Position numbers and translations under genes: made by a program. From Paracidobacterium acidisoli (GTDB taxonomy: Bacteria; Acidobacteriota; Terriglobia; Terriglobales; Acidobacteriaceae), in NCBI RefSeq assembly GCF_003428625.2, contig NZ_QVQT02000006.1:1-64000 (forward strand): DNA of 64,000 nucleotides, written 5' to 3'. The notes under the pieces were generated by a model. It worked only from the letters and a program-made list of their open reading frames with translations, was not told the DNA's origin and ran no database searches. The number at the start of each line of letters is the position of its first letter. Position 1 is the first letter of the stretch. Positions 1 through 64,000 of this stretch are shown one piece after another.

Positions 1-63
1 GGGTGAAAAGGGAAAGAGTTTACAGTCCCATGTCCAAAAGACGGACGGGGGGTAGCCTGATCC

Positions 64-117
64 GGGGCTGAAGCCCCTTTCTTTCGGATCTCTTTTCGGC
101 ACGGCTGAAGCCGTGCC
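64..117. repeat. Pair of GGCTgaAGCC-type palindromes
   Basis: Two short hairpins: GGGGCT-ga-AGCCCC at 64-77 and the perfect 9-bp stem GGCACGGCT-ga-AGCCGTGCC at 98-117. The second recurs with only the loop changed (aa) at 6775-6794. These look like REP/BIME-type elements, and the pairing at one site suggests a composite unit. Confidence 0.75.
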
Positions 118-139
118 CTGATACAAAGCGATGAGGCTT

Positions 140-209
140 CCCACCTTAGCTTCTCCACCCCAGCGAACTTTGTTCGCCGGGGACCCCGGTTCGCGAAGGT
201 GGGGCACCC
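140..209. repeat. 70-bp REP-like element, copy 1
   Basis: A 70-bp sequence that recurs without a mismatch at 3459-3528. It has outer inverted arms CCCACCTT / AAGGTGGG enclosing two tight hairpins, GCGAAC-ttt-GTTCGC and CCGGGG-a-CCCCGG, so the whole element can fold as a branched cruciform. There is no coding content. Exact identity over 70 bp points to recent or ongoing dispersal. Confidence 0.85.
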
Positions 210-233
210 CGGGATTTTTCGCAGAAGGAGGAA

Positions 234-287
234 ATGCAGATCCCTCCACTGCGCTTCACTGCGTTCCGCTTCGGTCGGGATGACAAG
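234..287. repeat. Second REP family, copy 1 (GCAGATCC...GGGATGACAA)
   Basis: The element begins with ATGCAGATCC and ends with GGGATGACAAGG. The same ends bound copies at 3541-3587 and 6623-6676, while the centre varies between copies and is usually self-complementary. It immediately follows the 70-bp element both here and at 3459, which suggests the two families travel or are targeted together. Confidence 0.7.
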
Positions 288-397
288 GAAAAGATGTCGG
301 GGATAACAGGGGCGGGGATTCAGGCGGCCGGTCCCATGTCCGAAAAACGGACCTGGGGCACCCCGGGATTCGTGTTCCGATGGGAACGAAAAATGCC

Positions 398-451
398 GGG
401 GCTGAAGCCCCTCTTCATCCGGCAGTTTTATCCCCCGGCTAAAGCCGGGGG
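398..451. repeat. Pair of GGCTgaAGCC-type palindromes
   Basis: Hairpin GGGGCT-ga-AGCCCC at 398-411, and a perfect 9-bp stem CCCCCGGCT-aa-AGCCGGGGG at 432-451. Same family and same paired arrangement as at 64-117. The right edge lies just outside the 3' end of the gene that stops at 439, so the second hairpin overlaps its last codons. Confidence 0.75.
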
Positions 452-765
452 CTTCTACCGGGTTTCGATGGCGCGAAGAGCGAGTCGCCGTAGTGCTCGA
501 CCAGGGGGAATGGCTCGTAGAAATGGTGGAGGGCCTGGCGCCACGGTTCGTACCGGTCCGACTGGCGGAAGCCGATGGTGTGGTCTTCGAGGCTCTGCCA
601 CGCGACGAGCAGCAGATAGCGGCCCGGAGTCTCGATGCAGGGGCGCACTTCAATCCAAAGGAAGCCGGGCGTGGCGGCGACCAGAGGCCGGGCTGCGGTC
701 ATTGCCGCTTCGAACTCCGCTTCGGCTCCGAGAATCACGTTGAGGATGGCGGTCTCAAGAATCAA
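439..765 (-). CDS. Antibiotic biosynthesis monooxygenase (ABM)-fold small protein
   Basis: A 108-residue protein of the dimeric ABM/ferredoxin-like fold. Family members include heme-degrading and quinone-type monooxygenases as well as many of unknown substrate. The sequence shows an N-terminal beta strand (ILETAILNV), a helix with FEAAMTAARPLVAATPGF, then the core strands around FLWIEVRPC and YLLLVAWQSLEDH, and a C-terminal PWRQALHHFYEPFPLVEHY segment; length fits a single-domain ABM. I chose a TTG start at 763-765 because GGAGG sits about 8 nt upstream, whereas the longer frame upstream is low-complexity. The start overlaps the 3' end of the diguanylate cyclase by 11 bp, implying translational coupling. 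The substrate cannot be told from sequence. Confidence 0.8.
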   Translation of the reverse strand: MILETAILNVILGAEAEFEAAMTAARPLVAATPGFLWIEVRPCIETPGRYLLLVAWQSLEDHTIGFRQSDRYEPWRQALHHFYEPFPLVEHYGDSLFAPSKPGRSPRL

Positions 766-2647
766 CGGACTCGCCTCCGGAGTCGCCGGTGAGCCTGCGG
801 ACAGAGAGGCTGTCCTCGGCTTCGACGCGGTTGCGTCCGGCATGTTTGGCGCGGTAGAGGGCTTCGTCGGCGATGCGCACGAGCTGGCTGCAGCTGTCGC
901 CGTCGATGGGCGAGAAGGTGGCCGAGCCGATGCTGATGGTGACGACGTCCCAGGCTGCGTTATTGCTGTGCGGAATGCGGCACTGCTCCACATCGGCGAG
1001 GATGCGCTGGGCGACTTCGAGCGAGCCGGAGGCGGCGGTGCCGGGCAGGATGATGGCGAACTCCTCGCCACCGTAGCGGGCGGCCAGGTCGGCGGAGCGT
1101 CCGGCAAAGAGAGCGATGGACTGGGCGATGCGGCGGAGGCAGTCGTCGCCGGCGAGATGGCCGTAGGCGTCGTTGTAGCGCTTGAAGTGGTCGACGTCGA
1201 TCATGAGCAGAGAGAGGGTGCTCTGCTCGCGCTGGGCGCGCGACCACTCCCGCTCAAGGGTTTCGTCGAAGCGGCGGCGGTTGGCAAGGCCGGTGAGGCC
1301 GTCGACGGTCGCGAGGCTTTCGACCATGCGGAAGGCCTTGTTCAGCTCTTCTTCGGCGGCGCGGCGGTCGGAGATGTCGCGGACGATGTTGACGAAGCCG
1401 GCGGGGCTTCCGGTGGCGGGATCGCGATAGAGACGGGGGTTGGTTTCAACCCAGTGGTACTCTCCCTGGCTGTTGCGGCAGCGGTAGGGGAGGGCGCGGG
1501 CCGGCTTCCCTTCCTCGCAGTCCTTCAGAAGCCGGGAGAGGCTGGCGACGTCGTCGGGATGAACGAGCTGGTGATAGCTGCCGCCGATCACGTCCTCCGG
1601 CATCCAGCCGAGGACTTCGGTCACGGAGGGGGAGACGTAGTCGCGGTGGCCTTCGAGATCAGTGAGGACGATGACATCGCGCGAGGCCTCGGCAAGCAGA
1701 CGGAAGCGCGCTTCGCTGGCCTGGAGGTTTTGCTGCAAACGTTTTCTCTCGGCAATGACGACTTCGGGGATATACAGCACGAGCATGGAGACGGCGAGGA
1801 AGCACTGGAGGAGGAGGATGCGTCCGGAGAGCGTGCCGCCGGAGATGAGCGCGGCCGGACCGCGATTCATGGTGGTGAAGAGACCGCCGACGACGGCCAC
1901 GAGCAGCAGCCCGAGCGCGGAGCCGGCGAGGCCGAGACGCAGGCCGAGCAGGAGCAGAAACGGCAGCACCAGAAAGAAGAGCGGAAAGCGGACCTGCCAG
2001 AAGACGAGGATGGTGACCAGAAGCAGAAGCGCGAAGAGGCTGATGATCTCGTTCCAGCGGCGCGACTGAAAGGGGCGGCTCTGCGTGAAGGCGAGGTAGA
2101 GCGGGGTGACGATGGTGATGCCGAGAGCGTCGGCGGTAAACCAGATCTGAAAGCGATGCAGCATCAGTCCGGAGAAATAGAAGCTGTGCTCGACGGCAGG
2201 CGAGGCGAGCAGCGAGGCCACTGCCGGAGCGAGAAACATTCCATAGAGCAGAAGGCTGATGAGCTGACGGCGCTGGGTGAGATCGGGGCGGGGCGCGATG
2301 ATGGGATAAAGAGGCAGAGCGGCGAGGAGAACCTCGAGCATGTTGCAGCTCGTAAGCCAGCCGGCCATCAGCGCTCTGTCGCCGAGGAGGATGTTGGCGG
2401 AAAAATCGATGAGCGCGGCGAGGATCAGCCAGACAGGCCACTGGCGGCGCGAGGAGCAGAGGAGAACGCCGAGGAGGAGTCCGTTGGAAGGCCAGAAGAT
2501 GGTGACGCCGCCGGCGCTCCAGCTGCGGGCATTGAGCAGAGAGGCGACGGCAAAGAGAACGATGAGCAGCAGGGCGATACCCGCAAGGCGGGAAAAGGAA
2601 GGAAAGTCATGCGATTCGGGATTGCGGGAAACACCAGGAGAGATCAT
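755..2647 (-). CDS. MASE1-PAS-GGDEF diguanylate cyclase
   Basis: A 630-residue inner-membrane sensor that would make cyclic di-GMP from two GTP. Residues about 18-300 form a MASE1-type multi-helix membrane sensor (FWPSNGLLLG near residue 51 is typical). Residues about 310-430 are a PAS domain (VLGWMPEDVIG) ending in a PAC-like segment, and about 440-605 a GGDEF domain. The active-site motif is GGEEF (526-530), which supports activity. The RxxD inhibitory site (R517-S-A-D520) sits five residues upstream, so product feedback inhibition is expected. No EAL domain is present. The downstream ABM-fold gene overlaps its stop, and groES is divergent. The start lacks a clear ribosome-binding site, so a slightly later start is possible. 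Confidence 0.92.
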   Translation of the reverse strand: MISPGVSRNPESHDFPSFSRLAGIALLLIVLFAVASLLNARSWSAGGVTIFWPSNGLLLGVLLCSSRRQWPVWLILAALIDFSANILLGDRALMAGWLTSCNMLEVLLAALPLYPIIAPRPDLTQRRQLISLLLYGMFLAPAVASLLASPAVEHSFYFSGLMLHRFQIWFTADALGITIVTPLYLAFTQSRPFQSRRWNEIISLFALLLLVTILVFWQVRFPLFFLVLPFLLLLGLRLGLAGSALGLLLVAVVGGLFTTMNRGPAALISGGTLSGRILLLQCFLAVSMLVLYIPEVVIAERKRLQQNLQASEARFRLLAEASRDVIVLTDLEGHRDYVSPSVTEVLGWMPEDVIGGSYHQLVHPDDVASLSRLLKDCEEGKPARALPYRCRNSQGEYHWVETNPRLYRDPATGSPAGFVNIVRDISDRRAAEEELNKAFRMVESLATVDGLTGLANRRRFDETLEREWSRAQREQSTLSLLMIDVDHFKRYNDAYGHLAGDDCLRRIAQSIALFAGRSADLAARYGGEEFAIILPGTAASGSLEVAQRILADVEQCRIPHSNNAAWDVVTISIGSATFSPIDGDSCSQLVRIADEALYRAKHAGRNRVEAEDSLSVRRLTGDSGGESVDS

Positions 2648-2877
2648 CGCCGTTTCTGTTGCATTCGAAGTACACTGACGGGCCCGAAGAGTCAGCAGAC
2701 AAAACCCTTCCAGGCGCTCTGCTTCGCCTTACATTATGACGTATCCCGCTGTTTCTTCGACTACTTCCGTAATGCAGAGACAGAAGGAAACGAGATCGCA
2801 AACCAGCCGAAACCGGTGAGCCGTACTTTATAACAAATATCTGAGCGACTTTCACTCATTTTTCATCGTCATCGGCC
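2648..2877. other. Intergenic region between the cyclase and the groES promoter
   Basis: A divergent spacer of about 230 bp. The reading frames through it are weak. On the minus strand a TATAAA-like hexamer about 180 bp upstream of the cyclase start could serve as a -10 element, but no convincing -35 was found. Nothing else was recognised. Confidence 0.4.
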
Positions 2878-2907
2878 TTGACAGTATTTTGGGGAAATCA
2901 GTATCGT
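2878..2907 (+). promoter_or_regulatory. Putative groESL housekeeping promoter
   Basis: A perfect -35 hexamer TTGACA at 2878-2883 is followed after 18 bp by TATCGT at 2902-2907, a 4/6 match to the -10 consensus. The CIRCE operator starts at the last base of this -10, so the initiation point would lie inside the operator, as is usual for HrcA-repressed promoters. Confidence 0.65.
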
Positions 2908-2933
2908 TAGCAATCGGAGGGTTAAAGTGCTAA
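2907..2933. promoter_or_regulatory. CIRCE operator (HrcA-binding site)
   Basis: The inverted repeat TTAGCAATC-N9-AAGTGCTAA matches the canonical CIRCE arms TTAGCACTC / GAGTGCTAA at 8 of 9 positions in each arm, with the exact 9-bp spacer. It overlaps the putative -10 of the groESL promoter, about 200 bp before groES. This predicts HrcA repression of groESL with heat induction; hrcA itself is not in the window. Confidence 0.92.
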
Positions 2934-3135
2934 CGGGCCGTGCGCGCCTGGCATACAGCACGTAACGCCTCTCTCGACCTGGCCGTGTTTCGCGTGCGGG
3001 ATGATCGGCAAAGCCCGGCAGGCCGTGACGTTTTATCCCAGACTGACCCTGATTTTCGGCGAGGCTGCCCCTCGCAATTCACAATTCCGGGTGCGCAGGC
3101 GCGCGATCCGGCAACTCCGAAGGAGAAGCAACGCA

Positions 3136-3447
3136 ATGGCAACTGCAACAGCGACGACTACGTTTACTCCGCTGCATGATCGCATCCTCGTCCGCCGTGT
3201 GGAAGAGGGCGAGACGATTCGCGGCGGCATCATCATTCCGGACTCGGCCAAAGAGAAGCCGCAGGAAGGCGAAGTGATCTCCGTGGGCAAGGGCAAGTCG
3301 AACGACGAAGGCAAGGTCTTCCCTCTCGACGTGAAGGCGGGCGACCGCGTGCTCTTCGGCAAGTACTCAGGCACCGAGATCAAGATCGATGGCGAAGAGT
3401 TCCTGATCATGCGTGAGGAAGAAGTCCTCGGCATTCTCAAGAAGTAG
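3136..3447 (+). CDS. groES: Co-chaperonin GroES (Hsp10)
   Basis: A 103-residue co-chaperonin that caps the GroEL ring in the cytoplasm during ATP-driven folding. The full-length sequence is recognisable: [26 protein letters not shown] (given here as the N-terminal strand plus the mobile loop around GETIRGGI), [45 protein letters not shown] start at ATG 3136, preceded by AGGAG at 3121-3125; the longer upstream frame is leader RNA. The N-terminus has a short Ala/Thr-rich tag (ATATATTT) before the conserved core. It is transcribed from the CIRCE-controlled promoter after a leader of about 200 nt, and is followed by groEL 189 bp downstream. Confidence 0.98.
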
Positions 3448-3458
3448 TCCTGGCCACG

Positions 3459-3528
3459 CCCACCTTAGCTTCTCCACCCCAGCGAACTTTGTTCGCCGGG
3501 GACCCCGGTTCGCGAAGGTGGGGCACCC
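3459..3528. repeat. 70-bp REP-like element, copy 2, inside the groESL operon
   Basis: Identical over all 70 bases to 140-209, with the same cruciform arms (CCCACCTT / AAGGTGGG). It lies between the groES stop and the groEL start, so it should be transcribed as a strongly folded part of the bicistronic mRNA, where it could affect processing or relative chaperonin dosage. Confidence 0.85.
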
Positions 3529-3540
3529 GGTGATCCGAAA

Positions 3541-3587
3541 AGCAGATCCCTCCGCTTCGCGCTACGCGCTCCGGTGGGGATGACAAA
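3541..3587. repeat. Second REP family, copy 2
   Basis: Begins GCAGATCCCTCC and ends GGGGATGACAA, with a self-complementary GC-rich centre. It follows the 70-bp element in the groES-groEL gap, repeating the order seen at 140-287. It ends about 50 bp before the groEL start. Confidence 0.7.
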
Positions 3588-3597
3588 TCTTTTGTAG

Positions 3598-5304
<1,707 letters not shown>

Positions 5305-5374
5305 ACTGCGCGTTTCGCGACACGCGCCTTGCGGCGCAGGACTGGCCGTCCAGGCATACGCGCCTGACGGCGCC

Positions 5375-5411
5375 AAAGGGGCTTCGCTTCGGCGAGGCCC
5401 CCTTTCTTTTG
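5375..5411 (+). terminator. Rho-independent terminator of groEL
   Basis: AAAGGGGC paired with GCCCCCTTT around a CGCttcgGCG inner stem, followed by CTTTT. It begins about 70 bp after the groEL stop on the same strand. Confidence 0.8.
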
Positions 5412-5511
5412 CAGCGGTTTCGTGTGCCCGGGTGGACAGCACGCTGCATGACAAGCGACCCACGCCCGTTCGACTCGCCTGCATCTCGCTCAGGGCAGGC
5501 TCAGGCAGCGC

Positions 5512-5543
5512 AGAAAAGCCCTCGCCGAAGCGAGGGCTTTTCT
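5512..5543. terminator. Bidirectional terminator between groEL and the beta-lactamase gene
   Basis: A perfect 14-bp stem, AGAAAAGCCCTCGC and its complement, closes a CGAA tetraloop, with A-rich and T-rich flanks on opposite sides. It sits between two convergent genes and should stop transcription from both: groEL from the left and the metallo-beta-lactamase from the right. Confidence 0.88.
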
Positions 5544-5594
5544 GTTTAGCGAGGATTTTTCGAAGGGCTTCTCTGCAGGGATTCGCGGGAAATA

Positions 5595-6512
5595 TCAGTG
5601 CGCGTCCTGCTGGCGTTTCAGCTCGGCGTGGAAGGCCTGCTCGCGCTCGATGACGGCGGAGCGGTAGCCGTCGGGATCGATCCAGACGGATTCGCCGGCT
5701 CCGGCTTTGTCTTTCTCAAGCTTGGGGAGCATGTCGAAGTAGGCTCCGTGCGCGCCGAGGAAGATATCGCAGGGCAGGCTTTTGAGCAGGGTAAAGGTCC
5801 TTTCGTAGTCGCCGACGATGCCGGGGTAGGACGCAGGATGGCCAGGGCGATTGACGAGGCGGTATCCGGGATTGACGTTCCAGCTGCCGACGATCACTAC
5901 GTTGAGCAGCTTCCCGCTGCTTCCCGGTCCGGCGGCGCGGGTCTTCATCGTCCAGGTGGTGCAGCCGCGGGTGTGGCCGGGGGTTTTATGCGCGACGAGG
6001 ACCGTACCGCCGAGGCGCACTTCATCGCCATCGTGCAGGACGCGGTCGACCTTTGCGGCGGGATAGTGATCGTTGGGGTAAGCGAAATCTTTCGCGCCGC
6101 CGCTTTCGACGACGGGCACGTCGCCGTCCATGACCATGTATTTCGCACCGGTGAGGTGGAGGATCTCGGCGCTGCCGGCGTCGTGGTCGGAGTGTGCGTG
6201 GCTGATGAGCAGGATCTTAATGTCGCGGAAGTGGAAGCCGAGCTGTTCGACGCTTTTGCGGATGAGCGCGGGAGAGCTTGTGAGGCTGGAGTTGATGAGG
6301 ATGTCGCCCTGCGGCGTGACGATGAGGTAGGAGGCGAGGTCTTTGCTGCCGACGTAGTAGAGATTGTTCGCAATGCGGAAGGGCGCGATGGGGGTGGTCC
6401 AGTCGGGATTGTCCGCAGCGCGCGCAGAGGCTGCGTATCCGGCGAGGAAGAGAGCGGCCAGGCACAGGCAGACCCTCCATCCGATTTGACGAGCGATTGT
6501 TTTTTGATTCAT
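5595..6512 (-). CDS. Subclass B3-like metallo-beta-lactamase, exported
   Basis: A 305-residue zinc hydrolase with a cleavable signal peptide (positively charged start, hydrophobic 14-25, ASARAAD near 29-34), so mature in the periplasm. The metallo-beta-lactamase fold is shown by HAHSDH (H105, H107, D109, H110), TPGHTRGCTTW (H180) and GAHGAYFD (H255). This full set corresponds to the B3 zinc ligands H116/H118/H196 and D120/H121/H263, and the GHTxGCTTW signature is typical of B3 enzymes such as L1, GOB and FEZ. I start at ATG 6512 because residues upstream lack a signal peptide and run through repeats. Carbapenem or penicillin hydrolysis is plausible but not proven; related hydrolases may act on other cyclic amides or lactones. 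Confidence 0.88.
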   Translation of the reverse strand: MNQKTIARQIGWRVCLCLAALFLAGYAASARAADNPDWTTPIAPFRIANNLYYVGSKDLASYLIVTPQGDILINSSLTSSPALIRKSVEQLGFHFRDIKILLISHAHSDHDAGSAEILHLTGAKYMVMDGDVPVVESGGAKDFAYPNDHYPAAKVDRVLHDGDEVRLGGTVLVAHKTPGHTRGCTTWTMKTRAAGPGSSGKLLNVVIVGSWNVNPGYRLVNRPGHPASYPGIVGDYERTFTLLKSLPCDIFLGAHGAYFDMLPKLEKDKAGAGESVWIDPDGYRSAVIEREQAFHAELKRQQDAH

Positions 6513-6622
6513 AGCGGTCTCAATTTTTGCAAAGGCGAAGAAATTCGTCCATAACCGGGCACGAGATGAAACGTCGCAATCATGGTGACATGTGGTGTCC
6601 GGCAATTCTTCAGGGATAAGAA

Positions 6623-6676
6623 ATGCAGATCCTGCGCAGCCGCCCGACGACGGCTGCGCAGGTCGGGATGACAAGG
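6623..6676. repeat. Second REP family, copy 3
   Basis: ATGCAGATCC at the left end and GGGATGACAAGG at the right end, enclosing a perfect 12-bp stem CCTGCGCAGCCG / CGGCTGCGCAGG (6631-6642 and 6651-6662). This copy shows the palindromic centre most clearly. Confidence 0.8.
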
Positions 6677-6735
6677 GTTGAAGGTTTTCATCACCCCGGG
6701 GATTCTGCAAATCCTGTGTCCGGACAGAGGGACAC

Positions 6736-6794
6736 GGCCCCCGGCTGAAGCCGCATGCATTGCTGGCTTCCTGCGGCACGGCTAAAGCCGTGCC
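6736..6794. repeat. Pair of GGCTaaAGCC-type palindromes
   Basis: An imperfect CCCGGCTGAAGCCG hairpin is followed by the perfect stem GGCACGGCT-aa-AGCCGTGCC at 6775-6794, the same unit as 98-117 with a changed loop. Confidence 0.7.
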
Positions 6795-6872
6795 CTTCTC
6801 CAGAAACATTCAAACCGGCTTACTGACGACGGCCTTTTCTGCGCGGCCGAGCTCAGCCGGCTTCCCCTGCGT

Positions 6873-8987
6873 TCAACCCGCTTCGCTGATCTGCAGCAGA
6901 AGCTGCTCGATGTCGCTGGTGGGCGGCAGGCAGGAGGTGCCCCGGCAGACCATGGCGAAGGCCGTTCCGCCGTGAAGCTGCGGCAGGCCAGGCAGCGTTT
7001 CAGCCAGCACGGGCGGCAGAGCGTCTGCGCTGACCTGGGAAGGCCGGAGCTGGATGACGGTTTTGTTGACGGCGTAGCGGGCGGTGGCGACGGTAGAGAA
7101 ACGGCGGGCCGGGTCGCCTTCTCCCACGACGACGACCTGCACGGAGGGCAGCAGAAGACGGTCGAGGGCGAGGCCGTAGCTGCCGGCATAGAGGCCGAAG
7201 TGCTCGATGACGCCAGCAAAGGTCTCGAGGGTGTCTTCTGCCTTCTCGCGGAGACCGGCGAGGCCGCTCAGGGCTTCGAGGCGCAGCAGGGCCGCGGCGG
7301 CGACGGGGTTGCCGGCGGGCGTGGGCGAGTCCTGCATGGGCTTGCGGCGTGCGGAGAGGGCGCCGAGCTTCGGCTCACTGTTCTGTTCGGTGTCGAAGAA
7401 ACCGCCGCCGGTCGCGTCGTAAAAGCGGGCGATCATGGTGTCCGCGAGCTGCTGCGCGTGCTGATACCAGCGCAGCTCGCCGGTGGCCTCCCACGCATCG
7501 ATGCAGGCGTGGATGAGGAAGGCATAGTCTTCGAGGACGCCGGAGACGCGGGTGCGGGCGGCTTCGCTCTCCGGATACGCGACGACGTGCGCGAGGCCGG
7601 TCTGCGGCTCCCACGCATCGCGCAGGATGCGGTCGAGGGATTTGAGGGCGAAGGCGCGGGGAGCTTCGGCATCGAGCACGCGGCCGGCGTCAAAGTAGGC
7701 GGAGATGGCCATCGCGTTCCATGCAGTGTAGAGGGTTTTGTCGATGAAGGGCGTGGGACGCGCGAGGCGCGAGGCGTAGAGCTTTTCCCGCGCGGAGAGC
7801 AGAAGCTGTCCGGCTTCTTCGATGCTGCGCGAGGCGCGCTGCGCGATCTCTTCGAGCGAATGGCGGATGTGCAGCACATTCTTTTGCGGATTGTGGTGCA
7901 TGTCGCCGATCTCGCCGATGTCGTAGTACGGGCCGGCGATGGCGAGCTCTTCGGGAGTGAGCGCGGCAGAGGCCTCGGCGCGGGTCCAGGTGAAGTAATC
8001 GCCGTCGTCGTCGAGCGAGGCGTCGGCATCCTGCGAAGCGTAGAAGCCGCCCTGCTCGCGGTCGGTGAGCCACTCGTTCATCCAGCGCATGATGTCGTTC
8101 GCGGTCTGCGCGAAGGCGGGATCGACGAAGGTCTGGAAGGCGTGGACGTAGTTGGCGAGCAGGCCGGCGTTGTCGTACAGCATTTTTTCGAAGTGCGGCA
8201 CGACCCAGCGCTCGTCGACGGAGTAGCGGTGGAAGCCTCCGGCGAGATGATCGTAGATGCCGCCCTCGGACATCTTCTTCAGCGTGACGGTGACGGTCTC
8301 CTTTGCCGGCTCGTTGCCGGTGCGGGCGGCGGTGTCGATGAGGAGATCGACGGCGGCGGGGTGCGGGAATTTAGGCTGCGAGCCGAAGCCGCCGTGGCGC
8401 GGGTCGAACTGGCTGATGGAGCTCTGCACGAGCTTGTCGATGATGCCGAGGGAGAGCGATGCAGAGCGGCCGGAGAAGGTCTCGCTGTGCTCGATGGCGG
8501 CGAAGACGCTGGCCGCGGATTCGAGGGCTTCGTCGCGGCGGGTCTTCCAGACGTCGGAGAGGGTGAGCAGGACGCGCTGGAAGCCGGGGCGGCCGTAGCG
8601 GTCGTCGGCAGGAAAGTAGGTTCCGCCAAAGAAGGGGCGGCCGTCGGGCGTGAGGATGGCGGTGAGCGGCCAGCCGCCCTGACCGCTCATGGCCTGCACG
8701 GCGGCCTGATAGCGGGCATCGACGTCAGGACGCTCATCGCGATCGACCTTGACGGCGATGAAGTGCCGGTTGATGACCTCGGCGAGCGCGGGGTTCTCGT
8801 AGGACTCGCGGTCCATGACGTGGCACCAGTGGCACCAGACGGCTCCGATATCGAGCAGGATGGGCTTGTCTTCCTTCGCGGCGGCGGCGAAGGCCGCTTC
8901 GCCCCACTCGTGCCACCGGATGGGCTGATGCATGGCCGAGCGCAGATAAGAGGATGCGGCGTGTTCGAGGGCGTTGAAAGAGGACAT
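6873..8987 (-). CDS. YyaL/SSP411-type thioredoxin-domain protein
   Basis: A 704-residue soluble protein of the DUF255/YyaL family. An N-terminal thioredoxin-like domain (residues about 1-165) has the motif WCHWCHVM with cysteines C52 and C55, followed by VDRDERPDVDARY and GQGGWPL, all family hallmarks. The remainder resembles an alpha/alpha-barrel of the N-acylglucosamine-2-epimerase type (GGFHRYSVDERWVVPHFEKMLYDNA, CxxxWN-like repeats). Length matches the family. The biochemical role is not established; a redox-linked or carbohydrate-active function has been proposed for homologues. It lies 36 bp downstream of the M20 peptidase gene on the same strand, so the two are probably co-transcribed. 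Confidence 0.9.
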   Translation of the reverse strand: MSSFNALEHAASSYLRSAMHQPIRWHEWGEAAFAAAAKEDKPILLDIGAVWCHWCHVMDRESYENPALAEVINRHFIAVKVDRDERPDVDARYQAAVQAMSGQGGWPLTAILTPDGRPFFGGTYFPADDRYGRPGFQRVLLTLSDVWKTRRDEALESAASVFAAIEHSETFSGRSASLSLGIIDKLVQSSISQFDPRHGGFGSQPKFPHPAAVDLLIDTAARTGNEPAKETVTVTLKKMSEGGIYDHLAGGFHRYSVDERWVVPHFEKMLYDNAGLLANYVHAFQTFVDPAFAQTANDIMRWMNEWLTDREQGGFYASQDADASLDDDGDYFTWTRAEASAALTPEELAIAGPYYDIGEIGDMHHNPQKNVLHIRHSLEEIAQRASRSIEEAGQLLLSAREKLYASRLARPTPFIDKTLYTAWNAMAISAYFDAGRVLDAEAPRAFALKSLDRILRDAWEPQTGLAHVVAYPESEAARTRVSGVLEDYAFLIHACIDAWEATGELRWYQHAQQLADTMIARFYDATGGGFFDTEQNSEPKLGALSARRKPMQDSPTPAGNPVAAAALLRLEALSGLAGLREKAEDTLETFAGVIEHFGLYAGSYGLALDRLLLPSVQVVVVGEGDPARRFSTVATARYAVNKTVIQLRPSQVSADALPPVLAETLPGLPQLHGGTAFAMVCRGTSCLPPTSDIEQLLLQISEAG

Positions 8988-9023
8988 CGTTATGCTTTCC
9001 TGGCGTTTTACGCGTTTGCGGCC

Positions 9024-10052
9024 TCAGCCGCCGTTCACGAGGCGCTTTGCGACCTCGACGTAGAGATCGATGGCTTCAAAAAGCTCGCGTTTGGAGAGCC
9101 TTTCGTGCGGCGTATGCGCGACATGGATGGAGCCGGGACCGAGCAAGAGCGGTTCTCCCCAGCCGGAGAGCCAGGGAATGTCGGTGGTGAAGGCGGCGAT
9201 CATGCTGGGCAGGCCTTCGAAGTGGCGCATGCGCATGAAGGGGATTTCGAGGGGCCACTCGACGGTGGCGAGACCTTCGACGGCGTCTTCGATGGAGCTG
9301 CGCGTCTCTTCGGACGGGCCGACGAGGCGGATGAGGATCTGGGCCTCGGCGGAGTCGGCGATGACGTTGGGAGCGTGGCCGCCGGAGATGGTGCCGATAT
9401 TGAGGGTGCTGGGGCCGACGTCGTGCGTGGCGGGCAGAGGCAGAGCGAGGATGCGGTGCAGCGCCTCGACGAGCTTGTGCGTGGCGCTGTCGCCGAGCTC
9501 AGGGTAGGCGGAGTGCGCCATCTTTCCGGCGGCGCGCACGATGGCGCGGAGCGCGCCCTTCGAGGCAAGAGCGATGCGATTGTCGGTGGGCTCGCCGTTG
9601 ATGAGGAAGCGGCTGCCGCGCGGATTCTGATTGGCGACCCGGGCTCCGGCGGAGTCGCGCTCCTCGCCGACGACGAAGAGCAGGCCGGCGGGAATGCCGA
9701 GGTCGTGCAGGCGCTCGGCGGCAGCGAGCTGCGCGGCGATGATGCCTTTGGCGTCGCAGGCGCCGCGGCCGTAGATGAACTCGTCGTCTTCGCTCGAAGG
9801 GATGAATGGCGGAACGGTGTCGATGTGGGTGGAGAAGACGATTTCGGGCGTTTTTCCGGAGACAGAGGCGAAGACATTGAAGCGCTCGCTGGCGGAGCCG
9901 CTCTCGGCATGCTGCTCGACCGGCATTTTTTCGACGGACCAGTGGCGTTTGAGCAGGAATTCGGCGAGATACGACGCGGCCGCACCTTCGTTATAGGTGA
10001 TGGATTCGATGTCGACGAGGGCGCGGGTGAACTGGACCGGATCGAGAGTCAT
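9024..10052 (-). CDS. M20-family zinc aminoacylase/peptidase
   Basis: A 342-residue cytoplasmic di-zinc amidohydrolase of the M20 (ArgE/DapE/CPG2) family. The metal and catalytic motifs are in order: STHIDTVPP (H76, D78), GRGACDAKG (D100), the VVGEERDSAGA glutamate pair (E130-E131), and a dimerisation-domain segment KMAHSAYPELGDSATHKLV. It probably hydrolyses an N-acyl amino acid or small peptide. The substrate-specific subfamily (N-acetyl-ornithine, acetyl-lysine or LysK-like) cannot be decided here; the sequence resembles the LysK/ArgE-related group. The YyaL-type gene follows at 36 bp. The upstream alpha/beta hydrolase gene is divergent, with a shared intergenic region of about 145 bp. Confidence 0.88.
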   Translation of the reverse strand: MTLDPVQFTRALVDIESITYNEGAAASYLAEFLLKRHWSVEKMPVEQHAESGSASERFNVFASVSGKTPEIVFSTHIDTVPPFIPSSEDDEFIYGRGACDAKGIIAAQLAAAERLHDLGIPAGLLFVVGEERDSAGARVANQNPRGSRFLINGEPTDNRIALASKGALRAIVRAAGKMAHSAYPELGDSATHKLVEALHRILALPLPATHDVGPSTLNIGTISGGHAPNVIADSAEAQILIRLVGPSEETRSSIEDAVEGLATVEWPLEIPFMRMRHFEGLPSMIAAFTTDIPWLSGWGEPLLLGPGSIHVAHTPHERLSKRELFEAIDLYVEVAKRLVNGG

Positions 10053-10198
10053 CTGTGCTTCAGGATACAGGGAGGAAGCGGCCCGCTTTGATTTGCAGAG
10101 GAAAAAGCGGCAGGAGGTTTTTCAGGAACGGAAGGCTTTCGGCAGAGCGGGAGATTCGACGGTGTAAAAACCGGATGAATTTTCATTGCTTACAATGG

Positions 10199-10882
10199 AT
10201 GGCGATGACGATTTCCACTGCTTCTGCTGTGCTGCGCACGGTGGACGATCTGCGCGGACCGGCGGGAAGGCTGGAAGCATTGCTGAACTCCGGCTCGCCG
10301 GACGCAAATTTTGCCGCCCTGGTCTGCCATCCCCACCCGATGGGCGGGGGCACCATGCATAACAAAGTGGTGTATCACGCGATGAAGGCCTTTCAGGGGC
10401 TGGGGCTGCCGGTGCTGCGCTTTAACTTTCGCGGCACGGGGCTGAGCGAGGGCGAGCACGACCACGGCCGCGGCGAGCGCGACGACGTGCGGGCGGCGCT
10501 GGACTGGCTGGAGCGGGAGTTCAGACGGCCGCTGCTGTTTGCGGGATTTTCATTCGGCGCGAATGTGGGGCTGCATGTATGCTGCGGCGATGCGCGGGTA
10601 CGCGGCCTGGTTGGGCTGGGCGTACCGGTGCATGCGGAAGGACGCGACTACCACTACGAGTTTCTTCGAAGCTGCGCGCAGCCGAAGCTGTTCGTCAGCG
10701 GGACGCGCGACCAGTACGGGCCCATGGAAAAGGTGGAAGCCGCGGTCGATCTGGCGCCCGAGCCGAAGGAGCTGGTGTGGGTGGCCGATGCGGATCATTT
10801 TTTTGCAGGTAAGCTGGATGAGGTGCGCGCGGCCATGACGGCGTGGACCGAAAAAGAGTTTTCCCCACTGATACGTTCATGA
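10199..10882 (+). CDS. Alpha/beta hydrolase (COG2945-like)
   Basis: About 227 residues of a small serine hydrolase. Motifs seen: HPHPMGGGTMHNKV (oxyanion-hole strand), RFNFRGTGLSEGEHDHGRGE, the nucleophile elbow GFSFGANVG, an acidic position in SGTRDQYGP and the histidine in DADHFF, giving a complete Ser-Asp-His triad. The family covers uncharacterised esterases or thioesterases; the physiological substrate is unknown. ATG 10199 or 10205 is used because residues upstream in the frame look non-coding; neither has a strong ribosome-binding site. The stop overlaps the start of the glycerate kinase gene (ATGA), so the two are translationally coupled. Confidence 0.82.
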   Translation: MAMTISTASAVLRTVDDLRGPAGRLEALLNSGSPDANFAALVCHPHPMGGGTMHNKVVYHAMKAFQGLGLPVLRFNFRGTGLSEGEHDHGRGERDDVRAALDWLEREFRRPLLFAGFSFGANVGLHVCCGDARVRGLVGLGVPVHAEGRDYHYEFLRSCAQPKLFVSGTRDQYGPMEKVEAAVDLAPEPKELVWVADADHFFAGKLDEVRAAMTAWTEKEFSPLIRS

Positions 10883-12228
10883 TGACCTTTGACGAGCTGC
10901 ACCAGACGGCAACCGATATCTTTCGTGAAGCGCTGAAGGCCTGCGATGTTCCCCGGGCATTCGACCGTCATCTTCACTTCGACGACAGAACTCTTGTTCT
11001 GTGCCCTTCGCCGCTGCTGAAGGCGGCCTCCTTCCCTCTCGATCAGTACAAAAAGATCTTCGTGATCTCATTCGGCAAGGCGGGACTGACGATGCTGGAG
11101 GCGCTGCTGGAGCGGCTGCCGGAGAAGCGGAATATCCGCGGGGTGTGCTGCGCGCCGGAGCTGCCGAAGAAGCGCAACTGGAGAATCCGCTTTTTTGCCG
11201 GAGGGCATCCGCTGCCGAACGAGGATTCGTTTCGCGCGGCGCGGGCGGCGCTGCGGCTGCTGCAGCGGACCAGAAAAGACACGTTCGTCTTCTTCCTGGT
11301 GAGCGGGGGCGGATCGGCGATGTTCGAGCTGCCGCTGGACAAGCATATTTCGCTCGACGACACGATCGCCTTTCACGAGACGCTGATTGCCAGCGGGGCG
11401 TCGATCACCGAGATCAACACGGTGAGGAAGTACTTCTCGGCAGTGAAGGGCGGACGGCTGGCGATGGCGGCTCCGGAGGCGGAGAAGCTGACGCTGCTGC
11501 TGGCCGATGTGCCGCTGAAGGACCTGGCTGCGGTGGCCTCGTCGCCGACGCTGCCGGACCATTCGACTCCTGCGGAGTGCGCGGAGATTCTGGAGCGCTT
11601 TCACCTGATGGAGAAGTTTCCGCCGAATGTGCGCCGGTATTTCGAAGGCGTGATCGCCGGCAGGGCGGGCGAGCCGCAGTCCCCGCAGGCCTTCGAGCAC
11701 ATGCACATGGATGCCCTGCTCTCGAACCATGACTTTGTGAACGCGGCGCGCGACCGGGCGCAGGCGCTGGGCTTTCGCGTGGTGATCGACAACAGCTGCG
11801 ACGACTGGGATTATGCGGATGCGGCGGCGTATCTGCTGAAGCGCTTTCATGAGCTGCGGAGCGAGACGCCGCGGCTGTGTCTGCTGTCGAGCGGCGAGGT
11901 GACGGTGAGGCTGGGCGCGCATCCGGGATGCGGCGGGCGCAACCAGCAGTTTGCGCTGGCGGCGGCGATGGATCTGGCGCAGTACGAAGGCCAGCCGCTG
12001 GCGGTGCTGAGCGCGGGATCGGACGGGATGGACGGAAACAGTCCGGCAGCGGGCGCGATTGCGGACACGACGACGGTGGCGCGGGCGCGGGCCTACCACT
12101 TCGATCCGCAGGAGACGCTGGAGCGCTTCGACGCCTGCACGCTGTTTACCGCGCTGGGCGATGCGGTGGTGACGGGGCCGACGGGCAACAATCTGCGCGA
12201 TCTGCGAATTTTGATTTCGGGCGGGTAG
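10879..12228 (+). CDS. Type-2 glycerate kinase (MOFRL family)
   Basis: A 449-residue enzyme that phosphorylates D-glycerate with ATP, usually to 2-phosphoglycerate, feeding lower glycolysis. The N-terminal DUF4147 domain shows KIFVISFGKAGLTMLEALLE, FFAGGHPLPNEDS, FFLVSGGGSAMFELP and TVRKYFSAVKGGRLA. The C-terminal MOFRL domain shows LLSSGEVTVRLGAHPGCGGRNQQFALAAA and AGSDGMDGNSPAAGA. Length is typical. The start ATG 10879 overlaps the hydrolase stop by the ATGA pattern. It precedes a pectin/rhamnose region, and glycerate is a possible by-product there, but no glycerate-forming enzyme is adjacent, so the link is only positional. Confidence 0.92.
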   Translation: MMTFDELHQTATDIFREALKACDVPRAFDRHLHFDDRTLVLCPSPLLKAASFPLDQYKKIFVISFGKAGLTMLEALLERLPEKRNIRGVCCAPELPKKRNWRIRFFAGGHPLPNEDSFRAARAALRLLQRTRKDTFVFFLVSGGGSAMFELPLDKHISLDDTIAFHETLIASGASITEINTVRKYFSAVKGGRLAMAAPEAEKLTLLLADVPLKDLAAVASSPTLPDHSTPAECAEILERFHLMEKFPPNVRRYFEGVIAGRAGEPQSPQAFEHMHMDALLSNHDFVNAARDRAQALGFRVVIDNSCDDWDYADAAAYLLKRFHELRSETPRLCLLSSGEVTVRLGAHPGCGGRNQQFALAAAMDLAQYEGQPLAVLSAGSDGMDGNSPAAGAIADTTTVARARAYHFDPQETLERFDACTLFTALGDAVVTGPTGNNLRDLRILISGG

Positions 12229-12365
12229 GAGAAGGCAGGGATCAGGGATCAGCTATTCGCCGTCAGGGATTAGAAGACAGAAAGCTGTGCGAGCCCCGTG
12301 GAGAGGCTCGCGGCCAGTGATTCGGAACAGATCGTAATCAAGCCGGAGATATGTAACTTCTCTAG

Positions 12366-14015
12366 TTACGATTGCGGCAGTGTGGCCGAATCGGCGTGTG
12401 GAAGCTTCGTGTCGGGGATGGGGTCGCTGAAGCGGATGGCGAAGTTCTCGACCTGAGAGAGCCTTACGATGGGCGCTCCGCCAGCAGGCCTGGCCTGGAT
12501 GCGGAAGAGCTCGGCATCCTGCACATCTTCAAGCACGAATGCGGGGCGGGCATCGTCGGCAAGGGTTTTGATCCGGATATTGCTGAGAGACAGCCCCTTC
12601 AGATGACGAATGTAGAAGCCTGACGCGGGCATGGGGCCGAACATATTCGGCTCGGGATACTTCGTCTCGTTTTCCGGCGGATGGATGGCGGCCTGGTCTG
12701 CGGCGGCTCCGCCCTGCGCGACGATGAGGACATCGCTGATGGAGACGTCTTCGATCTGCGAGCCGGGGATGCCGCTGAGGATGGAAGAGAGCTTCGAGGC
12801 GGTGTTCCAGCAGACGATGTTGCTGATAGAGACGCGGCGCATGGTGCCAACCTTCGTGCTCTCTTTTGGGCCGCGGAGGCGCGAGCCGAGGCGCAGGAAG
12901 ATGGGCGCGCTGACGATGTTGCGCATGGTGATGTTGCTGACGGCGACGTCTTCGAGCAGCGCGCCGTCTTCGGATTCGAGCGCGAGGCCCTGGCAGCCTT
13001 CAAAGACGCAGTTGGAGACGGTGATGTTGATGAATCCGCCATTGGATTCGGTGCCGAACTTGATGCGGCCGGTGCGCGGGACGCGCGCGTCGTCGGGGAA
13101 TTTCTTCCAGGAGCCGTCGAGCAGGCTGCCGAGCTGCCAGTAGCCGGAGACGTAGCAGCTGGTGATGGTGACGTTTTCCGTGGCGCGGGCGTAGCCGAGG
13201 CCGTAGGAGCTTTTGAGGCAGATGCCGTCGTCCCAGGGACTGTTGACCGAGCAATTGGAGACGCGCACGTTGCGGCAGCAGTCGATGTCCATGCCGTCGC
13301 GGTTGGTGTCGATTTTGAGATTGTCGATGGTGAGGTTGTCGACCGCGGTGGCGAGGATGCCGAACCAGCCGCCCTGCAGGATGGAGAAGTCGCGCAGGAT
13401 GACGTTGCGGCAGTTTTTGAGCGAGATGGCCTTGTTGCCGACGCCGGGGCTGGTGGTGCCGGGCAGATCGGTGTCTTCGTGGTGGCCGCGGCTGAGGCCT
13501 TTGCCGTAGATGAGGCCGGGACCGGTGATGGAGATATTTTCGAGGTCTTCGCCCCAGATCAGGCTGTTGTGCCAGTGATTGTGGCCGTAGTCCTGGTAGG
13601 CGTCCCATGCGGTGTTGGGCTCGGCCGCATCGTATTGCGCGCCTTCGGCGGCGAGGATGACGGCTCCCTGATCGAGGAAGAGCGCGACGTTGCTTTTGAG
13701 GCGGATGGAGTAGCAGGCGTAGGTTCCGGCGGGAAAGAAGACGGTCCCGCCCTTTGCGGCAGCGGCTTCGATGGCGCGATTGATGGCGGGCGTGTCGATG
13801 GTTTTGCCGTCGCCCACGGCTCCGAAGGCATTGACGGAGAAGCCGGATGATGCTGCGGCGGCGGGAGCGTGCGGCGCGGAGGCGGCGAAGGCAGGCGCGG
13901 AGGCGAGAGCCGCGCCGGTGACGCCGGCTCCGGCAAAGCGAAGGAAGTCTCTGCGAGTGTCGTTCCTGCGGGTGTCGCTTGTGCGGGCATCGTTTTTCAT
14001 CGCGGGGGTCTTCAT
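12366..14015 (-). CDS. GH28 polygalacturonase-like glycoside hydrolase, Tat-exported
   Basis: About 549 residues. The N-terminus carries a twin-arginine signal (RRDFLRFAGAGVTGAALA, followed by ASAPAFAAS), so export in folded form. After it comes a right-handed beta-helix opening with AFGAVGDGKTIDTPAINRAI, typical of GH28/pectate-lyase-3 folds. The GH28 catalytic motifs are partly present: N-R-D-G (usually NTDG), S-P-W-D-D-G and G-R-I-K-F-G-T-E-S. The usual GHG motif between the last two is absent, which suggests an exo- or rhamnogalacturonan-active subgroup. The likely substrate is a galacturonate-containing pectin backbone, consistent with the rhamnose and galacturonate genes nearby. The start is uncertain (14015 or 14000). 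The lut operon is divergent. Confidence 0.88.
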   Translation of the reverse strand: MKTPAMKNDARTSDTRRNDTRRDFLRFAGAGVTGAALASAPAFAASAPHAPAAAASSGFSVNAFGAVGDGKTIDTPAINRAIEAAAAKGGTVFFPAGTYACYSIRLKSNVALFLDQGAVILAAEGAQYDAAEPNTAWDAYQDYGHNHWHNSLIWGEDLENISITGPGLIYGKGLSRGHHEDTDLPGTTSPGVGNKAISLKNCRNVILRDFSILQGGWFGILATAVDNLTIDNLKIDTNRDGMDIDCCRNVRVSNCSVNSPWDDGICLKSSYGLGYARATENVTITSCYVSGYWQLGSLLDGSWKKFPDDARVPRTGRIKFGTESNGGFINITVSNCVFEGCQGLALESEDGALLEDVAVSNITMRNIVSAPIFLRLGSRLRGPKESTKVGTMRRVSISNIVCWNTASKLSSILSGIPGSQIEDVSISDVLIVAQGGAAADQAAIHPPENETKYPEPNMFGPMPASGFYIRHLKGLSLSNIRIKTLADDARPAFVLEDVQDAELFRIQARPAGGAPIVRLSQVENFAIRFSDPIPDTKLPHADSATLPQS

Positions 14016-14221
14016 GCTGGCTGGCGCGGGCGGCGCGGCATCTTCGGCGCTTCCCTGCTCTTCTCCTTTGTGCCGCTTCGTCCGGCATGTAACAAGGTAC
14101 ACGAAGTGGTCGGACCAGTTGAAGTTTCGACGGAAAATCGGTCCTCCCGATGCGGCAGGCGAGGCAGTTGTGGCATGGTGGAGGAGCGGACTTTTTTGTC
14201 AGAAGACGGAGCGAGGGCCGA

Positions 14222-14965
14222 GTGCGCATTACGCTTTTTATTACCTGCTACAACGACACGCTGTTTCCGGAGACGGGCCAGGCGGTGGTGCGGCTGCTGG
14301 AGCGGCTGGGGCATGAGGTGGTCTTTCCTCTCGACCAGACCTGCTGCGGGCAGATGCACTACAACACCGGCTATCAGCGCGAGGCCGTTCCACTGATGAA
14401 GCGGTTTGTGGAGACGTTCCGGGAGGCGGAGACGATCTGCATTCCCTCTTCGTCGTGTGTGGCTATGATTCGCGACCACTATCCGCTGATGGCGGAGGAG
14501 AGCGGCGACGCGGAGCTGGTGCGGGCAGTGGAAGAGCTGCTGCCGCGCATCTATGAGCTGAGCGAGCTGCTGGTGAAGAAGCTGGGCCTGGAAGATGTGG
14601 GCGCGTACTACGCGCATCGCGTGACCTACCACGCGAGCTGCCACTCGCTGCGCGGGCTGCAGCTTGGGGATATTCCGCTGCGGCTGCTGCGGAAGGTGCG
14701 CGGCATCGATCTGGTGGAGCTGCCGAATATCGACCGCTGCTGCGGCTTCGGCGGCACGTTCGCGGTGAAGAACGGCGACGTGTCGGCGGCAATGCTGGCG
14801 GAGAAGATGAAGGACGTGGAGAACACGACGGCCGAGGTGTGCACGGCGGTGGATAACTCATGCCTGATGCACATCTTCGGCGGGCTGCACCGGGCGAGGG
14901 CGGGCGTGAAGACGGTGCATCTGGCGCAGATTCTGGCCTCGACCGAAGCGGAGGGCGAAGCATGA
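14222..14965 (+). CDS. lutA: L-lactate utilisation protein LutA (CCG-domain Fe-S protein)
   Basis: About 247 residues with two cysteine-rich CCG modules: QTCCGQMHYNTGYQ in the first half and a CHSLRG ... DRCCGFGGTFAVKN pair in the second. This is the architecture of LutA/LldE, one of three subunits of the flavin-independent L-lactate oxidase that makes pyruvate at the membrane-quinone level. The likely start is GTG 14222, giving VRITLFITCYNDTLFPETG, the family N-terminus; the extension upstream is not family-like. It overlaps lutB by ATGA, so lutABC is an operon. The divergent GH28 gene shares the 206-bp upstream region. Confidence 0.93.
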   Translation: MRITLFITCYNDTLFPETGQAVVRLLERLGHEVVFPLDQTCCGQMHYNTGYQREAVPLMKRFVETFREAETICIPSSSCVAMIRDHYPLMAEESGDAELVRAVEELLPRIYELSELLVKKLGLEDVGAYYAHRVTYHASCHSLRGLQLGDIPLRLLRKVRGIDLVELPNIDRCCGFGGTFAVKNGDVSAAMLAEKMKDVENTTAEVCTAVDNSCLMHIFGGLHRARAGVKTVHLAQILASTEAEGEA

Positions 14966-16401
14966 CGGTGCGGGTGGGCGAGTCGGCGCGGGCCCTGCCG
15001 TTTCAGAAAGCGGCGCTGCCGCTGCTGGACGATGCGCAACTGAGAAAGAACGTGCGTCATGCGACGGATACGATCCAGCGCAAGCGCGGGCTGGTGGTGG
15101 CGGAGCAGACGGACTGGCAGGAGCTACGGACGGCGGCGAGCGCGATCAAGCGGCACACGCTGAAGCATCTGGACACGTACCTGACGCAGTTCGAGGAGCG
15201 CTTTACGGCGGCGGGCGGCGTGGTGCACTGGGCCTCGGACGCGGACGAGGCGAACCGCATTGTGCTGGGGCTGGTGCAACAGTATGGCGGCAAGGAAGTC
15301 ATCAAGATCAAGACGATGACTTCGGACGAGACGCGGCTGAACGAGGCGCTGGAGCAGGCGGGCGTTCATCCGTATGAGACGGACCTGGCGGAGCTGATTA
15401 TTCAGCTGGGGCACGATAAGCCATCGCATATCGTCGTCCCGGCGCTGCACAAGAACCGCGCGCAGATTCGCGAGATCTTTCTGCGCGAGATGGGGCTGAA
15501 GGAGCTGGGCAACCGGCCGGAGGATCTGACGGCGGCGGCGCGGCGGTTTCTGCGCGAGAAGTTTCTGCGCGTGAAGATCGGCGTAAGCGGCGCGAATTTC
15601 CTGATCGCGGAGACGGGCGGCGTGTGCATTGTGGAATCGGAGGGCAATGGACGGATGTGCCTGACGATGCCGGAGGTGCTGATCTCGATGGCGGGGATCG
15701 AGAAGGTGATTCCGTCGTTCGAGGATCTGGAGGTCTTTCTGCAGCTGCTGCCGCGGTCGGCGACGGGCGAGCGGATGAATCCGTACAACTCGATCTGGAC
15801 GGGCACGCACGAGGACGACGGGCCGAAGCACTTTCATGTGGTGCTGCTGGACAACGGACGCACGAGCATCCTGGCGGATAAGGAATCGAGGCAGACGCTG
15901 CACTGCATTCGCTGCGCGGCGTGCCTGAATACGTGTCCGGTGTACCGACAGACGGGCGGGCACGCGTACGGGTCGAGCTATGCGGGGCCGATTGGAGCGA
16001 TCTTTACGCCGCAGGTGCTGAATATGGAGCACGCGCAGTCGCTTCCCTACGCGTCGTCGCTGTGCGGAGCGTGCTATGAAGTGTGTCCGGTGAAGATCAA
16101 CATTCCGGAGGTGCTGATTCATCTGCGCGGGCGTGTGGTGCGCGAGCAGAAGAGCGCGCTCGATCCGGAGGCGCTGGGGATGAAGGCGATGGCCACGGTC
16201 TTCGGCAGCCGTCATCGCTTTGAGGCGGCGCAGCGGCTGGCGCGGGTGGGGCAATGGCCCGTCGTATCGCATGGATGGGTGCGGCACCTGCCGGGCATGA
16301 TGGGCAACTGGACGGCGGTGCGCGATATGAAGGCGATTCCCGATCAGCCGTTCCGCGCGTGGTGGAAGCAGCGCCAGAAAAAACAGGAGAAGCAGGCATG
16401 A
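14962..16401 (+). CDS. lutB: L-lactate utilisation Fe-S protein LutB
   Basis: A 479-residue protein. An N-terminal LUD-type domain (ALPLLDDAQLRKNVRHAT to the GVSGANFLIAETGG segment) is followed by a ferredoxin-like domain with two 4Fe-4S motifs, CIRCAACLNTCP and CGACYEVCP, and a C-terminal LutB tail. This is the electron-transfer subunit of the LutABC lactate oxidase. ATG 14962 overlaps the lutA stop, and its own stop overlaps the lutC start. Context supports oxidation of L-lactate derived from rhamnose-derived lactaldehyde (see rhaEW at 21866). Confidence 0.95.
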   Translation: MTVRVGESARALPFQKAALPLLDDAQLRKNVRHATDTIQRKRGLVVAEQTDWQELRTAASAIKRHTLKHLDTYLTQFEERFTAAGGVVHWASDADEANRIVLGLVQQYGGKEVIKIKTMTSDETRLNEALEQAGVHPYETDLAELIIQLGHDKPSHIVVPALHKNRAQIREIFLREMGLKELGNRPEDLTAAARRFLREKFLRVKIGVSGANFLIAETGGVCIVESEGNGRMCLTMPEVLISMAGIEKVIPSFEDLEVFLQLLPRSATGERMNPYNSIWTGTHEDDGPKHFHVVLLDNGRTSILADKESRQTLHCIRCAACLNTCPVYRQTGGHAYGSSYAGPIGAIFTPQVLNMEHAQSLPYASSLCGACYEVCPVKINIPEVLIHLRGRVVREQKSALDPEALGMKAMATVFGSRHRFEAAQRLARVGQWPVVSHGWVRHLPGMMGNWTAVRDMKAIPDQPFRAWWKQRQKKQEKQA

Positions 16402-17087
16402 GCGGGACGCGCGAAGCGGTTCTGAAGCGGATTCGCTCGGCGATCGGCGGATCGTCTGCCGATGCGGCGGCGCGGGAGGCGGAGCGCGAAGTGCTCCCGC
16501 GGGAGTATCGCCGCGCGGGCTCGCTGGATGCAGATGCGCGGCTGGCGATGTTTATCGAGCGGCTGCACGAGTACGACGCCAACGTGGTGCGGACGGATGC
16601 GGCGCGAGTGGCGGTCGCGATCGGCGCGATTCTGCAGGAGCACGGGCAGCGGTCGGTGATTGTGGCGGACGGCTTTCCGGTAGAGATGCTGCCTGACCCG
16701 ATCACGCCAAAATCGGGCGCGGCAGGGGGGCCGGCTGAGAGCTTTGCCTTCCGGCGCGAGGAGAAGGCGAACGTCGAGGATCTGGACCGCTGCGACGGCA
16801 TCATCACGAGCTGCTTTGCGGGGATCGCCTTCACGGGATCGATTGTGCTGACGCATGGGCCGGGCGAGGGAGCGCGGCGATTTACGCTGCTGCCGGACCG
16901 GCACCTGTGCGTGGTGCGCACGGAGCAGGTGGTAGAGACGGTGCCGGAGGCGATGGATCGGCTGGCGGGATTTGCAACCGCTCCGATTACGTTTATCTCC
17001 GGGCCTTCGGCGACGGCGGATATCGAGATGATGCGCGTGCGCGGCGTGCACGGGCCGCGCTTTCTGGACGTGGTGCTGGTGGGGTGA
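16398..17087 (+). CDS. lutC: L-lactate utilisation protein LutC (LUD domain)
   Basis: A 229-residue LUD-domain protein, the third subunit of the LutABC complex. Recognisable features are the helical start REAVLKRIRSAIGG, the DGIITSCFAGIAFTGSIVLTHGPGEGARRFTLLPDRHLCVV core and the ending ATADIEMMRVRGVHGPRFLDVVLV. ATG 16398 overlaps the lutB stop by ATGA. No terminator was seen after it; the DNA downstream changes to an AT-richer segment. Confidence 0.93.
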   Translation: MSGTREAVLKRIRSAIGGSSADAAAREAEREVLPREYRRAGSLDADARLAMFIERLHEYDANVVRTDAARVAVAIGAILQEHGQRSVIVADGFPVEMLPDPITPKSGAAGGPAESFAFRREEKANVEDLDRCDGIITSCFAGIAFTGSIVLTHGPGEGARRFTLLPDRHLCVVRTEQVVETVPEAMDRLAGFATAPITFISGPSATADIEMMRVRGVHGPRFLDVVLVG

Positions 17088-17162
17088 ACTTATCTCGCTA
17101 TCGACCCATGCCTACAATCTGAAAGTCTGGCAGGGCCCTAATTTTCCCCGATCATAACGCTG

Positions 17163-17804
17163 TCAGTCTGCGTCATTCCCCCTATTGCATGGAGCTAATT
17201 GATCGCTCGCGTTCAACAGACAAAAGCTCATGAAATGCCTCTTATCTTTGGGGTAGATATCGTAAGTGATATCACCCCAGACGTAATAGTGAGGTCCTGA
17301 ACTGTGATTGGATGGATCAAGACTGTTCTTTGGTACGGCTTGAGAGTGGTTGGTTGTGTCGAATGTCATAGTCGCATCTCTACCGATGGTCCCGACATCT
17401 TCCACTAAGCAGCCTGGGATATTAGGCGGGAAAGCACCAATGGAGGGTACGTCAACTCTGACCTGTCCGCATCTCCAGATATGGATATTAAATGCTGGAG
17501 AAGGACCGGTGTTCGTAATGATTATCCTCCCAGTTACTCTGGGTGCATCTGGTGTATATCTAAATCCAGTTTCCTTTATCACAACCCAAGCGCGAGAATT
17601 TAAAAGTGCAGCAACGGCTAGGTTGCGTGTGTCAGTTCCCCCCTCGTGCATCTCCCTAAGTTGATTTCTCAAGATGCAAGTCGTCACCAGACTGGTAATC
17701 ACCAAAATGAGAGTGAAGATCGCCATCCATTTTTGTTGCGTTAGCGGTAATACGTGCCGATTTGTCAGCGGATGATTCCTGTTCCGTTTTGGCGAACTTC
17801 TCAT
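17163..17804 (-). CDS. Hypothetical single-pass membrane protein
   Basis: A 213-residue protein that I do not recognise by function. Residues about 27-45 (WMAIFTLILVITSLVTTCI) form one transmembrane helix, followed by a periplasmic-looking domain of about 165 residues with RVTGRIIITNTGPSPAFNIHI, which resembles an immunoglobulin-like strand pattern seen in many uncharacterised single-TM proteins. Codon use is AT-richer than all neighbours. The start is uncertain: no ribosome-binding site precedes ATG 17804, and another frame on the same strand (17656-17904, TTG start) overlaps the N-terminal part. A frameshift joining the two is possible but not shown. It is flanked by the lut and rha genes with no functional link evident. 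Confidence 0.6.
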   Translation of the reverse strand: MRSSPKRNRNHPLTNRHVLPLTQQKWMAIFTLILVITSLVTTCILRNQLREMHEGGTDTRNLAVAALLNSRAWVVIKETGFRYTPDAPRVTGRIIITNTGPSPAFNIHIWRCGQVRVDVPSIGAFPPNIPGCLVEDVGTIGRDATMTFDTTNHSQAVPKNSLDPSNHSSGPHYYVWGDITYDIYPKDKRHFMSFCLLNASDQLAPCNRGNDAD

Positions 17805-17998
17805 TCATTTTGTGTTTTAGATAACTGATGAACCGAGCCCACCGACTCTGAATACGTGTCTTTATTGAGGGGTCTTCACTTGAGCCCTTTTTCACTTTGG
17901 CCAAGGCGTATACCTCATTTTGGATTATTGCTTCAGCTTAGAACACCACCGAAAATCACGCCCATTGACAATGGAGGGCAGACTATAGTGGGCTCCAA

Positions 17999-19105
17999 TT
18001 ATTGCCGCAGTATTGCCTGCGCGGTGGCTGTCGGCAATTCATTGGCCTTGAGGTAGTTGCCGTAGCCGACGACCAGGGTTGATCCGACGAGCAGAGCGAG
18101 TCCGGCGGTGACCAGCCAGCGGGTTTTGAGGCTGGTGCCGCGCCACTCGTGCAGCAGGATTCCCCAGAGCGTGGAGAAGATGATGATGCTGGCCATGTGG
18201 AGGGTCCAGCTCGAGAAGTCGTACTTGCCCATCTTCGTCTGGCCCATGCTGTAGAAGAAGAACTGGAAGTACCACATGATGCCGGCGGCGGCGGACATGA
18301 GCAGGTTGACCCAGGGCGTGGCTCCATGGCGGCGGCCTTCCACGTACTGGCCCCAGGTGCGGTTGCGGAAGAGCAGCCAGGCACACCAGATGAAGTTGCT
18401 GGTGAATCCGCCCCAGAGGACGATGATGAGCACGGGCAGGTTCTGGAAGAGGTCGGCGTGGTGGTGGGCGAGGAGCCACTGCGCGGAGAGCGCGGCGATG
18501 GGCTTGCCGGCGGCGAGGCCGTAGGCGAAGCAGGCGCTCATGATGCCGGCAAAGGTGGCGACGAGGATGCCTTTGACGAAGCTGAACTCCTCGATGGTCT
18601 TCTTCTTTTCCTCGTCGGGCATTTCGCGCTCTTTGGAGAGGCCGGCGGCTCCGCTGAGGACGATGCCGAGCAGGCAGACGCCGATGCCGAGGAGAATGAT
18701 GCGGCCTGATGTGGACCCGGCGATGGCGGCGAACTGGCCTTCAAAGATGGGCGGCAGCAGCGTGCCGAAGGCGGTGCAGAGGCCGAGGGCGATGGCGTAT
18801 CCCAGAGCGATGCCGAGATAACGGACCGAAAGGCCGAAGGTGAGGCCGCCGATGCCCCAGAGAAATCCCCACATATAGGCATAGCCGATGCTGGACGCGG
18901 GCGCGTGGTGCAGGATGGCATAGGACGCGGGCACGAAGATGAGGGCGAGCACGGTGGGCGCGATGATCCAGCTGAAGACGCCCTGAAGAAGCCAGTAGAC
19001 CTCCCACGACCAGCGGCGGATTTTGCGAAAGGGCAGGTAGCAGCTTGCTGAGGAGAGTCCGCCGATCCAGTGGTAGACGATTCCCAGAAATGGATTTGGC
19101 CCCAT
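17999..19105 (-). CDS. rhaT: L-rhamnose/proton symporter RhaT
   Basis: A 368-residue inner-membrane transporter of the RhaT family with about ten hydrophobic helices. Segments such as GIVYHWIGGLSSASCYLPFRKI, YAYMWGFLWGIGGLTFGL and WEVYWLLQGVFSWIIAP are characteristic. It brings L-rhamnose into the cell with protons. ATG 19105 is preceded by AGGAG at good spacing. It is divergent from rhaI, sharing a 274-bp control region. Between helices 5 and 6 there is a charged loop (KEREMPDEEKKKTIEEF), normal for the family. Confidence 0.95.
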   Translation of the reverse strand: MGPNPFLGIVYHWIGGLSSASCYLPFRKIRRWSWEVYWLLQGVFSWIIAPTVLALIFVPASYAILHHAPASSIGYAYMWGFLWGIGGLTFGLSVRYLGIALGYAIALGLCTAFGTLLPPIFEGQFAAIAGSTSGRIILLGIGVCLLGIVLSGAAGLSKEREMPDEEKKKTIEEFSFVKGILVATFAGIMSACFAYGLAAGKPIAALSAQWLLAHHHADLFQNLPVLIIVLWGGFTSNFIWCAWLLFRNRTWGQYVEGRRHGATPWVNLLMSAAAGIMWYFQFFFYSMGQTKMGKYDFSSWTLHMASIIIFSTLWGILLHEWRGTSLKTRWLVTAGLALLVGSTLVVGYGNYLKANELPTATAQAILRQ

Positions 19106-19379
19106 TCAGCGTTCTCCTGTGCGCGTGTAATCGTGAGTCGGGATCATCGTAGCGGATGCGTGTACCAATTGGGAACTTTCTTTGCTAATGGATGGAAAAA
19201 CAAGGGGTGTTTACCCTGCTGAAGGGCTGGTGCAGATTTCCATTTTCTTTCTCGCACAGAATGGGTTGGATGGTAAATAATGCTCTACCGGAAGAGACAG
19301 GCGGAAATTCACGGGGGAACTGTGAAGTTTCAATAGATAGTTTGTTTCTGCTATTATCCTGGCGCGAGGAGATTCCCGA
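19106..19379. promoter_or_regulatory. Divergent rhaT-rhaI control region
   Basis: A 274-bp region between two divergent rhamnose genes. A TATTAT -10-like hexamer lies at 19352-19357 before rhaI, whose ribosome-binding site is AGGAG at 19367-19371. The palindromic segment TGTACCAATTGGGA is at 19161-19174 and CTTTGCTAATGG at 19180-19191. The second resembles motifs before the regulator and rhaEW (see findings). These are candidate operators only. Confidence 0.4.
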
Positions 19380-20558
19380 ATGAGCCGATTTGAAGAACGT
19401 ATCCATCATGCCCTTGATTCCTTTCAGATCGAGCTGCCGTCCTGGGGCTTTGCCAACACCGGGACACGGTTTGGGAAATTTCAGCAGGCGGAAGCGGCGA
19501 CCAGTATCGAAGAGAAGTTTGCCGATGCGGCGGAGGTACACGCGCTGACCGGAGCCAGCCCGTCGCTGGCGCTGCACGTGGAGTGGGACCTGCCGAATGG
19601 AGTGAAGGACGCGCAGCAGATCCGGTCGCTGGCGGCGAAGTACGGGATTCGCGCGGGCGCGATCAATCCCAACCTCTTCGAGCGGCAGGAGTACAAGTAC
19701 GGCTCGATCTGCAATCCGGACAAGGCGGTGCGGGCGATTGCGACGGATCATCTGCTGGAGTCGGTGGAGATTGCGAAGGCGCTCGGGATGCGGGATGTTT
19801 CGCTGTGGGTCTCCGATGGCTCGAATTATCCGGGCTCGCAGAGCATCCGGCGACGGATCGACTGGATGCTGGAGGTCTTTGCCGCGGTGCATGCGGCGCT
19901 CGGCGAGCGGCAGCGGATGCTGATCGAGTACAAGCCCTTCGAGCCGGCCTTTTATCACACCGATATCGCCGACTGGGGCATGGCGCTGGTGCTGGCGCGG
20001 CGGACGGGCCCGAAGGCCACGGTGCTGGTGGATACGGGGCATCACTATCAGGGGCAGAATATCGAACAGATCGTGACGTGGCTGCTGCATGAAGAGCTGC
20101 TGGGCGGCTTCCACTTCAACGACCGCAAGTATGCGGATGACGATCTGACGCTGGGCTCGATCGATCCTTACCAGATCTTCCGCATCTTCCATGAGATTTT
20201 CTCGAACGCCGCGGATGTGCAGCAGATACCGTTCATGATCGACCAGAGCCACAACCTGAAGGGCAAGATGGAAGCGATGGTGCAGACGGTGTGCAACGCG
20301 CAGGAGATCTTTGCCAAAGCGGCGATTGTGGACCGCGAGCGGCTGGGCGGGCTGCAGGATGAGGCGCGGCTGGTGGAGGCGGAAGAGTGCCTGCGCGAGG
20401 CCTTCTGGTTCGACGTGCGGCCAGCGATCCGGGAGTGGCGGCGGAGCCACGGGATTGCGGAAGATCCGCTCGATGCGCTGCGGACGAGCGGCTACCTTGA
20501 AAAGATCCGCGCAGAGCGGCGCGAGCGAAATGCGAAGGCGGTTGTGAGCTACGCGTGA
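19380..20558 (+). CDS. rhaI: L-rhamnose isomerase RhaI (Pseudomonas/Bacillus type)
   Basis: A 392-residue TIM-barrel sugar isomerase converting L-rhamnose to L-rhamnulose. Metal-binding and active-site positions are visible in LIEYKPFEPAFYHTD, VLVDTGHHYQGQN and GGFHFNDRKYADDDLTLGSIDP, and the substrate-site lid region in PNLFERQEYKYGSICNPDKAVR. It is related to P. stutzeri L-RhI rather than to E. coli RhaA. ATG 19380 has AGGAG 8 nt upstream. It is the first gene of the rightward cluster with the regulator, rhaEW, rhaB and the GH106 gene. Confidence 0.93.
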   Translation: MSRFEERIHHALDSFQIELPSWGFANTGTRFGKFQQAEAATSIEEKFADAAEVHALTGASPSLALHVEWDLPNGVKDAQQIRSLAAKYGIRAGAINPNLFERQEYKYGSICNPDKAVRAIATDHLLESVEIAKALGMRDVSLWVSDGSNYPGSQSIRRRIDWMLEVFAAVHAALGERQRMLIEYKPFEPAFYHTDIADWGMALVLARRTGPKATVLVDTGHHYQGQNIEQIVTWLLHEELLGGFHFNDRKYADDDLTLGSIDPYQIFRIFHEIFSNAADVQQIPFMIDQSHNLKGKMEAMVQTVCNAQEIFAKAAIVDRERLGGLQDEARLVEAEECLREAFWFDVRPAIREWRRSHGIAEDPLDALRTSGYLEKIRAERRERNAKAVVSYA

Positions 20559-20652
20559 GCGGCGGTTTCTGCGATCCATTGCAGAAACCACGTTCCAATA
20601 GCGAAATGATTGTGATATGGTCAGCGCTGAGTTTTTCCGGTGAGGTAAACCT

Positions 20653-21753
20653 TTGCCCAAATCTTCCACACGGCGCCTGTATCTCATTCCTATCCTGTCG
20701 AAGGCGCTCGATATCCTCGAGCTTCTGCAGAAAGAAGAGCAGCCGATGGCGCTGGAGGCGATCTTCCAGCGCACGCGCATCTCGAAGACGACTGTCTACC
20801 GCATTCTGAAAACGTTTGTTCACCGCGGCTATCTGGCGCAGTCGCAGGACGGATTGTACCGGCTGGTGACGCGGCCGCGGAAGGTGCGCTTCGGCTTCGG
20901 CAAACAGAGCGCGGAGATGCCCTTCTCAGAAGAAGTGACGGCGAGCCTGCGCGCGGCGGCGAGCCAGGCGGGCGTGGACCTGCTGGTGCTGGACAACCAC
21001 TACGACGCAGCGACGGCGATTCGTACGGCGGAGGAGTTTGTGCGCAATCGCGTGGACCTGGCGATCGAGTTCCAGATCGATCAGCAGGTGGCGCCGATTA
21101 TTGCGGACAAGATCGCGGCTGCGGGCATTCCGCTGATTGCGATCGATATTCCGCATCCGCACGCGACCTACTTCGGCGTGGACAACTACCGAGTGGGCGT
21201 GGAGGCGGGAGAGCTGCTGGCCCGCTATGCGCAGGAGCGCTGGCGCGGCAAGGCGGAGTGGATTCTGGGACTCGACATCGAAGAGGCGGGGCCGCTGGTG
21301 CAGAGCCGCATCACGGGAAGCTTCCAGGGGATTCGCAATAAGCTGCCGAACCAGCCGATCGAGACCTTCGTGCGCATGGATGGACGCGGGATGCGCGACA
21401 AGAGCTCGAAGCTGATTGCGGAGTTTCTGAACCGGCACCCGAAGGACCGGCACATTCTGATTGCCGCGGCCACGGATACGAGCGCGCTGGGCGCGCTGGA
21501 GGCGGTGCGCGAGCTGAAGCGCGAGAGGCATGTCGCCATTGCCGGACAGGACTGCATTCCGGAGGCGCTCGAAGAGATGCAGCGGCCGGACAGCCCGTGG
21601 GTGGGCTCGGTATCGCACGAGGCGCCGAGCTATGGTCCGTACCTGATCCAGCTGGGGCTGTCGATTCTTCGCGGCCAGACGGTTCCTCCGTACAACTACG
21701 TGGAGCACAAGCTGGTGACGGGCGCGGCGATGGCCAAAGCGGAGCAGGGGTGA
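20653..21753 (+). CDS. IclR-type HTH fused to a sugar-binding (PBP type 1) domain, likely rhamnose regulator
   Basis: A 366-residue cytoplasmic protein with an unusual architecture. Residues about 10-70 form an IclR-like winged helix (SKALDILELLQKEEQPMALE, RISKTTVYRILKTFVHRGYL). Instead of the IclR ligand domain, residues about 95-366 resemble a periplasmic-binding-protein type 1 sugar domain (NRVDLAIEFQIDQQVAPIIADKI, IPLIAIDIPHPHATYFGVDN, HILIAAATDTSALGALEAV, VAIAGQDCIPEALEEM). No signal peptide precedes it. The start is TTG 20653 with an AGGT ribosome-binding site 6 nt upstream. Position between rhaI and rhaEW suggests control of the rhamnose cluster, with L-rhamnose or a phosphorylated intermediate as effector; this is inference. 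Confidence 0.85.
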   Translation: MPKSSTRRLYLIPILSKALDILELLQKEEQPMALEAIFQRTRISKTTVYRILKTFVHRGYLAQSQDGLYRLVTRPRKVRFGFGKQSAEMPFSEEVTASLRAAASQAGVDLLVLDNHYDAATAIRTAEEFVRNRVDLAIEFQIDQQVAPIIADKIAAAGIPLIAIDIPHPHATYFGVDNYRVGVEAGELLARYAQERWRGKAEWILGLDIEEAGPLVQSRITGSFQGIRNKLPNQPIETFVRMDGRGMRDKSSKLIAEFLNRHPKDRHILIAAATDTSALGALEAVRELKRERHVAIAGQDCIPEALEEMQRPDSPWVGSVSHEAPSYGPYLIQLGLSILRGQTVPPYNYVEHKLVTGAAMAKAEQG

Positions 21754-21865
21754 CGGCCAAAACGGAGTAAAAGAAGCCGGTTTCGGCAGCGCCATTATTT
21801 TCCTATAGAAACATTTGCTCTATTGGTGTGGAATGTGACATGATTTCTGGCGAGAAGACCCGTCT

Positions 21866-24073
21866 ATGAAAACACTTTCCGCGCTTTGCTATCTGGATGA
21901 TCTGTGGGATGAAAAAATCGCCTCCGGCCTCGATGAGCCGGAGCTGCTGCGCTACCGCTCGAACCTGTTGGGCGCCGATCTGCGCATTACCAACTTCGGC
22001 GGCGGCAACACCAGCTCGAAGATTGCGCAGCCCGATCCGCTGACCGGCGAGCCGGCGGAGGTGCTGTGGGTAAAGGGCAGCGGCGGCGACCTGGGCAGCA
22101 TTCAGCGCAGAGGCTTTGCCACGCTCTACATGAACAAGCTGCTGGCGCTCGAGGGCAAGTACCAGGGCGTATCGCTTGAAGACGCGATGGTGGAGCTGTA
22201 TCCGCTGTGCACCTTCGGGCAGAACCCGGTGGCGGCCTCGATCGATACGCCGCTGCACGGCTTTCTTCCCTTCCCGCATGTCGATCACCTGCACCCGGAC
22301 TGGGCGATTGCACTGGCGGCGGCGGCGAACGGCAAATCGAAGATGGATGAGTTTAACCGCGAGTACGGCCACAGCCTGGTGTGGCTGCCGTGGCAGCGTC
22401 CGGGCTTTGAGCTGGGCCTGATGCTGCGCCGTATCGTTGCGGAGAATCCGGGCTGCGACGGCGTGGTGCTGGGCGGGCACGGGCTGTTTACGTGGGGCGA
22501 CACGCAGCGGCTGTGTTATCTGAACACGATCACGATGATCGACCACCTGGGCCAGTTCGTGCAGGAGCACATGGAGCGGAAGGGCGCGGCCATCTTCGGC
22601 GGCGCGGTACAGGAGGCGCGGGCGGACCGGAAGGAGCTGGCGCTGGATCTGCTGCCGTTTGTGCGCGGTCGCGTGTCGCAGCAGAAGCGGCTGATCGGCA
22701 GCTTCTGCGATCTGCCCGAGGTGCTGAAGTTCGTAAACTCGAAGGACGCGGCGGCGCTGGCGCATCTGGGCACGAGCTGCCCGGACCACTTTATCCGCAC
22801 GAAGATTCGTCCACTGTTTGTGCCGGCGGAGGCCGCGGATGATGCGGCTGCGATCCGGACGAAGATCGAGGCGGCGCTGAAGACCTACGGCGCCGAGTAC
22901 ACCGCATACTACAAGGCGCATGCGGAGCCGGATTCGCCGGCGATGCGCGACGCGAATCCGACGGTGGTGCTGGTGGCCGGAGTGGGGATGTTCTCGTTCG
23001 GCAGGAGCCGGACGGAGTCGCGGATTGTGGGCGAGTTCTACACGAATGCGATTCATGTGATGGAGGGCGCGACGGCGCTCGGGGACGGCAAGGCCGCTGC
23101 CGATGTGCCGCAGGCCGGGCCGGCGGCTCCGTGCGAAGCCTTCAAAGTGCATGCGAACTACGTGGCGCTGCCGGTGTCAGAGGCCTTCCGGATCGAGTAC
23201 TGGGCGCTGGAAGAGGCGAAGATCCGCAGACAGCCCGCGGAAAAAGAGCTGAGCCGGCAGATTGCGCTGATCGTGGGCGGTGCGAGCGGGATCGGCCGCG
23301 CCGTGGCGCTGCTGGCGGCCGAGCGCGGCGCGCATGTGATGATTGCCGACCGCGACCTGGCGGGATCGGAAAAAACGGCGAAGGAAGCGGCCGCTCTGGC
23401 GGGCAAAGAGGCGACGGGCGCAACGGCGGTGGATATTCGTAACCGTGACACTGTCTTTTCGGCGATCCGGGCCACAGTGGCGCAGTTTGGCGGACTGGAC
23501 ATTCTGATCAACACGGCGGCGATCTTTCCTTCGTCGCCGGATGGCGTGATCGGCGATGCGATGTGGGCGACGACGCTCGACCTGAACGTGACGGCGAATT
23601 ATCTTCTGGCCGACGAGGCGGCGAAGATCTTTGCGGCGCAGAATATCGATGCCAGCATTGTGCTGACGAGCTCGGCCAATGCAGTGGTGCCGAAGCGCGG
23701 CAGCGAAGTCTACGATGTGAGCAAGGCGGCGCTGAGCCACCTGGTGCGCGAGCTGGCGGTGGGCCTGAGCCCGAAGGTACGGGTGAACGGCATCAGCCCG
23801 GCGACGGTGGTGAAGGGATCGACGATGTTTCCGCGCGATCGCGTGATGTCGTCGCTGACGAAATACAACATCGCGTTCGATGCGGCATCGACGGACGACG
23901 AGCTGCGCAATCTGCTGGCAACGTTCTATGCGAAGCGCACGCTGACGCATCAGCCGATCGATCCGAACGACTGCGCGCAGGCGATTCTCTTCCTTGCCGG
24001 GCCCCATGCACGCTGCACGTCCGGACATCTGATCCCTGTGGATGGAGGATTGCCCGAGGCGTTTCTGCGGTGA
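21866..24073 (+). CDS. rhaEW: Bifunctional L-rhamnulose-1-phosphate aldolase / L-lactaldehyde dehydrogenase (RhaEW type)
   Basis: A 735-residue fusion. Residues about 1-430 are a class II aldolase (NFGGGNTSSK, VKGSGGDLGS, the zinc-site histidines in HGFLPFPHVDHLHPDW and GGHGLFTWGD). It would split L-rhamnulose-1-phosphate into DHAP and L-lactaldehyde. Residues about 460-735 are a short-chain dehydrogenase (VGGASGIGRAVALLA nucleotide site, S-E-V-Y-D-V-S-K catalytic Tyr-Lys), assigned in the family to lactaldehyde oxidation to lactate. Length matches the known fusion. The stop overlaps the rhaB start (TGATG). The lactate product could be consumed by LutABC encoded 5 kb away. Confidence 0.94.
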   Translation: MKTLSALCYLDDLWDEKIASGLDEPELLRYRSNLLGADLRITNFGGGNTSSKIAQPDPLTGEPAEVLWVKGSGGDLGSIQRRGFATLYMNKLLALEGKYQGVSLEDAMVELYPLCTFGQNPVAASIDTPLHGFLPFPHVDHLHPDWAIALAAAANGKSKMDEFNREYGHSLVWLPWQRPGFELGLMLRRIVAENPGCDGVVLGGHGLFTWGDTQRLCYLNTITMIDHLGQFVQEHMERKGAAIFGGAVQEARADRKELALDLLPFVRGRVSQQKRLIGSFCDLPEVLKFVNSKDAAALAHLGTSCPDHFIRTKIRPLFVPAEAADDAAAIRTKIEAALKTYGAEYTAYYKAHAEPDSPAMRDANPTVVLVAGVGMFSFGRSRTESRIVGEFYTNAIHVMEGATALGDGKAAADVPQAGPAAPCEAFKVHANYVALPVSEAFRIEYWALEEAKIRRQPAEKELSRQIALIVGGASGIGRAVALLAAERGAHVMIADRDLAGSEKTAKEAAALAGKEATGATAVDIRNRDTVFSAIRATVAQFGGLDILINTAAIFPSSPDGVIGDAMWATTLDLNVTANYLLADEAAKIFAAQNIDASIVLTSSANAVVPKRGSEVYDVSKAALSHLVRELAVGLSPKVRVNGISPATVVKGSTMFPRDRVMSSLTKYNIAFDAASTDDELRNLLATFYAKRTLTHQPIDPNDCAQAILFLAGPHARCTSGHLIPVDGGLPEAFLR

Positions 24074-25503
24074 TGCCGCGAGCTGCGCAGATAGCCATCG
24101 ATCTTGGGGCGGAGAGCTGCCGCGTTTCCCTGCTGCGGTGGCCGGAGGACAGGCCGGCGCTGCAGATGGTCCATCGCTTTGCGAATGGTCCGTGGCAGCA
24201 CGACGGCATTCGCTGGAACCTGGCCAGCATCTGCGAAGAGCTGGAGACGGGCCTGCGCCGATGCGCCGAGCTTGCGCCGGAGGGCGTGAGTTCGATTGGC
24301 GTGACGGGGTGGGCCGTCGATTATGTGCGTCTGGACGCGGCGGGACGGCCGGTGGATCAGCCCTACTGTTATCGCGACCCGCGCAACACGGCGGCGCTTG
24401 AAGCGGTACACGCGATTGTGCCGCCGGAGCTGCTGTATGCGAAGACGGGCGTGCAGGTGCAGGCGATCAATACGGTGTATCAGCTGTATGCGGACAAGGC
24501 CGATGCACGGCGCGCGCGGGCGCAGTGGGTGAATCTGCCGGAGTACATTCTGCACTGGCTGGGCGCGGGGCGCGTGGCCGAGTACACCAATGCGACGCAC
24601 ACGGCGCTGATCGACGCGGAGACGCGGCAGTGGTCAGATGAGCTGTTTGCGGCGCTGGGGCTGGACCGCGAGGCCGCGCCGGAGCTGGTGGCTCCGGGAT
24701 CGGTGGTGGGCAGAGTGCGCGGCGAGCTGAGCCGCCTGCCGGCATTTGCAGATACGCTGCTGATTGCGCCGGCATGCCACGATACGGCGTCGGCGATTGC
24801 GGGGATTCCGCAGGAGAGCGACGACTGGGTGTACATCAGCTCAGGGACGTGGTCGCTGGTGGGGACGCTGCTGCCGCAGACGCTGCGCACCGCGGAGACC
24901 TTCGAGCGGGCCTTTACCAATCTGGGCGCCGCAGGCGGCGACGTGCTCTTTCATCGCGGCATTGCCGGCATGTGGCTGCTGCGGCAGTGCATGAATGCAT
25001 GGGAGCAGGATCGCGGCGGAGACAAAGCATGGGGGCTGACGGAGCTGGTCGCGGCGGCACGCGAGCTGCCTGCTCCGGACCGTCTGCTCGATCTGGACGA
25101 TCCGGCGTTTTTTCAGCCTGGAGATATGCCGGCGCGCATCAATGAACAGCGGGCGGGGCTTGGTTTGCCGCAACTGCCGACGGGATGCCATGCTGCTCCT
25201 TACTTTGCGAGCCTGGTGTTTTACAGCCTGGCGAGACGGTACCGGTCGCTGATCGAGGATCTGGAGCGGCTGACGGGGCGCAGCTTCGGGCAGATCTGCG
25301 TGGTGGGCGGAGGCGGTCGCAACGAATTTCTGAATGCGCTGACGGCAGAGGCTACGGGGCTTGCGGTCGCGCGGTGCTCGGTGGAGAGCTCGACGATCGG
25401 GAACCTTGCAGTGCAGTGTGCGCGGCTGGAGCAGAGCACAGACGGCGTGACGAGAAGCGATATTGCGCGCTGGGCAAAGATGCTGACAGAAGGCGAAACG
25501 TAA
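24073..25503 (+). CDS. rhaB: Rhamnulokinase RhaB
   Basis: A 476-residue FGGY-family kinase that phosphorylates L-rhamnulose to L-rhamnulose-1-phosphate. Motifs: N-terminal phosphate loop IAIDLGAESCRVSLL, IGVTGWAVDYVRLD, the Asp-containing PACHDTASAIAGIP, ISSGTWSLVGT and the adenosine motif VVGGGGRNEFLNALTAEATG. ATG 24073 overlaps the rhaEW stop, so the two are coupled. It precedes the GH106 gene by 51 bp. The position of the kinase after the fused aldolase is normal for such clusters. Confidence 0.95.
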   Translation: MPRAAQIAIDLGAESCRVSLLRWPEDRPALQMVHRFANGPWQHDGIRWNLASICEELETGLRRCAELAPEGVSSIGVTGWAVDYVRLDAAGRPVDQPYCYRDPRNTAALEAVHAIVPPELLYAKTGVQVQAINTVYQLYADKADARRARAQWVNLPEYILHWLGAGRVAEYTNATHTALIDAETRQWSDELFAALGLDREAAPELVAPGSVVGRVRGELSRLPAFADTLLIAPACHDTASAIAGIPQESDDWVYISSGTWSLVGTLLPQTLRTAETFERAFTNLGAAGGDVLFHRGIAGMWLLRQCMNAWEQDRGGDKAWGLTELVAAARELPAPDRLLDLDDPAFFQPGDMPARINEQRAGLGLPQLPTGCHAAPYFASLVFYSLARRYRSLIEDLERLTGRSFGQICVVGGGGRNEFLNALTAEATGLAVARCSVESSTIGNLAVQCARLEQSTDGVTRSDIARWAKMLTEGET

Positions 25504-25554
25504 CGGAAATTGTTACGATTCTGAAACGTATCCCTCGCGACAGGAGCGGTTCTG

Positions 25555-28302
25555 ATGCGATGCCGGAGTTTTGGTGCGGTCTTTTTTCTGCTGAGCGCCC
25601 TCGCCCTGGGAACAGGTGGCGCGATTGCGCAGTCCACGGAGATGCAGCAGCTTCGCGAGGGATTTGCGCATCCTCCTGACGATGCGCGGGTGATGATGCG
25701 CTGGTGGTGGTTCGGTCCGGCGGTAGAAGCTCCGGAACTGGCGCGCGAGCTGGAAACAATGAATGCGGGCGGCATCGGCGGCGTGGAGATTCAGCCGGTG
25801 TATCCGATGGAGCTGGACGATCCGGCGAAGGGATTCCGCAACCTTACTTATCTTTCGCCGGAATTTCTCGACAGAGTGCGCTACGCGAACGACACAGCGC
25901 GCAGGCTGGGAATGCGCGTGAGCCTGACGCTGGGCAGCGGATGGCCGTACGGCGGCAGCTATGTTCCGGTGACGCACGCGGCGGGCATGCTGCACGTGGT
26001 GGCGGAAGTTGTAGCGCCGGGGATGCAGTCCGTGGCGGCGCCTTCGATTCGCAACGGAGAGAAGCTGCTCGCGGCGTTTCTGGCGGCGGGCACGCCGGAG
26101 CACTACGATGCCGCGCACACGGAGCAGATTTCGACGATTGAGGATGGGCGGCTGCGGCTTCCGACAAAAATGGATGGGGCTCATATTGCGCTCTTCTTCG
26201 TTTCGAGCCGCACCGGGCAGCAGGTGAAGCGGGCCGCGGTGGGCGCGGAGGGATTTGTTCTCAACCACTTCAGCGAGGAGGCGGTTGAGGATCATCTGCA
26301 CACGGTAGCGGAGCCGCTGCTGCGGGCCTTCGGCGATCATCCGCCGAGCTCTGTCTTCAGCGACAGCCTCGAAGTGTACGGATCGGACTGGACGCCGGAC
26401 ATGCTGGAGGAATTTCGTCACCGTCGCGGTTACGATCTGACTCCGTACCTGCCGCTGCTGGCGGTGGGCACGGGACCGAAGGCGGAAGATGTGCGCTATG
26501 ACTGGGGGCGCACGCTGGCGGAGCTGATCGACGAGCACTATCTGGCTCCGATCAATGCGTGGGCGCGGGAGCATCATACGGAGTTCCGCTCGCAGAGTTA
26601 TGGAACGCCGGCGGTGACGCTTTCGAGCAACGCGCTGGTGGATCTGCCGGAGGGCGAGGGATCGCAGTGGCACTCGTTCTCGTATACGCGATGGGCGACG
26701 TCGGCGAGCCATGTGTACGGGCGTCCGATCACTTCAACGGAGACATGGACGTGGCTGCACTCGCCGGCCTTTCACGCAACGCCGCTGGATATGAAGGCGG
26801 AGGCGGACGCGTTTTTTCTGCAGGGGAGCAACCAGCTTGTGGGCCACGGGTGGCCGTATTCCCCGCCCTCAGCCGGCGAGCCGGGGTGGTCGTTTTACGC
26901 GGCTGCGGTCTTCAATGAGCACAACCCGTGGTGGATCGTGATGCCGGAGGTGACGCGCTATCTGCAGCGCATGAGCTGGCTGCTGCGCCAGGGAAAGCCG
27001 GCGAACGATGTGGCCGTGCTGCTGCCGGAGGAGGATGCGCAGGCGCGGTTCCGGCCGGGGCATGTGTCGATCACGGACGAGATGCCGAAGCTGCTGGGGC
27101 CGGATCTGATTCCGGCGATTCTGGATTCGGGGTACAACTTCGATTTCATCGATTCGGCGGCGATCGATCGCGAGGGGATTCATTATCCGATTCTGGTGAT
27201 GCCGGCGCTAGAGCACCTGCCGCTGGAGACGTATCGCCGCATTGAAGCGTATGTGCGCAACGGCGGCACGGTGGTTGCGGTGGGGCATGCGCCGTCGAAG
27301 GCTCCGGGGCTGATGGAGGCGAAGCAGGATTCGGCGGCGGTGGCGCAGATCTCTGAAGAGCTGTTTCAGCCTGGTGCAAAGAACAGCAGGCTGGTGCCCG
27401 ATGCGAAGACGCTGCCGGAGGCGCTTGATACCGCGCTGAAGCCGGATGTCGCGCTGCGTGAGACGGTGCCGCAGATTGGGTTCATCCATCGCAGACTGCC
27501 GGATGCGGATCTCTATTTTGTGGCGAACACCGATAATGAGCCGCACACGGCAGAGGCGACGTTCCGGACGGACAAGGCACACGCGGAGTGGCTGGATGCG
27601 TTTACGGGCGAGGCGTCCGGCGCGGGCGACGGGCACACGCTGAAGCTGGCGCTGAGGCCGTACGAATCGCGCGTCATCATGTTCACGAACGAGCGATGGA
27701 GCGGCGAGCGGACGCGTGCGGAGTCAGAGAATGTGCAGGCACTGCAGGCCGCCGATATGAGCCACGGCATCGACATCCGTCATGGCTGGAAGGTGACCTT
27801 CGACCGGAGCGGCTTGACGGAAGAGATGCAGACGCTGCACTCGTGGGCGGATGAGGATGCGACAAAGTGCTACTCCGGCACAGCAACGTATGTGCGCACG
27901 GTGGATGCGGCGGCGGCGCTGCTGAAGGCGCGCGTGGTGCTGCTGGATTTCGGCGAAGGAACGCCGGTCGAGCGAACGGCGTCGCATTATGCCGGCTCGC
28001 GGGCATGGCTGGAGGGGCCGGTGCGTGAGGCGGCGGTGGTGTATGTGAACGGCAAAGAGGCGGGGACAGTGTGGCATCCGCCGTATGCGGTGGATATCCG
28101 GCCGCTGCTGCATCAGGGCGCGAACGAGCTGAAGATTGTTGTCGCCAACACAGCGATCAATGAGATGGCGGGGCGAGCCGCGCCGGATTACCGGCTGCTG
28201 AATCTGCGCTACGGCGAGCGGTTCACGCCGCAGGATATGGATCATCTGCAGCCGCTGCCGTCGGGGATTTTGGGGCCGCTGCGGCTGGTTCCGGAAGAGT
28301 GA
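25555..28302 (+). CDS. GH106-type alpha-L-rhamnosidase, secreted
   Basis: A 915-residue exported hydrolase with a signal peptide (hydrophobic 8-22, then GGAIAQST). The start of the mature part, PPDDARVMMRWWWFGP, with NAGGIGGVEIQPVYPM and LGMRVSLTLGSGWPYGG, is typical of the GH106 catalytic barrel. SVFSDSLEVYGSDWTPDMLEEF probably holds catalytic acid positions. A C-terminal jelly-roll of the kind found in rhamnosidases follows (FGEGTPVERTASHYAGSRAW, VYVNGKEAGTVWHPPYAVDIRP). It would remove terminal L-rhamnose from rhamnogalacturonan side chains or glycosides. ATG 25555 has an AGGAG ribosome-binding site. It ends the rha cluster, supplying its substrate outside the cytoplasm. Confidence 0.88.
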   Translation: MRCRSFGAVFFLLSALALGTGGAIAQSTEMQQLREGFAHPPDDARVMMRWWWFGPAVEAPELARELETMNAGGIGGVEIQPVYPMELDDPAKGFRNLTYLSPEFLDRVRYANDTARRLGMRVSLTLGSGWPYGGSYVPVTHAAGMLHVVAEVVAPGMQSVAAPSIRNGEKLLAAFLAAGTPEHYDAAHTEQISTIEDGRLRLPTKMDGAHIALFFVSSRTGQQVKRAAVGAEGFVLNHFSEEAVEDHLHTVAEPLLRAFGDHPPSSVFSDSLEVYGSDWTPDMLEEFRHRRGYDLTPYLPLLAVGTGPKAEDVRYDWGRTLAELIDEHYLAPINAWAREHHTEFRSQSYGTPAVTLSSNALVDLPEGEGSQWHSFSYTRWATSASHVYGRPITSTETWTWLHSPAFHATPLDMKAEADAFFLQGSNQLVGHGWPYSPPSAGEPGWSFYAAAVFNEHNPWWIVMPEVTRYLQRMSWLLRQGKPANDVAVLLPEEDAQARFRPGHVSITDEMPKLLGPDLIPAILDSGYNFDFIDSAAIDREGIHYPILVMPALEHLPLETYRRIEAYVRNGGTVVAVGHAPSKAPGLMEAKQDSAAVAQISEELFQPGAKNSRLVPDAKTLPEALDTALKPDVALRETVPQIGFIHRRLPDADLYFVANTDNEPHTAEATFRTDKAHAEWLDAFTGEASGAGDGHTLKLALRPYESRVIMFTNERWSGERTRAESENVQALQAADMSHGIDIRHGWKVTFDRSGLTEEMQTLHSWADEDATKCYSGTATYVRTVDAAAALLKARVVLLDFGEGTPVERTASHYAGSRAWLEGPVREAAVVYVNGKEAGTVWHPPYAVDIRPLLHQGANELKIVVANTAINEMAGRAAPDYRLLNLRYGERFTPQDMDHLQPLPSGILGPLRLVPEE

Positions 28303-28310
28303 AAGAGAAT

Positions 28311-28350
28311 GCCCATGCCCCGCGGCTGAAATCAGCGCCGGGACATGGGC
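28311..28350. repeat. Palindrome between convergent genes
   Basis: GCCCATGcCCCGCgGCTGA faces TCAGCgCCGGGaCATGGGC around an AA loop, an almost perfect 19-bp stem resembling the GGCTgaAGCC REP family. It lies between the ends of the GH106 gene and the SDR gene and could act as a weak bidirectional terminator, though no T-run follows. Confidence 0.65.
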
Positions 28351-28362
28351 GGATAGCAGACG

Positions 28363-29139
28363 CTACTGATTGACGCCACTGGCGAGGAAGCCGCCATCGA
28401 CGGCAAGCACCTGGCCGGTGATGAAGGATGCGGCATCGGAGGCGAAGAAGACAGCTGCGCCGATCAGCTCTTCGGTTTTGCCGAAGCGGCCCATCGGAGT
28501 GCGCATCAGCAGCTCTTTACCGCGCGGTGTGTTGTCGAGCAGCTCGGCATTGAGCGCGGTGCGGAAGACGCCGGGGGCGATGGCGTTGACCATCACACCT
28601 TTCTTCGACCACTCGATGGCCAGCGAGCGCGTGAGCGCGGCCACGCCGGCTTTGCTGGCTCCATAGGCCGCGACCTCGTTGAGGGCGACGAAGGTGGTCA
28701 GCGAGGCGATGTTGATGATGCGGCCGTATCCGCGGTCGAGCATGTGTTTGCCGAAGATCTGGCAGGCACGCAGCGTGCCGGTGAGGTTGGTGGCCAGGAT
28801 ATCGTTCCACTCCTCTTCAGGAAAGGTGAGCGTGGGCGCGCGCCTGATGCGGCCGGCGCAATTGATGAGGATGTCGACCTTGCCGAAGGCGTCGAGCGCG
28901 GCGGCAAGGAGGTTTTCGATCGAGGCGCGGTCCTGGAGATCGGAGGGGACGCGGAGGGTTTTGCGGCCGCGGGCTTCGATCTCGGAGGCCGTCTCCTCGA
29001 CGTTCTCTTTGCGGCGGGCCGAGGCGACGACGTCAGCTCCGGCTTCGGCGAGGCCGATGCTGAGAGCGCGGCCGATGCCGGAGGTTCCGCCGATGATGAC
29101 TGCTGTTTTACCTTCCAGACTGAGTGAATACCCGCTCAT
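28363..29139 (-). CDS. SDR oxidoreductase of the hexuronate operon (fructuronate reductase- or KduD-like)
   Basis: A 258-residue classical short-chain dehydrogenase with an N-terminal cofactor motif GGTSGIGRALSIG, NCAGRIRRAP in the NAG position, catalytic Ser-Tyr-Lys in IASLTTFVALNEVAAYGASKAG, and a C-terminal VDGGFLASGVNQ. The start overlaps the stop of uxaE by ATGA, so it belongs to the uxaC-exuT-uxaE-SDR operon. There it most likely reduces D-fructuronate to D-mannonate in place of a polyol-type UxuB, since the pathway otherwise lacks that step locally. A KduD-like role on 5-keto-4-deoxyuronate or a related sugar acid is the main alternative. Confidence 0.85.
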   Translation of the reverse strand: MSGYSLSLEGKTAVIIGGTSGIGRALSIGLAEAGADVVASARRKENVEETASEIEARGRKTLRVPSDLQDRASIENLLAAALDAFGKVDILINCAGRIRRAPTLTFPEEEWNDILATNLTGTLRACQIFGKHMLDRGYGRIINIASLTTFVALNEVAAYGASKAGVAALTRSLAIEWSKKGVMVNAIAPGVFRTALNAELLDNTPRGKELLMRTPMGRFGKTEELIGAAVFFASDAASFITGQVLAVDGGFLASGVNQ

Positions 29140-30446
29140 TTGGCCTCCGCGTGATGAAGAACGGCGCCTGGCTTGTCGGCGGGCGAGGGCCTGCCGAGGA
29201 AAACCGGCGCGATATGGCGATCATAAAGGTTCTCCGTCACGTTCTTCGCAACAACTTCTTCATGCGCTTCGAGCAGGTCGAGGTAGCGGCGGCCCATCTT
29301 CGCGGCGATCTTGAAGCCGACGTGCAACAGCTGGCGAAGGCTGCTGTTGTAGGCGGGCGAGTGCGGATCATGGCGCAGGGCGGCGGTGAGCTGCTGCGAG
29401 GACCAGGCGGCGACCTCCTGCGGGGTGGGCAGTTTCTGCGGGTCGATGTCGATGACGGTGGCGTAGGGCACGCAGAGCTCTTCGCGGTGGGCATAAGCCT
29501 CGGCGTAGATCTCCTTCGCGAGCGCGAGGCCGTCGCCGCCGGCTTCGGCCAGGCCGATGATCTCTTCGAGCCAGGTGGTGCCTGCGGTTTTGAGGTGGAC
29601 GCCGGCGCCGTATTTCTTCGTCGTGCGGTAGATGGCGGGGTAGATGGAGAACTTGTCGCTGCCGGAGTGAACGCTGAGCTTGAGATTATCGGGCAGGCCG
29701 TAATGCTTCACGGCGTAAGCGATGGCGGCGACATCGAGGGCCATCTCGCGCTCGAACTGCGCGACATCGCCGACGTAATCGACGCCTTTGTTGAAGCGGC
29801 CGCTGAACTTCGGCGCGATGGTCTGCACCGGAATGCCTTCCTGCGCGATGGCGGCGAGGATGATGAGCAGCTCGACGGGAGACTGCGCGTAGTCGGTCTC
29901 GTCCATCGAGACTTCGGGGATGAAGTTGCCCTTCCCTTTCGCGGTTTCGATTTTGCGATAGACCTTGCCCGCCTCCTGCACGGCGAAGAGGAACTTTGCG
30001 GCGGTCTTCTCAAGCAGATCGGTGGTGATCTCAAAGCTCTCGTCGACACCTTCGAGGCGGACCGATCCGGCGAGTCCGGCGTTGTTCTTTACGAAGGCGT
30101 CGATCGAGGACTGCTCGGCGGGCTTGCCGATGTAGTCGGCCACGTCGATGGTGTAGAAGTCGCAGGGCGCGAGAAAGCGGTCGACGGTGTTGATGTTGAT
30201 GTGGTCGGCGTCGCAGAAATACGGCTTCTCCCAGTGCAGGTCGGCAACGGCGGCATCGGCGGCGGCACGCGTGGACGAGGGATCGGAGCCGATGATGAGG
30301 TGCTCGCGGTTGGATTTGTTCCAGACGGGGATGACCTCGGCGCCGTCTTTCTCCGCGAGGACGCAGGCCTGGAGCTGTGCCTTTGCCTGATGCGCGAAAC
30401 GATCACCGACGCCGATCGAAAATTTTCCGAGTTTCAATCCACTCAC
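29136..30446 (-). CDS. uxaE: Tagaturonate epimerase UxaE
   Basis: A 436-residue protein of the UxaE family, known from Thermotoga, which interconverts D-tagaturonate and D-fructuronate. Segments consistent with the family: KFSIGVGDRFAHQAKAQLQA near the N-terminus, CDADHININTVDRFL, FIPEVSMDETDYAQSP, KFSGRFNKGVDYVGDV and LKLSVHSGSDKFSIYPAI. The His and Asp residues in these segments are candidate metal ligands. It lies between exuT (69 bp upstream) and the SDR gene (overlapping). With uxaC in the same operon it allows galacturonate to enter the glucuronate branch without UxaB/UxaA. Confidence 0.87.
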   Translation of the reverse strand: MSGLKLGKFSIGVGDRFAHQAKAQLQACVLAEKDGAEVIPVWNKSNREHLIIGSDPSSTRAAADAAVADLHWEKPYFCDADHININTVDRFLAPCDFYTIDVADYIGKPAEQSSIDAFVKNNAGLAGSVRLEGVDESFEITTDLLEKTAAKFLFAVQEAGKVYRKIETAKGKGNFIPEVSMDETDYAQSPVELLIILAAIAQEGIPVQTIAPKFSGRFNKGVDYVGDVAQFEREMALDVAAIAYAVKHYGLPDNLKLSVHSGSDKFSIYPAIYRTTKKYGAGVHLKTAGTTWLEEIIGLAEAGGDGLALAKEIYAEAYAHREELCVPYATVIDIDPQKLPTPQEVAAWSSQQLTAALRHDPHSPAYNSSLRQLLHVGFKIAAKMGRRYLDLLEAHEEVVAKNVTENLYDRHIAPVFLGRPSPADKPGAVLHHAEAK

Positions 30447-30515
30447 TGTGTTTTCTCCTTCTCTATAGTTCTCTGGTGCGAGCGAGCATGCATGCGGCGC
30501 GGACTGGCTGCCGAT

Positions 30516-31856
30516 TCATGCAGCGAACTCGGCTTTTTTCAGTCCGGGCGCGAAGGCCCACATAAGCAGAAACGCCAGCAGATACGCGCTTGCTGCGATG
30601 ATGAACAAAACCTGGTAGCTGTGCGTTCTTTGCAGAACGTGGCCGGCGAAGAAGGCCAGCAGCGCGCCTCCGGCGGAGCCGAACATGCCGCCGATACCGA
30701 CGACGGCGCCGACGGCGCTGCGCGGGAACATATCCGACACGGTGGTGAAGAGGTTGGCGGACCATCCCTGATGCGCGCCGGTGGCGATGCTGAGCACGCC
30801 GATGGCGGCCCACTCGGAGCTTATGCCGGAGAGAAAAAAGACCGGAAGCACGAGGCAGGCGCAGAGGAACATCGCGGCCAGCCGCGCGTTATTGCCGGAG
30901 AGCCCCAGCTTGCGGAAGGGCAGCGGCAGCCAGCCTCCGCCGATGCTGCCGACCGCGGACATGTTGTAGATGACGATGAGCGGCAGACCCAGATGGGACA
31001 GGTCGAGATGAAACTTCGAGCTGAAATACGAAGGCAGCCAGAAGAGATAAAACCACCAGATGGGATCGGTGAAGAATTTGCCGAAGGCGAATGCCCAGGT
31101 CTGGCGGTATCCGAGCAGCTTGATCCAGGGGACGTTCGGCCCCATCTGCGCGGCGGCTTCCTGATAGATGTAGCGCAGCTCGACGCCGGTAAGCGTGGGG
31201 TGATCGGCGGGTCTGCGGTAGTAACGGAACCACCACAGAATCCAGAGCATGCTGAAGATGCCGGTACACAGAAAGGCCGCGTGCCATCCGAAACGAAGCG
31301 TGATCCAGGGCACGATCAGCGGAGCGAGGATGGCGCCGACGTTGGTTCCGGAGTTGAAGATGCCGGTGGCGAGGGAGCGCTCCTTTTGCGGAAACCATTC
31401 GGCGACGGTCTTGATGGCGGCGGGAAAGTTGCCGGATTCTCCGAGACCGAGGCAGAAGCGGGCGATGCCGAACTCAAAGGCCGAAGCGGCGAGCGCGTGC
31501 CCCATGGCCGAGAGGCTCCAGATGGCCATGACGATGGCGTAGCCGATGCGGGTGCCGACCTTGTCGACGAAGCGTCCGGCGGCGAGCAGACCGACGGCGT
31601 AGGCGATCTGAAAGGCATCGACGATGTAGCCATAGGCGATCTCGCTCATGCCGATGCTGTGCTGCAGGGTCGGCTTGAGGATCGCGATCACCTGGCGATC
31701 CATGTAGTTGATGGACGTGGCGACGAAGAGCATGGCGCAGATCGTCCAGCGCACGTTGCCCAGGCGCGGACCCGCTGCCGGCTCTGTCTCCATCTCCGAA
31801 AGTGAGCCGGGAAGTGGGTCGGGATTTTCGCTCGCCGGCATTCCGGTCATCGTCAT
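30516..31856 (-). CDS. exuT: Hexuronate MFS transporter (ExuT, ACS family)
   Basis: A 446-residue 12-helix major-facilitator transporter of the anion:cation symporter family. SINYMDRQVIAILKPTLQ at the first helix, FCLGLGESGNFPAAIKTVAEWFP and GIFNSGTNVGAILAPLIVPW are characteristic of ExuT/GudP-type hexuronate carriers. It likely imports galacturonate and/or glucuronate in symport with protons. It is 17 bp downstream of uxaC and 69 bp upstream of uxaE in one operon. A long hydrophilic N-terminal extension (about 35 residues) precedes the first helix. The ribosome-binding site is weak, so a later start is possible. Confidence 0.92.
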   Translation of the reverse strand: MTMTGMPASENPDPLPGSLSEMETEPAAGPRLGNVRWTICAMLFVATSINYMDRQVIAILKPTLQHSIGMSEIAYGYIVDAFQIAYAVGLLAAGRFVDKVGTRIGYAIVMAIWSLSAMGHALAASAFEFGIARFCLGLGESGNFPAAIKTVAEWFPQKERSLATGIFNSGTNVGAILAPLIVPWITLRFGWHAAFLCTGIFSMLWILWWFRYYRRPADHPTLTGVELRYIYQEAAAQMGPNVPWIKLLGYRQTWAFAFGKFFTDPIWWFYLFWLPSYFSSKFHLDLSHLGLPLIVIYNMSAVGSIGGGWLPLPFRKLGLSGNNARLAAMFLCACLVLPVFFLSGISSEWAAIGVLSIATGAHQGWSANLFTTVSDMFPRSAVGAVVGIGGMFGSAGGALLAFFAGHVLQRTHSYQVLFIIAASAYLLAFLLMWAFAPGLKKAEFAA

Positions 31857-31873
31857 AAATTTCGACCGCTCTC

Positions 31874-33268
31874 TTACAGCCTGTAGGCTTTGCGAACGAG
31901 GTTCGATGTGAGGTCCTGCGCCACCTGAAAGGCTTCATCTTCTTCGAGGCGATGCTCGGCGACCAGCTTTGCAAGATACGCGCAGTCGACGCGGCGGGCA
32001 ACATCGTGCCGGGCCGGGATGGAGAGGAAGGCGCGCGTGTCGTCGTTGAATCCGGCGGTATTGTAGAAGCCGGCCGTCTCCGTGGTACTTTCGCGGAAGC
32101 GCAGCATGCCTTCGGGGCTGTCGTGGAACCACCACGGCGGGCCGAGCAGCAGGCAGGGATAGTGTCCGGCCATCGGAGCCAGCTCCCTGCTGTAGGTGGT
32201 CTCGTCGAGCGTGAAGAGAATGATGGTGAGTCCGCGCTCGTTGCCGAAGCGGCTGAGCAGCGGCTGCAGCGCCTCAACATACGTTGTGGGCATGGGGATG
32301 TCTGCGCCCACGTCGCGCCCGAAGCGCTCATACAGCTGGCGGTTGTGGTTGCGGAAGGAGCCGGGGTGGATCTGCATGACGAGGCCGTCTTCGACGGACA
32401 TGCGCGCCATTTCAGTGAGCATCTGCGCGCGGAAGAGCTCGTGCTGATGCGGGCCGGCTTTGCCGGCGAGCACCTGGGAGAAGAGCTGCGAGGCTTCCTG
32501 CTCGCTCAGATCGGCAGTGCGGGCTGTGAGATGGCCATGATCGGTGGCGGTGCAGCCGAGCTGCTGGAAGCGTCTGCGCGTCTGCCGCAGCGCGCTCAGA
32601 TAACCCTTCCAGGAGGCGGTGTCTTCGCCGGTGAGCTCGCCGAAGCGGGTGACGTTCTGGCGGAAGCCGGAGAAGTCGGGATCGACGACAGAGTCGGGGC
32701 GGAACGTAGGCAGAATACGCGCCTTCCAGCCGGAGTCGCGGATGGCCTGGTGATCGCTGAGGGAATCGAGCGGCGAGTCGGTGGTGGCGAGCACGTCGAG
32801 CCGGAAGCGCTCGTAGAGAGCGCGGGGGAGGAATTCGGGAGTGTGCAGCTTTTCCGCGATGGTGTCGAAGTACAGGTCGGCGGTTTTGCCGGAGAGCGGC
32901 ACGGTAAGGCCGAAGAGCTGCTGAAAGCAATAGTCGAGCCAGATGCGCGTGGGCGTGCCGCGGAAGAGGTAGTAGTGATCGGCGAAGATGCTCCAGACAC
33001 GGCGGGGATTTTTAAGCTCCGCGGCGCCGATCTCGAGGTCTTCGAGCGGGACGCCCTGGCTGTAGAGCATGCGGTAGATATAGTGATCGGGCTGCACGAG
33101 GAGCGTTGCCGGGTCAGGAAACGGCTCGTTGCCGACAAACCAGGAGGCCTGCGTATGGCCGTGGGGGCTGATAATGGGCAGGTCGCGAATGGAGGCGTAG
33201 AGGCGTTTTGCAATGCTGCGCGTGGTGGGATCTGCGGGGAAAAGCCTGTCTTCCTGTATCAGATTCAC
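31874..33268 (-). CDS. uxaC: Glucuronate/galacturonate isomerase UxaC
   Basis: A 464-residue TIM-barrel isomerase converting D-glucuronate to D-fructuronate and D-galacturonate to D-tagaturonate. Hallmarks: IISPHGHTQASWF near residue 33, HYYLFRGTPTRIWLDYCF, LATTDSPLDSLSDH, TATDHGHL and LLGPPWWFHDSPEGMLRFRE. The start is GTG 33268. It is the first gene of the leftward four-gene hexuronate operon and is divergent from the FadR-type regulator, whose predicted operator lies between them. Length is normal for the family. Confidence 0.95.
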   Translation of the reverse strand: MNLIQEDRLFPADPTTRSIAKRLYASIRDLPIISPHGHTQASWFVGNEPFPDPATLLVQPDHYIYRMLYSQGVPLEDLEIGAAELKNPRRVWSIFADHYYLFRGTPTRIWLDYCFQQLFGLTVPLSGKTADLYFDTIAEKLHTPEFLPRALYERFRLDVLATTDSPLDSLSDHQAIRDSGWKARILPTFRPDSVVDPDFSGFRQNVTRFGELTGEDTASWKGYLSALRQTRRRFQQLGCTATDHGHLTARTADLSEQEASQLFSQVLAGKAGPHQHELFRAQMLTEMARMSVEDGLVMQIHPGSFRNHNRQLYERFGRDVGADIPMPTTYVEALQPLLSRFGNERGLTIILFTLDETTYSRELAPMAGHYPCLLLGPPWWFHDSPEGMLRFRESTTETAGFYNTAGFNDDTRAFLSIPARHDVARRVDCAYLAKLVAEHRLEEDEAFQVAQDLTSNLVRKAYRL

Positions 33269-33330
33269 GATAACCGCTCACACTCTCTGATTTGGCCTCA
33301 TGAAGCCATGCAACGGCTTAAAAAGCAAGA

Positions 33331-33339
33331 GGTCCGACC
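33331..33339. promoter_or_regulatory. Candidate GntR/FadR-type operator
   Basis: GGTCCGACC, a 9-bp palindrome with a one-base centre, flanked by AAGA and ACCA. It resembles the GGTCnGACC cores bound by FadR-subfamily GntR regulators. It lies in the 203-bp region between uxaC (minus) and the FadR-type regulator (plus). Binding is not proven. Confidence 0.45.
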
Positions 33340-33471
33340 ACCAGCATACACTGTTCCAGGCCCTCGACGAATTCAGTCTGCACGGAATAATGTGCTTCTG
33401 AGCTCAATTCGTGGTGCTAAGCTGCGCAGAGCAGAATTATTGCCGCCGGTGCGCCGGCGATCCGGAGAATC

Positions 33472-34227
33472 ATGCCAGGCAAGACCCTGACCAAAGGCGA
33501 CAACCACCTCACGATGCAGGTGGTCAACCATGTCCGCACGCTGATCGAAAAGGGCTCACTGAAGCCCGGCGATCGCATTCCGCCGGAGCGCGAGTTTGCG
33601 CAGATGCTGAAGATCAGCCGCGCCAGCCTTCGTACCGGCATCGGCTATCTGGCGGCGATGGGCGTGATGAACGTGCGGCACGGCGTGGGCACCTTTGTGG
33701 CCGATGGGCCGCCGGAGATCGGGCGATCGTCGCTGAGTCTGCTGGGCGCGCTGCACGGCTTTCAGCTATGGCAGATGTTCGAGGCGCGGCGGCTGCTCGA
33801 AGGCAGCCTGGCGGCGCTGGCCGCGGAACGAGGCCGCGAAGAGCATCTGATGGCGCTGTCGGAGGAGGTCACGGAGATGTACGCGACCGTCCAGGACCCG
33901 GCGGAATACCTGATCCACGACGTGCGCTTTCATCGAACGATTGCGCAGGCCGCGGGTAATCCCATACTTGCCGTGCTGATGGAAACGATTACGTCGTCGC
34001 TGTACGGAGACCGCCGCAAGACGGTCGAGCGGACCACCTCGCTGAAAGAGTCCGCCGATATGCATCGCGAGATTTACCGCGCCATCCGCACGCGGGATGC
34101 GGTGGAGGCGCGCAACGTGATGGAGCGCCATCTGAAGATGGCCGAGAAGGCGCAGATGAACGAGGCCGCCTCGTCGCAAACGAAGGCGAAGAAGAAGCGC
34201 CGCGCATCGGGCACGGCTTCCTCGTAG
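33472..34227 (+). CDS. FadR-subfamily GntR regulator, likely hexuronate regulator
   Basis: A 251-residue transcription factor with an N-terminal GntR winged helix (QVVNHVRTLIEKGSLKPGDRIPPEREFAQMLKISRASLR) and a C-terminal all-helical FCD ligand domain with the metal-site pattern VRFHRTIAQAAGN ... DMHREIYRAIRTRDAVEARNVMERHL. The C-terminus has a Lys/Arg-rich tail. It is divergent from uxaC and is therefore the natural candidate to control the uxaC-exuT-uxaE-SDR operon, probably as a repressor relieved by a hexuronate intermediate. The effector is inferred from context only. Confidence 0.9.
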   Translation: MPGKTLTKGDNHLTMQVVNHVRTLIEKGSLKPGDRIPPEREFAQMLKISRASLRTGIGYLAAMGVMNVRHGVGTFVADGPPEIGRSSLSLLGALHGFQLWQMFEARRLLEGSLAALAAERGREEHLMALSEEVTEMYATVQDPAEYLIHDVRFHRTIAQAAGNPILAVLMETITSSLYGDRRKTVERTTSLKESADMHREIYRAIRTRDAVEARNVMERHLKMAEKAQMNEAASSQTKAKKKRRASGTASS

Positions 34228-34249
34228 CGATGCAGGCCCGCGCCGTCCG

Positions 34250-36700
34250 CTAATACAGCAGCGCCGCCTGTCTCTGCTTCATAAAACCTTCGAGGGCCGG
34301 AGCCCAGTCATCGGCGATCTTATGGGGATCGTCTCCCCGGGTGATGGCCTGGAGCGTGGCGCGGTTCACCAGCAGCGTGTTCATGCGGGCGAGATCGAAT
34401 CTCTCCGGATAGAGCTTATGCAGCGCCGATGCGATCTCGATGCCCAGCTCGGGCGCGTCGAGCACATTGCGATGCGTGACGAGGACGCGCACGCCGTGGC
34501 ATATCTCGCCGGCAAAGGGATACGGCTTCTGCGGTGTGAAAGCGACGGGAAGGAAGCGCACGCCGGGGAGAAAACGATGGTTGAGATAGGCTGCGAGGGC
34601 GCGGGCATCGGCTCCATTTGCCTGCTTGATCCAGGGCGCGCCGAAGAGCTCGAAGGGCGTGCCGGTGCCGCGGCCGACGGAGATGTTGGTGGTCTCGATG
34701 AGTCCGAGCGCGGGGTAGAGCGTGGCCTCTTCGAGGTCGCGAAGGTTGGGCGAGGGATCGACCCAGGCGAGCGAAGTGGAGTCGAACCAGTCGCCACGCT
34801 GCCAGCCCTGCATGGCGACGACAGTCAGCGGCGCGTGGAGCTGCTCATTGAAGAGGCGCGCGAGCTCGCCGAGGGTCATGCCGTGGCGCACGGGAAGCTG
34901 CGTGTAGTTGGTGTAGCTCCGGATGCCGGCATCGGAGACGGGCCCCTGCACGAATGCGCCGTTGATGGGGTCGGGACGGTCGAGGATGATGATGCGCGGA
35001 CCGGTCTTTTCTCTGTTTAACAGCGCGGCGGCTTCAAGGAAATATCCGACAACGGTTTCGTAGGTGTAGAAGCGGACGCCGGCGTCCTGCAGGTCGATGA
35101 CGACGGCGTCGAGCTGGCGGAGTGTGTCGAGCGAGGGACGGCGCTGCGCGTCAGTTGTGCCGTAGAGGCTGATGATGGGCAGGCTCGTCTGCGCGTCGGT
35201 GGAGTCGGATATGCCCGGTTTGTCGAAGGCGCCGGCGATGCCGTGCTCGGGGCTGAAGAGCATTTTGAGCTGCAGGCCGGGAACGGCGGCGGCGGCGTCA
35301 TGTGCCAGCACGTCGATGGTTCTGCGGCCTGCGGCATCGACGCCGGTCTGATTGGTGAGCAGGCCGAGGCGCAGCGTGCCGCCGTGCTGACGGGCGAGAC
35401 CGGCGAGCTCGCGGAAGTGATCGGCTTCGAGGACGTCGATGCCGGTTTTGACCTCGCCGTTGCGCGCCTGCCAGCGTCGCATGCCGCTGAGGGATTCGTT
35501 GTAGCCGGTGATCTTCGCAGCGAGCGCACCTCCATCGGGATGGATGTGAAGGGCGAGGGCCGCGGCGTCGGCGACGCGGCTACGCAGCGCGGTGATGCTC
35601 TTCGGTCTGTTGGGGTGAACGGCGTTGGCGAGGATGACGACGTACGTGTCACTGACGGGGTCCATCCAGAGCGAGGTTCCGGTAAAGCCGGTGTGGCCGA
35701 AGGAGCCGACAGGGAAGATGGTTCCGCGATTGCTGGAGTAGGGCGATTCGATGTCCCATCCAAAGCCGCGCAGCGCCGTGCCGGTGGCGGGCTGCTCGGG
35801 CGTGACCATTTTTTCAAGCACCAGCTGCGAGAGCGGAAAGTGGCTGGGGCGGCCGGCGAGACGGTCGAGGAGATTCTGCGCGTAGAGGGAGACATCGTCG
35901 GCGGTGCTGAAGAGGCCGGCGTGGCCGGCGACTCCGCCCATGCGGCGCGAGGTGGGATCGTGCACGAGGCCGCGCAGCATCACGTGGTGCTCGTCGTACT
36001 GGGTGGGCGCGATCTTCGGGACCCACGACAAAGGCGGCAGAAAGCGCGTGTGCGCGAGACCGAGAGGAGTAAAGACGAAGCGCTGCGTGTAGGCGTCGAG
36101 CGGCATGCCGGAGAGCTTTTCGACGAGCGCGCCGAGGGTGATGAAGTTGAGATCGCTGTAGACGAACTGCACGCCGGGCGCACGCGCGGGAGCGATGGCG
36201 AAGGTGCGGCGGTAGGCCTCCAACTTCCCTTCCCACGGATCGGCGAGCGAGAGATCGGGCGGAAGGCCGGAGTAGTGCGTGAGCAGCTCGCGAATGGTGA
36301 TGCCGCCTTTGCCGTTCGCAGCGAACTCGGGCAGGTACTTTGCGACCGAGTCGTTGAGGCCGATGCGGCCCTGCTGGTAAAGCTGCATGACGGCCACCGC
36401 GGTGGCGAGGCACTTGGTGAGCGACGCCATGTCGAAGATGGTGTCGGCGGTCATGACTTCATGCGTGGGTTCGAGCGAGCGCGATCCATAGGCGCGGCGG
36501 AAGACGACTTTGCCGTCGTGGCCGACGAGCACGACCGCTCCGGGCAGCTCGTGATGGTCGACGGCGTCCTGCACGATGCGGTCGATGGAGGCAAAGCCCG
36601 GCGAGGATGGATCTGCGAAAGAAGGCTTTGACTGAGCGGCGGAGACAGAGGCGAAGAGCAGCGAGAGACACAGTGCGAGCGGAGCGCGGAACGGGAGCAC
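34250..36700 (-). CDS. Serine hydrolase (class C-like) fused to NamZ exo-muramidase
   Basis: An 816-residue exported fusion. A signal peptide (1-22) is followed by a beta-lactamase-related serine hydrolase domain of about 370 residues with the active-site tetrad S93-L-T-K96, Y181-S-D183 and a GHTGFTG region. From about residue 410 onward is a DUF1343/NamZ domain (LRLGLLTNQTGVD, MLFSPEHGIAGAFD, VIDLQDAGVRFYTYETV, NISVGRGTGTPFELFGAPW). NamZ releases terminal MurNAc from peptidoglycan chains. The N-terminal domain may cleave peptide or ester links. It is the last gene of a tight operon behind the SSS symporter (2-bp gap) and GH20, which fits cell-wall salvage. The regulator gene ends 22 bp away, convergent. 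Confidence 0.9.
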   Translation of the reverse strand: MLPFRAPLALCLSLLFASVSAAQSKPSFADPSSPGFASIDRIVQDAVDHHELPGAVVLVGHDGKVVFRRAYGSRSLEPTHEVMTADTIFDMASLTKCLATAVAVMQLYQQGRIGLNDSVAKYLPEFAANGKGGITIRELLTHYSGLPPDLSLADPWEGKLEAYRRTFAIAPARAPGVQFVYSDLNFITLGALVEKLSGMPLDAYTQRFVFTPLGLAHTRFLPPLSWVPKIAPTQYDEHHVMLRGLVHDPTSRRMGGVAGHAGLFSTADDVSLYAQNLLDRLAGRPSHFPLSQLVLEKMVTPEQPATGTALRGFGWDIESPYSSNRGTIFPVGSFGHTGFTGTSLWMDPVSDTYVVILANAVHPNRPKSITALRSRVADAAALALHIHPDGGALAAKITGYNESLSGMRRWQARNGEVKTGIDVLEADHFRELAGLARQHGGTLRLGLLTNQTGVDAAGRRTIDVLAHDAAAAVPGLQLKMLFSPEHGIAGAFDKPGISDSTDAQTSLPIISLYGTTDAQRRPSLDTLRQLDAVVIDLQDAGVRFYTYETVVGYFLEAAALLNREKTGPRIIILDRPDPINGAFVQGPVSDAGIRSYTNYTQLPVRHGMTLGELARLFNEQLHAPLTVVAMQGWQRGDWFDSTSLAWVDPSPNLRDLEEATLYPALGLIETTNISVGRGTGTPFELFGAPWIKQANGADARALAAYLNHRFLPGVRFLPVAFTPQKPYPFAGEICHGVRVLVTHRNVLDAPELGIEIASALHKLYPERFDLARMNTLLVNRATLQAITRGDDPHKIADDWAPALEGFMKQRQAALLY

Positions 36701-36702
36701 GG

Positions 36703-38244
36703 TTATCTGTCTCCTTCACAGTTACGAATTGCGGGAGGCTGCGGCAGCAGGACGCTGCCGATGTATCCGATGAGCACGGTGGTGAGCGCGCCGATCATCA
36801 CGAACCATGTCCATGCGATTTTGGGCAGCAGGAGCGCGTGGCCAAACACCGGCACACGGATGGCGGCGGGCTGCAGCCAGAGCAGCAGATTGACGGCGAC
36901 GCCCGCGGCCATGCCGAGGATGGTACCGGTTTCCGCGGCGCGGCGGCTGAGCGTGCCCAGCAGGAAGACGCCGAGCATGGCTCCCCATAATACAGACGCG
37001 ATGGAGAGGCCGATTTCGACGACGTGTCCGCCGCGGCGCGAGAGCATGGCCAGCACAAAGAGCACGACAGCCCATACGACGGTCATGATGCGCGAGAGAT
37101 GGGTCTTCCGGCGGTCGTCTGCTTCGGGATGGCGCGGCGCGTAGAAATCGACCACGGTGGTGGAGGAGAGCGAGTTGAGCGCGGCACTGAGGTTGGACAT
37201 CGCGGCGGCGAGAACGGCGGCGATCATGAGACCGGCGATGCCGGCAGGCATGTCGTGAACGATGAAGGCGGGAAAGAGCCGGTCGGCACTGAGTGAGGGA
37301 CTGAGCGCGGACGCAGCGCCGAGGCGCTGGTAGTAGACGAAGAGTCCCGCGCCGATGAGCAGGAAGAGCGTGAACTGGAAGAAGACGACGAGGCCGCTCG
37401 ATAGCAGCGCAAGCTGCGACTGGCGCAGGTTTTTCGCGGCGAGCAGGCGCTGCACCATGAGCTGGTCGGTGCCGTGGCTGGCCATAGTAAGGAAGCAGCC
37501 GCCGATGATGCCGGCCTGGAAGGTGTACGTCTGGACGATGGACCAGGAGAAGTGCAGGACGGTGAGCTTGTGCGCGGCGGAGGCGCCGGCGATGAGCGCG
37601 CTCCAGCCGCCGGGAATTTTGCTGCAGACGGTCCAGAGGGCGATGAGCGATCCGAGGACGTAGAGGATCATCTGCACGACGTCGGTCCAGATGACGGCGG
37701 CCATGCCTCCTTCAAACGTATAAAGCAGAGTGAGCACGGAGAGGATGGCGATGGAGGCGATGTCGCCGGTTCCTAGTACGACGCCGACGACGATGGCTAC
37801 GGCGAAGACGCGCACGCCTTCGGCAGCGGCGCGCATGACGAGAAAGAGCAGAGCGGTGAGGCGCTGCAGGCGCGGGCCAAAGCGCTGGCCGATGAGCTGA
37901 TAGGCGGTGAGGAGGTCGCCGCGAAAGTAGCGCGGCAGAAAGAGAATGCAGATGACGACGCGGCCGAGCAGATAACCCATCGCGAGCTGCAGGAAGCCGA
38001 AGTCACCGGTGAAGGCGAGGCCGGGCACGCTGATGATGGTGAGGGTGCTGGTCTCCGCTGCGACGATGGAGAGCGCGATGGCCCACCAGGGAACGTTGCG
38101 GTCGGCGAGAAAGTAGGAGCGGAGCGAGCGCTCTCCGCCTTTGCGAAAGCGCAGACCGAAGAGCGTGATGCCGGCAAGATATACGCCCACCAGCAGCAGA
38201 TCGATCGCGCGCAGATGGTTGCCGGAGGCGGGGAGGATATGCAT
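36703..38244 (-). CDS. SSS-family sodium/solute symporter, candidate amino-sugar importer
   Basis: A 513-residue sodium:solute symporter with about 13-14 membrane helices. LSIVAAETSTLTIISVPGLAF, RYFRGDLLTAYQLIGQRFG and AAIWTD-like FEGGMAAVIWTDVVQM match the SSS family core (sodium-site region and TM6). It sits 4 bp after the GH20 gene and 2 bp before the NamZ fusion in one operon, so its likely cargo is a product of those exoenzymes, MurNAc or GlcNAc. In Tannerella an SSS-type permease (MurT) plays this role; the assignment here is by context, not by sequence-specific residues. Confidence 0.87.
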   Translation of the reverse strand: MHILPASGNHLRAIDLLLVGVYLAGITLFGLRFRKGGERSLRSYFLADRNVPWWAIALSIVAAETSTLTIISVPGLAFTGDFGFLQLAMGYLLGRVVICILFLPRYFRGDLLTAYQLIGQRFGPRLQRLTALLFLVMRAAAEGVRVFAVAIVVGVVLGTGDIASIAILSVLTLLYTFEGGMAAVIWTDVVQMILYVLGSLIALWTVCSKIPGGWSALIAGASAAHKLTVLHFSWSIVQTYTFQAGIIGGCFLTMASHGTDQLMVQRLLAAKNLRQSQLALLSSGLVVFFQFTLFLLIGAGLFVYYQRLGAASALSPSLSADRLFPAFIVHDMPAGIAGLMIAAVLAAAMSNLSAALNSLSSTTVVDFYAPRHPEADDRRKTHLSRIMTVVWAVVLFVLAMLSRRGGHVVEIGLSIASVLWGAMLGVFLLGTLSRRAAETGTILGMAAGVAVNLLLWLQPAAIRVPVFGHALLLPKIAWTWFVMIGALTTVLIGYIGSVLLPQPPAIRNCEGDR

Positions 38245-38248
38245 CGGC

Positions 38249-40480
38249 TCAGTAAGTGGATTCCTTCGGGCTCCCGTTTCCGTTCGGCTCGGAGGGTATG
38301 CCGATCTCTTCCGGAGTGGGCAGTGTGTGCTGCTGCGACCACTGCTGATGCGCGGCGGCGATCATTTGTCCGCGCCGCATCCAGAGCTGGATGGCCTGGT
38401 CGTAGCGGGCGGTGACGTTCTCAAGCCAGTAGGGGCGGTTTTCCTTCAGCCAGAGATCGCTGTAGCGCAGACGCAGATAACTGAAACCGTCGCGAAGGTC
38501 TTCGCAGAGGCCGTTGTTTCCGGCGAGGTCATTGAGGTCGCGGGAAATATGCTTTCGTCCTTCGGGATCGTGCTGCTCGTTGTAGACGGCGCGATAGCCT
38601 GCGGCGATCTGGTCGGCGGTCTGAAATTTGAAAGCGAGAAAGTCAATGCGGCGCGCGCCGAGATCGATAGCGTCGAGCGCGTCCTGCTCGCGCAAAGAAG
38701 GCGAAGCGGCGCGGGCCTGGGCGACGAGGGTGAGAGCACGCTCGGCGTCGAGGCGAAGCTGCGCGGAGACGGGACGGATCTTTGCGGCGACGCGCTGGCC
38801 TTCGCCGCTGCCGTTGCTGTGTCCGCTTCCGTTGGTATCTGCGTTTCCGCTTCCGTTGTTATCCCAGGGATCGAGCCAGAACCAGGCGTCGCGGGCGTCT
38901 TCAAGACCGGCCTGGCGGAGCAGATCGTGCGCGGCGATCAGAGCACGCTGCGCCTCGTCGATCTTTCCGGTGGTGTCGCCGTGAAAGACGGCGCCGTAAT
39001 CCTGCTGGAAGCGGGTGATATCGGTTATGCCGGGCTGCCAGGAGGCGGCGGCTCCGAAGAGGATGCCGTACCAGTCCTCGAGAAAGAGGCCTTCGCCGTC
39101 GTCGTTCCAGACGGTGTTGAGCGCGCCGGTGGAACCGGCCTTCTGACCGTCGGCGATGAAGCCCTGGATGTTGCGCAGGCCGTCATCGTAATTGGGCCAG
39201 AGGCGGTTCCAGTTATTGACGCCGGGGGCGACCCAGGTTTCGAGGCCGGCTTTGGTGTAGGGATCGAGCCAGCGGTGGAAGCCTTTGGGCTGCGGGTTGT
39301 ACTCCCATGCGACGGCGATCATGTCATGTGGGAGCTTCGGCACCAGCGCGGGGTCGTTCATGGCGATGTCGCCCCAGAAGAGCAGGCGGCGGTGAAGCGG
39401 AGCGAGCGCCTGGTGGATCTGCGTGAGGAAGTCGATGTAGACGGCGCCGAGGCCGCGCTGCTTGACCTCGGAGGATGTCTGCCCCTGGCCGAGCTGGAAG
39501 GTCTCGTCGGCGCCGATGTGCAGAAAGGGCGCGGGATAGATGGAGGCCAGCTCGCTGAACCACTGCGTGATGAGCTCGAGAGAGCCGGGCTGGCCGGGCG
39601 CGAGGACCGATCCGGCGGGCATTTCGCCGAGGGCAGCGTACTGCTGCCAGGTGAGGACGTGGTGCAGATGACCGAAGGCCTCCTGCTCCGGAATGATGGT
39701 GATGTGATACGGGCGGGCGTATGCGACGAGCGCCCTGGCGTCGGCTGCAGAGATGGAGCCGCCGGGCAGGCCCGGCAGCGGGTTCGACGCATACTGCATG
39801 GTGTTTTCAAAGTACGGCGAATAGACGTTGATTTTGTAGGCGGCGAAGGTGCGGATCTGCTGCTTCTGAAAATCGAGCGTGGGGATGGGGCCGCGGGAGA
39901 GATCGTCGTCGACGCCGCGATAGCGCATGGCAGGCCAGTCGCGGATTCTGCATCCTTTGACGACCGGATCGCCGCCGCTGCCCTGCGCGATGAGCTGCTT
40001 CAGCGTCTGCGCTCCGTAGAAGACACCTTCGGCGGTGTGGCCGATGATGTAAACCGTGTGATGCGCAGTGAGCACGACATAGCCTTCGGGCTGGGCGGCG
40101 GTGCCGAGCGAGAGGTCTTCTTCGTGAAGGAGGCGCTTTGCGGCGATCTGCGTGTCGCGCAGCAGGTAGATGTGCGCGGCGGCCGCCCTTTCGCTGATAC
40201 GGATGCCGCGCTCGCGCAGGGTCTGGGCGAGATCGGCGGCGGCGAAGCGGTCGTCTGCATCGCGGCCGGGGACCAGGATCGATGCGCCGCTGGCGAGGGA
40301 AATATCGCTGCGTGGCTCGAACTCGCGCGGCTGCGGAATCAGAGGCGGGCGGAGAGATTCGGCAGCGTAAGCCCGCATGGCATGCGGCAGACAGATGAAA
40401 ATTCCGCAACAGAGAACGATGCAAACCGGTACACGCCTGAGCACAGAGAAATAGTCATGCGTTTCGCAGGGAATGTCCAT
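38249..40480 (-). CDS. GH20-type beta-N-acetylhexosaminidase, exported
   Basis: A 743-residue enzyme with a signal peptide or anchor (hydrophobic 17-33, then HAMRAYAAES). An N-terminal GH20b-like alpha/beta domain (about 45-180) is followed by the GH20 barrel with RYRGVDDDLSRGPIP, FAAYKINVYSPYFEN, IPEQEAFGHL and the catalytic pair in HIGADETF (D325-E326). An Asn/Gly/Ser-rich linker around residue 540 (NNGSGNADTNGSGHSNGSG) leads to a helical C-terminal region of about 190 residues with no recognised function. It probably removes terminal GlcNAc from cell-wall or chitin-derived oligomers. It is the first gene of the operon with the symporter and NamZ fusion. Two direct repeats lie upstream. Confidence 0.87.
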   Translation of the reverse strand: MDIPCETHDYFSVLRRVPVCIVLCCGIFICLPHAMRAYAAESLRPPLIPQPREFEPRSDISLASGASILVPGRDADDRFAAADLAQTLRERGIRISERAAAAHIYLLRDTQIAAKRLLHEEDLSLGTAAQPEGYVVLTAHHTVYIIGHTAEGVFYGAQTLKQLIAQGSGGDPVVKGCRIRDWPAMRYRGVDDDLSRGPIPTLDFQKQQIRTFAAYKINVYSPYFENTMQYASNPLPGLPGGSISAADARALVAYARPYHITIIPEQEAFGHLHHVLTWQQYAALGEMPAGSVLAPGQPGSLELITQWFSELASIYPAPFLHIGADETFQLGQGQTSSEVKQRGLGAVYIDFLTQIHQALAPLHRRLLFWGDIAMNDPALVPKLPHDMIAVAWEYNPQPKGFHRWLDPYTKAGLETWVAPGVNNWNRLWPNYDDGLRNIQGFIADGQKAGSTGALNTVWNDDGEGLFLEDWYGILFGAAASWQPGITDITRFQQDYGAVFHGDTTGKIDEAQRALIAAHDLLRQAGLEDARDAWFWLDPWDNNGSGNADTNGSGHSNGSGEGQRVAAKIRPVSAQLRLDAERALTLVAQARAASPSLREQDALDAIDLGARRIDFLAFKFQTADQIAAGYRAVYNEQHDPEGRKHISRDLNDLAGNNGLCEDLRDGFSYLRLRYSDLWLKENRPYWLENVTARYDQAIQLWMRRGQMIAAAHQQWSQQHTLPTPEEIGIPSEPNGNGSPKESTY

Positions 40481-40500
40481 AGCGGGCCTGGCTTCTGGTG

Positions 40501-40549
40501 TTTACTGGTTGTTTCATCTTTCATATTTACCGATTGTTTTCATCTTTCA
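40501..40549. promoter_or_regulatory. Two tandem 23-24-bp direct repeats before the GH20 operon
   Basis: TTTACTGGTTGTTTCATCTTTCA at 40501-40523 in short form (T-T-T-A-C-T-G-G-T-T-G-T-T-T start, C-A-T-C-T-T-T-C-A end) and a near copy at 40526-40549 with C-G-A-T for T-G-G-T and one extra T. On the leftward gene strand the core reads TGAAAGATGAAA. They lie 20-70 bp upstream of the GH20 start, so they are candidate tandem operator sites. A degraded third copy may begin at 40553. Confidence 0.55.
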
Positions 40550-40653
40550 GGAATGGTTTTCTCTTTTAAGTCACAGTGCTTCTCCTGTATTCTCGGGCTA
40601 ATCTCCGGGCCACCGGAGACATCCCCAGCTAAAGCGGCATCTGATCAGGCCTG

Positions 40654-41439
40654 ATGGGCAAACTTTCTCGGTTGATGAAGAACAGTACGGCGGTCGCCCG
40701 TGATCTGCTGACGTGGCAATATTTCTACGACCACCGGAAGGGCCCGCGGTACAGGGGCGTTTACGGCAGCTATCAGGAAGCCGAAGCCGCGATGCCGCGT
40801 AACGGCCAATACGGCTTTCACGACGATGTGCCTGAGTTCTTCCAGAGAACCCAGCTGGCCTTCAATCAGAACGATTATCCGGTGCTGCTGTGGATGTCGC
40901 AGGCACTGGAGCCCGATGCCACGATTTTCGACTTCGGCGGCGGGCTGGGGCAGTGCTACTACACCTATCAGGGACTGATTCCCTTCCCGGAGGGCCTGCG
41001 CTGGACGGTATGCGACGTGGAGTCGTTCATCGCCGAGGGGCCGAAGATGGCCGCTGAACGCGGCGCCGAAAATCTGTTCTTTACCTCGGATCGCTCGCAG
41101 GCGAGCGGCGCGACGGTATTTCTGACGAACGGCACGCTGCAGTATGTGGAGAACGACCTCTGGACGATCCTGAGCGGGCTGCCGGAGCCGCCCGAACATG
41201 TTCTGGTGAACCGCGTGCCGATGTATGAGGGAGAAGCCTATTACACGGTGCAGAGCAGCCTGCACTCGTTCATCCCGTACAGGATCATGAACAGCGCGGA
41301 GTTTATCGAAGGAATGTCAAAGGCGGGCTATACGCTGATCGATCAGTGGAAGCTGCCGCGCTCGGTGTACATTCCGCTGCACTACAAAAACTTCGTTCCC
41401 CACTTCCGGGGAATGTATTTCCGGCGCAAACAGGGTTAG
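40654..41439 (+). CDS. TIGR04325-type putative methyltransferase
   Basis: A 261-residue protein with a SAM-dependent methyltransferase-like core: IFDFGGGLGQCYYTYQGL (motif I, near residue 90), LRWTVCDVESFIAEG (motif II acidic end), FLTNGTLQYVENDLWTIL. The N-terminal YDHRKGPRYRGVYGSYQEAEAA is typical of the TIGR04325 family, often found in cell-surface polysaccharide regions. The acceptor is unknown. It is divergent from the GH20 operon, with the direct-repeat region between, and convergent with the ABC exporter. The start ATG 40654 is preceded only by a weak CAGG. Confidence 0.82.
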   Translation: MGKLSRLMKNSTAVARDLLTWQYFYDHRKGPRYRGVYGSYQEAEAAMPRNGQYGFHDDVPEFFQRTQLAFNQNDYPVLLWMSQALEPDATIFDFGGGLGQCYYTYQGLIPFPEGLRWTVCDVESFIAEGPKMAAERGAENLFFTSDRSQASGATVFLTNGTLQYVENDLWTILSGLPEPPEHVLVNRVPMYEGEAYYTVQSSLHSFIPYRIMNSAEFIEGMSKAGYTLIDQWKLPRSVYIPLHYKNFVPHFRGMYFRRKQG

Positions 41440-41536
41440 GGCATTCTCCGAATCTTCCGCGATCTCTTCAGAAGAAGATCGTGAGCGAGTTTGCGAAGAC
41501 CCTTCCTCCGCGGTGAAAACCTTTCGCTTCTCTGCT

Positions 41537-43450
<1,914 letters not shown>

Positions 43451-43543
43451 TTCTCCGGTCCTCATCCTGAGTTTTTTACCGGAACGTCTTCCAGACCTGG
43501 CGCCGCCCCGAGCCACACTTTGTCACTATGCTCCACGGAAAAG

Positions 43544-43585
43544 TGGGTAATTGCAAGACACTTATGGGTGATTGCAGAATAGTTA
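43544..43585. repeat. Two tandem 21-bp repeats upstream of the ABC exporter
   Basis: TGGGTAATTGCAAGACACTTA (43544-43564, split here as TGGGTAATTG + CAAGACACTTA) and TGGGTGATTGCAGAATAGTTA (43565-43585, TGGGTGATTG + CAGAATAGTTA) agree at 16 of 21 positions. They lie about 95-135 bp upstream of the chosen start, within the gap before the giant lectin gene. They may be a regulatory direct repeat; no function is shown. Confidence 0.5.
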
Positions 43586-43708
43586 TTCTTTCTCTATGAC
43601 GGCCGCTTTTATGTCTGCTGCCGCTTTGCCCCGCGAGCGAGCCGATGCGGCGGCTCACCCTCTGCGGGCTGATCCCCAAAATGTAAAAATTCGCCGCAGT
43701 GCGTCCTG

Positions 43709-46700
43709 TCAGTGAGAGTAAGACCAGGAAAGGACGGTCTGCGTGGCGGTAAGACCGCCGGTTCCTCCGGTAAAGCCGACCCAGGCAGTGTTTCCACCGA
43801 CGATGGAGGGGATGTTGATGGTGGTCTGCTCGGTGACGGACGCGTTGGTCACGGTGTCGGTGAGCGTCATGGTCAGTGTGGTTCCGTCATAGACCAGATG
43901 CGCGTGGAAGACGTCGCCGCTGTGGAAGTTGATGGCGGTGGAGCTGAGGTCGGTGGACGGCAGAGTCGGGGATGCTCCGTTGGTGTAGAAGCCGGTTGAA
44001 TCGGAGCCCTCGCCGGAGTTGCTGTAGAGGTCGAACTTCACGGCCACGCTGTCGGGGATTCCCTGATAACCGAGGGAGCCACCGTTGCCGCCCAGAGCCC
44101 AGACGTTCTGGTTCTGGATGGCGAAGGTCATGCCGTCGGCCGAGGCATTGGTCTGCTGAAAGGTGAAGTCGGTGGTGAAGCTTTGTACCGGCACGAGGGT
44201 TGCAAACCAGGCGCTACGCGCTTCGCCTTCTCCGCCATCGGTGAGCACGAGAGAGCCGCCGGTGACGGTGGGGCCGTCATTCAGCGAGAGGTTGGCGGCG
44301 GTAAATCCGGCAGCCGGATAGTTCACATAGGTGGTGGCCGCTGTTGTGCCGCCGGTGATGGTGTAGGCCGCCGTTGCCACGGCGCTGTTGAGATAGTTAC
44401 TGGCGACGGCGATGGCCTTGAGCGTCTCCGTTGCGCTGACGGTGATGGGAGCGCTGTAGAGCGTGGAGGACGTCGTCGGAGTTGCGCCATTGGTGGTGTA
44501 GTAGATGGCCGCTCCGGCGGTGGTGTCGGAGATCGTCACCGACTGCGCCGAGGTATAGCTGCCGGCGGCCGGCGAGAAGGTGGGCGTGGCGGCGGTGGGA
44601 GCGCCTGAGCTGGTGTAGTTCGCGAACAGGATGGCGCTGGTGGCATAGCCGGATGCGACACCGATGGCGCGCACTCCGGCATTGGGGACTACGTTGAACG
44701 GTCCCGTATATACCGTGGATGACGTGGTGGGTGTACTGGAATTGGTCGTGTAATAGATGGTCGTTCCCGGCGTGGTGTCGGTGAGCGTGACCGTGACGGT
44801 TCCGGTATAGGTACTGCCGGGAGTGGGACTGGCAACGGGGGTCGCCACCGTGGGGCCGTTATAGTCGGCAATCAGAACGGCGCTGTTGGTATAGCCGCTG
44901 GCGATGGCGATGGCTCGCACTCCGGTATTGGGATTGACGGTAAACGGACCGGTGTACAGGGTGGATGAGGTGGTCGGGTTGGTCGAATTGGTCGTGTAGT
45001 AGATGCTGGCCCCGGGGGTGGCATCGGTCAGCGTAACGCTGGTGGGCGTGATGTAGGCGTTGCCCGCCGCCGGAGTGGCTACAGGGGTCGCCGCTACGGT
45101 GGAGATCGTATACGCTCCGGTGGCTACTGTGCTGTTGGTGTAGCCGCTGGCGACGGCGATGGCCTTGAGCGTCTCTGTGGCGCTGACGGCGATGGGAGCG
45201 CTGTAGAGCGTGGAGGATGTGGTCGGAGTTGTGCCGTTGGTGGTGTAGTAGATCGCCGCTCCGGTTGTGGTGTCGGAGATCGTCACCGACTGCGCCGCGT
45301 TGTAGCTTCCCGGCGCAGGTGAGAAGGTGGGCGTCGCGGCGGTCTGAGTGATGGTGTAGGCTCCGGTCGCTGTCGCGCTGTTGGTATAGCCGCTGGCGAC
45401 GGCGATGGCCTTCAGCGTCTCGGTCGTGCTGACGGCGATGGGAGCGCTGTAGAGCGTGGAGGACGTCGTCGGGGTTGTGCCGTTGGTGGTGTAGTAGATG
45501 GCCGCTCCGGTTGTTGTGTCGGAGAGGGTCACCGACTGCGCCGAGGTGTAGGTTGCCGGGACCGGTGAGAAGGTGGGCGTCGCGGCGATCTGAGTGATGG
45601 TGTAGGCACCGGTCGCTGTCGCGCTGTTGGTGTAGCCGCTGGCGACGGCGATGGCGTTCAGTGTCTCCGTAGAGCTGACCGTGATGGGAGCGCTGTAGAG
45701 CGTGGAGGACGTGGTCGGAGTTGCGCCGTTGGTGGTGTAGTAGATCGCCGCTCCGGTTGTTGTGTCAGAGAGGGTCACCGACTGCGCCGAGGTGTAGGTT
45801 GCCGGGGCCGGCGAGAAGGTGGGCGTCGCGGCGGTCTGGGTCTGGCTGGGGGAAACGGCGTACGACCAGGAGAGCACTTCCTGCGTGGCCGTCAGACCAC
45901 CGGTGCCGCCGGTGAAGCCGACATACGCGGTGTTGCCGCCTACCAGCGAGGGAATGTTGACTGTGGTTGACTCGGTGACGGACGCATTGGTGACGGTGTC
46001 GGTGAGCGTCATGGTCAGCGTGGTTCCGTCATAGACCAGATGCGCGTGGAAGATGTCGCTGCTGTGGAAGTTGATACCGGTCGAGCTGAGGTCGATCGCC
46101 GGGGTTTCGGGCACGGCGCCGTTGGTGTAGAAGCCCGTGGAATCGGACCCCTCACCGTTATTGCTGTAGAGATCGAACTTTACGGCGATGCTGTTGCCGA
46201 TGCCGCCGTAGCCGAGATAGCCGCCGTTGCCGCCGGTGACATACGGGCTCTGCCCCTGGATGGCGAAGGTCATGCCGTCGGCCGAGGCATTGGTCTGCTG
46301 GAAGGTGAAGTCGGTCACGAAGGTCTGGACCGGCACGGCCGTGGTGAACCAGGCAGATCGGTTTTCGACCGGATTGCCGTCGGTGATGACAAGCGCTCCG
46401 CCGGTGACGGAAGCGCCGTTGTTCAGAGCCAGTCCCGAGGTGGTGAAGCCCATCGAAGGATAGTTGAGATAGACCGTGGAGCCGCTGGTGATGGTATAGG
46501 CCGCGGTTCCCACGGCGCTGGTGGTGTAGCCGCTGGCGACGGCGATGGCGTTCAGCGTCTCCGTGGCGCTGACGGTGATGGGACCACTGTAGAGCGTGGA
46601 GGACGTGGTCGGAGCTGCGCCGTTGGTGGTGTAGTAGATGGCCGCTCCGGCGGTCGCGTCGGAGATGGTCACCGACTGCGCGGAGGAGTAGGCGCCGCCT

Positions 46701-49700
46701 GCGGGCGTGAAGGTCGGCGTGGCCGCGGGTCCTGCGACGGTGATGGTGTACACCGCGCTTCCCACGGCGCTGGCGGTGTAACCGCCGGCGACGGCGATGG
46801 CCTTCACCGTCTCGTTGGTGCTGACAGTGATGGGAGTGCTGTAGAGCGTGGAGGCCGTGGTGGGCGTGGAGCCGTCGGTCGTGTAGTAGAGGCTGGCTCC
46901 GGCAGTGGTGTCGGAGATGGTGACGCTCTGTGCCGCGGTGTACGTTCCGCCCTTCGGTGTAAAGACGGGCGTGGCGGCGACCGGAGTGATGGTGATGGTG
47001 AAGGTTCCGGTGGCTACGGCGCTGCTGGTGTAGCCGGCAGCGACGGCGATGGCCTTCAGCGTCTCTGTCGTGCCGACGGTGATGGGCGCGCTGTAGAGCG
47101 TGGACGACGTGGTGGGAGTGGAGCCGTCGGTCGTGTAGTAAATGCTGGCTCCGGTGGTGGAATCAGCGATGGTGACGCTCTGCGCCGCGGTGAAGCTGCC
47201 GCCGGTGGGCGTAAAGGTGGGAGTGGCTGCCGCGGGCGTCGTGCCGGTGGGGTTGGAGTAGGTCCAGGTCAGGATCTTCTGGCTGGAGCTGAGGCCGCCG
47301 GTGCCGCCGGTGAAGCCGACATACGCCGTGTTGCCGCCGACGGTGGCCGGGATGTTGACGGTCCAGCTGGTCGACCAGGTGGCCTCGGTCACCATATCGG
47401 TGATGGTCATGGAGAGCGTGGTGCCGTCGTAGCCAAGCTGCACCAGCATGGCATCGCCGCTGTGGAGGTCGATGCCGGTGGAGCTGAGATCGATCGCGGG
47501 GGTCTCCGGAATGGCGCCGTTCAGATAGAGGCCGGTGGAGTCTGGGCCTTCGCCGTTGTTGCTGTAGAGATCAAACTTCACGGCAAGGCTGTTGGCGATG
47601 CCGCCGTAGCCGAGATAACCGCCGTTGCCGCCGAGAGCGGTAAGTCCGGCGTTCTGAATGGCGAAGGTCATGCCGTCGGCGGCCGGATTGGAGAGCTGGA
47701 AGGTGAAGCTGGTGCTGAAGGACTGGACGTTGACCGGCTGATAGTACCAGGCGCTGCTGGCCTCGACCTCGCCGCCATTGGTGAGCTGCAGGCGCGAATC
47801 GTCAAGATCGGTGCTGCCGTTGAAGACCATGAGGCCGGCCGACGAGGCGAAGCCCTGGCTGAAGTCGATGGCGGTGGAGCCGGAGGCGATGTTGTACGAC
47901 ACCGTGGCAACCGCGCTGTTGGTGACGCCCGAAGCCGCTGCGATGGCGTTGATCGTTTCAGACTGGCTGACCGTGAAGGGCGCGCTGTAGAGCGTCGAGG
48001 ATGAGGTGGGGGTGGAGCCGTCGGTGGTGTAGTAGATGGCCGCGCCGCTGGTGGCGTCGGTGATGGTAACCGTCTGCGGGGAGGTGAAGCTGCCGGATTT
48101 GGGCGAGATGACCGGCGTGGCGGCCTGGCTGTTGTTGGTGTAGGTCGCCGATGTGGTCGCGCTCTGCAGGTAATTGGCGGCGCTGGCTATGGCGGTGATG
48201 GTCTCGGTCGAAGAGACGGTGATGGCGCCGCCGTAGACCGTCGAGGATGTGGTGGGGGTGGAGCCGTCGGTGGTGTAGTAGATGGCTGCGCCGGGCGTCG
48301 AGTCGGTGATCGTGACCTGGACGGTGCTGGTAAAGCCCTCAGAGGCGGGGCTGATCACGGGAGTCGCCGCCTGCGGCAGCGAGTTCAGAAGCCCGTAGAT
48401 GCTGAGCTGGCTGGCGGTGCCTACGTAGACCTTTCCGTTGACGATAGTGGGAACGGCAAACTTGATCGCCACGCCGGGATTATCGCGCGTTGCGTTCGTG
48501 GCGCTCGAATAGAGCGTGGTCGCGACGTTGGTGGCGAGATGGGCCTGGAGGATGGCGGGACCGCTCGATGAATACGCTTCGGAGTCGATGGACCAGACGA
48601 TGCCGTTGGTGTTGCCGTTGGCGGAGATGGAGGGCGTGGCTCCGGGGAAGCCGTACTGCTCGGTCGACTCCACGATGGGATAGGTAGTGAGCTGGCCGTT
48701 GACCAGCGGAAATGCCTTGAGGTTGTCGAAGCGTCCCCAGTAATAGACCGTGCCGTTCCAATAAGCGGGCGTGCTCCAGACGCCGAGGTTGCCGACGGCG
48801 TACTGCGTGGACTGGACCACCTGATCGGTGGTGTTGTAGCCGCCCATGCTGTCGCGGTTGATGAGATAGAGGTCGCCGATCTTGCCGGTCTGCACGAGGA
48901 GGTGAGGATAACTTCCGGTGGTCTGTGTGGGGACCAGCATGACGCCGCCCGAGGCCACGTCGCCATCTCCCGCATCGAGATCGGCCTGATCGGAGGGCGT
49001 GAACTCATCCTGCACGGTGGGCACGCCGTTGGTCAGATCGAGATTCAGGACGCTGTCGCCGTAATCCATGGCATTGGTATAGGGCTTGGCCGCGGTGTAA
49101 TCGCCGTTGCCGGTCGCGATGAACATCCGCCCGAAGGGATGGCTGGAGTCGGGAATATCGGCGGCGAGGCCAGCGCCGGACATCCAGAAGCCGCCGCCGA
49201 GGCCGTTGGGCGAGACGCAGTAGGCGCCGGTCTGCTGCAGCGTAGCGGCGTTATAGGAGAGTACCCACCCATGCCACGGGCCGTTGTCGCCGTGGGCCGC
49301 AAAGCCGATGTAGACGATGCCGTTCAGCAGCAGCAGGCCGGGACGCTGGTTCTCCCAGAGCGTGGAAAAGGTCAGGCTGCTTCCGGAGCTGCCGCTGCCG
49401 GTGCCGGTGACGGTGGCCGTCAGAACCACCGGACCGCCGAACTTCTCGAGGCCGGTCGTGACATCGAGAGCGTGCAGACGCTGCACGGCAGAGCCGTTCT
49501 CCATCGACTTGCTGACGACGTAGAGAGTATTGGTCGTGGGATCGATGACGGGAGTGCCGGTGATGCCGTACTGCGGCTGAATATCACCGCTGACCGTCGT
49601 GTACGGAATGGTGGTGGCTCCGGCTGCGGCGCCGTGGGCGGCGGCCAGCATGGAGGCCTGCCAGAGCAGACCGGAGGTGCTTCCGCCGTTGCTGTCGGCG

Positions 49701-50035
49701 TCGAAGGCGTAGACCGAATCGTTCTCGGTGGCGACGAAGACGACGTTATGCGTCGCGCCGTTGATGGTGAGGTTGGGCAGATAGAGAGGCTGAGCGTAGA
49801 TCTGACCGTCGACCGGCTGCGAAAAGAGCAGGCCGAACTGCGTGGGATTGACGTTTGACGGCGTCAGGATCGTCTCGTTGAGATTCTGCCCTGTGCGTCC
49901 GATGTCGTTATGCCACGTGGTGACGCTGGTCTGGGCAAATCCCGCAACCGTAACCGCAGGTAAAACCAGAAACATCGCGATCCGAAGGAAAAGTCCTGCA
50001 AAACTGCTTCGTACACCAGCCATATATCCAGTCAT
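43709..50035 (-). CDS. Giant secreted protein: propeller, chitobiase-C-like repeats and legume-lectin domains
   Basis: A 2108-residue exported protein. A signal peptide (about 12-34, ending VAGFAQT) precedes a PQQ-like beta-propeller (about 35-550; VVFVATENDSVYAFDADS, LYVVSKSMENGSAVQRLHALDVTTG). Then follow two chitobiase-C/FN3-like repeats (555-715), legume lectin 1 (717-930), three repeats (930-1187), lectin 2 (1187-1393), six repeats (1393-1900, two divergent) and lectin 3 (1902-2108). Repeats read AATPTFSPAPGSY ... IYYTTNGTTPTTSSTLYSAP. Lectins carry MTFAIQN, GYLGYGG and AVKFDLYSNNGEG. No sortase, GPI-like or membrane anchor is visible, so it is probably released or non-covalently bound as a polysaccharide- or cell-binding adhesin. 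ATG 50035 is preceded by GAGGA. Confidence 0.88.
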   Translation of the reverse strand: MTGYMAGVRSSFAGLFLRIAMFLVLPAVTVAGFAQTSVTTWHNDIGRTGQNLNETILTPSNVNPTQFGLLFSQPVDGQIYAQPLYLPNLTINGATHNVVFVATENDSVYAFDADSNGGSTSGLLWQASMLAAAHGAAAGATTIPYTTVSGDIQPQYGITGTPVIDPTTNTLYVVSKSMENGSAVQRLHALDVTTGLEKFGGPVVLTATVTGTGSGSSGSSLTFSTLWENQRPGLLLLNGIVYIGFAAHGDNGPWHGWVLSYNAATLQQTGAYCVSPNGLGGGFWMSGAGLAADIPDSSHPFGRMFIATGNGDYTAAKPYTNAMDYGDSVLNLDLTNGVPTVQDEFTPSDQADLDAGDGDVASGGVMLVPTQTTGSYPHLLVQTGKIGDLYLINRDSMGGYNTTDQVVQSTQYAVGNLGVWSTPAYWNGTVYYWGRFDNLKAFPLVNGQLTTYPIVESTEQYGFPGATPSISANGNTNGIVWSIDSEAYSSSGPAILQAHLATNVATTLYSSATNATRDNPGVAIKFAVPTIVNGKVYVGTASQLSIYGLLNSLPQAATPVISPASEGFTSTVQVTITDSTPGAAIYYTTDGSTPTTSSTVYGGAITVSSTETITAIASAANYLQSATTSATYTNNSQAATPVISPKSGSFTSPQTVTITDATSGAAIYYTTDGSTPTSSSTLYSAPFTVSQSETINAIAAASGVTNSAVATVSYNIASGSTAIDFSQGFASSAGLMVFNGSTDLDDSRLQLTNGGEVEASSAWYYQPVNVQSFSTSFTFQLSNPAADGMTFAIQNAGLTALGGNGGYLGYGGIANSLAVKFDLYSNNGEGPDSTGLYLNGAIPETPAIDLSSTGIDLHSGDAMLVQLGYDGTTLSMTITDMVTEATWSTSWTVNIPATVGGNTAYVGFTGGTGGLSSSQKILTWTYSNPTGTTPAAATPTFTPTGGSFTAAQSVTIADSTTGASIYYTTDGSTPTTSSTLYSAPITVGTTETLKAIAVAAGYTSSAVATGTFTITITPVAATPVFTPKGGTYTAAQSVTISDTTAGASLYYTTDGSTPTTASTLYSTPITVSTNETVKAIAVAGGYTASAVGSAVYTITVAGPAATPTFTPAGGAYSSAQSVTISDATAGAAIYYTTNGAAPTTSSTLYSGPITVSATETLNAIAVASGYTTSAVGTAAYTITSGSTVYLNYPSMGFTTSGLALNNGASVTGGALVITDGNPVENRSAWFTTAVPVQTFVTDFTFQQTNASADGMTFAIQGQSPYVTGGNGGYLGYGGIGNSIAVKFDLYSNNGEGSDSTGFYTNGAVPETPAIDLSSTGINFHSSDIFHAHLVYDGTTLTMTLTDTVTNASVTESTTVNIPSLVGGNTAYVGFTGGTGGLTATQEVLSWSYAVSPSQTQTAATPTFSPAPATYTSAQSVTLSDTTTGAAIYYTTNGATPTTSSTLYSAPITVSSTETLNAIAVASGYTNSATATGAYTITQIAATPTFSPVPATYTSAQSVTLSDTTTGAAIYYTTNGTTPTTSSTLYSAPIAVSTTETLKAIAVASGYTNSATATGAYTITQTAATPTFSPAPGSYNAAQSVTISDTTTGAAIYYTTNGTTPTTSSTLYSAPIAVSATETLKAIAVASGYTNSTVATGAYTISTVAATPVATPAAGNAYITPTSVTLTDATPGASIYYTTNSTNPTTSSTLYTGPFTVNPNTGVRAIAIASGYTNSAVLIADYNGPTVATPVASPTPGSTYTGTVTVTLTDTTPGTTIYYTTNSSTPTTSSTVYTGPFNVVPNAGVRAIGVASGYATSAILFANYTSSGAPTAATPTFSPAAGSYTSAQSVTISDTTAGAAIYYTTNGATPTTSSTLYSAPITVSATETLKAIAVASNYLNSAVATAAYTITGGTTAATTYVNYPAAGFTAANLSLNDGPTVTGGSLVLTDGGEGEARSAWFATLVPVQSFTTDFTFQQTNASADGMTFAIQNQNVWALGGNGGSLGYQGIPDSVAVKFDLYSNSGEGSDSTGFYTNGASPTLPSTDLSSTAINFHSGDVFHAHLVYDGTTLTMTLTDTVTNASVTEQTTINIPSIVGGNTAWVGFTGGTGGLTATQTVLSWSYSH
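44340..45840 (-). repeat. Six consecutive coding repeats of about 245 bp
   Basis: The six chitobiase-C-like units before lectin 3 form tandem DNA repeats of about 245 bp (82 codons). The phrase GAGCGCTGTAGAGCGTGGA recurs near 44450, 45195, 45440 and 45690. Units near 44640-45070 are divergent (TGPF in place of SAPI). High identity between units indicates expansion by recombination and a risk of assembly collapse. Confidence 0.8.
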
Positions 50036-50533
50036 TTTTGTCGTGTCCTCATTCTTCTGTACTGCTCAGCGTGAGTCTGCATGTGTGCCTGAACGGCACC
50101 AACGCTCTTTCATCCGCACCGTAACCGGCTCTGTGGCACACATAGCCGGTCCTGCCCGGCAGACAGTGCGAGACCGTCTGACGAACGACATCAGGGGGAC
50201 CGAAAGAAGGCAGCGCCCAGGGACGAGCCTCCCGGGAACGAACTGCCAGAGGGGAGGGATTGCAGGACGGGGAAAAAACCCGCAACCACTATATTTTCTA
50301 ATTGTTTTTCGTTACGCGGGGAACAATTTTCTGCGTTGTTTGCCACTGGTAACGAGAGAAGAGTTACTCTCTGTCGCATTTCAGAACACCTTCGTTGCAG
50401 ATTTGGGAAAAATACGGTGAAAGATCCGTTTCGCAACGTCTCTTTTGTGCCGGCAGGCCTCCGCGGTTGTGCGATCCAGGGTTGCGCTGAAGCACAGGCT
50501 CACGGCACATTCATGACAGGAGACCTTCACAGG
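50036..50533. other. Divergent intergenic region between the giant lectin gene and the S9-family gene
   Basis: About 500 bp holding both divergent promoters. Short inverted arms GTAAC-N9-GTTAC and GAGAG-N8-CTCTC overlap near 50349-50370 before the S9-family gene and could be an operator. I checked for a cyclic-di-GMP riboswitch pattern by eye and did not find one. The frame starting at 50336 is treated as leader, because the signal peptide begins later. Confidence 0.45.
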
Positions 50534-52813
50534 ATGGATCGATTGCGGTTCGCTGTGCGCGTATGCCGTTCCGGGCTCGCGCTGTCTTTGCTGCTTCTGC
50601 CGGGTCGATTTTTCTGTGCGGCACAGACGAATTCGGCTTCCCCTTTGCTGACGCCGGAGCGTCTGGCTTCCCTGCCCGGCCTGAACGGCGATCCCATGCA
50701 GGAGCCTCACTGGAGCGCCGACGGAAGCCACCTTGCCTTTCTGCACAGCCCGGAGGCCGGTCCGCACGCCCGCAGAGATCCGCATGCCCAGCCGGAGATT
50801 CGCGTGGTGGAGGCAGGCGACGGAAAGCCTTCGGTGCTGCTTTCCTCACAGGCGGTTCGCGATGCGCTGGAGCCGGGCCCGCATGTGCCGGTTGCGCCCG
50901 ATGACGAGGATGACGACGACGGGATTCCGCCGACACGGCTGACGGACTTTGCCTGGGCCCCGGATGGCCACGGCGTTTTACTGATCGCCTCCGCTTCCCT
51001 TGCCTGGTACGACCTGCGGAGCGCTTCGGCGCACATGCTGATCTCCGGGAGCGCGACTCTCAGCGATGCCGCGCTCTCACCGGACGGAAAGACGGTGGCC
51101 TTTGTCCGCGACCACAGCGTGTGGCTGGTTGCGGTGGCGGGTGGAGCGGCGCATCTCTTTACACCGCGCGGACAGGAGACGCTGCGCGAGGGCGAGCCGG
51201 ACTGGCCTTATCGCAGCGAACTCGGCGTGCGCGCCGCATTCTGGTGGTCTCCGGACTCGAAGCAGATTGCGTGGCTGGAGACCGACGACCATGCCGTCGC
51301 CCGCTATGAGATCCGCGAGTCGAATGGCGAGATGCGGAGCATCGCGTATCCGAAGCCTGGCGGAGCTATCCCCGGGGTCCGTGTCTTCGTCCGGGCGGTG
51401 AGCGGCGGGACGGCCCGACGGATGGAGCTGGACCCGGCGGAGAATGTGTATCTGCCTCGCGTCGAGTGGCTGCCGGACTCGAAGGAACTGGCGATCGAGC
51501 GGCTCAGCCGGACGCAGAAGGTGCTGGAGTATCTGATTGTCGATGCGGCGACGGGAAGATCGTATGTTGCCGTGACCGATCGCGACGCTTACTGGATCAA
51601 TCTCTCGGACGATCTGCACTTTCTGAGCGATTCGCGCCGCTTTGTGATTTCGAGCGAGCGGGCGGGTTATCGCCATCTCTATCTCTATGACACCAGCGGG
51701 AAGCAGCTTGCGCAGCTGACGCAGGGCCCGTGGGAGGTTACGCATCTGGATGCCGTGGATGAGAAGGCCGGGCTGGCTTACTTTACCTCGACGCAGCGCA
51801 GTCCTCTGGAGCGGCAGGTTTACAGCGTACGGCTCGACGGCAGCGGCCTGACGCAGGTGACCCAGGAGCCGGGAACACACCGGCCCTTCTTTTCTCCGAA
51901 CGAGCAGAGCTTTCTGGATACGTGGTCGGACCGCAACACGCCGCCGCGCCAGGATCTGGTGCGCGCCGATGGACAGCGAGTGGCGACGGTGACGCCGAGC
52001 GCAGCGCCGCTGCTGGCGTCCTTTGCCCTGCCGCCGGTGGAGCTGACGACGGTGAAGCTGCATCCGGATGAGTCGCTGCGGGCACTGATGATTCGTCCTC
52101 CGGCGTTTCATGCCGGAGAGCGGTATCCGGTGCTGGTTTATTTTCCGGGCGGTCCGCCGATGGCCGGAGGGCCGGGCGAACAGGTGGCCCGCGATGTGTG
52201 GGGCGGCGACACGATGCTGTGGCTGCGCTCGATGGCGCAGCGCGGCTACCTGGTCTTTGCCCTCGACCATCACGGCACCCGCGGCCAGAGCCATCTCTTC
52301 GAGGAGCCGCTGCACTACCGCTTCTCCGCGGCGGAGATGTCGGACCAGCGGGACGGGGTGCGCTTTCTGGCATCGCTTCCCTACGTCGATGCGTCGCGGA
52401 TCGGCGTCTGCGGATGGGGCTACGGGGGCTTTCTGGTGCTGCACGCGATGCTGCACAAGCCGCTGCTGTACAAAGCGGGGTTTGCGGGAGCTCCGGTGAT
52501 CGACTGGCATTACTATGACGCGATCTTCGGGGAACGCTATCTGGGCGATGTGGTGACCTATGCCGACGGGTGGAATGCCTCGACGCCGCTGGAGGACGTG
52601 GCCAATCTGAAGAGTCCTTTGCTGGTGGCGCAGGGCACGGCGGACGAATACGTCCACATAGAGAACACCGACACGCTGCTCAACCGGCTGCTGGACGCGG
52701 GCAAATATGCCGATGTGCTGCTCTTTCCGGACCGCGGGCACACGATCGACGATCCCCAGGCAAAGCGCATTCTTTACGAGCGCATGACGGCGTTTTTTCT
52801 GAAGAACCTTTAA
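50534..52813 (+). CDS. S9/DPP4-family exported protein with glycine at the catalytic serine position
   Basis: A 759-residue protein with a signal peptide (RLRFAVRVCRSGLALSLLLLPGRFFCAAQT), then a DPP4-type beta-propeller (about 60-490) and an alpha/beta-hydrolase domain. The nucleophile elbow is C-G-W-G-Y-G-G: residue 629 is Gly (GGC), where S9 enzymes have Ser in GWSYGG. Asp704 (GTADEYVH) and His736 (DRGHTID) are kept at normal spacing. The Glu-Glu pair that anchors the substrate N-terminus in DPP4 is also altered (DWPYRSELG, residues 223-231). It is thus probably catalytically dead as a peptidase, perhaps a binding protein. The start ATG 50534 is preceded by AGGAG; an upstream ATG 50513 is possible. 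Confidence 0.88.
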   Translation: MDRLRFAVRVCRSGLALSLLLLPGRFFCAAQTNSASPLLTPERLASLPGLNGDPMQEPHWSADGSHLAFLHSPEAGPHARRDPHAQPEIRVVEAGDGKPSVLLSSQAVRDALEPGPHVPVAPDDEDDDDGIPPTRLTDFAWAPDGHGVLLIASASLAWYDLRSASAHMLISGSATLSDAALSPDGKTVAFVRDHSVWLVAVAGGAAHLFTPRGQETLREGEPDWPYRSELGVRAAFWWSPDSKQIAWLETDDHAVARYEIRESNGEMRSIAYPKPGGAIPGVRVFVRAVSGGTARRMELDPAENVYLPRVEWLPDSKELAIERLSRTQKVLEYLIVDAATGRSYVAVTDRDAYWINLSDDLHFLSDSRRFVISSERAGYRHLYLYDTSGKQLAQLTQGPWEVTHLDAVDEKAGLAYFTSTQRSPLERQVYSVRLDGSGLTQVTQEPGTHRPFFSPNEQSFLDTWSDRNTPPRQDLVRADGQRVATVTPSAAPLLASFALPPVELTTVKLHPDESLRALMIRPPAFHAGERYPVLVYFPGGPPMAGGPGEQVARDVWGGDTMLWLRSMAQRGYLVFALDHHGTRGQSHLFEEPLHYRFSAAEMSDQRDGVRFLASLPYVDASRIGVCGWGYGGFLVLHAMLHKPLLYKAGFAGAPVIDWHYYDAIFGERYLGDVVTYADGWNASTPLEDVANLKSPLLVAQGTADEYVHIENTDTLLNRLLDAGKYADVLLFPDRGHTIDDPQAKRILYERMTAFFLKNL

Positions 52814-52845
52814 ACAGGTATTTCCCGAATGATCCGGAAGATGCT

Positions 52846-53385
52846 TCAGCCTCGCGCCGGAGAGGTAAAGGCGTCCATCATAATGCCGATGGAGATGAGC
52901 AGCGCGGCGAAGATCCAGAGCCAGCCGATGGTGAGCAGACCGTCGCGCGCAGTGTACAGAATGCGGTCGATCTGATGGAGGGAGATGACCTCCACGCACC
53001 AGAAGCTGAAGGAGAGACAGCCGCCGGCTGTGGCGACAGCGGCCCAGGCGCGGCCCCGCAGTCTTCGGAAGACGCGGCCAAGGAGCAGCATGAGCACGAG
53101 AGCCAGCAGGATCAGCAGCACGGTCTGCACGATGCGGCGCTGGTCGTACAGATGGAGGGCGATGAATTGCGCCTGGAACCAGCGGTGCAGTATCCAGCGC
53201 GTGTTGAAGGCCAGGTCGAGGAGCTGCGCGAGCTCGAGAAGGCCGAGAGCCCCGGCGAGACGGGCGGGGCCTCCGGTATGGACGCTAGGGACAGGGACAG
53301 TACTTCCGGAACGGGCGCGGGCGGCGATGCAGGCAACCAATGCGACGCCGGACGCCATCAGACCAGCCACACGAGTCTGCATCAC
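52846..53385 (-). CDS. Hypothetical multi-pass membrane protein
   Basis: A 179-residue protein that I do not recognise. It has hydrophobic segments at the N-terminus (VAGLMASGVALVACIAA), at about 88-103 (TVLLILLALVLMLLLGRV), about 115-135 (AAVATAGGCLSFSFWCV) and near the C-terminus (LLTIGWLWIFAALLISIGIMM), so probably four helices. Between helices 1 and 2 lies a region with WILHRWFQAQFIALHLYDQRR. Convergent with the S9-family gene and divergent from the Wzy-like gene, which suggests a part in the envelope-polysaccharide region. The start could also be an internal codon. Confidence 0.65.
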   Translation of the reverse strand: MMQTRVAGLMASGVALVACIAARARSGSTVPVPSVHTGGPARLAGALGLLELAQLLDLAFNTRWILHRWFQAQFIALHLYDQRRIVQTVLLILLALVLMLLLGRVFRRLRGRAWAAVATAGGCLSFSFWCVEVISLHQIDRILYTARDGLLTIGWLWIFAALLISIGIMMDAFTSPARG

Positions 53386-53570
53386 AGGAAAGGCGTGGGG
53401 ACCTGCTCCCCTGAACGTGTGAAGTGCCGTGTGTTCACCTGAGATTTCTCTCTCCGCATTGCCGCGCAGGGCTGATCGTGGATCAGCTCGATACCTGTCC
53501 GCAGATTCCGCTGGTATCGGACGGTTATTTCCATATATCGTAACGTCGGTCTAAGCTGGAATTCGTCCTC

Positions 53571-55070
53571 ATGAATGTCCTCCCCCTGTGCATTCTGCTG
53601 GCCTGGATACCGGTCAGCGTTCTGCTCTATTACCGGTTCCCTGTGCGCACGGCGACGCTGCTGGTGTTCGTGGGCGGATGGGCGATACTGCCCGCAGCGG
53701 CCTATGAGCCGTCGACCAATTCCTTTCCTTACTGGATTCTGGGCACCAGCCTTGCGACAAATTACTTCGTTACCAAGGCCAGCGTCATCGGGCTGGGCGG
53801 GCTGACGGGATTTCTGCTCTCTCACCGGCACGATATCCGCGAATTCCGGCTCACTTACTGGGACTTCCCGATGGTGATCTGGTGCGTGGTGCCGCTGCTG
53901 TCGGCGATTGCCAATCCGGGCGTGCCGTTTTCGAGCGGGCTGAAGTACGAGCTATATCAGATGCTGGCGTGGGGCGTTCCTTATATGCTGGGGCGTCTTT
54001 ACTTCTCCGATACCGAATCGCTGCGGCTGGCCGCGCAGGCCTTTGTAATCGCCGCGCTCTTTTATATTCCCATCTGCATCTTCGAAATCTGGAAGGGGCC
54101 GCAGCTCTACGCCCACCTTTACGGTTATGAGCCGTACCGCTGGACCGGAGCACAGCGCTACTTCGGCTACCGGCCGATCGGCTTTCTCGAAACCGGCAAT
54201 CAGCTCGGCATCTGGATGGCGACGGCGGCGCTGATCGCGATATGGCTGTGGGCCAAGAAGATCATGACGCACGTTCTGGGCATGCCCATTGCCGTCGTGG
54301 CGCTGAGCCTGTTCGTGGTGACGCTGTGCTGCCAGTCGGGCGCGAGCATTGTGCTGCTGCTGGTGCTGCTGCCCTTTGTCTTCGTCAGCCACCGCACCTT
54401 TCCCCGCGCGATGGCGGTGTTTCTGGTGACCGGGGTGCTGCTCTTTGCCGGACTGCGACTGTCGAACGTGGTCTCCGTACAGACGCTGGTGCGGAGGAAC
54501 CCGGCGGCCCATTCGGTGGCGCACTTTCTGAAGCGGATCGGCCGCGGATCGCTGGGCTGGCGGCTGGTCGAGGACGAGCGGCATGTGGGCATCGCGCTCG
54601 AAAAGCCGCTGCTGGGTTATGGAGAGTGGGACTGGTGGCGGCGGAGCGTGCTGCGCCCGTGGGGGCTGTGGCTGCTCTCGTTCGGAATGTACGGGATGTT
54701 CGGGCTGGTGGCGCTGGAAGCGCTTCAGTTTGCGCCGGTGATTCGCGTGGTCTGGTTTCCGCTGGCCCGCTCCGATATCGAGGCCCTGAATCTGCGCCAT
54801 GCACTGGCGGCGGCCATTCTGATGTCGGCGGTGGACAATCTGCTGAACAGCTCGATGATTCTGCCTCTGCTGCTGGTGATGGGCGGCATGAGCACGTGGG
54901 AGTCCGCGGCGGCAAAGGTCGAGGTCAACGTGGAGGGTCCGGAGATCGAGACCAGACCGCTGCTGCTGGAGGAGCCGGAGAGAGGCTTCCGCGAGCATCC
55001 GGGGCAGGAGGCGATGCCCCGGCACACGGAAGAGCTGAGCGGTTCCGTGCGGCTGATCGACGGAAAATGA
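53571..55070 (+). CDS. Wzy/O-antigen-ligase-like membrane protein
   Basis: A 499-residue inner-membrane protein with about 10-12 helices and a large loop with KGPQLYAHLYGYEPYRWTGAQRYFGYRPIGFLETGNQLGIWMATAAL, broadly resembling O-antigen polymerase/ligase family members (seen in short stretches such as RPIGFLETGNQLG). The last 90 residues are hydrophilic and acidic. It precedes, convergently, the initiating glycosyltransferase gene, so a role in polymerising or transferring exopolysaccharide repeat units is likely but unproven. ATG 53571 is 185 bp after the divergent hypothetical membrane gene. Confidence 0.72.
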   Translation: MNVLPLCILLAWIPVSVLLYYRFPVRTATLLVFVGGWAILPAAAYEPSTNSFPYWILGTSLATNYFVTKASVIGLGGLTGFLLSHRHDIREFRLTYWDFPMVIWCVVPLLSAIANPGVPFSSGLKYELYQMLAWGVPYMLGRLYFSDTESLRLAAQAFVIAALFYIPICIFEIWKGPQLYAHLYGYEPYRWTGAQRYFGYRPIGFLETGNQLGIWMATAALIAIWLWAKKIMTHVLGMPIAVVALSLFVVTLCCQSGASIVLLLVLLPFVFVSHRTFPRAMAVFLVTGVLLFAGLRLSNVVSVQTLVRRNPAAHSVAHFLKRIGRGSLGWRLVEDERHVGIALEKPLLGYGEWDWWRRSVLRPWGLWLLSFGMYGMFGLVALEALQFAPVIRVVWFPLARSDIEALNLRHALAAAILMSAVDNLLNSSMILPLLLVMGGMSTWESAAAKVEVNVEGPEIETRPLLLEEPERGFREHPGQEAMPRHTEELSGSVRLIDGK

Positions 55071-55354
55071 GACGGGGTCAAATGAGCCGAGTTACCGATC
55101 CCGGTTTGTGTATCGCACATGGCTGAAAACCTGCTTCGTTTGCGTCTGCGAGTCTGACTGGCCGCTTTGGCGGCTTTGCCGCTGCCGGTAACGAGCACGC
55201 GGCTGATCTTCGGAACACGGCGGGCGCGGTACGGAGACAGCTCGCGCCGGAGGAGCCCGAAGGAGCTCCGATTTACCTGGGAAAATGTGTCGGGAAGGAC
55301 GGCGGGAAAACAGGGGGCTTCTCAGCAGCCTTGCGCCGGGAAGCCCCGATTCAC
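55071..55354. other. Gap between convergent polysaccharide genes
   Basis: A 284-bp spacer. No gene or clear terminator was found; short GC-rich inverted arms such as GGAGC ... GCTCC occur near 55252-55268 without a T-run. Confidence 0.35.
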
Positions 55355-56869
55355 CTATGACCCGGTTCCGCGGAAGACCACCTCAGCGGTCCGGACCAGA
55401 ATTTTCAGGTCCAGCCAGAGGCTCCAGTTTTCCACGTAGGCAAGATCGAGCGCCACGTACCGCTCGAAGGATGGATCCTGACGCGCACGCACCTGCCACA
55501 GGCCGGTAAGCCCGGGCATCACTTCCAGACGGCGGTAGTGTTCCAGCTCGTATTTCTCGACTTCGCTGGCCAGCGGCGGCCGGGGGCCTACCAGACTCAT
55601 CTCACCGCGCAGCACGTTGAACAGCTGCGGCAGCTCGTCGAGGCTGTATTTGCGAAGAATGCGGCCCACGCGGGTTATGCGGGGATCATCCTTCATTTTG
55701 AAGAGAATTCCGGTGCGCTCGTTCTTTGCAGCGAGAGCGGCCTTGAGCTGTTCGGCGTTGGCCACCATGGTCCGGAATTTGAGGCAGGGGAAGTAACGGC
55801 CTTTGCGTCCGATGCGCTCGGAGACGTAGAAGACCGATCCTTCAGAGTCGAAGCGCACGGCCAGAGCGATCAGCAGCAGGATCGGAGAGAGCAGCAGCAT
55901 GATGATCGTGGCCAGAACGACATCCGAGGCCCGCTTGAGAAAGTACGCAATCGCCTTCTCGTCGCGGTGATGAATGGAGACCACCGGGAAGTCGCCGAGG
56001 TATTCGATGGAGGCTTCCGGCGTGAGGCCGTCGTAGAAGCCAGGCACGACCAGCACTTCGATACCGAGCTCGCGGGCGAGATCCACCAGGCTGAGAACGG
56101 TCGCGGTGCTGCAGCTTTCCGTGATGATGACTTCGTCGATGAAATGCAGGCGGGTGAGATAGCGGAGCTGATCGAAGGTGCCGAGCACCTGTCCGGGATG
56201 GGCCTGAGGAGCGGAGCAGGTACCGGGCATCTCGATGAAGCCCTTGAAGGTCCGTCCGAGATGACCGTTGCCGACGATCTGCTTGTACATCGCCGTGCTC
56301 ATGGTGCTGGTACCGAGGATGAGCACGTTGTGCGTGTCCAGACCGCGCTCGTAGCGGCGGAAGGCCGTGCGGCGCCAGTAAAGTCTGGAGATGGAGAAGA
56401 AGATGGTCGTCAGTCCGATGAGCCACGCCACGACGGCACGCGAGATGAGCACGCCGTGCATCATGTAAATGGCTCCGCAAAGCAGCAGGCCGGCGGTAAG
56501 GCAGGACTGTACGGCTTTGCGCTGCTCGTTCAGAGTGCTGTAGGTCAGCGAGCTTCCGTAGAGGCCGTGATGGTGCGCCACAGCGAGAAGCGCGGCGAGA
56601 AACAGCGCGAGGTAGGAGAGCTGAATGTGAATGGGCGTCTGCGACTGGATCAGATGCTTCAGGCTCGTACCGGGAACCATCCAGCGTTCGAGGCCGAAGC
56701 GCAGAGCCAGCGCCAGTGAAATCAGAATGCCGGCAACGTCGCAGCCCATCATGAGACGGGCGTTGAATCCTGCACGGGTTGCGGTGCGGCGGCGGATGCC
56801 GCCGGTGGAAACAGATTTGCCGGGGAAGGTTTTGTGCCTGGCAACACTATCAAGGCTGATTGTAGCCAT
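55355..56869 (-). CDS. Polyprenyl-phosphate initiating glycosylphosphotransferase (exopolysaccharide)
   Basis: A 504-residue WcaJ/WbaP-type enzyme that transfers the first sugar-phosphate onto undecaprenyl phosphate. It has four or five N-terminal helices, a CoA-binding-like middle domain (RGLDTHNVLILGTSTMSTAMYKQIV) and a C-terminal bacterial sugar transferase domain with KRASDVVLATIIMLLLSPIL, GRYFPCLKFRTMV, KYSLDELPQLFNVLRGEMSLVGPRPPL and MPGLTGLWQV. These are the signature motifs of the family. It would start synthesis of the exopolysaccharide whose polymerase-like gene is adjacent and convergent. Confidence 0.94.
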   Translation of the reverse strand: MATISLDSVARHKTFPGKSVSTGGIRRRTATRAGFNARLMMGCDVAGILISLALALRFGLERWMVPGTSLKHLIQSQTPIHIQLSYLALFLAALLAVAHHHGLYGSSLTYSTLNEQRKAVQSCLTAGLLLCGAIYMMHGVLISRAVVAWLIGLTTIFFSISRLYWRRTAFRRYERGLDTHNVLILGTSTMSTAMYKQIVGNGHLGRTFKGFIEMPGTCSAPQAHPGQVLGTFDQLRYLTRLHFIDEVIITESCSTATVLSLVDLARELGIEVLVVPGFYDGLTPEASIEYLGDFPVVSIHHRDEKAIAYFLKRASDVVLATIIMLLLSPILLLIALAVRFDSEGSVFYVSERIGRKGRYFPCLKFRTMVANAEQLKAALAAKNERTGILFKMKDDPRITRVGRILRKYSLDELPQLFNVLRGEMSLVGPRPPLASEVEKYELEHYRRLEVMPGLTGLWQVRARQDPSFERYVALDLAYVENWSLWLDLKILVRTAEVVFRGTGS

Positions 56870-57774
56870 CTCTGGTCACTCCAAAATGTCCCTGTTGGAC
56901 CGGAATGAAATGCGCAGATTCTTTCTTTGAAAGATCTCTGCCTGGTTCTGCCCCGCTCTTCGTTATCGGACCGGATGGCCCGGGCGGCTCAATGATGAAC
57001 AGCAATAAAGGGAAGGATTTCAACCCATCGCCCGCGCGCGGAATGGCCGCTGCAGCGGAGGACGAAGTATGGAAAATCGTGAACTTCGGGGGGAAAGCGT
57101 TTCGTGATGAACTGCTTTTTTGCGGATGCCGGATGAACTTTCAGAACGATCTCAGCGTTATACCGAATCAGATCGGTCTGGTCTCTGCAGGCGGCGGAAC
57201 ATCCAGGAAACCGGAACACCGGAGAGCATGTGCAGTGTGCCGGCTTTCTGCAGCTGCGTATGGCTTCGCCAACTTGACTCACATGTGGAGGAGTCAACGA
57301 GAAAAAAGGCGGAGAAAGAACGAACAGTACAACCAGGGAATCACCCTTTTACAGGGGTGACAATTACTTGTTTTTGACTTATCCCCTGTCACAGGCCATT
57401 TCCGCCCTGCGGCAGGAATAAGTCATGACGAGAGCACCCGCGTTACTGTCTGCCGGCGCTCACCATGAACTGAGGCTAATCTGCCGGGCCCTTCCGCACC
57501 ATTCCTCTTTGGTAATGGCACTTGATTTATTTGGTAATCGTAAGCCGAATCGAAACGGTCAGAGGCGCCATTGCACTAATCAGGCAGAGACAGTGCGGGA
57601 CCGGTGTAGTATCTTCACCTGAGTTAACGGGTGCCGAAGGCCTTTACCGCATGGGCATTGTGTTACCCGTCATTACCATTGTGCCAAAAAGTTATTCTTG
57701 TCCAGCGGTTTTGGCTGGATTAGAGTAACGACCAAAATCGGGGCAAGAGCCGTTTTCCTGAAGGAGCCTCTTTC
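56870..57774. other. Long (about 900 bp) non-coding region before the cupin/JmjC-like gene
   Basis: No convincing gene was seen. Short frames such as 56905-57360 lack family resemblance and a ribosome-binding site. The right half is AT-richer and carries overlapping, mutually exclusive hairpins at 57341-57389 (separate entry). The region must hold the promoter of the glycosyltransferase gene at its left edge and that of the cupin/JmjC-like gene at its right. AAGGAG at 57761-57766 is the ribosome-binding site of the latter. Confidence 0.5.
57341..57392 (+). promoter_or_regulatory. Mutually exclusive hairpins in the leader region
   Basis: TCACCC-N8-GGGTGA (57341-57360) shares bases with ACAGGGG / CCCCTGT (57351-57357 and 57383-57389) and with GTGACA / TGTCAC (57357-57362 and 57387-57392). 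The stems cannot all form at once, an arrangement seen in attenuators and some RNA switches, but the region is about 380 bp upstream of the next start and no function is shown. Confidence 0.35.
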
Positions 57775-58671
57775 ATGTCTTTTTCTGCCGCTGTTGAAAG
57801 TCCATCGACCGAGTCCATATTCGAAGCTGCCAATCCTGGTTTCCAGGAGAATTTCGACGAACTGCCGTTTGCCTTCTCTCACTGCTTCAACGAGAGCCAC
57901 CCCCTGTTCCAGCTCTCACGGCTTCGCAGGCTGATGGAGAATCCGGAGACGCGGAAGGGTGTGTACTACGACGCCGGCGAGATTCGCGTCGACCAGCGGT
58001 GGGACTCGATTCCCGAGCGCAAGGTAACGATGGAAGAGGCCTTCGACAACATCGGCAACGCCGGCGCCTGGATGATCTTTCGCCGCGTGAGCCTCGATCC
58101 GGATTACAACATGCTGCTGGACCAGTGCCTGGACGAGGTAAAGCGGCTGAGCGGCAGAAAGATCGATGAGGACCAGAAGAGCCAGGAGGCGATGATCTTC
58201 GTGACATCGCCCAACCGCGTCACCTCGTATCACATCGACCGCGAATGCAACTTTCTTATGCAGGTTCGCGGCAAAAAAACGATCAATGTATTTGACCGCA
58301 ATGATCGGGACGTTATGCCCGAGCATGAGCTGGAGACGTTCTGGTCCAAAGACAACAATGCCGGCATTTATAAGCCGGAGTACCAGGACCGGGCCTTCGT
58401 CTTTGAAATGAAGCCCGGCACCGGCGTACATATTCCGGTAAACTCCCCGCACTGGCTGAAGAACGGAGATAACATCTCTATCTCGTTCAGCATCAGTTAT
58501 CAGTACAAAGATACAAACAGGAAGTACGTGTACCAGGCAAACTATTATCTTCGCAGGATGGGTTTTCAGCCTACCCCTCCGGGCCGGTCGGCGCTGATCG
58601 ACGGTACAAAAAAGACATTCGTCGAAGCCGGGCTGAAAGGGAAGAAATTATTGCAGTTTGGCAGGCACTGA
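57775..58671 (+). CDS. Cupin/JmjC-like Fe(II)/2-oxoglutarate oxygenase family protein 1
   Basis: A 298-residue cytoplasmic protein of the cupin-like/JmjC fold. The probable iron facial triad is H153-x-D155 (S-Y-H-I-D-R) and distal His226 (VNSPHWLKNG); H219 in TGVHIPV is an alternative. Conserved neighbours include NFLMQVRGKKTINVFDRNDRD (core strand) and VFEMKPGTGVHIP. Members of this group are often hydroxylases of small molecules or proteins, but the substrate is not known. ATG 57775 is preceded by AAGGAG. A paralogue lies 237 bp downstream on the same strand, the pair being flanked by exopolysaccharide and envelope genes. Confidence 0.8.
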   Translation: MSFSAAVESPSTESIFEAANPGFQENFDELPFAFSHCFNESHPLFQLSRLRRLMENPETRKGVYYDAGEIRVDQRWDSIPERKVTMEEAFDNIGNAGAWMIFRRVSLDPDYNMLLDQCLDEVKRLSGRKIDEDQKSQEAMIFVTSPNRVTSYHIDRECNFLMQVRGKKTINVFDRNDRDVMPEHELETFWSKDNNAGIYKPEYQDRAFVFEMKPGTGVHIPVNSPHWLKNGDNISISFSISYQYKDTNRKYVYQANYYLRRMGFQPTPPGRSALIDGTKKTFVEAGLKGKKLLQFGRH

Positions 58672-58691
58672 TTTAACGCGCAAGACGGCAC

Positions 58692-58859
58692 GCAGGCCTG
58701 CAGAAGTATTTCTGCCTCCAGAGACTGACTGAACATCCATCTTCTTACCGTTCATTCAGCCGTGTCTTTTCAGGTAACTAACCGTCGAGGGCCCTTTTGG
58801 CGGTCGACACTCCCCAATCGCAGCAGGGTGGTTCACCGCCACCGCACTTTGCCGTGCGG
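58692..58859 (+). other. Structured gap between the two cupin/JmjC-like genes
   Basis: The palindrome GCAGGCCTGC (58692-58701) overlaps GCAGAA-gtat-TTCTGC, which may end the first gene's transcript. Further on, GGTGG / CCACC arms (58827-58843) and a perfect CCGCAC-N6-GTGCGG hairpin (58842-58859) lie about 50 bp before the second gene, possibly a folded leader. No gene was seen. Confidence 0.4.
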
Positions 58860-58908
58860 ACGATTCCTCGGCGCTGGTCCCGAATTTATGGCCAGCGGGG
58901 AGTTCTGA

Positions 58909-59799
58909 ATGGATACTGCTCCGATTACGGTTCTTTGCCCGAATCCTGCATCCAGAGCGCTTTTCCGCGTCGGATGGGACCGTGTTCCGTTTGAGTTTTC
59001 GCATGCTCTTTATGCGTCAGAGCTGTTCTCGCTTCCGGCTCTGATCGATCTTGCCAGGCGGGTGGCTCCCCGTTCCAACCGATCGTACGTGGAAGAAGAC
59101 CACACGGCGCCCGGCAACGGATGGAGCGACCGCCCGTCGAAGAAGTCCCTCGTCGAAAATCTCGAAGAGATCGCCGACACGCATTCTCTGGTGATGCTGA
59201 AGCGCGTGCACGAGGAGCCGGAGTACCGCTGCGTTCTCGACGCCTGCACCGATGAGCTGTCGCAGCTTTCGGGCATCGACATGCGCCGGAGCTATCGCGA
59301 TGCGCTGATGACGATCCTGATTACGTCACCGGGGCGGATCACACCCTACCATATCGACTCGGAAGCGAACCTGCTGATGCAGATGCACGGATCGAAGTCG
59401 GTCTTCATCTTCGACGGAAACGATCGCGAGGTGCTGCCGGCGGTCGAGCTGGAGCGCTTCTGGTCGGGCGATATCAAGGCGGCGACCTATCGTGAGCAGC
59501 TTCAGGAGCGGGCGTGGCGATTCGAGCTCTCTCCGGGCGTCGGCGTCTGCAATCCGATCATCTTTCCGCACTGGGTGCAGAACGGCCAGAATGTCTCGGT
59601 GTCGCTCAGCATTAACTACAAGCGCGTCGCGGACCAGTCGGCGGATGTCTTCCGGATGAATGCCAGGCTGCGGAAGATCGGCCTGCATCCTTCAGAGCCC
59701 GGACACAGACCGATGCGGGACGGAACCAAGGCCGGTCTTTACCGCACCATTCGCAACGTCAACCACGTGCTGCACCCGCGCAAAACGCATCACGCATAA
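58909..59799 (+). CDS. Cupin/JmjC-like Fe(II)/2-oxoglutarate oxygenase family protein 2
   Basis: A 296-residue paralogue of the preceding protein over its whole length: PYHIDSEANLLMQMHG (H148, D150), SKSVFIFDGNDREVLP, VELERFWSGD and FPHWVQNGQNVSVSLSINY (H221). The triad is complete. The alternative histidine position of the first protein is Cys214 here (GVGVCNP), which supports His221 as the true ligand. The C-terminal third (MNARLRKIGLHPSEPGHRPMRDGTKAG) matches the first protein's MGFQPTPPGRSALIDGTKK pattern. ATG 58909 is preceded by GGGGAG. A terminator follows. The substrate is unknown. Confidence 0.8.
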   Translation: MDTAPITVLCPNPASRALFRVGWDRVPFEFSHALYASELFSLPALIDLARRVAPRSNRSYVEEDHTAPGNGWSDRPSKKSLVENLEEIADTHSLVMLKRVHEEPEYRCVLDACTDELSQLSGIDMRRSYRDALMTILITSPGRITPYHIDSEANLLMQMHGSKSVFIFDGNDREVLPAVELERFWSGDIKAATYREQLQERAWRFELSPGVGVCNPIIFPHWVQNGQNVSVSLSINYKRVADQSADVFRMNARLRKIGLHPSEPGHRPMRDGTKAGLYRTIRNVNHVLHPRKTHHA

Positions 59800-59818
59800 A
59801 TACGGCTTCACTCTACGG

Positions 59819-59854
59819 AAGGCTCCGGCAGGAATTGCCGGGGCCTTTTCTTTT
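59819..59854 (+). terminator. Rho-independent terminator after the second cupin/JmjC-like gene
   Basis: AAGGCtCCGGCA - ggaat - TGCCGGgGCCTT with one unpaired position per arm, followed by TTCTTTT. It sits 20 bp after the stop and between convergent genes. Confidence 0.87.
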
Positions 59855-59910
59855 ATGACGGTTCAGCGGCAATTGTCAGCGTGGGGTGAGCGCACGAAGC
59901 CGGAAGATGC

Positions 59911-61962
59911 TTAGAGTCTGGCTATGCGGTCGCGCAGCTCCCGGGCTTTGGAGGTCTCACCGAGCTGCTGATAGGTTTCGGCGAGAGCCTGATAGAGCTC
60001 GTGGGATGGCGGCTGGAACTGCATCTCAAATTCAAGGATCTGCTCGGCGTGCTTCGCATCGCCCTGTTTTGCGTCGGCCAGGGCCATCAGCACCGCAGTG
60101 TGCAGGTCGACGTCGCGGGTCGGCGTGTATTGCTGCGAGAGCACGGCGATCTGCGAGTCCTGCCCGGCGGAGGCGTAGCACTGCACCAGATGCGCGAGGA
60201 TGTGCGGATCGCCGGGAGCGGCTTCGAGAGCGCTGCGGAGCCAGTGGATGGCAGCGGGGATCTCTCCTGAAGCTGCCGCGCTGAGGCCGCGCTGATAGTC
60301 GTCGCGCGCGTCCTCCTGCTTTCCCGGGGCCGGCGCATCGTATACGGTCCACATCTCGGTGGGGATGGCGCTGTCGGTCACATGAAAGATCATGGCCGCG
60401 TACGCGCTCTGATTCGTGGCCTCGTTCGTTGCGGTGACCACCAGGCGATAGGTGCCGGGAGCCAGGGCGGCGGTCGAAAACGTATGACCCGTGAGCAGAT
60501 TGCCGGAGGCGCTGAATTCGCTTCCGTCCACTTCTTCGGACTCCTGCTGCGGCTCGCCGGAGCCGACGGCGCCCCAGGCATAGTGGAGACGGACCTTGAG
60601 AGTAGCCTGACTCGCGGCGTCGAGCGGCTTGTTCCAGAGCTGAAAGGCGAGGCGCAGGGTCTCTCCCTGATGCAGCCAGGCGCTCTTTACACCGAGGGGG
60701 GCGAAGCGAATGCCTTCCATGCTGAAGGGGAGCACGGCCTGCGCGTTGCGGACGGGAGGCTGCGAAGAGAAGGCCACGAGGCCGCTGATGCCCCAGGAGG
60801 CCTGATCGGGCGATGGGATCGTCACCGTTGCCTGCTGGCGGTAGCCGGTGTGGTTCAGGTCATTGGTCAGCGTTACGAGAACGCGGTAGCTGCCCTGCGC
60901 CAGAGGAAGACGCCCCTCGGCTCCGAAGATCTTCGACTGCGCGCTGCGAATCTGCGCCGGAGCGAGATCTTCGGTGAGCACCTGCTGATCGTCGTAGACG
61001 GGAGCGCCGGAGGCGGTCTGCACCTGCGTGTGGAGTGTTACGTGATATCCGAATTTGCCACCGGGAAGGCTTCCCACCAGCGAGGGATCGGGTTTGGGCA
61101 GACGAAAGAGATAGCTGACGGTCATGCCGCTGCCCTGTTCGCGCGCGATAGTGGTCTGAAGATCGGGCTCGTCGCCGCCGTAGAAGATGGTCGAGGTGAC
61201 GTTCGCGGTGCGGCGCTCGTCGAGAAGGCGAAGGGTGACGGGATTGTCAGCGAGCCCCTCGATGTTGCCGAGCAGCGCGTCGGATTCGAGATCGGGGGTG
61301 AAATGGCTGAGATCGACGATGGCGGTGGGCAGCAGCGAAACCACGGTGCGGGCGACTTCATCGCCGAGTGAGTGGCGAACGATATCGAGGCACTGCTGCG
61401 GGTCGTTCATGCCGCGCAGCGTCGTGACCAGTTTCGTGGGACCGTCGATGACCGGCGAGTAGAGCTTCCAGTCTTCCGCCGGGCCTGGTTTGAAGAAGAC
61501 GACGTAAAAGTGAGTGGGCAGCGCCGACGTCAGGCTCTGGTAGAACCATATCTGCATGGGGCGAACGTTCTGCCCCAGCTCGTAATCGGCCTTCTGCTTC
61601 GGCGCACCCAGTGTGATGTAGATGCGTCCGCGATCGGTGCGCCATCCGTCTTCTGCTTCCCTGCTGCCGAAGTACTCGTTGGCATAGGCCAGGCGCTCAT
61701 AGTGCTCGGTCTCGTAGGCGTTTACTCCGGAGCCGGGATCGGGATTGCGCTCCTCCCAGAAGGCGTGAATGAAGTGATCGCGCTCGGCATCGCTGCGCAG
61801 GCTGAGAAACTGCTTCCGCTCTTCGCTCGGGATGATGTAGGCAACATCTTCCTCGATCCATTTGCGGTAGTGGGGCGAGAGGTCTTTGGCGCGATCGGCC
61901 GCGTGGGCCGCGGGGAGCAGAGGCAGAAGAAGGAACAGACAAAGAACACGGCGCAACCACAT
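59911..61962 (-). CDS. GWxTD domain-containing exported protein
   Basis: A 683-residue protein with a signal peptide (MWLRRVLCLFLLLPLLPAAHA). The GWxTD domain is near the N-terminus: AERDHFIHAFWEERNPDPGSGVN, then DGWRTDRGRIYITLGAP, the signature. The middle is beta-rich with Ig-like segments (YRLVVTATNEATNQSAYAAMIF), and the last 130 residues look TPR-like (DDYQRGLSAAASGEIPAAIHWLRSALEAAPGDPHILAHLVQCYASAGQDSQIAVL). GWxTD proteins are common in Acidobacteriota; the function is not known. ATG 61962 is used because it begins the signal peptide; AGGAG is 12 nt upstream. It lies 61 bp downstream of a TonB-dependent receptor on the same strand. Confidence 0.9.
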   Translation of the reverse strand: MWLRRVLCLFLLLPLLPAAHAADRAKDLSPHYRKWIEEDVAYIIPSEERKQFLSLRSDAERDHFIHAFWEERNPDPGSGVNAYETEHYERLAYANEYFGSREAEDGWRTDRGRIYITLGAPKQKADYELGQNVRPMQIWFYQSLTSALPTHFYVVFFKPGPAEDWKLYSPVIDGPTKLVTTLRGMNDPQQCLDIVRHSLGDEVARTVVSLLPTAIVDLSHFTPDLESDALLGNIEGLADNPVTLRLLDERRTANVTSTIFYGGDEPDLQTTIAREQGSGMTVSYLFRLPKPDPSLVGSLPGGKFGYHVTLHTQVQTASGAPVYDDQQVLTEDLAPAQIRSAQSKIFGAEGRLPLAQGSYRVLVTLTNDLNHTGYRQQATVTIPSPDQASWGISGLVAFSSQPPVRNAQAVLPFSMEGIRFAPLGVKSAWLHQGETLRLAFQLWNKPLDAASQATLKVRLHYAWGAVGSGEPQQESEEVDGSEFSASGNLLTGHTFSTAALAPGTYRLVVTATNEATNQSAYAAMIFHVTDSAIPTEMWTVYDAPAPGKQEDARDDYQRGLSAAASGEIPAAIHWLRSALEAAPGDPHILAHLVQCYASAGQDSQIAVLSQQYTPTRDVDLHTAVLMALADAKQGDAKHAEQILEFEMQFQPPSHELYQALAETYQQLGETSKARELRDRIARL

Positions 61963-62023
61963 AGAAACGGCACACTCCTGCGGCAATGAAGGGGAAAGGC
62001 GGCGGGCCCTTCCCCTTCTGTCT

Positions 62024-64000
62024 TCAGAACTCGAAGCGGATAGAGCCGCGAGCGTAGAACGGTCCCTGGAAGGATGTCGGCCTTCCATAGTCCGTGTTGG
62101 AAATGGGCGCCACGCCGACACCGGTGCCGGGCTGCTCGGTGTACTGCACCTTGCCGGTCATGAACTGGCTGTTGGTGACGTTGAAGGCGTCCACAGCAAA
62201 GCGCAGCGTGTAGCGGTCGTGCATGGTGACCGGATACTCGCTGTGCAGATTGAGCTGCACCGCGGAAGGTGTGCGGCCGGCCGCGCCACGGCCACCGAGC
62301 GGCACTTCTCCCTGGTTCAGGTAAATGGGGTGATCGGCGAGTAAGCTGAGCGGCACGCCGGACTCACCGGTCAGCCCAAGACCGAGGTTCAGACGGTTCG
62401 CCGCGTTAAAGAAACGCGTGTCCTGCCCGATGGTGTAGCTGAGGAAGAGATTGCCGACGTTGCGGCGATCGGTGCTCAGATAGCCGGGCGTGAACTGATC
62501 GCCGAGCAGGCCGAGCTTGCCAGCGGTGAAGTCGAAGAGCGAGCTGATGCCGGGATCGGACTGGCCATTGTCGTTGCGATAGGCTCCCTCATAGTTGCCG
62601 TAGAGCTTCGCAAAGCGATAGTTGACGACGGCGAGCCAGTGATTGGTGAAGCGCTTGTCGAGCTCGAGCTCCATCGCCTGATAGCGGCGAACCGGCCGGA
62701 CAAAGCCATCTGGTTTGCCGTCGCCCGGCCCTGCATCCATGGTCGCGAGGTTCAGGAAGCAGGCGCCGCCCACGGGCGCGTCGGCACCATTGATGAAGAG
62801 TCCGCCGACGGCTTTGGGACCGGAGGTATCGTTAGTCGCGGTGCAGCCCGGTACCGGAGCCACATACTGGCCACTTATCTTCGACGCTGCCTGAGCCGTG
62901 GCGTACTGCGCCGGCGTATAAGTAACCTCGTCCTCGTTTACGGCGATATCGGTGCCCGGTCCTGGATTGTAGATGCCGCCGGTGTAGTTGCCGGAGATGG
63001 TCGATGCCTCCGGCGACTGCGAGCCGATGTCTTCAATCACGCGGCCGAGGCGGCGATCGGTATAACGAGCCTTGGCGACGATGCTGTGCCCGAGTTCCCT
63101 TTCGAGACCGAGCACGTACTCGTCCTCATACTCGCCTTTGGTGCCGGGGAGAATGCCTTCACCGGTGGATGAGGCAAAGCTGGGAGCGCCGAAGTTGGTG
63201 ACGGAGCCGTCGGCGTTGGTCTGCTTGGGCAGTCCGTTGAGGGTGTGCGCGCTGTCGGGAACGATGGTGACGGAGCCGTCGGCGCCGATCTCGGGAGCGA
63301 AGTAGAAGCTGGTGTCGTCCTGCTCATTGCCGAGCTGACGGATGGCGGCATCGAGCGGCATGGCCCAGTAGTTGCGGCCATAGTTGAAGAAGATCTTGCC
63401 CTTGCGATCTCCCAGCGGGTCGAGGTTGATGCCCAGACGCGGCGACCAGCTTCCGGTAAAGGCATAGTTCAGAAGATCGCCGCCGACCCGCTCCTCTTCC
63501 CAGCGGACGCCGACATCGAGGTTGATGAAGCGGTTCATCTGATAGCTGTCTTCAAGATAGGCGGCATGATAGCGGCCGAAGGCCTGAACGTTCAGTCCGA
63601 CATAGGTGCCGCGGGAGATAGAGGCATAGACCTGCTCGCCATGATACGTAGCGCAGTAGGTGCAGGTGGGGTCGGTGAAGTTGGTGGTGTTGGCCGCCGC
63701 GAGCGTGAAGGTGGCATTGGTGAGCGAGCCGATGGCGTGCGCGGGGATGTTGCTGTAGAGCGCGGCCAGAGAATCGCTGGCCGCATTCGCCGAGGGGATG
63801 GCAAAGAGTGGTCCGGAGCGCGACGGCGAATCGAGGAAGTTGGTGTGATCGTAGGAGTAGCCGAGCAGCAGTGTGTGCTGACCGAAGAAGTGAAAGATCT
63901 TCGATGTATTGAACGACAGACTGTAGGTGTCGTTCTTCGAGGGCTCGAAGGCGCCAAAGCCGAGGGTTACGGTCGATCCGCCCTGCGGCACCAGAGACTG
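62024..64000 (-). CDS. TonB-dependent receptor, Oar-like, C-terminal part (5' end beyond the window)
   Basis: About 659 codons of the C-terminal beta-barrel of an outer-membrane receptor; the gene continues past 64000, so the signal peptide, carboxypeptidase-like domain and plug are missing here. Evidence: alternating aromatic beta strands (HTLLLGYSYDHTNF, DSYQMNRFINLDVGVRWEEERV, YRFAKLYGNYEGAYRN), large loops with Gly/Asp, AVQLNLHSEYPVTMHDRYTLRFAVDAFNVTN and a terminal GSIRFEF strand ending in Phe, the usual outer-membrane-insertion signal. The reading frame continues through GTG 63991 to the edge, so 63991 is not a start. The ligand is unknown. Confidence 0.9.
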   Translation of the reverse strand, partial: QSLVPQGGSTVTLGFGAFEPSKNDTYSLSFNTSKIFHFFGQHTLLLGYSYDHTNFLDSPSRSGPLFAIPSANAASDSLAALYSNIPAHAIGSLTNATFTLAAANTTNFTDPTCTYCATYHGEQVYASISRGTYVGLNVQAFGRYHAAYLEDSYQMNRFINLDVGVRWEEERVGGDLLNYAFTGSWSPRLGINLDPLGDRKGKIFFNYGRNYWAMPLDAAIRQLGNEQDDTSFYFAPEIGADGSVTIVPDSAHTLNGLPKQTNADGSVTNFGAPSFASSTGEGILPGTKGEYEDEYVLGLERELGHSIVAKARYTDRRLGRVIEDIGSQSPEASTISGNYTGGIYNPGPGTDIAVNEDEVTYTPAQYATAQAASKISGQYVAPVPGCTATNDTSGPKAVGGLFINGADAPVGGACFLNLATMDAGPGDGKPDGFVRPVRRYQAMELELDKRFTNHWLAVVNYRFAKLYGNYEGAYRNDNGQSDPGISSLFDFTAGKLGLLGDQFTPGYLSTDRRNVGNLFLSYTIGQDTRFFNAANRLNLGLGLTGESGVPLSLLADHPIYLNQGEVPLGGRGAAGRTPSAVQLNLHSEYPVTMHDRYTLRFAVDAFNVTNSQFMTGKVQYTEQPGTGVGVAPISNTDYGRPTSFQGPFYARGSIRFEF

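Follow-up and report, generated by a model that had tools for sequence, protein, structure and literature searches.

The window, that is the whole stretch of 64,000 nucleotides of Paracidobacterium acidisoli DNA analysed here, carries on its forward strand at 50534..52813 a 759-codon open reading frame, beginning with the ATG at 50534, whose 759 aa product is a DPP4-type protein of the S9B group. The Pfam domains DPPIV_N (the propeller, 6e-82) and Peptidase_S9 (2e-39) cover its whole length, both far above the Pfam cut-off, its tree position is within the DPP4s, and its closest solved structure is the S. maltophilia DPP4 2ecf (phmmer, E 1.8e-104). The N-terminus is hydrophobic and, by hydropathy, secretion-signal-like. 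An AlphaFold2 model made from a 5-sequence alignment (mean pLDDT 62.9, hydrolase half poor) was compared with 2ecf (TM 0.73, rmsd 6.5) and was used for the overall fold only, not for pocket geometry.

The nucleophile elbow of this protein, located from sequence and alignments at 52412..52429 (+), reads GWGYGG (GGA TGG GGC TAC GGG GGC) and lies in frame in the 759-codon ORF, so that Gly629 (GGC, 52418-52420) replaces the nucleophile Ser, as a first-pass annotation of this DNA had already read it. The triad Asp704 (codon 52643..52645, +) and His736 (codon 52739..52741, +) are both kept in the window protein, by sequence and alignment, and all three residues carry the numbers that the annotation had assigned to them. 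It had also declared the Glu-Glu pair of the substrate-anchor region lost, which proved right for one Glu only: where active relatives have DWVYxEEL, the window protein has DWPYRSELG (residues 223-231; 51200..51226, +), the first Glu being replaced by Ser228 and the second being retained as Glu229. Further changes lie beyond those it listed, at the positions Tyr547, Tyr666 and Asn710; Ala544 aligns with Tyr547, the oxyanion Tyr of DPP4, and Phe665 and Tyr706 occupy what we take to be the human DPP4 positions Tyr666 and Asn710, respectively. The roles of DPP4 residues are those of the literature and of general knowledge of the enzyme. Pocket residues still present are Trp628, Tyr661 and Glu229.

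A divergent intergenic region of 498 bp (50036..50533) separates this pseudo-DPP4 gene from the gene of a giant protein of 2108 aa on the opposite strand (43709..50035, -), a recurrent neighbour of the pseudo-DPP4 and its proposed partner. No exact word of 10-13 bases was common to at least 4 of 9 such intergenic regions. By Pfam, the giant protein holds 11 CHB_HEX_C_1 stretches and 3 L-type lectin domains, and its first ~560 aa match no Pfam family. This N-terminal domain, hereafter giantN (48356..50035, -), served as the query for co-occurrence searches and trees. Its profile had no significant match among solved structures, the best being 8gy2, a quinone alcohol dehydrogenase, at E 0.066, and a PQQ-like propeller is therefore only a guess; AlphaFold2 run on the single sequence gave no usable model (pLDDT 33.9). 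A match of the giant protein to NCBIfam NF042962 reached 42 bits against a cut-off of 1200 and was dismissed as composition. The pseudo-DPP4 gene is flanked on its other side by the gene of a small hydrophobic protein of 179 aa (52846..53385, -) with no Pfam or NCBIfam match, homologues of which (37-40% identity) stand on the same side of the pseudo-DPP4 in L046, L047 and L048. It is followed by a polytopic membrane protein (53571..55070, +), O-antigen polymerase/ligase-like by inspection and also without a Pfam or NCBIfam match, and by a bacterial sugar transferase of the exopolysaccharide initiation type (55355..56869, -; Pfam Bac_transf 2e-68).

Active-site residues and origin of the non-Ser clade

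Homologues were searched in partly overlapping samples of 300 genomes of the family, 397 of the order, 399 of the class and 297 of the phylum. The 162 proteins aligned comprise all matches above the E cut-offs, the own-genome paralogue L002 and three Bacteroidota proteins (L017-L019); five distant own-genome S9 paralogues (L003-L007), all with Ser at the motif, stand outside this set, and L016, from the same contig as L008, was not counted. L113, which has an internal stop, was counted as Ser and omitted from the trees, and L060 was omitted from alignment A2. In the nucleophile column, 148 of the 162 homologues have Ser, 11 have Gly, and Ala (L020), Asn (L101) and Gln (L155) occur once each; Ser had stood in 97/111 of the first homologue set, before the 51 remaining were added. 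Wherever the Ser-bearing rows have sequence at the other sites, these are complete, with both Glu in 145/145, Tyr547 in 148/148, Asp in 146/146 and His in 146/146. The 14 non-Ser proteins have both Glu in 0/14 and the Tyr in 1/14 (L015 only), and keep the Asp in 12/13 and the His in 5/13, L011 ending at a contig end and thus dropping out of the last two counts.

A maximum-likelihood tree, computed from 47 of the 111 rows without 13 active-site columns, unites all 14 non-Ser proteins in one clade (100/99). Rooted on other DPP4s, this clade nests in the active-type DPP4s of f7, a different family within the class, and the next two forks up are supported at 99/93 and 100/99. Trees were made from 47 of 71 rows and later from 47 of 111; the last 51 homologues are in the alignment only. 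Another S9B group of the window's family (L023-L036), less closely related at 30-33% identity, has retained the catalytic residues. These sequences are most simply read as a single loss of Ser, after which the site changed among Gly, Ala, Asn and Gln. The window protein thus has an orthologous clade that shares its change and its altered Glu region, as the first-pass annotation had envisaged, and all 148 homologues outside this clade have Ser. Decay of the gene in a lone strain is ruled against by the 13 other members (10 Gly, 1 Ala, 1 Asn, 1 Gln), which are also without Ser. Since these relatives are non-Ser and use all four Gly codons (GGC, GGA, GGT and GGG), Gly629 is not a product of chance or of a base-call error.

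The preservation of Asp and His, also claimed by the annotation, holds for the window protein; in the clade the Asp is nearly always present and the His is lost in 8/13, so that the leftover triad is not maintained across it. This bears on the idea that the pocket was re-used by a different enzyme, for another hydrolysis or transfer without a Ser nucleophile. Such an enzyme could account for an Asp704 that nearly every member keeps and for Gln700, Phe665 and Ala544, new residues around the pocket that the core clade has nearly fixed; nonetheless, as the His is mostly lost and different members have different residues in place of the nucleophile, no common catalytic set is left, and we hold this idea to be very improbable. 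Another idea is that the proteins are peptide receptors that bind the free N-termini of X-Pro or X-Ala peptides and leave them uncut. The fold and part of the pocket do persist, in the window protein as the three pocket residues named above, yet no clade member has the N-terminus-anchoring Glu pair intact, and the equivalents of Tyr547, Tyr666 and Asn710 are altered in its core, so that a receptor of this kind appears decidedly unlikely.

As for selection, four pairs drawn from 13 clade members have dS under 1.5, and their dN/dS (NG86) of 0.14-0.19 is similar to the 0.10-0.23 of the 12 pairs listed, out of 111, of active f7 proteins. None of the 14 clade matches has an internal stop. Among the 11 core members 139 positions are invariant. 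At ten sites these 11 dead proteins nearly all share one residue and the active f7 proteins nearly all share another. Among such sites are the nucleophile, the positions of Tyr547 and Tyr666, the His that immediately precedes the GT-x-D motif and the residue that follows the triad Asp. Hydrophobic, export-type N-termini are found in 12 of the 14 members as modelled, L010 and L101 being modelled with doubtful starts. One clade member, L008/L016, is from a contig of a Silvibacterium metagenome assembly, within the window's family.

Could the gene simply be a peptidase gene in the course of being lost, by neutral decay, or the product of a sequencing error? The catalytic residues have gone piecemeal in different members, and L155 is without most of them, which fits decay. 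All 14 members are non-Ser, however, with every Gly codon in use, and the dN/dS near that of the active f7 proteins, the intact frames and the invariant core positions speak against it. The low dN/dS and the recurrent linkage to a giant lectin-type gene, described below, argue in particular against decay, which we find barely credible. The catalytic set is stably lost under purifying selection, the dN/dS part of this statement resting on four pairs. From the sequences, this looks like a maintained loss of catalysis, not decay, and the clade would have lost its peptidase activity. The annotation had favoured a pseudo-enzyme with a retained binding role over decay; its first half is supported by the clade-wide loss, the low dN/dS and the linkage, and a retained binding role of the pseudo-DPP4 may be envisaged.

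The most degenerate member is L155 (G697, 8228-10330), in which the nucleophile is Gln (GMQYGA) and one Glu, the Tyr and the His are also gone. It is still in frame, 29 bp downstream of its own giant lectin gene.

Linkage to giant lectin-type genes

The dead DPP4 gene directly adjoins a giant CHB_HEX_C/lectin-type gene in 11 of the 14 loci. Six of these, namely the window, L039, L041, L047, L048 and L008, have a divergent neighbour of the giantN type, which in L008 is a giantN fragment only, the contig ending there. Three loci of genus g44 (L038, L040, L042) have another large CHB_HEX/lectin-type protein, also divergent; this adjoining giant is without giantN, which is found elsewhere in those genomes. 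The remaining two belong to family f6, where the giant gene is co-directional and separated by 77 bp (L124) or 29 bp (L155), as opposed to the divergent order of family f1, that of the window. As for the other three loci, a giant lies 5 kb off on the same contig in L046, a lectin protein lies 7 kb off in L037, and L043, the locus of the L015 gene, has no giant or lectin neighbour.

Controls were Ser-bearing homologues with wide flanks (L044, L119-L123, L125-L130, L156 and L045), none of whose 14 loci had a lectin or giantN match; L127 is short on one side, and two are less apt as controls, L044 because its search did not include the CHB_HEX query and L045 because it is a remote S9 paralogue. 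There was likewise no match in 53 Ser-bearing loci with flanks of up to 1.5 kb, ten genes of which are shared with the 14. No giant lectin-type neighbour was found in any of the 10 wide-flank f7 loci, and in L119, an active f7 locus, the annotated neighbours are unrelated. The last 91 homologues are almost flankless, except L155 and L156, and so fall outside the linkage evidence. The Fisher comparison sets 11/14 against 0/13 loci and ignores relatedness, the linkage counts being phylogenetically non-independent.

The two genes also co-occur at the level of genomes. A giantN of at least 67% identity is present in 10 of the 397 order genomes, all of which hold a core dead DPP4; in the eleventh genome with a core dead DPP4, G214, giantN adjoins the gene as a fragment (77%) where the contig ends. 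In genomes without a dead DPP4 the best giantN reaches 59% (G099). This search scored up to three candidates per genome at a cut-off of E 1e-150, and giantN fragments or extra copies may therefore be missed; the 397-genome samples of the DPP4 and giantN searches were taken as identical. Moreover, the pair appears to have moved jointly. In G168, a genome of genus g44, the dead DPP4 (100/100) and the adjacent giantN (100/99) group with genus g9, and a second, unlinked giantN of the same genome groups with its own genus g44 (100/99). Most simply, the tree positions would reflect an exchange of the linked pair between genera, in one direction or the other; an old duplication followed by losses is a less simple alternative. 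In f6, the giantN proteins of L124 and L155 pair together, as do their DPP4s. Lectin-type and giantN-type genes are multicopy in some genomes; G071, the genome of L015, has three giantN copies of 54-56% identity, none of them adjacent to the dead DPP4.

Beyond the pair itself, genes of the exopolysaccharide type lie near the dead DPP4 in 8 of the 12 f1 loci: GT4-type glycosyltransferases with an acyltransferase or a Wzy_C homologue in L037, L038, L040 and L042, WecG-STAS proteins in L041 and L043, Wzy_C in L046 and Bac_transf in the window. None was seen in L047, L048 or the short contigs of L008 and L039. The same is true of the two f6 loci; the small number of neighbours scanned there encode a histidine kinase, a TPR protein, an oxidoreductase and a HEAT protein. 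When the exopolysaccharide-type genes, giantN and three neighbour proteins (the 179-aa protein of the window and two of unknown function from L037) were used together as queries, 14/14 dead-clade loci were matched against 0/14 controls. The queries came from four of these 14 loci, the window, L037, L041 and L046, whose self-matches carry no weight, and the f6 loci matched giantN only. An exopolysaccharide link is thus suggestive, for f1 only. In L037, a gene of NRPS-like type (Condensation, AMP-binding, PP-binding, Thioesterase; 1850-5887, +) lies a few genes upstream of the dead DPP4.

These surroundings raise the possibility that the dead DPP4 is a passenger, the pair having been brought together by a shared island of polysaccharide and surface-protein genes with no functional tie between them. 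The glycosyltransferase, WecG-type, Wzy_C, acyltransferase and sugar-transferase genes of the eight f1 loci are in keeping with such an island, as are the several lectin-type and giantN-type copies of some genomes. Nevertheless, the same pairing is found in two gene orders and again in f6, whose few scanned neighbours differ in kind, and in f1 the dead DPP4 co-occurs with one giantN subclade; we regard a mere passenger as unlikely.

A proposed non-catalytic partner and comparable animal proteins

Most dead relatives adjoin a giant lectin-type gene, and the pseudo-DPP4 is for this reason probably a partner rather than an enzyme. The account that we prefer, and which we consider fairly probable, is that of an exported, catalytically dead DPP4 that was repurposed once from an active DPP4 as the non-catalytic partner of the giant protein. 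The ancestor would have been an active DPP4, made of a propeller and an alpha/beta-hydrolase domain, recruited a single time by the giant protein, which is of a secreted type and combines CHB_HEX_C with legume-type lectin domains. From the gene linkage and the joint grouping in the trees a physical partnership may be proposed: at the cell surface, the two proteins may bind one another or a common glycan. The propeller and what was once the DPP4 cavity could then provide the giant protein with a platform for docking, folding or anchoring within a polysaccharide matrix. The matrix role is the weakest step of this account, as exopolysaccharide-type genes were unseen in 4/12 f1 and in both f6 loci.

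S9B proteins without the nucleophile are known from animals. In DPP10 (DPPY) the Ser is replaced by Gly (GKGYGG), and the position corresponding to Tyr547 of human DPP4, named as such in PMC4350108, is also replaced; in DPP6 (DPPX) the Ser is replaced by Asp (PMC4350108). According to the same source, both modulate Kv4 channels, a role unrelated to catalysis, and restoring the Ser does not make them active. The bacterial clade shares with them the S9B fold and the replaced nucleophile, and a sequence search with the window protein does find the DPP10 and DPP6 structures 4wjl (4e-51) and 1xfd (3e-45). Nonetheless, DPP10 and DPP6 are single-pass membrane proteins of animals, and DPP10 keeps the Glu-Glu pair (PMC4350108) that is broken in the bacterial clade. 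The latter is closer to bacterial DPP4s, as the E value for 2ecf given above indicates, than to 4wjl and 1xfd, and is linked to a giant lectin-type gene. Since the dead clade nests among bacterial DPP4s, it most likely has an origin separate from that of the animal proteins, in a tree built without animal sequences. With regard to the active-type bacterial DPP4s (S. maltophilia 2ecf, P. mexicana 5yp1 and the f7 homologues), the two-domain architecture is the same and full length; the f7 homologues are 38-47% identical to the window protein and, unlike the dead clade, keep the Ser, the Tyr, the Glu-Glu pair and the triad.

More tentatively, at somewhat less than even confidence, we propose that the clade parallels DPP6/DPP10 in prokaryotes: a giant lectin/CHB_HEX surface protein would have recruited a DPP4 once, with loss of catalysis, and the two genes would form a surface-matrix module travelling across acidobacteria families.

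A survey of prokaryotic prolyl oligopeptidases reports the triad as highly conserved in the subtypes that it studied, and the words "inactive" and "lack" do not occur in its main text (PMC4522959). A search of the literature by title and start of abstract, with most subscription journals outside its coverage, found no description of a bacterial S9B pseudo-peptidase clade. S9B pseudo-peptidases as such are known, and the literature searched showed no bacterial clade of them with a giant lectin-type gene as a recurrent neighbour. Inactive S9B proteins are known from animals, in which they turned into subunits of ion channels; an independent clade in bacteria, itself with a gene partner that recurs, would offer a second and more tractable case of a protease turned into a partner. 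It would also suggest a testable role for the giant lectin-type proteins of acidobacteria. Furthermore, annotations as "dipeptidyl peptidase" in such genomes can mislead as to activity.

Finally, other gene groups of the window deserve mention. At 34250-36700 (-) a serine hydrolase domain of the beta-lactamase type is fused to an exo-beta-N-acetylmuramidase NamZ, and this fusion adjoins a GH20 protein (38249-40480) and a sodium:solute symporter, in what looks like a set for the scavenging of peptidoglycan and amino sugars. A short-chain dehydrogenase, a UxaE-type tagaturonate epimerase, an MFS transporter and a UxaC-type isomerase stand in a row at 28363-33268 (-), which looks like a uronate catabolism cluster. 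Four ORFs of 283-449 aa on one strand (20926-26712, -) have no Pfam match, and two adjacent genes at 57775-59799 (+) have weak Cupin_8 matches below the curated cut-off.
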